Shown one piece after another: positions 1 to 32,618 of a stretch of 32,618 nt of DNA (positions are counted from its first letter, which is position 1; every line of letters starts with the position of its first letter). Under the pieces are notes generated by a model. That model was not told where the DNA came from. It saw only the letters and a program-made list of their open reading frames with translations, and did no database searches. The position numbers and the translations under genes are program-made. This DNA comes from Verrucomicrobiota bacterium (lineage in GTDB: Bacteria > Verrucomicrobiota > Verrucomicrobiia > Limisphaerales > Fontisphaeraceae), in the NCBI GenBank assembly GCA_037139415.1, contig JBAXGN010000084.1, positions 1 through 32,618 of the forward strand, in the 5' to 3' direction.

Positions 1-54
1 AGTGGCTGGTTTTGATCTGCCCATTAATGGCTGGTTTTGATCTGCCCGGTGACA
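1..54. mobile_element. Candidate IS end (IS21-like) with tandem 20-bp repeats
   Basis: A 20-bp sequence (TGGCTGGTTTTGATCTGCCC) occurs twice, at 3-22 and 28-47, with a 25-bp period. The second copy is followed by GGTGACA ending at 54. Read on the minus strand, the block starts TGTCACCGGG. Terminal TG...CA dinucleotides and multiple repeated transposase-binding sites at the tip are typical of IS21-family ends, so I infer that an IS lies to the left of the window and ends at about 54. The 25-bp period is not a multiple of three, so the repeat is not a coding repeat. No transposase is visible here. The alternative is a local microduplication or an assembly-edge artefact. Confidence 0.45.
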
Positions 55-437
55 ACCCTTATGAATTTGACGGCGTTGATCTTGGCGTGAATATATCGTT
101 GCACCGGAAGACCGGTGTAAAATCACTCGTATCCGAAATCAGTACCGGTCAGCGAGCAGCGCTTGCACTTTCAATATTTCTCAGCTTGAATGGTGGTGTT
201 GTTGCTCGTGCACCATGGATTCTTTTCGATGATCCAGTTGCTCATGTTGATGATGTCAATCTTCTCTCGTTTCTTGATATGTTGAGGGATTTGGCATTGC
301 TCGGTAACCGGCAAGTGTTTTTTGCTACCGCAAACGCAAGAATAGCCGATCTTTTTGTACGGAAGTTCGATTGCTTTGGACCCAATTTCAAACAAATCTT
401 GCTTGAGCGATCGATGGGGGCGATCAGACATATATAA
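55..437 (+). pseudogene. C-terminal remnant of an SMC/Rad50-like ABC ATPase
   Basis: The frame is open from the window edge to 437, but coding-like sequence starts only after the putative IS tip at 54. It shows an ABC signature-type segment (STGQRAALALSIF), a Walker B with D-loop (WILFDDPVAHVDD), and a downstream switch segment (FFATAN), in the order seen in the C-terminal half of SMC/RecN/Rad50-type ATPases. The Walker A half and coiled coil are absent, so about 125 residues remain of a much larger protein. It is convergent with the minus-strand defence genes. SMC-like ATPases occur in many defence and repair systems (Lamassu, Wadjet, RloC and others); the fragment is too short to choose. 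It is presumed non-functional. Confidence 0.7.
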
Positions 438-524
438 CGGGATTGCTTGGCAAATCCACCTTTTTGAGATTACCAAGGTTTTGCTTACGAAACTTTAATG
501 ACAGGTTTTGGAAGTCAAAATCGG

Positions 525-1388
525 CTAAAATTCTACGTCGCGACATTTCTGGTCGAGTTGATGGACGATGCGCTGGATTTTCTGTGAGGACAGGATGGTG
601 CCGCTACGGTTCAGAATGAATCCGCGAATTTCCTTATGGTTCAATACCGGGATACCGTCTTTGGATTTGCGCTCAATCCACCAGCCGGGGATGGTCAGGA
701 TGGGAGTGACGGAAACCGACTCGCCAATGGCACTGCTTAGTTGACCACTCAACCAACTGGCGTTGATGCGCGTCTGCTCCAGCATCTTCAATTCCCTACC
801 ACCGGGAAAGTTCAGGGATTGGCCGTCATAGGTGACGACATGGTTGTTGAAGCCGGGTGGCAGTTCACCTTTGCGGCGAGCCTTGGTTTCAATGGCAAAG
901 ACCCCGGTGGATGAAACAACAATGTGGTCAATGTTCCATTTGGGATCTGCCGGGTAATCGTGGAAGACCTGGCAACCATCGAGCATAAGCTTATTCAGGG
1001 CTTCGCCTACGAAACGTTCGCCACTAAAACCGAGGTTGTAATTGCGGTAATCCATCACCGATCTATAAACGCGGCGACCAAGGAAGATAAGTACGCCTGC
1101 GCACAAAATTCCAAAAAGAAGGGTAACAAGCATTCCAGTAGAAGTAGTCGCCGCTGACCAAGTCTTGACGATGGCTGAGAATATACATGACACCATAGCG
1201 AAGTAAGCCAAGGCCACGATCATTGTCTCATTCAATTCATCCAGCCGGTTGCGCAAACTTTCTCCCGGAGGGCGCAGCATTTTCTCAGAGACGGGTGGGC
1301 GTTTGCCCTGTTTATGCAGCAAAAAGAACCGTGTGAAAAAGAGCAACAGGATCGCCAAGGGTAAAAATTGGATAAACAGGTCGAACAT
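525..1388 (-). CDS. Membrane-anchored NERD-domain (nuclease-related) protein
   Basis: This 287-residue protein has three predicted transmembrane segments in its N-terminal part (about 5-24, 55-75 and 85-105), followed by a cytoplasmic NERD domain from about 120. The NERD core is visible: GERFVGEALNKL, then NIDHIVV with Asp154, then GVFAIETK with Glu167 and Lys169, the D...ExK pattern of a PD-(D/E)XK-type fold. NERD proteins are thought to act on DNA, and the catalytic residues look intact. The gene is last in the minus-strand run, 50 bp after the ImmA-like peptidase gene, and so may be a cotranscribed accessory of the defence operon. It might instead be an unrelated neighbour, since NERD proteins are also common outside defence loci. 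Confidence 0.85.
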   Translation of the reverse strand: MFDLFIQFLPLAILLLFFTRFFLLHKQGKRPPVSEKMLRPPGESLRNRLDELNETMIVALAYFAMVSCIFSAIVKTWSAATTSTGMLVTLLFGILCAGVLIFLGRRVYRSVMDYRNYNLGFSGERFVGEALNKLMLDGCQVFHDYPADPKWNIDHIVVSSTGVFAIETKARRKGELPPGFNNHVVTYDGQSLNFPGGRELKMLEQTRINASWLSGQLSSAIGESVSVTPILTIPGWWIERKSKDGIPVLNHKEIRGFILNRSGTILSSQKIQRIVHQLDQKCRDVEF

Positions 1389-1438
1389 AGATAGAGTGAA
1401 TTTTTTGGGATAGTGAATACCGAAAAGCCAAATGAAGG

Positions 1439-2197
1439 TTAAAACGGCGGGTCGTTTGAGCAGAGGCTTTGACTTACGGACCGGCCTTTGTGCGAAGTCT
1501 CATCGTTGAGCAGGTTAAATGTGTTGAGTCGCACTCGAATAGAGGTTAGCGAGACGCCGTAGATGTTGGCAAGACTGCCACTGACAAGTTGAAAATCACG
1601 GCGGCTATAATCTGCGTCTGAAATCCACACCTTGCCGACATTACGCGTGATTCCGTAGAAAAGCTGGGTTTCAACCAAAGCTTTTAGAAAAGTTGCTCGT
1701 GGAAGAACAAGTGAGGCGGCAAAGACATTAGCCTGCCATTCCAACCAGTCCTGAGGAGTCCGTTCATCAAGGCGGCAAAGGGTCTCCTCGTCATCTTGCA
1801 AAGTCTCCTGCTCCTGGCGGGGTTGTGCAAATCTCCAGTTTTTATAATTCCACCTATGAAGAATCCAGTGGCCAATCTCATGAGCGGCCGTAAACCGCAT
1901 TTGAACTTTTCTTTCCCCAGCCAACAGATTATCGAGGCTAAGGAGCTTGCGTGAGAAATTTACCAACCCAAGAATCTTGGCACCATTTTTATAGCCAAGA
2001 TCCAATATGGAGCTTTGCAGACCAGTCGTTTTGCCGAGTTCTTGGATTATTTCGAGGACTGGAGTTTGGACTGGCACACGGAGTGCTTTCGGACAATATT
2101 TATCCAGGACTTCGGTTGCAATATCCTCAATCTGCCGGGCTTTAAGAATGGGGATTCCATCTTCACTATATCTGAGTTGGTTAGGACTGAAGGCCAT
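1439..2197 (-). CDS. ImmA/IrrE-family metallo-endopeptidase
   Basis: This 252-residue protein has the zinc-peptidase motif HEIGH (His106, Glu107, His110) in the context RFTAAHEIGHWILH. A third-ligand segment, WLEWQANVFAASLVLP (Glu153), follows about 45 residues later, as usual for ImmA/IrrE (DUF955) proteins. Members cleave phage-type or stress repressors, which makes this a candidate protease regulator of the island. No HTH was recognised at the N terminus, and no XRE-type repressor partner gene is adjacent in the window. It starts 21 bp after the helicase stop and is followed by the NERD gene, so translation in one transcript is likely. The ATG at 2197 is chosen because it sits immediately behind the helicase gene and the protein reads sensibly from there. 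Confidence 0.88.
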   Translation of the reverse strand: MAFSPNQLRYSEDGIPILKARQIEDIATEVLDKYCPKALRVPVQTPVLEIIQELGKTTGLQSSILDLGYKNGAKILGLVNFSRKLLSLDNLLAGERKVQMRFTAAHEIGHWILHRWNYKNWRFAQPRQEQETLQDDEETLCRLDERTPQDWLEWQANVFAASLVLPRATFLKALVETQLFYGITRNVGKVWISDADYSRRDFQLVSGSLANIYGVSLTSIRVRLNTFNLLNDETSHKGRSVSQSLCSNDPPF

Positions 2198-2218
2198 ATG
2201 GTTCGGACTTATGGTTTC

Positions 2219-5200
2219 TCACCGGTTCATGAGTTCGCGGACCAGGTCAGCACCACGAGCAAGATCGGCAGCGCGCAGTTCTACGACATTCCAGTGCAAT
2301 GGACCTTCCCGAAGGCGATTGCGGATGATGCGATCCCGACGAAGACGCGCACCCGTGTGAAACGCGGCGCCGTCCACGTAAATCGCAAGCCGCCGGGCGG
2401 ATACCGCAAAGTCGGCGATAGAAATAGGCGGAAGCCCTTCGGCAGGGGCCACAGATACTTGGCGTTCGGGGTGGAAACCATGCTGCTCAAACAGGCGGAG
2501 AAACCGTAACTCAAGTGGGGAACCAACACCCGCCGCGAAGGCTTCGAGCCAGGGACGAGGGTCGTTACTATCCCCGCGTTCGAGCGGCAATGGTTGCGGC
2601 GCACTGGCGGCCAACTGGTCCAGATCACCAATAATGGCGGGCCATCGCAATTGGTCGTGATAGCGTTGATTCTGATAGGACTTCAGACAACGGTAACAAG
2701 CGGTTTCACAGTTTGGGTGATTCAAATGCTCCAACGCTCGTTGGGCGATCAGATGAAATTCCCTGGCCATGCGGGCAATGTACCCGCTGCCGCCGACGCT
2801 GGGATCCACAAAGGTGAGGGATACCCGCTGGAAGGCACCGGCCTCAGCAGATTCCTGCCAAGGTCCCTCCGGTTCGAATTCAATTTCGCTGCCATCCAAA
2901 AGCAGGTGATGGCGGATGCCAATACGCAGCGCGGCTCCCAACGAATGCGTCCACTCTTCCAACGCGTTAGCGTCAAATCCCTCTGGAATGAAAGCAACCA
3001 ACCTCAGTACTTCGGCTTCCAGGCTGGTGACTATGCCGCTGGGCTGGGCAGGCTGCCCAGCGCGGGCGCAGGACTGGGAATGGCCATAAGGGTCGATGGC
3101 ATTGCCAGTGCGGGCGCGCCGCCGGGGGCCAGCATCCTCGGGAGGCGGAGCGATCAGCGTGTGGCCGCAGGTACTGCACAGGCAGAAGCCACGGGCATTC
3201 TGATGCAGCACCAAACCGCGCTCGCGTTCGGCTTCGGTAGGTTCCAGGCCTTCGTTAAGCCAGCGCACTTCCTCATTGCGGCTGAGCTGGAGCTGCCAAC
3301 CGGGACCAACGGACCAACGCTCAAACACTTCGCCATTCCATTGGGGGAAGAAAGCGACCAGGTTGCGGGCGCCTATCCGGTCCTCTTCATCAAGGACGGG
3401 CGCTTCATTGCGCTGGGCGACAAAGCCGCCGTATTCAAAGGCCGGGTAGGCGGGACCGGGCTCGGCCAATTGACAGCGGGGACATCGGGCGTGGTCGGCG
3501 GCATACCGGAGGCCACAACGGCGGCAGAGCCGGTAATTCCAAGGGGTATCGCTGCGGGGATTCCACGGAGAACTGGTATCCAAACCGATGACTTTCCAGC
3601 GGCGAGCCCGGGCATAGACGGGGGCGGCGGGCATGTACTGGTAGATGCCAAATCGGCGGGCCACGGAGACCAGATTTTCCTCATTCGGATCCCCCAGCAG
3701 CCGGAGGGAGGCCGGTTCGGAGGGGAATTCGTAGCCGGGCAGGATGCCAAATTCGGCGAATCGGCGCGGGGGATAGCCGGCAGACGCGTCATCGGCTTCC
3801 GGACGGTCATCTCGCCGGGCGACGGGCACACCCAGGAGGCGAGCTACCAGATCAGCGGCGCGCACCCCGGATTGCCGGCCCTGGAGGGTGGCGTAAAAAC
3901 GTTCGAGCGCGGCTCGGAGTTCCTGCACCTGGCGGGCGGTGCGCTGCACGACGTCGTTGATGCGGTTGGGGAGTGAGGCGAGGTGCGCCTGCAAGGCGGC
4001 GTCATCCAGGCCACAGGCGCGCAGGATATCCTCCCCCCAGGCGAGGCGAGCCAGTTGCAAGGCGTAATCGCCCTGGGCTTGGACGGCGGCAATCAAGGCG
4101 TTGACGGGCTCGGATTTGATTTCGCCCTGTTCGCTGACGTATTCGACCATGCGACCGGCGAGGCCGGGATTGGCGGCACCGAAGGCAATGGCGGCCAGGT
4201 GGCGGAGGATGACATCACGGTTGCCGAGCGAAATGGCGGGGGCGGGAATCTCGCCAGAGATCATTTCCTCGGGGTGATCGAAGAAATACTGGTCATGCGG
4301 ATTGCTGCGCGCATAACCGACCACAAGGCCGACCCGGGTGCGGCGACCGGCGCGGCCCCCGCGCTGGGCGTAGTTGTCGGGCCGGGGCGGGACGTTGCGG
4401 AGCATCACCGCATCCAAGCCGCCGACGTCAATGCCCATTTCCATAGTGGGCGAGCAGGCGAGGACGTTGAGCGGTGCCTCGGCGGCGGAAGCTTTAAAAC
4501 GATTCTCCAAATCCACGCGGCGTTCATTGGTCACCTGGGCGGTATGTTCGTCGGCAATCAGAGGCCGGAAGGTGGGCTGGCGCATGCGGCGGACGGTCCG
4601 ATGCTGCTCGACCTCGGCATCGGGCCACAGGGAGGCGACGCCATGACAACGCGGGCATGGGGCACCAGCATAAGCTCCGGCCAAGGGCCACGAACAAATA
4701 TTGCAGCGGAGGCGGTCCGCACCAGTGAAAAGGCGGAGGCGCAGGACTTCGGCGTTCAACTGGCACACCCGGGCGCTTTGGCGATGGCCCTGAACGTCGG
4801 ACGTGGTGGTAAAACTACCGCGCTGGAGGAATTGCAGGAGGGCGAGGCCGTCGTTGGCATCGGGCTGGGGAGCGCCGAAGCGGTGCAAAAGGTGTTCGAC
4901 CAGGCGCTGGAAACTCGGGGCGCGCCCGCCGGTGCCGGGGGCGCGCCAGGCATTTCGGATGGTAATGCCAAAGGGGGCCCCGGCATTATCGGCATACGGG
5001 AGCGGGCGGCCCTGGGGATCCACGGGCATGCCTTTGGGCTGGGCGACCTTGCGCTCCCAATCGGCCCGCGCAATGTAATCAGGACAGGCGGGGTTGCGCG
5101 GATGGTAGCGCATCATTTCGCGCGAGAGCATGCTGCGCACGCGGAGTTCATCGAGAAAACAACGGCAGAGATGGGTTAATTGGGCCTGGGTGATGCCCCA

Positions 5201-7507
5201 GTGGGCGCACAGGTCCCCGCCACGACTACGGACCTCCTCCTCCAAACCATCGTAGGCAATCGAAAGCACGCCGAGATTGATGAGAGTGCCGCGAAAGAAA
5301 GGAGTGACGGCGATTTCATCCAGCAACGGGGCCTCCTCCCAGGCGCGGACGCGGAGGCGCTCATCCTCGGTGAGGCGGCGTTCGGGATCGTCGGGGCCGT
5401 TGGGATTGTCGCCCGCCTGAACGCCAAGGTCCCCCAGCAGTTCGACAGCGCGTTGCAGGGAGAGGCGGGGGTTCGATTGCAAGATTTGGAAGAGGCGCCG
5501 CCGCATGCGGTCATAGCGGCTTGCGAAAATGATGAACCGGGCCTGGTGGGCGGCATCTTGGCGGCTGTCGCTGAAGATGAGCAATCGTTCCTTGCCATCG
5601 TGGCCCTCGCGGTCGGCGTTGGCGTCGGCCAGGGCTTCGACGAGGCCTTCGCCCAACACCTTGACGGCAGCGGAGGTGCCAAGGGCAACAGGGGTGATCA
5701 CGTTGCGGGTGCCGGCGGTGCCGCCGCAGCAAAGGCAACGGCTCCGGCCGTGAACGAGGCGGACCTGGAAGGGAAAATCCGAGGCCGTCAGACTGAAATT
5801 CAGAGTGTGGGGATCAAACGAACCCGAATGTACGGGATGCCCGCGGACCTGGGCAATGCGGGCGCGAGTGCCCCGGCGGGGAACGCGTGGCTCGCCGTCT
5901 TCCTCCTCCGGGTCTTCCTCGGGCTGGATGTCCATTTCCTGCCGGGCCACGTCGTAAATCATCCATTCCTCGTCGGCAGAGTCGGCTGAGTAAGGCTGCA
6001 TTTGCCCGGCCACCGGGTCGCCGCTGAGGCGAAGATAATCCGCACCACAGTTGCGGCAGAGGAACAATGGGGCGGTCTGGCGACCGCAATCGCAGACAGG
6101 CTGGCCCATGGGGTAGATGCGACCGCAGCCGCGATCGAGACAACGCACGAACTTCCAACCACCGCGAATGAGCCGGTGCGCGCGCAGGCGCAAACCGCCT
6201 GGGGCATCCTCCGGCAAAGCGGACCCCGCCAGCAGCACGGCCTCGACCTCGCGCCGAAGCGCGGCCCGGTCCGCTCCCCGGCGTTCGGGGATTTCGGACA
6301 GCATCAGGTCCACGATCTGGTTCAAGGACATGGGACGGGAGACAAGCCACTGGTTGAGCAGCCAAAGCAAACGGCAGTGCCGGGCGGCACGGGCAAGATC
6401 ACCAGTGGGAGCAACGCCAGAAGAGGCGGACAAGGCACGCTCCACGGAAGCGAGATTGGTTACGTTCACGGGCGAGGCGGCGGGCACGGCAGGGGCAAAG
6501 CGAGATTCGGCTGGAATGATGATGTCCTCCAATACCTCCCCGACCACGCGAATGGTGGCGGGCTGAACGCCGGTTAAACGGCTGAAGAACTCCTGGACGG
6601 CGGCATCCCGGTGCTGGTTGCGCTCCCCAGCGCTGAGATTTGAGTCCGCGATACTTTTGATGGTGGCAGACGTGCCAACGTTTAGGAGCGTGGGATAGCG
6701 GGCGGCGTGCTGGTCGGCAGGGACATCGGGCGACCAATCCTGTCGGGCGCGCGCAAGGTGCGCCCGGAGGCGACGTAACAACAGGGCGATATTGCTACCG
6801 AGCACACCGCGATAGGTATGCACTTCATCCATTACAAGGAACCTGCAACGGTGATTGGCAAAGAGATCATCGCGGTCTTTGGGGCGGATGAGCAAATACT
6901 CCAACATCATGTAGTTGGTCAGCAGGATGCGCGGAGGGTTGTTGCGCATGCGCTCACGCTCAGCTTGGTTGGTGCCACGATCGTATTTGCGAACGTCAAC
7001 CAGATCCGCCACACCGGCAGCTTCCAAGTATTCTTTAATGCGCTTTTCCTGGTCATTGGCCAGGGCGTTCATCGGATAGACCAGAATAGCCGTCAGACCG
7101 GTCCGCCGGAACTGATGCGCATCGGCGATGGCGTTCTGAATGACCGGAAGCAGGAAACACTCGGTTTTACCGGAGCCGGTGCCGGTGGTCACGACAAGAG
7201 GGGACGCTGCCGGGCCGTGCAAGTGGATGATGGCCTCGGACTGATGCAGGTAGGCGGTTTCAGAGCGCGAGCGGACGGCCATGGCGCGGGCCAGCGCGGG
7301 GTCCAAGGGCAGGCGGCTCCATGGTTCTCCAGCACGGAACGGGCGATGGGCCTGGTAAAAAGGTTCCTGGGCAAGGAAAAGCGGACGGTCAAGTTCGGCT
7401 TCCAAGGCCAGCCGGAGGGAACGGTCGCGGGCGCGGAACTCAGACCGGAGATAATCGCGATACTCATCAATGACGTGGTCGAGGGTGAGGATGGGGTTCA
7501 GGCTCAT
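2219..7507 (-). CDS. YprA/MrfA-type DEAD-box helicase with DUF1998 region and fused Vsr/DUF559-like nuclease tail
   Basis: This 1762-residue SF2 helicase shows Walker A TGTGSGKT (about 108-115), motif Ia ILVYPMNALANDQ, and a DEVH box (227-230). It also has motif III GTSAT, motif IV LLIFSDSRQDAAHQ, motif V LACSPTMEMGIDVGGLDAV and motif VI YAQRGGRAGRR. Several cysteine clusters (for example CNICSW...CPRCHG and CRRCGLRY...CPRCQL) lie between and after the motor lobes. A DUF1998-type segment, CETACYRCLKSYQNQRYHD, lies near the C terminus. The last 100 or so residues (IADFAVSARRLAIYVDGAAFH, written here across its core) resemble Vsr/DUF559 PD-(D/E)XK nucleases. Such helicases are the cores of DISARM, Dpd and Druantia. 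It lies 27 bp downstream of the KAP gene. The locus is very GC-rich compared with the cargo. A combined translocase and nuclease role on invading DNA is inferred. Confidence 0.9.
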   Translation of the reverse strand: MSLNPILTLDHVIDEYRDYLRSEFRARDRSLRLALEAELDRPLFLAQEPFYQAHRPFRAGEPWSRLPLDPALARAMAVRSRSETAYLHQSEAIIHLHGPAASPLVVTTGTGSGKTECFLLPVIQNAIADAHQFRRTGLTAILVYPMNALANDQEKRIKEYLEAAGVADLVDVRKYDRGTNQAERERMRNNPPRILLTNYMMLEYLLIRPKDRDDLFANHRCRFLVMDEVHTYRGVLGSNIALLLRRLRAHLARARQDWSPDVPADQHAARYPTLLNVGTSATIKSIADSNLSAGERNQHRDAAVQEFFSRLTGVQPATIRVVGEVLEDIIIPAESRFAPAVPAASPVNVTNLASVERALSASSGVAPTGDLARAARHCRLLWLLNQWLVSRPMSLNQIVDLMLSEIPERRGADRAALRREVEAVLLAGSALPEDAPGGLRLRAHRLIRGGWKFVRCLDRGCGRIYPMGQPVCDCGRQTAPLFLCRNCGADYLRLSGDPVAGQMQPYSADSADEEWMIYDVARQEMDIQPEEDPEEEDGEPRVPRRGTRARIAQVRGHPVHSGSFDPHTLNFSLTASDFPFQVRLVHGRSRCLCCGGTAGTRNVITPVALGTSAAVKVLGEGLVEALADANADREGHDGKERLLIFSDSRQDAAHQARFIIFASRYDRMRRRLFQILQSNPRLSLQRAVELLGDLGVQAGDNPNGPDDPERRLTEDERLRVRAWEEAPLLDEIAVTPFFRGTLINLGVLSIAYDGLEEEVRSRGGDLCAHWGITQAQLTHLCRCFLDELRVRSMLSREMMRYHPRNPACPDYIARADWERKVAQPKGMPVDPQGRPLPYADNAGAPFGITIRNAWRAPGTGGRAPSFQRLVEHLLHRFGAPQPDANDGLALLQFLQRGSFTTTSDVQGHRQSARVCQLNAEVLRLRLFTGADRLRCNICSWPLAGAYAGAPCPRCHGVASLWPDAEVEQHRTVRRMRQPTFRPLIADEHTAQVTNERRVDLENRFKASAAEAPLNVLACSPTMEMGIDVGGLDAVMLRNVPPRPDNYAQRGGRAGRRTRVGLVVGYARSNPHDQYFFDHPEEMISGEIPAPAISLGNRDVILRHLAAIAFGAANPGLAGRMVEYVSEQGEIKSEPVNALIAAVQAQGDYALQLARLAWGEDILRACGLDDAALQAHLASLPNRINDVVQRTARQVQELRAALERFYATLQGRQSGVRAADLVARLLGVPVARRDDRPEADDASAGYPPRRFAEFGILPGYEFPSEPASLRLLGDPNEENLVSVARRFGIYQYMPAAPVYARARRWKVIGLDTSSPWNPRSDTPWNYRLCRRCGLRYAADHARCPRCQLAEPGPAYPAFEYGGFVAQRNEAPVLDEEDRIGARNLVAFFPQWNGEVFERWSVGPGWQLQLSRNEEVRWLNEGLEPTEAERERGLVLHQNARGFCLCSTCGHTLIAPPPEDAGPRRRARTGNAIDPYGHSQSCARAGQPAQPSGIVTSLEAEVLRLVAFIPEGFDANALEEWTHSLGAALRIGIRHHLLLDGSEIEFEPEGPWQESAEAGAFQRVSLTFVDPSVGGSGYIARMAREFHLIAQRALEHLNHPNCETACYRCLKSYQNQRYHDQLRWPAIIGDLDQLAASAPQPLPLERGDSNDPRPWLEAFAAGVGSPLELRFLRLFEQHGFHPERQVSVAPAEGLPPISIADFAVSARRLAIYVDGAAFHTGARLRRDRIIRNRLREGPLHWNVVELRAADLARGADLVRELMNR

Positions 7508-7534
7508 GGCAACTAAGGTATGGTTATAATTCGT

Positions 7535-9805
7535 TCAGAATGAATACCTTGCAACGAGAGGCACCCAGGTGCCAAGCAATTTCTGTTCTGGTTTAGCCCA
7601 ATCCTGAAGGTCCACTTGATTAAGTCCGTGGGCTAATTCGTTCCATTCTTCCAATGTGGTTGTATCTTCATACTTCGCTGAAAGAGCCTTCAAGTCTCCT
7701 TCTGATAATTGCCACTGAGAAGGCGAAGTCTCTAACAACCAAAGCAGCCATGGCCTAGCCAGTGCGGGAAAAGCTGAGCTTACAGCAAGTAACAGCATGG
7801 GGCAGCGATAAACTCCTGCAACATCTTCCGTCCCAAGGAAATTCGTCCATTCAATTTCACGCACACCCACGCGAATCAGACAATAGGTATTGGCTAGGCG
7901 CTTAACGGCTCGCGGGGTTTGGAAAAATGGTTGGAACCGGTGCATTTCGGAAATTTCTTTTTCAGATAAAACCAAACGTTTAGGATCCGATACCATATTG
8001 TCTGGTTTATCGGGTGTTCTTTTAATGTCCTCTATTGGTTTTAAAGGTGTTGACTCCAAAGTGGACGAGGTCTTGGGAAGAGTATTTTCGGTGAGCACGG
8101 GAGCGGGTTTAATTTGCTGGTGATCCGATTCATTTGCCGTGTTAGACGTGGTGGAACCCGTCCCGACTTGTGGCGCTGGCGGGAATACAGTATTGGTCCC
8201 TAGAGCAACAGGTTCAATTTCTGATGGTGTGCCTGGTTTTTCGTAATTAGTTACGGAAAGAGTTGCCTTGGAGCGCAATAAATTATTAATGAGGGTATCA
8301 AATCCATCTTTTTCGAGCCGCGGTAAATAGAACGGTACCTGGAAAATCTTTTCCAGGTAGTCGTGGGGTGTGGCGGGTCTACCAACCCGTCGATGATCTT
8401 GAGAGCCATTGGTCGCACCTCCCAATAAACGCGGATATTTATCCAACAAACTCTGCCGTAACCACCTTGGATCAACAGCCACAACCACCGCAAACAATGG
8501 AAATGCCAGAAGAAGATGCACAGCCTCTAATACCTCGATTACTCGCTCGGTCTGGCAGCGATCCAAATCATCAATATAAAGAACTATACGATCAATCTGT
8601 GGATAAAGATTGCTTTCTTGAGAGGGAAGCGCTCCCGAATCACTCCTTGAGGAGAGCAGTAAATTGCTTAGTTGCTCGAAGTCCTTCCTTATGAGGCTTA
8701 CCAGTTCCAGATGCCGCCGGTAATCGTCGGCCGAGGCGCGCGCCTTCAAAAAGCGCATCAACTGACGCCCCGGTGCCAGGTCTGCCAACTCGGCGTTAAT
8801 GGACTTAATCTTTTCCTCAGCTTCACTGAGGACATGCTGGGCAATTTCTTCTTCGTTTTTCCGGGAGGCTAGCAACTTTCGTTCCCCTTGTGCTTCATCC
8901 CGAGTTTCGCGATCGTTGCGTATTTTTTTAACTTCCGTATAAGCTTTCTCCAACTGGCATACTAACGAATTACCGGTTTTCACTTGAGCGGAAAGCCATG
9001 CTGAAAACAATCCAATGGCAGTTCCTGCTTGGACGACTGTTTTTCCAGCGCCATCAAGTAAATCCTTAATAGGCTGCCAGCCATGTATTGAAAGCCATCC
9101 AATTCCAATGGGTGCGGTTATGGCTACAACCAAAAGCATATAACGCCTCCAACATTTTGGCCCCGTTAGCACTGCCCAGGTTATGGTTTGAATTCGTCCT
9201 TGCAATGATTTCAATTCGGTCACCCGCTTTTCAAGTTCATCAAAGGATGTTTTCAGTTTTGGTAACCCAAGAGAATCTGCCATATCTTGTAACTGCTTAT
9301 GCAGTGTGGCATCCTTCGTTATTAAAATCCCAAGATCGTCCAGCAACTCTCGTACTTTATTCTCTTGCTTGACCCTTTGCATGGTCGCTTCGCGCAATTC
9401 GTCCTCCGCCTTGACCCGGGCAGCTTTAGCTCTTTCAAGGGCTTCTCTAGCTTCGGCTGCTAAAGCACTTTGGTTGGTCAGATCTTCCCTTAACTTTGCG
9501 ACCCTGGCTTTTGAAGCCTCACCCTTGTCCTTTTCCAAATGTTGAAAAAGCTGATCGAATATCTCACACACCAAATTCGCCCATAGATTCGTATCTAAAT
9601 AATGCCAGGCATTAAACCGTATTTGCACAATCCGGGAGTAAAAAACCTCACCGGGATGTTTTGACAAATCGTCAAGCCTTTCGTCGAGCAAATCAATGAA
9701 ATGGGTTTTACCAGCACCCCACGCGCCGAATAATCCTATTGAAAGGGGCATGTAGGTGTCCTTGGCCGCAATGAGCTGTGCAAGGTGTTGCGCATAGACC
9801 CTCAC
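7535..9805 (-). CDS. KAP-family P-loop NTPase with membrane segments
   Basis: Read from GTG at 9805, the protein has 756 residues. It has Walker A GLFGAWGAGKT (about 25-35), the KAP-typical RFNAWHY (63-69) and Walker B IVLYIDDLDRC (407-417) followed by VVAVDPRWL. A long insertion between them holds heptad-rich helices (about 92-205 and 284-345) around two hydrophobic segments (about 222-241 and 255-273), as in membrane KAP ATPases such as the PifA group. A low-complexity linker follows at about 490-590. KAP NTPases are recurrent phage-exclusion proteins. The GTG start is doubtful: the same frame is open and protein-like (FIPDRTVYGPRVPG and more) up to 10078 with no ATG, GTG or TTG. The gene is therefore probably the 3' part of a frameshifted SLOG-KAP fusion. 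Confidence 0.85.
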   Translation of the reverse strand: MRVYAQHLAQLIAAKDTYMPLSIGLFGAWGAGKTHFIDLLDERLDDLSKHPGEVFYSRIVQIRFNAWHYLDTNLWANLVCEIFDQLFQHLEKDKGEASKARVAKLREDLTNQSALAAEAREALERAKAARVKAEDELREATMQRVKQENKVRELLDDLGILITKDATLHKQLQDMADSLGLPKLKTSFDELEKRVTELKSLQGRIQTITWAVLTGPKCWRRYMLLVVAITAPIGIGWLSIHGWQPIKDLLDGAGKTVVQAGTAIGLFSAWLSAQVKTGNSLVCQLEKAYTEVKKIRNDRETRDEAQGERKLLASRKNEEEIAQHVLSEAEEKIKSINAELADLAPGRQLMRFLKARASADDYRRHLELVSLIRKDFEQLSNLLLSSRSDSGALPSQESNLYPQIDRIVLYIDDLDRCQTERVIEVLEAVHLLLAFPLFAVVVAVDPRWLRQSLLDKYPRLLGGATNGSQDHRRVGRPATPHDYLEKIFQVPFYLPRLEKDGFDTLINNLLRSKATLSVTNYEKPGTPSEIEPVALGTNTVFPPAPQVGTGSTTSNTANESDHQQIKPAPVLTENTLPKTSSTLESTPLKPIEDIKRTPDKPDNMVSDPKRLVLSEKEISEMHRFQPFFQTPRAVKRLANTYCLIRVGVREIEWTNFLGTEDVAGVYRCPMLLLAVSSAFPALARPWLLWLLETSPSQWQLSEGDLKALSAKYEDTTTLEEWNELAHGLNQVDLQDWAKPEQKLLGTWVPLVARYSF

Positions 9806-10046
9806 ACCAAGGGAATCATCCAGGGGTAAACCTGGTACACGCGGCCCATATACGGTGCGATCCGGAATAAATGCCGCAAAAGTGCTTTCGTAATTATTTT
9901 GCGGAGTATTAGGTTGCGGCCGATGGCTGTGCAGATATCGGGTTACACTTTCGGCAATTTCGTGAAAAGCTTCATCCTGACGCGCAACTTCAAGTGCGCG
10001 GTCAACTTCGACTGGATTGAACGGACCAGTAAATAGGAAAATTTCC
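9806..10046 (-). other. Coding extension of the KAP frame overlapping the SLOG gene 3' end; probable frameshift
   Basis: The KAP frame stays open upstream to a TGA at 10079-10081 and encodes natural-looking protein (FNPVEVDRALEVARQ, then DEAFHEIAESVTRYLHSH, then FIPDRTVYGP). No ATG, GTG or TTG occurs in this stretch. Over the same bases the SLOG frame turns into a K/R/L-rich tail (KLRVRMKLFTKLPKV) that does not look like its preceding helical repeats. The switch point lies near the A4/T3 run at 10036-10046 and corresponds to a -1 (or +2) shift. No canonical slippery heptamer is in the right phase, so a single-base indel, real or a sequencing error, is more likely than programmed frameshifting. 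Confidence 0.6.
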
Positions 10047-11478
10047 GAGCTGCATTGTCGTTTGAATCCCTGGCGACCTCAAGTAACAGTCGAATTACTT
10101 TTTCCAGTCCGATCGAGCCAGTGAGTATTCTTGTGGCATCATGGGCTATGCGGGGCTGACATAGCGCATACAGAACGTCATAGGAAAGTGATTCTCCCTG
10201 CCGGGATTTATCCAGCAAAAGGCAGAGGTCCTCGATTAGCTCTGGTATGGGAATTATGCGAAGCACCCTCAGCACACTCCAAACATCTTTAAACTTTTCT
10301 GATTTTAATTGCGTTTTTAAACTTTGGAGTATATCTGAATTATCCTTTCTCGAAATTACTCTGGCTAAAGTTGCAACTTCTAAACCGGGATCGGTAATGC
10401 TTTTTTCAACTGCTCTGGATAGATACGAGACCTTTCGTTGATAAAGGCCCGCGAGTGTCCAAAACCGTACATTAACATTCGGTTCCTTTGCAACATCAAG
10501 ATGGGTCAAGATAAGGTTGCGGTTCAATTCCTCCTCGGGATCAGCCCAAATAATGCAGCTAAGCATCCAGGACCGAATGGAGGGCAACAACTTCTTATCT
10601 CTTTCCGCCACCACGGTATCTGCCTCAAATTGCGGTCCAAAACGATCCGTAATTTCTTGCCGCAGTCGTCCAGCTAGAACATGTTTATCATCAGTACTGT
10701 AACCTATTATATCAGTGAGTAAATCAGCTCGTTGTTTTTCATTACCATCCACCAGAACACGGACGATGCTGTCGAATCGGCTATCGACAGGGGACTCGAA
10801 ACGATGAATTTCTGGTTTTATTATATCAGCACCAAGAGAGAAATGAAGTTTGAGAAGGCGAACAATGTCACTCGCCACAGCTGGCATTTCGTTTTTCAAA
10901 CTTTCGTAATCTTCCCGAGTAATGCCTGCAATTGGGTTAACACCCCAATTCTCCAAAATACGCGAATAAAACTTATTAGCATCTTTATGCCCGCTAGCGC
11001 TTGTGCCGGCAACAGGGAGGACTGGCTTTCTTAATCGCAATGCCATTTCCCCGGTCTTCAAGGTGCCACCCAAACCACCAAGCAAAACGACCGCGTCAGC
11101 CTTCTCAATTGACATTTGCCAGGCTTCGCCGTCTGTAGGCGCAGTAACATGCTGACCACCATGAAACTCCGGGGCGTCTCCTTCTTTCATGCATTGGATA
11201 AGCCGGGAGGAAAGCGGCGTATCTGCTTTTAGCTTTTCTGCAAAAGCTTTCGCTACAAAATAATCCACCCCAGGCCATCCACCAGTTACCAGTCCAAAGT
11301 CGGCTTCAGCTAACTCTTGGCCGAACTGCTCACATGTTTTCACGAGTTTATCCGATAATCGTCTGCCAGAGCCGGCGACTAATATCCATCGGCGAACGTT
11401 GGAAATGCCTAAGGCCCCAGGCGGTGGAAGATTTGCGACTTTAGGTTTTTCCTCCGGATTCATATCGTTAGAATTCAT
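9943..11478 (-). CDS. SLOG-domain protein with HEAT-like helical C-terminal region
   Basis: This 511-residue frame has a Rossmann-like SLOG/LOG-family domain at about 30-212. Glycine motifs are VAGSGRRLSDKLV (34-46), GLVTGGWPGVDYFVAKAF (62-79) and VVLLGGLGGTLKTGEM (130-145). SLOG domains bind nucleotides or NAD-derived signals; in Thoeris ThsA the SLOG domain senses a cyclic ADP-ribose product made by TIR proteins. Residues 220-500 are all-helical and HEAT-like. The start at 11478 overlaps the stop of the methyltransferase-remnant frame (11468) by 11 bp. Together with the KAP gene it forms cassette 4, and the two were probably one polypeptide before a frameshift near 10040. A TIR-to-SLOG signal from neighbouring cassette 3 is a testable inference. 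Confidence 0.8.
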   Translation of the reverse strand: MNSNDMNPEEKPKVANLPPPGALGISNVRRWILVAGSGRRLSDKLVKTCEQFGQELAEADFGLVTGGWPGVDYFVAKAFAEKLKADTPLSSRLIQCMKEGDAPEFHGGQHVTAPTDGEAWQMSIEKADAVVLLGGLGGTLKTGEMALRLRKPVLPVAGTSASGHKDANKFYSRILENWGVNPIAGITREDYESLKNEMPAVASDIVRLLKLHFSLGADIIKPEIHRFESPVDSRFDSIVRVLVDGNEKQRADLLTDIIGYSTDDKHVLAGRLRQEITDRFGPQFEADTVVAERDKKLLPSIRSWMLSCIIWADPEEELNRNLILTHLDVAKEPNVNVRFWTLAGLYQRKVSYLSRAVEKSITDPGLEVATLARVISRKDNSDILQSLKTQLKSEKFKDVWSVLRVLRIIPIPELIEDLCLLLDKSRQGESLSYDVLYALCQPRIAHDATRILTGSIGLEKVIRLLLEVARDSNDNAARKFSYLLVRSIQSKLTAHLKLRVRMKLFTKLPKV

Positions 11479-11689
11479 GCCTTGTTCCTTTCTTTCGCTT
11501 GTCCCAGTAGGGGGCGTGCTTTTTGGTGAACGCGGTAAGCCCGATGGATTGTAACTCGTCGAAGGTGGTGAGGCATTGGCGTGGAGCGTCTTTGTAGCTG
11601 GAGTGACTTAAGGCGTGCGCGTATTGGTCGCCCGTGTTGGGACGAGCCGCAATTGTGCTGCCTTGGGCGATGATGGGACTAAGGCTCAT
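11468..11689 (-). pseudogene. Junction 3 scar: helicase start codons fused to methyltransferase C-terminal fragment
   Basis: A 73-codon open frame starts ATGAGCCT, giving MSLSPI, like the intact helicase (MSLNPI). After a short linker it becomes a piece of methyltransferase C-terminus: DQYAHALS, HSSYKDAPRQCL and FDELQSIGLTAFTKKHAPYW. The intact methyltransferase has the same order at about 28602-28745; 38 of 43 aligned residues match, with one in-frame three-residue deletion. The frame overlaps the stop of the upstream STAND gene by ATGA and overlaps the SLOG start by 11 bp. It carries no complete domain, so I read it as a recombination scar between cassettes 3 and 4. It could still be translated and may couple translation of its neighbours. 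Confidence 0.8.
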
Positions 11690-14079
11690 AGGTGCGTACG
11701 GAAAATGATCTTTTTCGCGGCGGCAAGTTCTTTATCGCGGCGGTGATAGCCGCAATCGTGGATGAGTTTCTCGGCGGTAGCGAGGTCAGTCTGTGGGTTC
11801 TCCCAGGGATACGCTTTCTCGCTGAAAAACAGATGCGCACGGCTTATGTGAATGTCGGCCAAGTGCAGGCGCATGCGACTTGGGGCGGCGATTTCCCAGG
11901 CTTTGTTTAACGCCATCGCAGCAGCATCCATAGTACGCACAAAGCAATAACATTCAGCCAGCGCCAAATAAACACGAGGTTGTTCAAGTAAAATCCCAGC
12001 ACCCTGTTGAAAACAACCGAGAGCGTTTTGTAACATTTGAATCGCGCGCTCAACTTGCTTGGGCTTATTACTTAACCGCCCTTGTGCAAATAAAGCCCTT
12101 CCAAGACACCAGTTTAGCATTCCACAGTAAATATTTTCACGCTCGGGTGGCTTTCGCAGAATGTTAAGCATTGTTTCCGCCTCACGTTGTATTTCCGCGT
12201 ATTTCTTTTTTGTCTCAAGAAACATGCACCAACGAATCACCGAGGTCGCAAGTCGATTCCGATCAGAACTGTTAGCGCACTGACGACGCAACTTGTTCAC
12301 CACTTTAAAATATTCCTCTGCAGTGGCCAAATCTCCCGTCTGAATAAAGAGGTGCGCGTATATTGATCTATTATTCATTCTCAAGGACTGGTCTTTGCTT
12401 TTGTCGGCATATCCAATGCCCTTCTCTGCAAACTTAAATGCTTTGGGTAATTCACCCTGAAATGAGTACACGACAGAAAGCATGCCAGCAACAATGGCGC
12501 TTTGAGAATAGTTTCGCATTTTGCTGAAAACCGAAAGTGCCGCTTCAAAACATTTACTGGCTTCTGGCAGTTTCACAAGCGCGCGAAGACAGTAGCCAGT
12601 GTTTAAGAGTACGGTGGCACGGGAGGAGTCTTGAAGGCCTGCCTTTGGAATCCAGTTTGGCCCCCACTCGTCAAAAAAGCCGCGCATCGCAGCTAAGGTC
12701 GAGGAAAAACCGCCAAGCTTTGTTGTGCTATAATAAGCTTCCCCACGTTGAATGCGCTTCAGATACAATTCTCTTAACGCCTTTTCATGACCACCTGCAT
12801 GGCATGCGTGCGTCACAGCTTGGTAAAGTGGTTGCAGATCGTCGAGGGTTGGCTGTGGTTTGTCTGGCGTATTGTCCCTGAGATATTCGTAGAGTCGGTG
12901 GTGGGCCAGGCACCATGCATCTGGATACTTCGTTCGGAATTGTTCTGCGAAGAACTCGCGAATGAGCGGATGGGTGTCTAATGAGAATTGAGTTTCATCG
13001 ATCTTCTGAAAGGAGATGAGGCCGAGGTCGGAGATGGCAGAAAGGGTGATATTCCAGTCGTCGTCTCCCAAGTCAATCAGGGCTTCGGTCAAGCCGAGAA
13101 TTGCTGGCTCGCGACGTAACGCAGCAAGACAACCTGAATCTGCTGGGCGATCGAACAGGCCCAGCAGGCGCAATACGGCGAGCATTCGGAGACCGTCTTT
13201 ACCACTCCGTTTAAACAATTTCACGTAGGATGCGATAACGCGAAAAGCATGACCGCCCTGGACTTGGCCGTCGGCCTGCCTGAACTTTATACGGTCGTGG
13301 TGACGAATATCGCCTCTGTGTGCCCGAGTAATATAAGTTCCCAACAAGTTTAGCGTAAGTGCGTGCCCGTTGACCTCGTGAACGAGCTGCATAAAGTCTT
13401 CCTTTGGTCCGTGAACACCAAGAGTTCTTAGTAGTGCGATTGCTTGGTCTGTGGAGAGTGAGGAGAGCTGTGGATAATTACCTTCTGCTTGTTCAAGCTC
13501 GCCAAGATAAGCAACGGTGTTATTCATCCATGGATCCAGATTAACGATGCCTACACGGGTCGTGACTATGCAAAGACCATGCATGGCCTGTTGAGCCAAA
13601 CATCGAAGGAAAATTGGGAGCGCATCATTCTCAGGAAGCATGCCGCCCAGTGTCTGTAAAGGTTCTAGGCCATCTAACACCAAAAGGCTTGGGCGAGCAA
13701 CGACATACTCAGCTAGTTTTGTCCCTTTGCTCTCGTAGGACGCCGGGCTGTTTGCGAGGTGTTTTCCGTCTTCCCCGCCAAAAAATGCAAGAGCGGCTGC
13801 GATAAATTGGTCGGAAGAACTGGCGTTATTAGTGTTTGTTCCTTGATCGTAAAAGGACCAGTCAAAGACACGCTCGCAACCTGGCCATGCGGAGGCCGCT
13901 CGACGTGCCATCCACTCGACAACGAGCGAAGTTTTTCCAGCACCACCCCATGCCACAATGGCTAGTATGTGCGTCTTGGGATCAACCCAAGCTTTATCGA
14001 GACGCTCTAGGTCGGCTTCACGACCAACGAAATGTTTCGCACCACGACGAAGGCGGGTGGGCGCAATTTGAGGGCTCAT
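11686..14079 (-). CDS. STAND (NB-ARC-like) ATPase with TPR-like C-terminal region, cassette 3
   Basis: This 797-residue protein has a Walker A AWGGAGKTS (43-51), Walker B SLLVLDGLEPL (131-141) and the STAND sensor CIVTTRVG (170-177). A winged-helix-like stretch follows, then C-terminal helical repeats of TPR type (about 450-790). STAND ATPases act as switches that oligomerise on sensing a phage component and activate an effector. No effector domain is fused; the effector is probably the TIR-EAD protein encoded 29 bp upstream. It is a close paralogue of the STAND in cassette 2: 42 of 56 residues match around the P-loop. Sequence upstream of the two starts is also similar (GTAGGC-CATCGGT). Its stop overlaps the remnant helicase start by ATGA. 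Confidence 0.87.
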   Translation of the reverse strand: MSPQIAPTRLRRGAKHFVGREADLERLDKAWVDPKTHILAIVAWGGAGKTSLVVEWMARRAASAWPGCERVFDWSFYDQGTNTNNASSSDQFIAAALAFFGGEDGKHLANSPASYESKGTKLAEYVVARPSLLVLDGLEPLQTLGGMLPENDALPIFLRCLAQQAMHGLCIVTTRVGIVNLDPWMNNTVAYLGELEQAEGNYPQLSSLSTDQAIALLRTLGVHGPKEDFMQLVHEVNGHALTLNLLGTYITRAHRGDIRHHDRIKFRQADGQVQGGHAFRVIASYVKLFKRSGKDGLRMLAVLRLLGLFDRPADSGCLAALRREPAILGLTEALIDLGDDDWNITLSAISDLGLISFQKIDETQFSLDTHPLIREFFAEQFRTKYPDAWCLAHHRLYEYLRDNTPDKPQPTLDDLQPLYQAVTHACHAGGHEKALRELYLKRIQRGEAYYSTTKLGGFSSTLAAMRGFFDEWGPNWIPKAGLQDSSRATVLLNTGYCLRALVKLPEASKCFEAALSVFSKMRNYSQSAIVAGMLSVVYSFQGELPKAFKFAEKGIGYADKSKDQSLRMNNRSIYAHLFIQTGDLATAEEYFKVVNKLRRQCANSSDRNRLATSVIRWCMFLETKKKYAEIQREAETMLNILRKPPERENIYCGMLNWCLGRALFAQGRLSNKPKQVERAIQMLQNALGCFQQGAGILLEQPRVYLALAECYCFVRTMDAAAMALNKAWEIAAPSRMRLHLADIHISRAHLFFSEKAYPWENPQTDLATAEKLIHDCGYHRRDKELAAAKKIIFRTHL

Positions 14080-14108
14080 CGGTGGAGCGCTGGAGGAAAC
14101 CGATGAGC

Positions 14109-15407
14109 CTACTGAGGGTTTACCAAATCGCTGCGGTCGGCGCAGATGCCGGCGATGACTTCGCCTAGTTTTGCTCGTTTGTTAGCGCGGTCGAGCAGTT
14201 CGATAACGCAGTCCACGAGAGGCCGTTGGGCCATGTCGTCTTCCATTTTGGTCTGAAAAAGATCAAACCAAATCGTGGCGATTTCAGTCCGACTCATCCG
14301 CTTTGTGATACGGCGTCGGAGTTCGCCCAGGGAAAGCGCAGCTAGCGTGGGGGCGCAGGGAACTGCTCCTGGGGGGAGCGTAGTGGATGTCGTCGTGGTC
14401 GTTGTCGTGGTGCCAAGACCAGCGGCGCTTTCGCCCTCCTGCTGGAGAACGGACAGTAACTTCCCAAGTCCGGCGGCGAAGTCCGTACGAAAATCGGCGT
14501 AGAGCCGGTCGCGAAGCAAGGTGGGAATGTCGCAGTCCTCAATTAGGACTGGGAGGACGGCGACGCCCTGGTTGGATATCTGCGCTATAAGGGCCGAGTT
14601 CAGTTCGACCTGTACCCACGGCGAAGTGACCGATGCCTTGGAGAGGACAATAACAAAATAGTCAGAATCCCTTAGGCCGCCAGAGATTTTGGAGACGATT
14701 GAATCGCCAATTTGGATTTCCTGCTCGTCGAGCCAAACGCTCAGTTTGTGCTTTTTTAGTTCGGCGACCAGTTTACGAACAAAGGGTTTATCCTTGCTTG
14801 AGTGGCTGATGAAGACACGCGGTTGGGTGGTTGCTTTCATAAATTGATGTCGTTGCCTACCGGGCAGATCATCCTCGATTCGAATGAACTTGTTCTCGGG
14901 GAGATTCTCTTGGGAACAAATCTGGTTCAGTTGGACAAGTTTCGCATAAGGATCACCGGCGAATTTCCTCAATGTACACGCCACAGTTGTTCGCCCGCAG
15001 TTGTCTCCCTTCAATATCCAATAAAGAGCCAATCGTCCGTGAAAGAGTTTTGCTCTAGCTGGCACGAGTGAGGGATCGCGGATTGTATAACTGGTGGGAA
15101 GGATGAGCACGAACATGATCCAAGGGATTCCGTGATTCAGTCCTTCGGACCAGCGATAACGGAGTTTGCCTAAATCATCCGGCACAGCATCGTGCGCAAC
15201 GTGAAGTCGGCTAACGTGTTCGGCCTGGAAAACGTAGGCCACACCTCCACCAACGGGTTGGAAGTTTTCGGGCTGTTGTTCTGGCTCCCACGCGACACGT
15301 AGGCGTTCCCCTATGGGGACCTCGATGTAGTAAAGGTCACCTTTCAGTTTGCCATCTGCAAATCGGGAATCGAAAATTACAAGTTCTGGAGGGTGTTCGG
15401 GAGCCAT
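14109..15407 (-). CDS. TIR-domain protein with C-terminal effector-associated (EAD-like) domain
   Basis: This 432-residue protein has an unrecognised N-terminal domain (1-190). A TIR domain follows at about 196-325 (RVFISHSSKDKPFV, WLDEQEIQIGDS, LSKASVTSPWVQVEL), with the candidate NADase glutamate Glu268. A linker with eight consecutive threonines (333-340) leads to a helical C-terminal domain (about 355-432) resembling the effector-associated domains that link effectors to STAND ATPases. TIR effectors in bacteria cleave NAD+ or make cyclic ADP-ribose signals. The likely partner is the STAND ATPase encoded directly downstream, which has no effector of its own. The gene starts 28 bp after the first TIR gene. 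EAD assignment is by helical pattern and context, and is less sure than TIR. Confidence 0.85.
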   Translation of the reverse strand: MAPEHPPELVIFDSRFADGKLKGDLYYIEVPIGERLRVAWEPEQQPENFQPVGGGVAYVFQAEHVSRLHVAHDAVPDDLGKLRYRWSEGLNHGIPWIMFVLILPTSYTIRDPSLVPARAKLFHGRLALYWILKGDNCGRTTVACTLRKFAGDPYAKLVQLNQICSQENLPENKFIRIEDDLPGRQRHQFMKATTQPRVFISHSSKDKPFVRKLVAELKKHKLSVWLDEQEIQIGDSIVSKISGGLRDSDYFVIVLSKASVTSPWVQVELNSALIAQISNQGVAVLPVLIEDCDIPTLLRDRLYADFRTDFAAGLGKLLSVLQQEGESAAGLGTTTTTTTTSTTLPPGAVPCAPTLAALSLGELRRRITKRMSRTEIATIWFDLFQTKMEDDMAQRPLVDCVIELLDRANKRAKLGEVIAGICADRSDLVNPQ

Positions 15408-15435
15408 AGTTAAAGCTTTTGTTAGAGGTTCAGGT

Positions 15436-16869
15436 TCATTTGTTTATCGCCTTTTTGATTTCTTTGCAGATTCTGACCCATGCCACATCTCGCTCGGCCT
15501 TCATCTGGGCCAGCGGTTGTTCTGGGGAACTCAAGGCTTGGTAGTCCTTGAGGGCGGTTTCCTCGTAAGCAGAGGCTCGGATAGGGATCCACAGGATGCG
15601 AACACCACCTTTTTCTGCCTGAAGCAGGAGTGGCCCGAACTCATGCTCATGGATAAAGTCAGAAGCGAGAAAATTGGGTGAGACCAGCAGTACAGCCACT
15701 TTTGTGTAGGCGATGGACTCCTGTATCTCGGCGAACCAATCGGATCCTGAGGCGATCTGCTTATCTGACCATTTGGTGAGCTTTCCGGCTCGTTCGAGTG
15801 GCTTCAGGTGTATGAGTAACTGGTCCAGGAACTTTGTGTCCTTGTGGCTGTAGCTGATAAACACGTGGTCTCGCTGAAGAACGTTTGTACCGCTGGTCGT
15901 GGCTTGTATGCGATTGGGTGGTGAACTTTCGGTTTCACAGCTACCACTTACGATGGCTGCGCGTTCAATAATCTCGTCTATTGCTGCTACAGATGCTCGT
16001 GCAACATCTGCCAGTTTCGAATAGAAAGTCGCAGGGTATCCATGCTCGTGCGGGATGACCTGTTTTGGACCGGAAGCCAGGAAATCGGGGAGACGTGGAA
16101 AGAGTCCGCCGCCCAACAGGCCGGCCGCGAAGTTGTCCACGCGGGCCTGTCGTTCCGTGTACCACGGACCGCCACGGGGACATTGCCAGGAGAGTTCAAA
16201 GATCATATCGAGCCAGAGGCCCTGGCTTGGACAGAGTCTTTGCGAAAAGCCGGTGGGCCACAGTCGCCATACTGAGGTGGCGATGGCTGGCGGGAGTTGA
16301 TAAAGGATATCGCCGCCTTCGTGCACCAATTCGGCAAGCTGCGGGATAGGAACTGGGCGGATATCGTCGCCCAAAGCATAAACAGAATGATAACGATGGA
16401 GGCCAAAGCGGTATGCCACTGGCCTGCCGTCGGCGCTGAGAATTGGATTCCCCTGGACGCTGTTTATCGGGAAAGCAGCTACCAATGGGGCCCAGTCTGG
16501 CCCGAGTAACTTGGCTGGCTCTCGGGAAAGCCCAGAGCCAGCCCAGAGTAATCTGGACCGTTGCGGCATGATGGGGAGTTTGGGGAGAGCGGATCGCACC
16601 ATAGGGATGCGCCACTGCAGAAGGACACACTCGACCGGGCAGAACTCATCAATGAGGCGCTCGAAGCGTGAGCGAAGCTTCGTGAGATTGTGTTCCCACT
16701 GGTGAGCAGTTTTGGCCTTTGCCGGGATGTACCACGGAAGGACTTTCGCGCCGGGTTCTTCTTGGAAAGAAGTACCTGCGGTTACATTAGTGCCATCCTC
16801 CAACTGTGGACCGCTACACCAGCCTGTGTTGGCGGCGAAACCGGGAATTGCATTATGGTCCGAGTTCAT
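15436..16869 (-). CDS. TIR-domain protein with large unrecognised N-terminal domain
   Basis: This 477-residue protein has a C-terminal TIR domain (about 333-477): DHVFISYSHKDTKFL, WSDKQIASGSDW, VAVLLVSPNFLASDF and then HEHEF, which offers Glu408/Glu410 as the catalytic acid. Residues 50-310 form a domain I do not recognise (WEHNLTKLRSRFERLIDEF, then tryptophan-rich stretches such as ATSVWRLWPTGF). The first 30 residues, including the start codon, come from the repeat that recurs at 22027-22223, so the gene appears to have captured a junk-derived 5' end, or its true N terminus was lost. It is the first gene of cassette 3, followed by a second TIR gene and a STAND ATPase gene. NAD+ depletion or signalling is inferred. 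Confidence 0.8.
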   Translation of the reverse strand: MNSDHNAIPGFAANTGWCSGPQLEDGTNVTAGTSFQEEPGAKVLPWYIPAKAKTAHQWEHNLTKLRSRFERLIDEFCPVECVLLQWRIPMVRSALPKLPIMPQRSRLLWAGSGLSREPAKLLGPDWAPLVAAFPINSVQGNPILSADGRPVAYRFGLHRYHSVYALGDDIRPVPIPQLAELVHEGGDILYQLPPAIATSVWRLWPTGFSQRLCPSQGLWLDMIFELSWQCPRGGPWYTERQARVDNFAAGLLGGGLFPRLPDFLASGPKQVIPHEHGYPATFYSKLADVARASVAAIDEIIERAAIVSGSCETESSPPNRIQATTSGTNVLQRDHVFISYSHKDTKFLDQLLIHLKPLERAGKLTKWSDKQIASGSDWFAEIQESIAYTKVAVLLVSPNFLASDFIHEHEFGPLLLQAEKGGVRILWIPIRASAYEETALKDYQALSSPEQPLAQMKAERDVAWVRICKEIKKAINK

Positions 16870-16975
16870 AACAGAAGGTAGATAGTCTCATGCGGTGGTC
16901 ACAATGGCAATTGTTTCATTCAAAGCTCTATGTTTGATCCGCTCGCTTTCACCAAAACAAAGCGAGTCGAACCGC
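16780..16975. repeat. Junction repeat copy A (196 bp)
   Basis: This direct repeat matches copy B at 22027-22223 in the same orientation. By eye there are about 17 differences, including one small indel, or roughly 91% identity. One edge abuts unique TIR-gene DNA, the other a helicase 5' remnant. It contains a start (MNSD...) used by the TIR gene and, further along, the end of another short frame ending ...IAIVTTA. No transposase, terminal inverted repeat or target duplication was seen, so it is not a recognisable insertion sequence. Confidence 0.85.
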
Positions 16976-17075
16976 TGAGGGCATTGAATCGACGGAAAGA
17001 GCGGAGCTTGAATTCCAGGTGACCCCGGAACTCATCAATGATGTGATCGAGGTTGATGATGAGGGGGAGGCTCAT
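16976..17075 (-). pseudogene. Junction 2 scar: helicase 5' remnant
   Basis: On the minus strand from 17075 the frame reads MSLPLIINLDHIIDEFRGHL, corresponding to the intact helicase start MSLNPILTLDHVIDEYRDYL. Nucleotide similarity is strong for the first 50 bases and fades within about 100. It then runs into repeat copy A, where the frame continues briefly and stops. The ATG overlaps the stop of the cassette 2 STAND gene as ATGA. About 30 helicase codons are left, so it is a scar, not a gene. The stretch 16870-17071 has no other gene. Confidence 0.8.
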
Positions 17076-19639
17076 GAGTTATTATGGATCATCTTTTTCG
17101 TCTCTTCAAGTTCTTGGGCGCGTCGGCGGTAGTTGCACTCGTTGATGATTTGTTCGGCAGCAGCGAGATCGTCCTTTGGACTGCGGTGAGTTTTACCCCG
17201 ACCTTTCAAAACCAATTCCTCACTCCAAGGGTACGGTTCCACGACATGGAAAAGGCTGGCGCGAGTGAGATGGATATCGGCCATATAGAGCCGCAGAGAA
17301 CTGCGTACGGCAATTAGCCATGCTTCGTCTAAGTCTTGCGAAGACAGGTGATGGTTCCCGCAACGGTGATAATACCGAGACCGTTCAATGAGTGCATTTG
17401 CAAGGTGATGCTGTTGGCCAGAAGAGCGCATCAACTCAACTGCTTTATTGAAATGTTCTCCGGCATTACTTTTCCACGATGCCGACTCCTCTCGTGCCTC
17501 TGCCAGAATCACCCGACCATTGATAAGATGGGCATGGCCAGCATCCATCCCCCAGCCAAACCGTCTGGCGTTATTCAGCATGTCGCCTGCGAGACTATCT
17601 GCCTTTGAGAGGACGTTATGATCAACTAAGAACTCAGCGTACCAGAAACCGACGATACCCAAGCGGTAGTCAAGTTGACCTCCCTCAGTTGCAACAATAT
17701 TTTGCACTGTCTTGAACACAGTGTTTGCCTCTTCAGTACGCCCCTGATAGTGCAATACTTGGCCTAATCCACTGTGTTCACTCAAGCGTTGATGCAAGTC
17801 CTTGCTCAATTCGGCTAGTCTGACGCTCTCTTTTGCCCAAAATTCCGCTTCCGGCATTCCCATAAGCAAGTACATCTCCCGAAGCAGCCTTGCATTTATA
17901 GCAGCATCGACCCACTCACCTCTTTTTGTTCGTTGAGTAACCGCTTGCTTCATTGCAGCCGCTCCATCGGTCAAATGTCCCAACACAAACAAATAATGAG
18001 CAGCATCGTCCATCAACAAAGCTTTTTCTTCATCGGAGAATTCCCGTTTGGGGACAGAAGGCCATTGCTCGAAGAACAGTCGAAGACACCGCAAGTGTTC
18101 GCTCGATGCTCCCGTCGGTCTATCATGCAGCGACCGTCGTGAACGAACAATTCTCGCCCAGTAAACTTCATTGAAAGCCTCTCGATGCGCCTCTGCCTGA
18201 CAACCGTGAATGACCGCACGGAAAAGTGGATCGTGTCCAGCGGTTCCATCGGGCCAATACGGCACGGAGTCCTTGAGGTGCTTGTAGAGGCGGTAGTTGC
18301 ACTCACACCACAGGCTTGGCACGTTGAGTGTTTTAGAAAGTAAGTGACTCCTGCTGATCTCTTTTAATCGTTTGCCGAAATAATCACGCAGAAGCGGATG
18401 TACATCCAGTGTATGCTTAATGGGCAAGCCAAACTCGTGTAGCACTGGAAACTCCTCGGGTTCATCCCTCTGAGAATGGACGGATGGCACTTCACCTCTG
18501 GATTTCAGCCATTTCTCGGCCTGGTCCTTTGTTAAGCCCTTTACGCGCTTTTGTTCAAAAGGCAAGAGCTTGACTAACCCCGTTTCCTCTAAATCAGAAA
18601 TCAAGAGGCTGAAATCAGCTTCCTCAAGTGCGGACAGCGATTCTGTCAGCCCTGAAATGGTTGGTTTGCACAGTGCTGTCAAACAGCATGGCTCTGCTGG
18701 TCGGTCAAAAAGACCCATCAACCAAAGCATCGTTATTGACCGCACTCCTCCATTATTGCTATTCGCCAGCCATTTCTCGTAAGCCGCCATAGCTTTGAAG
18801 GCATGGCCTCCCTGCACTTCAGCGTCGGCTTTTTCAAAATCAACTTGATCGCGGCGGCGAATATCACCCTGATGAGCTTTTGAAAGGTACCGTCCTAGTA
18901 GATTTAATGTGAGGGCATGACCTTTCACATCATTTACTAGTTGCTCGAACTCAGCTTTTACCCCCTTTACACCAAGGCTTTTCAGCAGCTCAGTCCCTGC
19001 CTCTATGGAAAGTCTTGAAAGCTGGGGATACTCGCCGGTTATGTCTTCGCGTTTACCATGATAGAAAATTGTTTTATCTTTCCATGGATCCAAGTCGGGT
19101 ATGCCAATCCGAGTAGTTACGATACAGAGGCCATCGTTATCCTGTGCCAGTCCCCGAAGGAGGCATGTGAGCGCGTCGTCGAGAAGCTGGCCCGCCACTG
19201 GGTTAGATTTCTGCAACGGCTCCAAACCGTCAAGAACGAGGAGGCTGCGTGTCTGACGGACATACTGGGCAAGTCTGGCCCCCTTATCCCATGGGGAGGC
19301 GTTGCTATTCGCCATTTCTTTGCCATCCACACCACCAAAAAACTCGAGGGCAGCGGCGATGAACTGCTTAGAGGAGTCGGCACTCTTTTCGGTTGTTCCT
19401 TGATTATAGAATGACCAGTCGAAAACGCGTTCGAAGCCACGCCACTTGGCTTTGGCCTGACGCGCCATCCATTCTACGATGAGAGAAGTTTTTCCGACAC
19501 CACCCCAAGCGACAATGACCAAGATGTGCGTCTTGGGATCAGCCCAAGCGTTGTCTAAACGCTTTAAGTCAGCTTTTCGCCCCAAAAGCTTCTCAGCTCC
19601 GTGACGGAGGCGTGTTGGCGCTACTTTGAGGTGGCCCAC
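17072..19639 (-). CDS. STAND (NB-ARC-like) ATPase with TPR-like C-terminal region, cassette 2
   Basis: This 855-residue protein starts with GTG at 19639, aligned with the ATG of the cassette 3 paralogue. Walker A is AWGGVGKTS (44-52), Walker B SLLVLDGLEPL (132-142), and a CIVTTRIG sensor follows. A winged-helix-like region comes next, with an insertion of about 50 residues not present in the paralogue (region of KGLTKDQAEKWLKSRGEVPS), then TPR-like helices to the end. It probably senses an invader component and activates the membrane cyclase/nuclease protein encoded 32 bp upstream, whose C-terminal EAD-like domain would be the adaptor. Its stop overlaps a remnant helicase start as ATGA, the same spacing as in cassettes 1 and 3. 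Confidence 0.87.
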   Translation of the reverse strand: MGHLKVAPTRLRHGAEKLLGRKADLKRLDNAWADPKTHILVIVAWGGVGKTSLIVEWMARQAKAKWRGFERVFDWSFYNQGTTEKSADSSKQFIAAALEFFGGVDGKEMANSNASPWDKGARLAQYVRQTRSLLVLDGLEPLQKSNPVAGQLLDDALTCLLRGLAQDNDGLCIVTTRIGIPDLDPWKDKTIFYHGKREDITGEYPQLSRLSIEAGTELLKSLGVKGVKAEFEQLVNDVKGHALTLNLLGRYLSKAHQGDIRRRDQVDFEKADAEVQGGHAFKAMAAYEKWLANSNNGGVRSITMLWLMGLFDRPAEPCCLTALCKPTISGLTESLSALEEADFSLLISDLEETGLVKLLPFEQKRVKGLTKDQAEKWLKSRGEVPSVHSQRDEPEEFPVLHEFGLPIKHTLDVHPLLRDYFGKRLKEISRSHLLSKTLNVPSLWCECNYRLYKHLKDSVPYWPDGTAGHDPLFRAVIHGCQAEAHREAFNEVYWARIVRSRRSLHDRPTGASSEHLRCLRLFFEQWPSVPKREFSDEEKALLMDDAAHYLFVLGHLTDGAAAMKQAVTQRTKRGEWVDAAINARLLREMYLLMGMPEAEFWAKESVRLAELSKDLHQRLSEHSGLGQVLHYQGRTEEANTVFKTVQNIVATEGGQLDYRLGIVGFWYAEFLVDHNVLSKADSLAGDMLNNARRFGWGMDAGHAHLINGRVILAEAREESASWKSNAGEHFNKAVELMRSSGQQHHLANALIERSRYYHRCGNHHLSSQDLDEAWLIAVRSSLRLYMADIHLTRASLFHVVEPYPWSEELVLKGRGKTHRSPKDDLAAAEQIINECNYRRRAQELEETKKMIHNNS

Positions 19640-19671
19640 CGGCGGTGCGCCGGGTTCATTGACCGATGGGC

Positions 19672-21894
19672 CTACGTGGGGCGGCTTTGTTTGTCGATAA
19701 GGGTACGGAGAGCAGTTTCCAAGCGCTTCAGTCCATTGTTTTGGCCAGCCGCCCAGTCCAGAATTTTGTTCTGGCGTTTGTGAAGTTCCAACGCCTCAGC
19801 CGGACGAAAATTTTCCGGCATCCTAATCAGCAACATCAATCGTTGGAGTTGATCTCGAGGATTGAGTTGATCAAAGAGGTCAAGGATAGATTCAATCGTG
19901 GGTTCGCATGTCTCCGTCAGCTCAACCGGAATCATCACACAGCGTCTGGCTTGGAATTTCTCCTTCCGTTTTCCTTCGACAGTCTCCTCCTTTCCATATA
20001 ATTGCTGAATGCTGGAAGGAAGGGCTCGGAAGGTGGCAAGATCCACAAGGAATTCGCCTGATCCTGCAGCTGCTTCCAAACGGACGGCGTTGGCGATCGT
20101 AATTCCGGCCACCTTTCGCTGCCCGTCCATTACGCTGATGGATATTTCACCCGTAGCAGCTCCAATGCGAAACCAGCGCTTGGCGGATGAAACAGTTTTC
20201 CCTGCGTTGTTTGCCTGCGCCGATTCATGAACCGCCTTGGCGAAGTGATGCGCCTGTTCGGCTTGATCAAAAATCACGAAGGCATTGTCGCCAGCCGTGC
20301 CCAAAACGGCTTGATCCCATGAGATGCTTACCGCCTTCAAACCGGCTTTGACGAAGCCTTGGATTTGTTCGTTGAGCGACGCGACCACGTCGACGGAAAG
20401 GTTTTCCTCGAGTTCACGCGCAAGATCGCTGTATCCTTTTAGGTCTAGTTCAACGATGGTCTTTTTCATAGGTGTTTTTATAGAGTTATTATTTAAGGGG
20501 TGCAAGCTTGATGGACGTGCCTCGACTACGTCTCCGCGAGAGTTCCAATCCAGTGTGTCCTTTTGAAGGATCGCCTCTTGTGCTCGAAACGCGGCAGACC
20601 TTAGGGTCGGATTTTGTTGAATGAACTCCTTTATTTTGGTCAGTGCCTCGGAGCGATTAACCGCAGCATACTGAATCAGCAAATAGTCTAACCTTAAAAA
20701 AGAAAAATTGCAGGAAGGGTCCAAAAAAACAGGATGCCAGCGGCGAAATGTCAATGGATTATCATACCAAAGTATCGTCAAATGAACTAACTGCCAGAAA
20801 AGTCTAAAATAGCCAAAAAACCAACCAAACGACGTTAACACTGCACCGAAAACGGCCTCTTGCCAGCCATCTCCGATATCGCTCGCGCCAGTGACGACAC
20901 CACCAATAGCGCCGGCCCACCAGCCAAACGAAGGTGGGCAAAATCGCCCACAGAAGTAACCTATCAGGGCTCCAAAAATTGGACCTGCCCAGAGCCCACC
21001 CTGAATCGCCGCTGCCAATGCTCCTAAGTAAGCAACGAATATTCCAAGCGAAAGGCCTGCTGACAACGATTGAAGAATACCAATCAATAATCCCGCAGCT
21101 AATATAAACAAAACTGCTGTTGCTGAGTAAGTTATCCAAGACGATTCCATCGGAACCTGTAGAAGAAACGTGGCCGCTAGCAGAGTAACTGTGAGGCAAA
21201 GCTCAAGATAGGGAAGTATATGCAGGTACAATCTAAACTGGACCCGTGCTCTTTCACGAGGGCTGTTTGGCTCTTCATCCCGACGTTTATAACAGTTCCA
21301 GAAGTAAGCAAGTGCCCGTATGTGGCCGCTTGTTGTTAGACCAAAACGTGATACGTCTAACCGGACTTGTTTAGAAATCAGTTTGGTTGGCTGGTTCGGC
21401 CCCAGCCGTTCTTCAATAAGCTTCCAGGACCTGGGCCAGTAAACAGGCCCGATACGACGCAGCAGTTCTTCACGCCCATAGATTTCGTGCCAGATCTTCT
21501 CCCAAGACCAAACTTCGATGGTAAATAACCCGATGGCACGATTTTCATCCGTTAGCTCTCGGGCGCGCTGCTGCACTTTCACGTCGGCAGGACCGGTCGT
21601 TGCTAGGATAAACGCAGAAAGCGGCGGCTTGAACTCCCGTGCGTATGCCACCTCCGTTTCCAGATCTTTCACTGTCAGCTTGCTGCGTAATAGCCCATCC
21701 TTTTGCTTGCACTGGACTCCGATCCACCTGCCATCTTTCTGGCCAAAGACATCCACTCCGGCCTGTGGCTGGCCGCTACGCCCGTTCTTTTGCGCACCTG
21801 GATCGTTCCATATGTCTTTCCACAAATCGAGGCATAGCGACTCGAAATCGTCCGGGTTGTTCGGTGGTGGAAAGGTTTCAGAGTTCGCGCTCAT
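19672..21894 (-). CDS. PD-(D/E)XK nuclease-like / multi-TM / class III nucleotidyl cyclase-like / EAD-like fusion
   Basis: This 740-residue protein has four parts. Residues 1-150 have an Mrr-like nuclease core (Glu18 in the first helix, GVDVFG with Asp48, then GVQCKQK with Gln61 and Lys63). Residues 224-375 hold about five to six hydrophobic segments. Residues 478-660 resemble a class III cyclase: VELDLKGYS gives metal-binding Asp484, and GDNAFVIF gives Asp536. IANAVRLEAAAGSGEFLV carries the transition-state arginine, but the usual asparagine seems shifted by one. Residues 665-740 are a helical EAD-like adaptor. It is the first gene of cassette 2, 9 bp after a methyltransferase 3' scar and just before a STAND gene. 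It is likely a STAND-controlled membrane effector or signal maker; cyclase activity is uncertain. Confidence 0.8.
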   Translation of the reverse strand: MSANSETFPPPNNPDDFESLCLDLWKDIWNDPGAQKNGRSGQPQAGVDVFGQKDGRWIGVQCKQKDGLLRSKLTVKDLETEVAYAREFKPPLSAFILATTGPADVKVQQRARELTDENRAIGLFTIEVWSWEKIWHEIYGREELLRRIGPVYWPRSWKLIEERLGPNQPTKLISKQVRLDVSRFGLTTSGHIRALAYFWNCYKRRDEEPNSPRERARVQFRLYLHILPYLELCLTVTLLAATFLLQVPMESSWITYSATAVLFILAAGLLIGILQSLSAGLSLGIFVAYLGALAAAIQGGLWAGPIFGALIGYFCGRFCPPSFGWWAGAIGGVVTGASDIGDGWQEAVFGAVLTSFGWFFGYFRLFWQLVHLTILWYDNPLTFRRWHPVFLDPSCNFSFLRLDYLLIQYAAVNRSEALTKIKEFIQQNPTLRSAAFRAQEAILQKDTLDWNSRGDVVEARPSSLHPLNNNSIKTPMKKTIVELDLKGYSDLARELEENLSVDVVASLNEQIQGFVKAGLKAVSISWDQAVLGTAGDNAFVIFDQAEQAHHFAKAVHESAQANNAGKTVSSAKRWFRIGAATGEISISVMDGQRKVAGITIANAVRLEAAAGSGEFLVDLATFRALPSSIQQLYGKEETVEGKRKEKFQARRCVMIPVELTETCEPTIESILDLFDQLNPRDQLQRLMLLIRMPENFRPAEALELHKRQNKILDWAAGQNNGLKRLETALRTLIDKQSRPT

Positions 21895-21903
21895 ATTTGC
21901 TGA

Positions 21904-22116
21904 TCAGCCTTTCTTCCATCCTCGCTTAGTCTTTGTCACCGGCTGCTCCGCGTGCAAATTTCCCCTTCCGGCGGGGGCGGTGGTGGTTTGGAAATCGAAG
22001 AGGGCTGTTTGTTGTGAACGGTTAACGGTTATGTTAGTGGCATCCTCCAACTGTGGACCGCTACACCAGCCTGTGTTGGCGTCGAAACCGGGAATTCCAT
22101 TAAGGTCCGAGTTCAT
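21904..22116 (-). pseudogene. Junction 1 scar: repeat-derived start fused to methyltransferase C-terminal fragment
   Basis: This 70-codon frame begins in repeat copy B (MNSDLNGIPGF). At about 22016 it changes to the extreme C-terminus of a methyltransferase: ALFDFQTTTAPAGRG and AEQPVTK against ELFDFETTTAPAGSG and AEQPVSK in the intact gene (19 of 25 residues). The two parts meet at a perfect 7-bp tandem duplication, aacggttaacggtt (22017-22030). It ends 9 bp before the cassette 2 cyclase gene, the same place the intact methyltransferase end occupies before cassette 1 (17 bp). No domain is complete, so I read it as a recombination scar. Confidence 0.8.
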
Positions 22117-22223
22117 AGTAGACGGCAGATAGTAGTCATGCGGTGGTCACAATGGCAATTGCTTCATTCAAAGCTCTATGCCTGATCCGTTCGCTTTCTC
22201 CAAAACAAAGCGAGTCGAACCGC
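22027..22223. repeat. Junction repeat copy B (197 bp)
   Basis: This is the second copy of the repeat at 16780-16975, in the same orientation. Here it joins a helicase 5' remnant to a methyltransferase 3' remnant. Within the shared MNSD... frame, five of six base differences between copies change the amino acid, so the two copies show no sign of protein-level constraint. A 7-bp-stem hairpin (cgcagccaacggctgcg, 22221-22237) sits at its edge next to the helicase remnant. Confidence 0.85.
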
Positions 22224-22648
22224 AGCCAACGGCTGCGATAGTTCAGATGATGATCAACTAACTCGGCAATGGCGTTCTGAATGACCGGTAGTAGGAAACA
22301 CTCGGTTTTACCGGAACCGGTGCCGGTGGTAACCACAAGCGGCGACGCAGTCGGTCCGAGCAGGTGATGAATGGCTTCTGACTGCTGCAGAAACGCAACT
22401 TCGCTGCGCGAACGTGCCGCCATGGCTCGGGCAATCGCAGGATCAAGGGGCAAGTGATTCCATGACTCGCCGGCGCGGAATGGGCGATGCGCCTGATAAA
22501 AGGGCTCCTGAGCAAGGAACAGTGGTCGATCAAGTTCGGTTTCCAGTGCCTGCCGCAAGGCCCGGTCACGGGCGCGGAATTCCGATTGGAGGTGGTCGCG
22601 ATACTCTTCGATGACATGATCCAGAGCGATACTAGGATTTAGGCTCAT
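22136..22648 (-). pseudogene. Junction 1 scar: truncated helicase N-terminus (first 128 codons)
   Basis: This 170-codon frame has residues 1-128 that match the first 128 residues of the intact helicase at 108 positions (84%), including the P-loop TTGTGSGKTECFLLPVIQ. Homology stops abruptly at 22265. The remaining 42 codons come from other DNA, mostly repeat copy B, ending ...ALNEAIAIVTTA. The DEVH box and all later motifs are gone, so it cannot be a helicase. The ATG overlaps the subtilase stop as ATGA. At 84% identity it is too diverged for a recent local duplication and more likely came from a related second system. A stable P-loop fragment acting as a regulator is a remote alternative. Confidence 0.85.
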
Positions 22649-25176
22649 ACGGACTGGTGAATGGCAATCGTAACCGGCACATGAACCTGCGTGGAAATAG
22701 CCGTGTAAATATCAACATCCTGTTCCGGAGTGCGGATGGTTACCACTAAAGCATAGCGCAAACGACTATTATGGCGTTGGAGATGTGGACGAAGACGCCA
22801 CCAACCATTGACTGGGTACACAGCAATTTGATTCTTCTCCGCCAATTGGGCTGCAGTGCCGCGCCAAGTATCGCTGTGAACCGACCCGCGATGCCGTAAT
22901 TTGATACCCAAATCCCAGTCTTGAGAGTCCGCAGCTCCTGCTCGTCCTGTATTTTCCTCATCACGCGCTTCACGATTGATGCGGGCACGAAATCTAGCGT
23001 CATCCTCTTCGGGGCGTTTAACATCAAAGCGTAGACCACACGAAGCGTAACGATAACGGTCGTTCGTTTGACGAGGACCAGGGTTGGCCTCAACAAAGTA
23101 GGACAGGGTAACCCGCATTTCAGCCTGCGTGAGGCCGTATTGCAGGAGAATTTCACGAGGCCACTTCAATGTGTGGAGTTTCAGTTCATTCGTTTTGATT
23201 TGCCCATCTTCAATGATGAAGGGCTGAATTTCATCCTGGCAGATCAAAGTAACTGAACTGCTGGCACTGCGCAGAGCCGCTTGAAGGTTGGGGGAACCAT
23301 AACCGAATTTCCTAAGTATTGAAGGCCATTTGGATTTTGGAATATCGCACACGTTCACATTGTCCAACATGGCTGGAGTCCAACGCGCAGAATGGATCAG
23401 CAGAGCGCGAAGGGTTTCCGGCCAATAATGAGGATATTCAGCTTGAATAATGGCGGCGGTGCGAGCCGCCAGCACCGTCGCGGCACTAGTGTCACCAGTT
23501 ACCCCCAAGAGGCGGGATCGAAAATTAGCGTTTGTAGAAAGCAGTTGGAGAGAATCGTGGTAATCAGCTGAACCATCCGCCGGATTGGTTGCTTTATTGC
23601 CACCTTCCATCACAACATCTGGTTTGATGGGCCATTGATCATTCCAGACAAGAGAGGTGGTGCTGGCTGGTGCCAGTGCTCCATCGGGCGCCAAAGGCTG
23701 CCACCCTGGCATGGCTTGTTGGTCTATATTCACCTTGTTGGTGAAAGCCCCAACAGTCACCGCATTCCAAGCTTGGGCTGGATCGTGAATCTGCTCGGTT
23801 TCGTTCTTGGCGGGATATTCGGCAGAATACTGGATATCGGTATTACCCGCACTTACAAAAACCAGTCGTTGGTTATCAGCAGATTCACCAGCGCCCGCGC
23901 AGATTTGATCCAGTTCGGCAGACCAAGAAGTGGGGCGTCCCCTAGCCCGAGTATCCACACTGGTGATTTGCATGGAAAAAACTCGACTTCGTTGAGGTGC
24001 GCCAATTTCGGCCCGTGCTACGCACTCCTTGGTAATGGCTCCGTAAAGCTTCGGATCGTTAGCACCAACCGGAGGTATTATTTTCACCGATTCAAGACAG
24101 TGGGTGAGTTGAATTGGCATGTTTCCCTCTAACGGAAAGGTAAGGTCGCCAAATAATGCCAGTCCCGCCATCTGAGTACCGTGCCCATTAGGTTGCTGAG
24201 TATCCGTCACCCCCCAATTGGGATCATAGGCATGCATATCCTGCATTTGAAGGGATGCGGACAACAAGGGATGCCCCTGATTGACACCAGTATCGAGTAA
24301 ACAAACCGATGGTTGATCAGGACCAGGAGGAATGACGCGTTCAAGCAGGTCGGCGGTCCACGCATTCTGTTCGATAGGGCTCATGGCCGTAAAAAAGGAA
24401 GCGGTGACCTGAGGCGCACGCAACTCGGTTAAACAGTTCAACAAATCTAAGGACTGTTCGAGTTGCTGTCTTGTGGCACGAATGAGCAATACCGTATTTT
24501 CAGGAAGATTAATCTGCGGTCTTTCTATGTCAATTTTCAGTGCGGCAGCTTGCTGACGGAACAATTGCAGTACGCTTTGGCGACCGTCTTCCCCATCCCC
24601 CACATGGAGCCAAACTTCCCAAGCAGTGGGCTCTTTGCAGTCGGGCATGGGCTTTTCCTCTTCCGTCCAGAAAGCCTCCAAGGCCGCTATGCGTATCTCG
24701 GCAATGGTCGCAACAAGTTTCTCGTTCTTATAATGCCCATTCAGGGTTTGTTGGCTTCGATAAGCCTCAATTTTTTTAACTAAAACGTCCAATTTACCAA
24801 ATGGTACGCGGACGGTAGCAAGAGTCATTTCTTCCTGTTTGCCTTTAATGACAACCAACCGTTTACGGACGTTTAAAAGGGTGAGCCCGGATTTATCCAG
24901 TGAATCAACATTGAGGGGAAAACCTCCATCGCTGGTAAACTCAAGAAGCAGCCCCCATTCAGTGGACAGGCCAGTTGCAACACGTTCCTTGTGAATACGA
25001 TCAGCAGCCTCCTGAATGCACGCAAGTTGATTATTTAATCGGGCAGCATGTTGCTGACGTTCTCTGGGTGGAAACTTGATACTACTTCCCCGACTGGGTG
25101 GTGGCGTAAAGGAGTGGACTACCCCTTGGTGATCAAACAGAAAGTGTCGATAACCGTCGTGACTTTTCTGGGGCAT
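22645..25176 (-). CDS. Subtilisin-like (S8 family) serine protease
   Basis: This 843-residue protein has a catalytic triad in S8 context: Asp295 in VCLLDTGVNQGHP, His332 in NGHGTQMAG and Ser564 in VTGDTSAATV. The oxyanion Asn445 lies in VFVSAGN. No signal peptide is apparent, so action in the cytoplasm is likely. Residues 1-280 form an N-terminal region I do not recognise; about 600-843 form a C-terminal region with beta-type sequence. The AAA ATPase gene lies 12 bp upstream, an arrangement also seen elsewhere for paired AAA ATPase and subtilase genes, and suggests ATPase-controlled proteolysis. It is the last gene of cassette 1 and overlaps the helicase scar by ATGA. The target is unknown. 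Confidence 0.9.
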   Translation of the reverse strand: MPQKSHDGYRHFLFDHQGVVHSFTPPPSRGSSIKFPPRERQQHAARLNNQLACIQEAADRIHKERVATGLSTEWGLLLEFTSDGGFPLNVDSLDKSGLTLLNVRKRLVVIKGKQEEMTLATVRVPFGKLDVLVKKIEAYRSQQTLNGHYKNEKLVATIAEIRIAALEAFWTEEEKPMPDCKEPTAWEVWLHVGDGEDGRQSVLQLFRQQAAALKIDIERPQINLPENTVLLIRATRQQLEQSLDLLNCLTELRAPQVTASFFTAMSPIEQNAWTADLLERVIPPGPDQPSVCLLDTGVNQGHPLLSASLQMQDMHAYDPNWGVTDTQQPNGHGTQMAGLALFGDLTFPLEGNMPIQLTHCLESVKIIPPVGANDPKLYGAITKECVARAEIGAPQRSRVFSMQITSVDTRARGRPTSWSAELDQICAGAGESADNQRLVFVSAGNTDIQYSAEYPAKNETEQIHDPAQAWNAVTVGAFTNKVNIDQQAMPGWQPLAPDGALAPASTTSLVWNDQWPIKPDVVMEGGNKATNPADGSADYHDSLQLLSTNANFRSRLLGVTGDTSAATVLAARTAAIIQAEYPHYWPETLRALLIHSARWTPAMLDNVNVCDIPKSKWPSILRKFGYGSPNLQAALRSASSSVTLICQDEIQPFIIEDGQIKTNELKLHTLKWPREILLQYGLTQAEMRVTLSYFVEANPGPRQTNDRYRYASCGLRFDVKRPEEDDARFRARINREARDEENTGRAGAADSQDWDLGIKLRHRGSVHSDTWRGTAAQLAEKNQIAVYPVNGWWRLRPHLQRHNSRLRYALVVTIRTPEQDVDIYTAISTQVHVPVTIAIHQSV

Positions 25177-25188
25177 GCGTTCCTCCGA

Positions 25189-26184
25189 TCATGGTTGGCC
25201 TCGTTTTAAAAAGGTGTGCCGCTCACGGATAGCTGCCAACAACTCAGCAGTGTTTACATCCGCACGGTCTCGCAACAACATTTCCTTGATGGTTTCGTCG
25301 CAAGCCTTAACTATCTCGGCAAAACTCATGCCAAACGCCGCAGTAGTGGCTTTGCCCAAGTCAACTGCCACTTTGCCAGGAGCCAGAGCCAGCCGTCGTT
25401 GCAGCGTCTGCCGAATTGCAGTACGGTCAGGCAATTGGAAATCCAGCAGATCGTCGAACCGCCGGAAAAGTGCTGCATCCAAACTGTGTCCGTGGTTGGT
25501 CGCCGCAATTATCAAGCTGGTTCCAGTGTGAAGTTCAATAAAAGTTAAAAAACTATTCAAAACCCGACGAATCTCACCAACATCGGACCCTTGACCGCGT
25601 TCCAAACCAATGGAATCAAACTCATCAAAAAGATATACAGCCCGCGTGCGTTCAACGGAGTCGAAGATCATCCGCAGTTTGACAGTCGTCTCGCCCATGA
25701 ACTTGGTGATTAAACCATCGAGTCTAACCACCAGCAATGGGATACCAAGCTCCCCCGCAAGGGCAGAGGCTGTCATGGTCTTGCCACAACCCGGAGGGCC
25801 AGTGAGAAGCAATTTCTGCCGGGGTTTGAGGTTGTGGCCTCGCAGTTTGCCAATATGCCGCTGCTCATCAAGAATGCGTTGTAACCGAACCGATAGTTCG
25901 GGGGCAAGAATCATGTCAGACAAACGGGTCTCAGGATAATAAGCGGTCAACAAGTCTGCCAGTTCGCCGCGCGGCGCGGCAAATTGAAGCACTGCTCCCC
26001 CGCTGGTAACCAGAGCTCGTTTCTCGCGGGCTTTGTCTATTAACGCTCTCAGCTCGGCAGCAAAGTCAGCATGACCATTCTTTGCCTCGTTAGCAGCTAC
26101 CTGCATAGCAATGGCGTAAAACCGCGCGTCGTCAGTGTCCGCGTGGCTTTTAACCAGTGCTTTAATTTGTTCTGCGGTCGCCAT
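25189..26184 (-). CDS. AAA ATPase (SpoVK/FtsH-like core) paired with subtilase
   Basis: I use the ATG at 26184 (331 residues). The frame is open to an ATG at 26328, but those 48 codons are hydrophobic and low in typical coding character, while MATAEQIKALVKSHA begins a natural helix. Motifs are Walker A LTGPPGCGKT (127-136), Walker B VYLFDEFDSIG (183-193), sensor IIAATNHG with Asn230, and arginines FRRFDD (240-245). The N-terminal 100 residues are helical. It probably works with the S8 protease encoded 12 bp downstream, as an unfolding or gating ATPase. No strong Shine-Dalgarno sequence precedes either start, so the start choice is moderate. It belongs to cassette 1. Confidence 0.85.
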   Translation of the reverse strand: MATAEQIKALVKSHADTDDARFYAIAMQVAANEAKNGHADFAAELRALIDKAREKRALVTSGGAVLQFAAPRGELADLLTAYYPETRLSDMILAPELSVRLQRILDEQRHIGKLRGHNLKPRQKLLLTGPPGCGKTMTASALAGELGIPLLVVRLDGLITKFMGETTVKLRMIFDSVERTRAVYLFDEFDSIGLERGQGSDVGEIRRVLNSFLTFIELHTGTSLIIAATNHGHSLDAALFRRFDDLLDFQLPDRTAIRQTLQRRLALAPGKVAVDLGKATTAAFGMSFAEIVKACDETIKEMLLRDRADVNTAELLAAIRERHTFLKRGQP

Positions 26185-26623
26185 CGGTTTTGCCAATAAG
26201 ATATTGGAATAAAAGACTGCTAGCCAGCAGAAAAGCGATTCTTTGAAGGAATGTGCACGGACCGGCTGGAATTGCCAAATTAGATGGTAAAGTGGAGCGC
26301 TAAAGCGGAACAACACCATGCCGGCCAACCAAGGCCATACTTTGGTAATTTATGATCGGCGTGACATATGAATTTGTGAAAGAAAACCGACCGCTTGTGC
26401 GACTTCTGTGTAGCAATTGACCAAATCGTTGTTCCGCAAATCATCAATTGGTATTTCAAGAACGAAGACACCGATCAGGGGCATAACGCTCCACTCGATC
26501 CACTCCCCTTACCAGAATACCATCCTCAAAATTGAGTTCGCGTGACATGGGACTCTTAAATCTTCAGCGTTATAGAACCCGTGTTTCCACTACTTGGATA
26601 GTTGAATGCTAGGTTTATCCTTA
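26185..26623. other. Intergenic region within cassette 1
   Basis: These 439 bp separate the possible HEPN gene from the AAA gene. They hold the decayed small frame described separately (26350-26548) and otherwise no recognisable gene. The region is the largest gap in the minus-strand run, so a promoter for the AAA-subtilase pair might lie here; I saw no convincing -35/-10 pair or terminator hairpin. Confidence 0.5.
26350..26548 (-). pseudogene. Short decayed frame of unknown origin
   Basis: A frame starting at 26548 reads MSRELNFEDGILVRGVDRVE and stops at 26456. A second, overlapping frame from 26484 reads MPLIGVFVLEIPIDDLRNND and continues to a stop at 26350. Joined by one frameshift near 26480 they would give about 65 residues of natural-looking protein. 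I do not recognise the family. It could be a remnant of a small gene lost from cassette 1, or chance. Confidence 0.3.
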
Positions 26624-27520
26624 TTATTGGCTACCGCTAGGCGGGATGCTAAAGGAGCTGTTTTGTGTGTTAACTTGGAACGAACCAAAACTTTCACTCG
26701 ATTCGGTTGTCGCGCCTGGCGCGGATTCACGCGTTCGCACTATTGGACAATCCTTATCCTCTGCCTTAATCCATGAATCAAAACCTGCCCAAGTGTCACC
26801 GAATTCTTTCAAAACATTGCCCCAATCTTCGTTTACCTGTGAATCAATATTCTGCCAAACCTGAACATCCTTTGACCAATCGGTTGCCGCGTCGTCATAA
26901 TGACGAAGATTGAAAACAATCATCCCTCCATCAATGCGGTGCGGCACGAGGATTGAATGAATGAACTGATGCCGCCGCTCGAAGGCGTAATAGAGTTTGG
27001 GGTTCTTGGCTTGGGAGAGGGTTCGGGCTGCGAACTTCTCTTTTAGTTCTGGCTTCGCGCCGCATTTTGGGCAGACAGGAATTTCCTGCCGCTTTTCCTT
27101 TTTCAACGCCAGGACTGTTTTCGCTTCCTCTTGGGCATGGACAAAGTTGTCAATTGAAGCGCCCAAGTTATCCCAAAACGAAGTGCAAGCGGCATGAACC
27201 GAAAGCAGACTGAAATAATCTTCCTCCGTCGCGTCATGCTTCCCTGATTCTTCCGCTTTTTTGCATATTGCGATGATCTCGCGTTTTGCAATGAGCGCGT
27301 GATGCAGACGCACGAGGGCCGTGTAGTGGCATCCGGCAAATGGCATCCATTCGGGAATGACTTCCGAGCCGTCTTTGATTCGCCGGGTGAAAATGTGTCG
27401 TGACCAGACCCGTGAGTATGGTAGCAAAACCAGACTCAATTCGTCGAATTCTCGACAAATCAAGACTTCCAATGGGTCGCCTTTGGTTTGCAACCGATCA
27501 AAGTCGTTATTTCCGGTCAT
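26624..27520 (-). CDS. Possible HEPN-type protein with CxxC zinc motif
   Basis: This 298-residue, mostly helical protein has two helices (about 65-90 and 101-140) followed by a CPKC pair (Cys150, Cys153). It then has ERRHQFIH, which fits the Rx4H (Arg183, His188) signature of HEPN ribonucleases, then VPHRIDGGMIVFNLRHYDD. The C-terminal 40 residues are Ser/Thr-rich and probably disordered. It overlaps the upstream Mrr-like nuclease gene by 14 bp, so the two are translationally coupled and may be partners. The HEPN call rests on one motif plus helical context; a non-catalytic adaptor is equally possible. Confidence 0.45.
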   Translation of the reverse strand: MTGNNDFDRLQTKGDPLEVLICREFDELSLVLLPYSRVWSRHIFTRRIKDGSEVIPEWMPFAGCHYTALVRLHHALIAKREIIAICKKAEESGKHDATEEDYFSLLSVHAACTSFWDNLGASIDNFVHAQEEAKTVLALKKEKRQEIPVCPKCGAKPELKEKFAARTLSQAKNPKLYYAFERRHQFIHSILVPHRIDGGMIVFNLRHYDDAATDWSKDVQVWQNIDSQVNEDWGNVLKEFGDTWAGFDSWIKAEDKDCPIVRTRESAPGATTESSESFGSFQVNTQNSSFSIPPSGSQ

Positions 27521-28388
27521 GGCTTGCCCTCTTTTTATGAATGTGCTCGATTTTTCCAGAATTGAAATCCTTCAGAATTGCCTCAACAATTTCTTCGCCA
27601 GCAATGACGATTTCAGTCATATCCAACTCCTCACGGTGATACGTGATTTTGACGCCTTCGACTTTGACAATATGGGACGCCCCGGATTTGTCTCTGCATT
27701 GGATGTAGTGGTCAGGTAGCGGGATTATCTTTATGTATGGACCACCTGCGCCCTTGCCATCGTCTGCAAGTGACTTGGGAAGCCAGCGGCGAAATTCATC
27801 TATTATTGGCTCGCCTTGCGCGCTAAGGAAAACCATATCAGGGCCATTTGCGAAAGTGAGTTCGCCATTTTGTAACGCATCTTTAATAGGTTGGACGGTA
27901 TCGGCAGGGAAGAAAATTTCCACGCGAGGCGCTTGCTCTGGCGTGGAAACCAAACTGACTTCCTTGATTTTCACGTGGATGTTTTTGATTCTACCCTTCC
28001 AATCCTCTTCGGTTGGCTTTCGCAGGAGTTTTAGCCCAATACCGTAGTGTTTGGCAAACTCGATTACCCCCTTTTGGTAGCCCGTCTTCGTGACCATGAT
28101 ACCCTGACAATTCCCGATGTCGTGTATGACCGCAAAAAAGTTGCGGACCTTTTCGAGCGTGATATCACTCGCGTAGTTTTTGCACTCGATCAGGACGTGA
28201 TGTTCGACCGTGGCGCGGCGGAAGCGCCAACTGACATCAACTTGATGTGTAACTCCGGAGCGCCCTTTGATGTCCAAGTTATGTTCAACTTTGATGTTGC
28301 CAGCGTTTTCATTTTGGAGAATCGCCTGGTAAACAGTCTGTGTAAATTTTTCGTATTCCACAGCCTCGGCATACATTTTCTCGTCCAT
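27507..28388 (-). CDS. Mrr-like PD-(D/E)XK restriction endonuclease
   Basis: This 293-residue protein has a nuclease fold in residues 30-125. The core reads THQVDVSW with Asp51, then HHVLIECKNY with Glu68 and Lys70, then GIMVTKTGYQKGVIEFAKHYGI, the usual Mrr-type helix after the active site. Residues 140-290 form a second domain of strands and helices that I do not recognise, possibly for target recognition. It is the first gene of cassette 1, only 17 bp behind the intact methyltransferase, and overlaps the next gene by 14 bp. It may cut DNA that carries, or lacks, a modification; the direction of choice is not visible. Confidence 0.82.
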   Translation of the reverse strand: MDEKMYAEAVEYEKFTQTVYQAILQNENAGNIKVEHNLDIKGRSGVTHQVDVSWRFRRATVEHHVLIECKNYASDITLEKVRNFFAVIHDIGNCQGIMVTKTGYQKGVIEFAKHYGIGLKLLRKPTEEDWKGRIKNIHVKIKEVSLVSTPEQAPRVEIFFPADTVQPIKDALQNGELTFANGPDMVFLSAQGEPIIDEFRRWLPKSLADDGKGAGGPYIKIIPLPDHYIQCRDKSGASHIVKVEGVKITYHREELDMTEIVIAGEEIVEAILKDFNSGKIEHIHKKRASHDRK

Positions 28389-28405
28389 AATCGTTTGTTC
28401 GCAGT

Positions 28406-31400
28406 TTATCGTGTCTTACCCCGCCGTCGAGTCGGCTTGCTCACCGGCTGTTCGGCAAACAGCGTGCCGCTGCCGGCAGGGGCGGTCGTGGTTTCAAAAT
28501 CGAAAAGTTCGCCGGAAGTGGAACGCTGGGCTTCGCCGAAGACGGCGGCAGGAATCGGCAAATCAATGACTGGCTGCGGCAGATTTTCGTTGAGCGGGAT
28601 ATCCCAGTAGGGGTCGTGTTTCTTGGTGAAGGCTTCGAGACCGATGGATTGCAGTTCGTCGAAGGCGGCGAGGCATTGGCGGGGGGCGTCTTTGTAGCTG
28701 GAGTGGCTGAAAGTGCTCAGGACGTGGGCGTATTGGTCGCGGGTCAGGCCATAGGCTTGAGCCACGACTGCGTCAATTGCGGCGCGGACGGCCCAGCGGG
28801 CGTCCTCGCCCGACAGCACCGGCCAGGTGAACGCCGCGCCCGCCTCCCGCCACACCTCGACCAACTGCTCCCGCCACAACGGCGCGTAGCCCGCGTTGTT
28901 GCACGTCAGACGAAGCGCGGAATGCGCTAGAAAAGATCTCGCTGTTAGCGTCGTCGGAATCCTCGTGGCTCGAAAAATGAACGAACTGACTGTTGATCCC
29001 GCTTTCTGACGAACCTGCCAATCAGCAAAGAATGAGTTCAACACTGACGCAAGTGCGAGCGCGTAACCGTTAGTTCGCGTGCGAAGCTGGGTCTCGATTG
29101 CTGCCTTATGATTTGTAATGATTCCCGGCGGTAACACCGCGCAAATGAGTGTGCGCTCGTTGGTACTGGAGGCAACTTCGCGGTATGCCAAGCGATAGAA
29201 CGCCATCGCTGGATTCCATTTGGATTTTCCGAGGACGACCGCAATGGGAGCACACACGCCCACCGGATAATCGCCGGTGTCGGTGAATTGGTTGAAAGCC
29301 TTTCCTTCAACCACCGGCACAAGTTCTGGGGCGGACTTACCTAAGTCGCGACTGATTTCAGATGCGAAGCGCACTGGATGACGAGGTAAATTGAAATCTG
29401 GATTGCGATGCAACTCCACTCCGTATGCAAAATCGAGACCGTCACGTTCCAACAACGCACCGAGTGAGATAACGCCGCTCGAATACAGAACGGCAAGCAA
29501 GTCAGCGTCCATCTGGCTTCGACATTCTGCGAATGTTAAAAGCTGCCCGCCAGTTCGACGAACAAAGTCGAGGGTGTAACGCAGAGCTGCAGGATGGCGC
29601 TCGGTGGCGAAAAGCCAAGAGTCATCATGAAGGTAAAACCCACAATCAAACGTGTTCGTGAATCCAGCATTCTGCGCCACCATAGCCGCGAATTTAAAAC
29701 TCCGATGAATCTCAAAAAGTGCTCGCTTATTCTCGAATGAGTAACAGCAGCGAAGTTGCATGTGTTCGAGGTAAAGCTGGCGAACGCCAGTCGCGCCTTC
29801 GTTGGCGTGGATTGCGCTTGGATAAACGCAGCCAACCTGGCCACCGGGACGCAGAACCTGAGCAGCGCGTTCCGCAAATAAGCGGTAAAGGTCTGGACGG
29901 CCAGTGGTGTTCTTCCCGTTCAGCTTTACCGTCTGCCAGCGATAGAGCGCGTCGTGCAGGCGGAATTGTGCCTCGGTTTGTTCGATGAACTCGGCCCACA
30001 ACCTTGCAGATTCAGGAATCCGTTTCGCGATGGCTTCGATGATTGGCTGGCGCGCTTTTTTGTCGTCAACGCTCAAAACCTCCAAATCATAGTTTGCCCA
30101 AAATTCTTCTTCTGGGACTTCAATTCGATCCCACGGAGGATTACCCAAATCGGCATCAAACCCGACGCGGATAGACGGATTGCCGTCGGGATAGAAGACT
30201 TCCGGAAATGCCAAGTCGAATGCCAACGCTGGGATGGCGTTCTTATTGAGGTCGGTGGTCAGCGTTCGGAAGTCAGAAACATTGTTCGAGACGGCGGGCA
30301 GGCCAAGGCCTTTGGCAATCATGCGCAGCAGGGTAGGAGATAGTAGCTGGGAGCTGGAAGATGGAATAAAACCGGTTTCGGCAATGTGCCTTGCGCATGA
30401 GGCATAGGCAGTGTCGTCGCTGCCTTCCGGGCCAAGCATCACGCCACCGCTCCAAGCGGCGGCGAGAAGTTTGAACGGGGCCAAGGCCTTATCCAGCCGG
30501 ACCTTGGCAGCTTGCTTGGCTTCGATATCGGCCACGGTCACGCCCACGGTGGCTTCCAGGGCGCGGACGTGCTGGAGGGCGTCGCCCAGCGCGGCGGTAA
30601 GCTTGGCGGTCAGCCCATGCGAGAACAGGTCGTCGAGCGGCTGCTGGGAGCCGGGGTATTTGAGCAGGTGCTCGAAGAACGGGCCGGTAAGGGCATCACC
30701 CACGACTAGCCGGTGATCCAAAAACGTGAGCGGCAGACCCTCAGCGTGACATTCAATCCAGAGTGCGAGCTTGGCGAGTTCGACGGCGAGCGGGTTTTTA
30801 TCCACCCCGTACAGGCAGTGAACGGCGATCATGCGACGGCAAAGGGCGATGGCCTTGTTGTGCGAGACGCCGCCAGCGGTGCCCTCCACGGAACGGCTAG
30901 GCAGATAGCGGAGCAGTTCGTCGTCAGGGTCCGGCAGATCAATGACACGCTGGCGGAGTGTTTCCGCACGGGCAGTTTGTTCGGCGGCAAGGGCCTGGTG
31001 CTCCGGCTTGGTATTGGCAGATAAGCGGTAGGACTCGGCGAGTTTTTCGGCAGCGGCGGCGAGTTCGTCGCAACGGCGCGCGGCATCATACAGGGCTTCA
31101 CCCAAGAAACGGCAGCTTTCGACCAGAAAATGGCCGCTGCCCATGGCTTTATCAATGACCTTGAGCCGGAGGATGGCACAAGGCTGCGGATCGTCCACTG
31201 GGCTGACGCGCTGCACCAACGGACCAAGGGTTTCGCGCACGAGAAAGCGAACGAACGAGTGCGGCGTGTAGAATGAGCCGGTGGCTTTGCGCCCGAGGCC
31301 GACGCGAAGATAAAAGCGGTCGGGCGGAATTTCCTCGATCCACTCGACCTTGGTCTTCTTGGTGCCAGCGGCACCTGCCTCGTCGTCCTCATCTGGTTCA

Positions 31401-32467
31401 GGTTCTTCGCCGGCCAATTCCAAATTTTCCGGCGCGGCAACGATGGCTGCCGCCACCGGCTTGTACCGTTCGCCTTGGGCGGCGGGAACGACGACTTCCA
31501 GCTTGGCGCGGCGCAGGCGGCACATGGGCTCGGCACTGATACCAGGGTCAAGTTCCAGCAGGGCTTCGTACACGCGGCCAAGGTCTTCCACGTCAAGTGG
31601 TCCATAGTGGACCCGTTCGCGGGCAGTCGTACCGCGCCCAGTGCGCGTCCAGAGGAGATTATCGAGCAGCCTGGCAACGGCGGTTTCCGTCCATGCCAAC
31701 CGGCCAAAAATCGGCGTGGTCGCGGGGGCAAACAATGCTCCGGCCATGGGCCGTACGTTCAGTTCGGTGCATTGGAGGCCATCCGACAGCATGCGGAACA
31801 AGGCGCGAAGGCCATCCTGCAAGAGGCGCCCGGTTTGGGCGCCATGATCGAGAACGCGGCGGACAATGGGTGCGAGCGCGACGCTGGGGGAAAAGGTATT
31901 TCGCCAGAGGCTCGTCGAGGCGAAACTGAAGCTGCGCGCGGGATCATCGGTGGATTCCAGCTTCAGGATGAACAGAAGGCGATAGACGGTGATGAGTCCT
32001 TCGTGCCAGAGGTCTTTGGCTAGCGCGGCCTTATCCGCATATTCAGCGAGCACCGGTTGATTATCCGGATGGTCCAGTAATTCCTGGATAAACTCGCGGA
32101 TCGCGTGGCGGGCCTGTTCGCGAAGGTCCTTGGTGACTTTGGCCTGCTGCAGCCGGGCCTTGTCGATCAGTTCGGGCAGAGCTTTGACGCCAGCGGGACA
32201 TGCCAAGGCAAGGAGCAGTCGCATGGAATCCGGCAAGTCGCGGCTGCGTTTCCAGTACGGATCTATGGAAATGGCAACCAGAGAATCCACCCGCGCCGGA
32301 TCGGAAATAATGAGACGCAGTTCAAGTCCGTTCGTGAGGATGCCCAGACGCTCACCGGCAGCCAAAAGAACGCGCTGGGCGACACGGGTATGGCTGAAAC
32401 GGTAAGCCAGACCGCGCCGGGCCGGGGCATCAAGATCAGCGTCGAGGTCCACGCACCATACGCGCAA
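28406..32467 (-). CDS. Large Eco57I/PglX/DrmMI-like adenine-specific DNA methyltransferase (5' end frameshifted)
   Basis: From the first in-frame start (TTG, 32467) there are 1353 residues. A helical N-terminal region (1-380) precedes motif X FYTPHSFVRFLV (399-410). Motif I is VIDKAMGSGHFLVESCR (437-453), with the acid and GSG of SAM binding. YGVDKNPLAVELAKLALW (553-570) and motif IV GNPPWDRI (775-782) mark an N6-adenine class enzyme. A target-recognition-like half follows. Coding clearly continues upstream of the TTG in the same frame (VELGYARIEAVEAVQ) to about 32572, so the true start is outside the window. In DISARM and BREX such enzymes mark host DNA. Its 3' end is 17 bp before cassette 1 and is the parent type of the scars near 11.5 and 22.0 kb. 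Confidence 0.9.
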   Translation of the reverse strand: MRVWCVDLDADLDAPARRGLAYRFSHTRVAQRVLLAAGERLGILTNGLELRLIISDPARVDSLVAISIDPYWKRSRDLPDSMRLLLALACPAGVKALPELIDKARLQQAKVTKDLREQARHAIREFIQELLDHPDNQPVLAEYADKAALAKDLWHEGLITVYRLLFILKLESTDDPARSFSFASTSLWRNTFSPSVALAPIVRRVLDHGAQTGRLLQDGLRALFRMLSDGLQCTELNVRPMAGALFAPATTPIFGRLAWTETAVARLLDNLLWTRTGRGTTARERVHYGPLDVEDLGRVYEALLELDPGISAEPMCRLRRAKLEVVVPAAQGERYKPVAAAIVAAPENLELAGEEPEPDEDDEAGAAGTKKTKVEWIEEIPPDRFYLRVGLGRKATGSFYTPHSFVRFLVRETLGPLVQRVSPVDDPQPCAILRLKVIDKAMGSGHFLVESCRFLGEALYDAARRCDELAAAAEKLAESYRLSANTKPEHQALAAEQTARAETLRQRVIDLPDPDDELLRYLPSRSVEGTAGGVSHNKAIALCRRMIAVHCLYGVDKNPLAVELAKLALWIECHAEGLPLTFLDHRLVVGDALTGPFFEHLLKYPGSQQPLDDLFSHGLTAKLTAALGDALQHVRALEATVGVTVADIEAKQAAKVRLDKALAPFKLLAAAWSGGVMLGPEGSDDTAYASCARHIAETGFIPSSSSQLLSPTLLRMIAKGLGLPAVSNNVSDFRTLTTDLNKNAIPALAFDLAFPEVFYPDGNPSIRVGFDADLGNPPWDRIEVPEEEFWANYDLEVLSVDDKKARQPIIEAIAKRIPESARLWAEFIEQTEAQFRLHDALYRWQTVKLNGKNTTGRPDLYRLFAERAAQVLRPGGQVGCVYPSAIHANEGATGVRQLYLEHMQLRCCYSFENKRALFEIHRSFKFAAMVAQNAGFTNTFDCGFYLHDDSWLFATERHPAALRYTLDFVRRTGGQLLTFAECRSQMDADLLAVLYSSGVISLGALLERDGLDFAYGVELHRNPDFNLPRHPVRFASEISRDLGKSAPELVPVVEGKAFNQFTDTGDYPVGVCAPIAVVLGKSKWNPAMAFYRLAYREVASSTNERTLICAVLPPGIITNHKAAIETQLRTRTNGYALALASVLNSFFADWQVRQKAGSTVSSFIFRATRIPTTLTARSFLAHSALRLTCNNAGYAPLWREQLVEVWREAGAAFTWPVLSGEDARWAVRAAIDAVVAQAYGLTRDQYAHVLSTFSHSSYKDAPRQCLAAFDELQSIGLEAFTKKHDPYWDIPLNENLPQPVIDLPIPAAVFGEAQRSTSGELFDFETTTAPAGSGTLFAEQPVSKPTRRRGKTR

Positions 32468-32568
32468 ACGTGACTTGCCATCTTCGGTAAGCAGTAATGA
32501 GCCACCGTCTTCAGCGCCTTCACGAGTCTGAACCGCTTCGACGGCTTCAATGCGGGCATAGCCTAGTT

Positions 32569-32618
32569 CTACTTCGTTAAGTTATTTCTTGCGTTGCCGT
32601 CCGGGGTGCGATAGTTTT
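32569..32618 (-). other. Upstream part of the methyltransferase in another frame; likely single-base deletion
   Basis: From 32616 to 32572 the minus strand reads NYRTPDGNARNNLTK and then meets TAG. The methyltransferase frame, with VELGYARIEAVE, begins at the same place, shifted by one base. Adding one G at the CGAAGTA near 32570-32576 would give a continuous LTKVELGYARIEAV. The methyltransferase therefore seems to be 5'-incomplete in this window and interrupted by a one-base indel, either a mutation or a sequencing error. Confidence 0.6.

Follow-up and report, generated by a model that had tools for sequence, protein, structure and literature searches.

The window analyzed here, a stretch of 32,618 nucleotides that is the entire contig C84 of a 7.9 Mb Verrucomicrobiota genome in 378 contigs, encodes a helicase with a nuclease-like C-terminal tail, and raises the question of which class of defense system such a protein belongs to. 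The first-pass annotation had read the helicase and a methyltransferase as a two-gene restriction core of a class that could be assigned to neither DISARM nor Druantia. The fifteen main genes of the window, the helicase among them, lie on the minus strand and also encode two TIR-domain proteins, STAND-type ATPases, IetAS, an Mrr-type nuclease, SLOG, KAP and M78 proteins, a NERD nuclease and a large methyltransferase. On the plus strand, the 3' end of an SMC/LmuB-like ATPase gene (3-437) is cut by the contig end.

The helicase and its nuclease tail

The helicase gene and its tail-encoding part are:

2219..7507, minus strand: ArmC-like YprA/MrfA-family helicase-nuclease, 1762 aa, with RecA1, RecA2, OB-CON-DUF1998 and Vsr-type nuclease parts
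2219..2554, minus strand: Vsr/EDxHD-type nuclease tail of the helicase, aa 1652-1762, with E1666, D1699, D1712, H1717 and D1725

The open reading frame matches the Pfam families DEAD, Helicase_C and MZB (DUF1998). The structure model of the N-terminal part (pLDDT 89) aligns to MrfA 6znp with a Z-score of 27.3 (457 aa, 4.0 Å), and that of the C-terminal part gives Z-scores of 15.2 to MrfA and 11.8 to DrmB. Helices 352-429 lie behind RecA1, and the protein contains several CxxC pairs; ARMADA helicases carry a BrxA-like domain after RecA1, zinc modules and a MarR-like domain, and BrxA is not among the PDB matches listed for the N-terminal part, which says nothing on the absence of the domain. No relative of A2 was found in viral contigs, and phages gave one distant match.

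The view that this is a YprA-family helicase with its own Vsr-like nuclease was borne out. As judged by the predicted fold, family profiles and retained acidic residues, the last ~110 residues are a Vsr-type nuclease, with IADFAV at residues 1697-1702 and AIYVDGAAFH at 1708-1717. Profile searches with the tails of this helicase family matched Vsr, DUF559 and MTES_1575. The single-sequence Pfam match is weak (MTES_1575, E-value 0.0097 for the whole protein and 0.0041 for the tail alone) and lies below the curated cut-off. Among 38 tails, comprising the window and 37 relatives (40 picked by a required DG motif, three of them dropped), MTES_1575 was matched in 26, DUF559 in 24 and Vsr in four at E ≤ 0.01, where the MTES_1575 and DUF559 counts are inflated because the relatives were picked by motif. 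The 38-tail profile matched the PDB entries 3hrl (E 6.5e-6), Vsr 1cw0 (3.5e-5) and I-Bth0305I 3r3p (5e-4).

In the AlphaFold model of residues 1196-1762 (mean pLDDT 83.5), the tail matches I-Bth0305I with a Z-score of 10.8 (90 aa, 2.5 Å), and Vsr with Z-scores of 9.6 (1cw0; 99 aa, 2.9 Å) and 8.8 (1vsr; 90 aa, 2.0 Å). Read along the tail, the residues E, D, (DG), H and D are similar to the EDxHD signature of I-Bth0305I. A 49-row helicase alignment, which consists of the window and 48 of 52 listed relatives and for which the DG motif was no criterion, shows E1666 in every row and D1699, F1700, D1712, G1713 and D1725 conserved at ≥90%; in L050, one of the four relatives left out, the E1666 equivalent is lost. 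Judged from sequence and model together, the tail is a predicted-active Vsr nuclease, a hallmark of ARMADA: Bell et al. (2025, PMC12458937) describe the helicase-Vsr fusion as typical of ARMADA and the fused nuclease of Types I and II as predicted to be active.

We also considered whether the helicase could be a Druantia-type DruE that lost its partner genes and kept a vestigial nuclease tail. A Vsr-like C-terminal domain is reported on Druantia I and II helicases as well (Bell et al., PMC12458937), and the best PADLOC models for the window helicase are DruE1 (391 bits) and then DruE3 (374 bits). However, genuine DruE1 proteins score far higher (1843 and 1759 bits; genuine DruE2, 1096 and 1058), and we set the DruE1 label aside because E. 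coli ArmC scores alike on the same DruE models (324-348 bits); no PADLOC result of this analysis contains an ARMADA model. The locus resembles Druantia I, II and III in having a YprA-family helicase with a fused C-terminal domain, and differs from them in that: (i) all 12 rows of Druantia I, II and III and related helicases split off from the window helicase at an SH-aLRT of 100 in the tree described below; (ii) no match to the partners DruA-D, DruM/F/G or DruH is listed for the 17 window proteins; and (iii) its Vsr residues are kept, whereas Druantia has an inactive Vsr (I and II) or a PLD (III), the catalytic residues being lost in all four Druantia I/II helicases examined (L115, L116, L118 and L119). 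With the partner genes unmatched and the helicase outside the Druantia-type rows, the annotation was right not to assign the core to Druantia, and we regard the DruE reading as very improbable.

Most of the Vsr catalytic residues are also gone from four (L111, L114, L050 and L039) of the ten ARMADA I helicases with forward gene order among the 50 rows, so that nuclease-dead tails occur outside Druantia I/II as well.

The ARMADA gene trio and the helicase tree

ARMADA consists of a YprA helicase, a BrxHII-like helicase and a PglX-like methyltransferase (Bell et al. 2025, PMC12458937). The corresponding partners of the window helicase are:

28406..32569, minus strand: ArmB-like DrmMI/PglX-like DNA methyltransferase with an NPPW motif; first ~80 codons on contig C184
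C184:12020-15226: BrxHII-like helicase (DrmD 353 bits, BrxHII 237 bits)

Residues 1-81 of the methyltransferase (PADLOC DrmMI, 278 bits) are encoded at the end of C184 and residues 80-1433 at the right end of the window. Because the two ends hold complementary parts of one gene, we take the contigs as neighbors that, on this sequence evidence, evidently abut inside the methyltransferase gene; a point against this is the short inverted-repeat-like sequence at both ends. The gene order across the contig break is thus BrxHII - methyltransferase - helicase. The closest plasmid homologue of the helicase, from Pseudanabaena ABRG5-3 (56% over 98%), belongs to an operon of a DrmD/BrxHII-like helicase, VapBC, a methyltransferase, a DUF559-type endonuclease (on the other strand), a GajB-like helicase and the YprA helicase. 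Identity to the proteins of this operon is 55% for the window methyltransferase and 60%, along the whole protein, for the BrxHII homologue on C184 (match at 12020-15193). The trio is linked in L007, L022, L023 and L025.

These results revise the first-pass annotation. Its two-gene core lacked the third ARMADA gene, the full-length BrxHII-like helicase on C184, which is part of a linked trio in relatives too; the class that it called unassignable is ARMADA, since this gene set with a Vsr-tailed YprA helicase has already been described (PMC12458937); and the methyltransferase is not the immediate neighbor of the helicase, as 20.9 kb of other genes separate the two. An unassigned helicase-nuclease thereby becomes a recognized ARMADA system, to which a divergent branch is added.

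A GT2 glycosyltransferase gene (C184:15223-16278, in L017) overlaps the BrxHII stop and sits before the methyltransferase; the same gap holds VapBC in L007 and a NYN gene in L108, which suggests that it is a second cargo slot.

The locus resembles DISARM in its YprA-family helicase, DrmD/BrxHII-like helicase and DrmMI-like methyltransferase. In contrast to DISARM, its DUF1998 part (MZB) is fused to the helicase and not a separate DrmB, and its nuclease is fused and not a DrmC; PADLOC listed neither a DrmB nor a DrmC (PLD) match among the 17 proteins of the window that were scanned. That the locus is not DISARM, and that no DrmC-type nuclease was found in the window, as the annotation had it, is supported.

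To place the helicase, genome contigs were scanned for relatives and the best 80 of 588 were kept. Eight of these (L021-L026, L028 and L060) show best-segment identities of 44-63%, and none of the other 72 exceeds 36%. A tree was built from 50 chosen rows (tail excluded, quick search, SH-aLRT without bootstrap, unrooted), in which the window, Pseudanabaena and five of the eight close relatives, the other three being fragments, form a seven-row clade (SH-aLRT 100) whose stem measures 1.22 changes per column. The clade lies on the ARMADA side of the tree, outside both the 21-row Type I core and the three Type II rows, which include E. coli ATCC 8739 ArmC and form a clade of their own. FastTree recovers the same window clade, and the deep forks among the ARMADA groups are unresolved in either version. 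The tree sets the helicase apart from Druantia and puts it on the side of the already described ARMADA. We assign the window helicase to a divergent ARMADA clade, new here.

The long stem, the position outside both types and the drop in identity beyond the clade would also suit a third separate YprA class, neither ARMADA I nor II, defined by the window clade. We consider this unlikely: the clade has the same three genes as ARMADA, its grouping with the Type I core is 6.7 log-likelihood units worse when forced and is not rejected by the AU test (p 0.115), and Bell et al. may already place it in Type I, where they describe a reversed gene order in cyanobacteria (PMC12458937).

With reversed-order ARMADA Type I, the locus shares the Vsr-fused YprA helicase, the BrxHII-like helicase and the PglX-like methyltransferase, and the BrxHII-methylase pair precedes the helicase, an order that has been described in many archaea and cyanobacteria (PMC12458937). 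It differs from Type I in the deep clade of its helicase, in the genes and scraps that fill the 20.9 kb before it, and in the GT2 gene between BrxHII and the methyltransferase. The BrxHII - methyltransferase - YprA order is common to the locus and ARMADA Type II (E. coli ATCC 8739, L101/L102). Type II was rejected as an assignment: the window has no UvrD/GajB-type gene (RelE-GajB) after the helicase, where M78 and NERD genes follow instead, its helicase is 351 aa shorter, and the Type II rows are a separate clade.

The M78 (ImmA/IrrE-like) and NERD-nuclease genes (525-2197) lie directly after the helicase gene, an arrangement reminiscent of TALON, in which an ARMADA-like YprA is paired with a NERD nuclease (PMC12458937). 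That the helicase and these two genes form a TALON-like system is nevertheless scarcely credible. TALON helicases are described as ending in an inactive RNase H fold (PMC12458937), whereas the window helicase ends in a Vsr domain; Pfam scans of the window revealed no TPR-CSD or TBP gene; and no ORF in the listed loci had the M78 or the NERD query as its best match, neither gene being found beside the helicase in the relatives scanned.

Defense genes between the methyltransferase and the helicase

The region of about 21 kb between the methyltransferase and the helicase contains four groups of defense-like genes, here called cassettes A to D, which are split by scraps of the two flanking genes. 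From the methyltransferase towards the helicase, the features are:

27507..28388, minus strand: cassette A, Mrr_cat restriction endonuclease (Pfam E 7.9e-8)
26624..27520, minus strand: cassette A, 298-aa protein without Pfam, PADLOC or NCBIfam match
25189..26328, minus strand: cassette A, IetA AAA ATPase (PADLOC IetA 228 bits)
22645..25176, minus strand: cassette A, IetS subtilase (PADLOC IetS 142 bits); stop overlaps ATG of helicase scrap 1
22253..22648, minus strand: helicase 5' scrap 1, covering aa 1-132 (protein E 2.8e-70), 78% identical in nt to the full helicase gene and followed by unrelated sequence
22026..22223, minus strand: 198-bp repeat, copy 1; 91% identical to 16779-16975
21922..22020, minus strand: methyltransferase 3' scrap, 33 C-terminal aa (protein E 2.0e-9)
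19672..21894, minus strand: cassette B, 740-aa protein without Pfam, PADLOC or NCBIfam match
17072..19639, minus strand: cassette B, STAND/TPR-like ATPase (weak Pfam AAA_16, TPR_12); stop overlaps ATG of helicase scrap 2
16998..17075, minus strand: helicase 5' scrap 2, 26 aa (protein E 2.0e-4; 83% nt over 47 nt, E 1.5e-6)
16779..16975, minus strand: 198-bp repeat, copy 2; nt match to copy 1
15436..16869, minus strand: cassette C, TIR-domain protein (Pfam TIR_2 E 6e-12); start uncertain, overlaps the repeat
14109..15407, minus strand: cassette C, TIR-domain protein (Pfam TIR_2 E 2.4e-32)
11686..14079, minus strand: cassette C, STAND NTPase with TPRs (Pfam nSTAND1, TPR); stop overlaps ATG of helicase scrap 3
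11669..11689, minus strand: helicase start scrap 3, 7 residues, at the preceding gene's stop and just before a methyltransferase scrap; proves nothing alone
11501..11635, minus strand: methyltransferase 3' scrap (protein E 8e-22); a stretch of 139 nt is 79% identical to the full gene
9943..11478, minus strand: cassette D, SLOG (LDcluster4) protein (Pfam E 1.4e-9)
7535..9805, minus strand: cassette D, KAP P-loop NTPase, distantly QatA-like (Pfam E 1.2e-32; PADLOC QatA 71 bits)

At the end of cassettes A, B and C, the final stop codon and the ATG of the next helicase scrap overlap as ATGA; in cassette D, the KAP gene ends 27 bases before the intact helicase. Every helicase and methyltransferase scrap lies between cargo groups and on the coding strand. 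A point against stacking is that no methyltransferase scrap is seen at the junction before cassette C. In a dinucleotide-preserving shuffle control with three queries, 0 of 100 shuffles reached 2e-4. A cruder control of 20 codon-block shuffles gave four matches at E ≤ 0.05, and the many weaker scrap-like matches are therefore meaningless. A copy of the 198-bp repeat stands behind each of helicase scraps 1 and 2; no third copy was found in the genome, and no match in the other loci compared.

The N-terminal parts of the STAND genes in cassettes B and C (19319-19675 and 13762-14112) are 71% identical in DNA, and the two cassettes may share ancestry.

The corresponding gap was analyzed in relatives. 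At 27 loci a methyltransferase ORF precedes the helicase in the same orientation, with a gap of more than 700 bp in 19 and of at most 102 bp in eight; these gaps are distances between stop-to-stop ORFs and hence approximate, and the L078 methyltransferase may not be a partner. All six window-clade loci with an upstream methyltransferase (L007, L022, L023, L025, L026 and L060) have a slot content of 1.3-5.5 kb: HEPN-RES in L022, MqsA-like and M78 genes in L023, an ATPase_2/DUF234 gene (PDC-S27) in L025, GajB-like and DUF559-type genes in L007, and a BrxC/D-like ATPase among others in L060; the L026 slot ORF tested gave no family. In L028, 4.6 kb before the helicase include a NERD-AAA-TPR protein, and beyond them is only a methyltransferase 3' scrap. 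As predicted from gene content, the methyltransferase-helicase gap is a carrier of accessory, differing defense genes.

At L029:2213-11259, IetA and IetS stand directly before a distant YprA helicase (27% identity), as they do in cassette A before helicase scrap 1.

The scraps differ from the intact genes by 17-22% of DNA positions, and therefore the donors were related rather than identical loci, or the events are old. This divergence (78-83% nt identity) bears on a serious rival to stacking, namely that the repeated pieces are the wreck of tandem ARMADA operons with inner deletions, or that the contig is misassembled. Deletion between tandem operons would also leave helicase 5' and methyltransferase 3' scraps, and L060 combines a methyltransferase 3' scrap with an internally deleted helicase (aa 3-151, then 1512-1744). 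Assembly duplicates, however, would not be expected to diverge as the scraps do, and no BrxHII piece and no further piece of methyltransferase or helicase was found in the window. We hold this explanation to be possible, though not probable.

Stepwise stacking of cargo remains our preferred reading. Defense genes embedded in defense operons are already known from tgvAB, which lies inside a type I R-M operon (PMC11411939; Payne et al. cited there). The locus resembles this type of embedding in carrying defense genes inside a multi-gene defense operon, and differs from it in having several tandem groups split by scraps of the operon's own flanking genes. The helicase-nuclease architecture is known; the four-cassette stack with scars inside an ARMADA operon looks new, as no description of stacked cargo in ARMADA or similar systems was found in the mostly open-access literature covered, including the text of PMC12458937 as searched by term. 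The scraps provide a readable fossil record of how defense genes gathered inside an operon and, with the cassettes, speak to the question of how defense islands grow without an obvious mobile element.

Proposed mechanism and origin of the stack

Based on these observations, we propose with considerable confidence that the locus is an ARMADA-type restriction system whose slot holds at least four accessory groups, gathered, on the simplest reading, by recombination. Defense by E. coli ARMADA II requires all four genes, together with the Walker motifs in both ArmA and ArmC and the ArmB NPPW motif, and is direct, without growth arrest (PMC12458937); the sections of that article covered here contain no report of a Vsr-tail mutation. 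By analogy with this system, the trio would act together as follows: (i) the methyltransferase would mark host DNA; (ii) the two motors, BrxHII and YprA, would engage phage DNA that lacks the mark, with YprA probably travelling on DNA under its OB-CON-DUF1998 canopy; and (iii) the helicase's own Vsr-type tail would cut or nick the DNA, replacing a separate DrmC nuclease. In Druantia III, DruE has been described as a helicase-nuclease effector (PMC13192584).

The cargo groups, at least four in number, would have been added one by one through repeated homologous recombination with related ARMADA loci, at the 3' end of the methyltransferase gene and the 5' end of the helicase gene, leaving scraps of both between the groups. 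More generally, we tentatively suggest that the methyltransferase-helicase gap might be a recombination-driven capture slot, where the conserved flanking coding sequence supplies the homology for swapping and stacking without an integrase. If so, one restriction operon could turn into a growing, translationally coupled array of different defense systems.

Two further loci concern the distribution of these helicases. A second genome of the same order (G652) carries a helicase relic on contig C193:40102-42669 (L126, L127), which is 83% identical over aa 795-1649 and has neither head nor tail; no partner genes were found within 24000-60000 of its contig. In Pseudanabaena (L007:25255-35131), the ARMADA helicase gene and a DruE3-like helicase gene converge directly on each other, which may be a further pairing of ARMADA with Druantia III.
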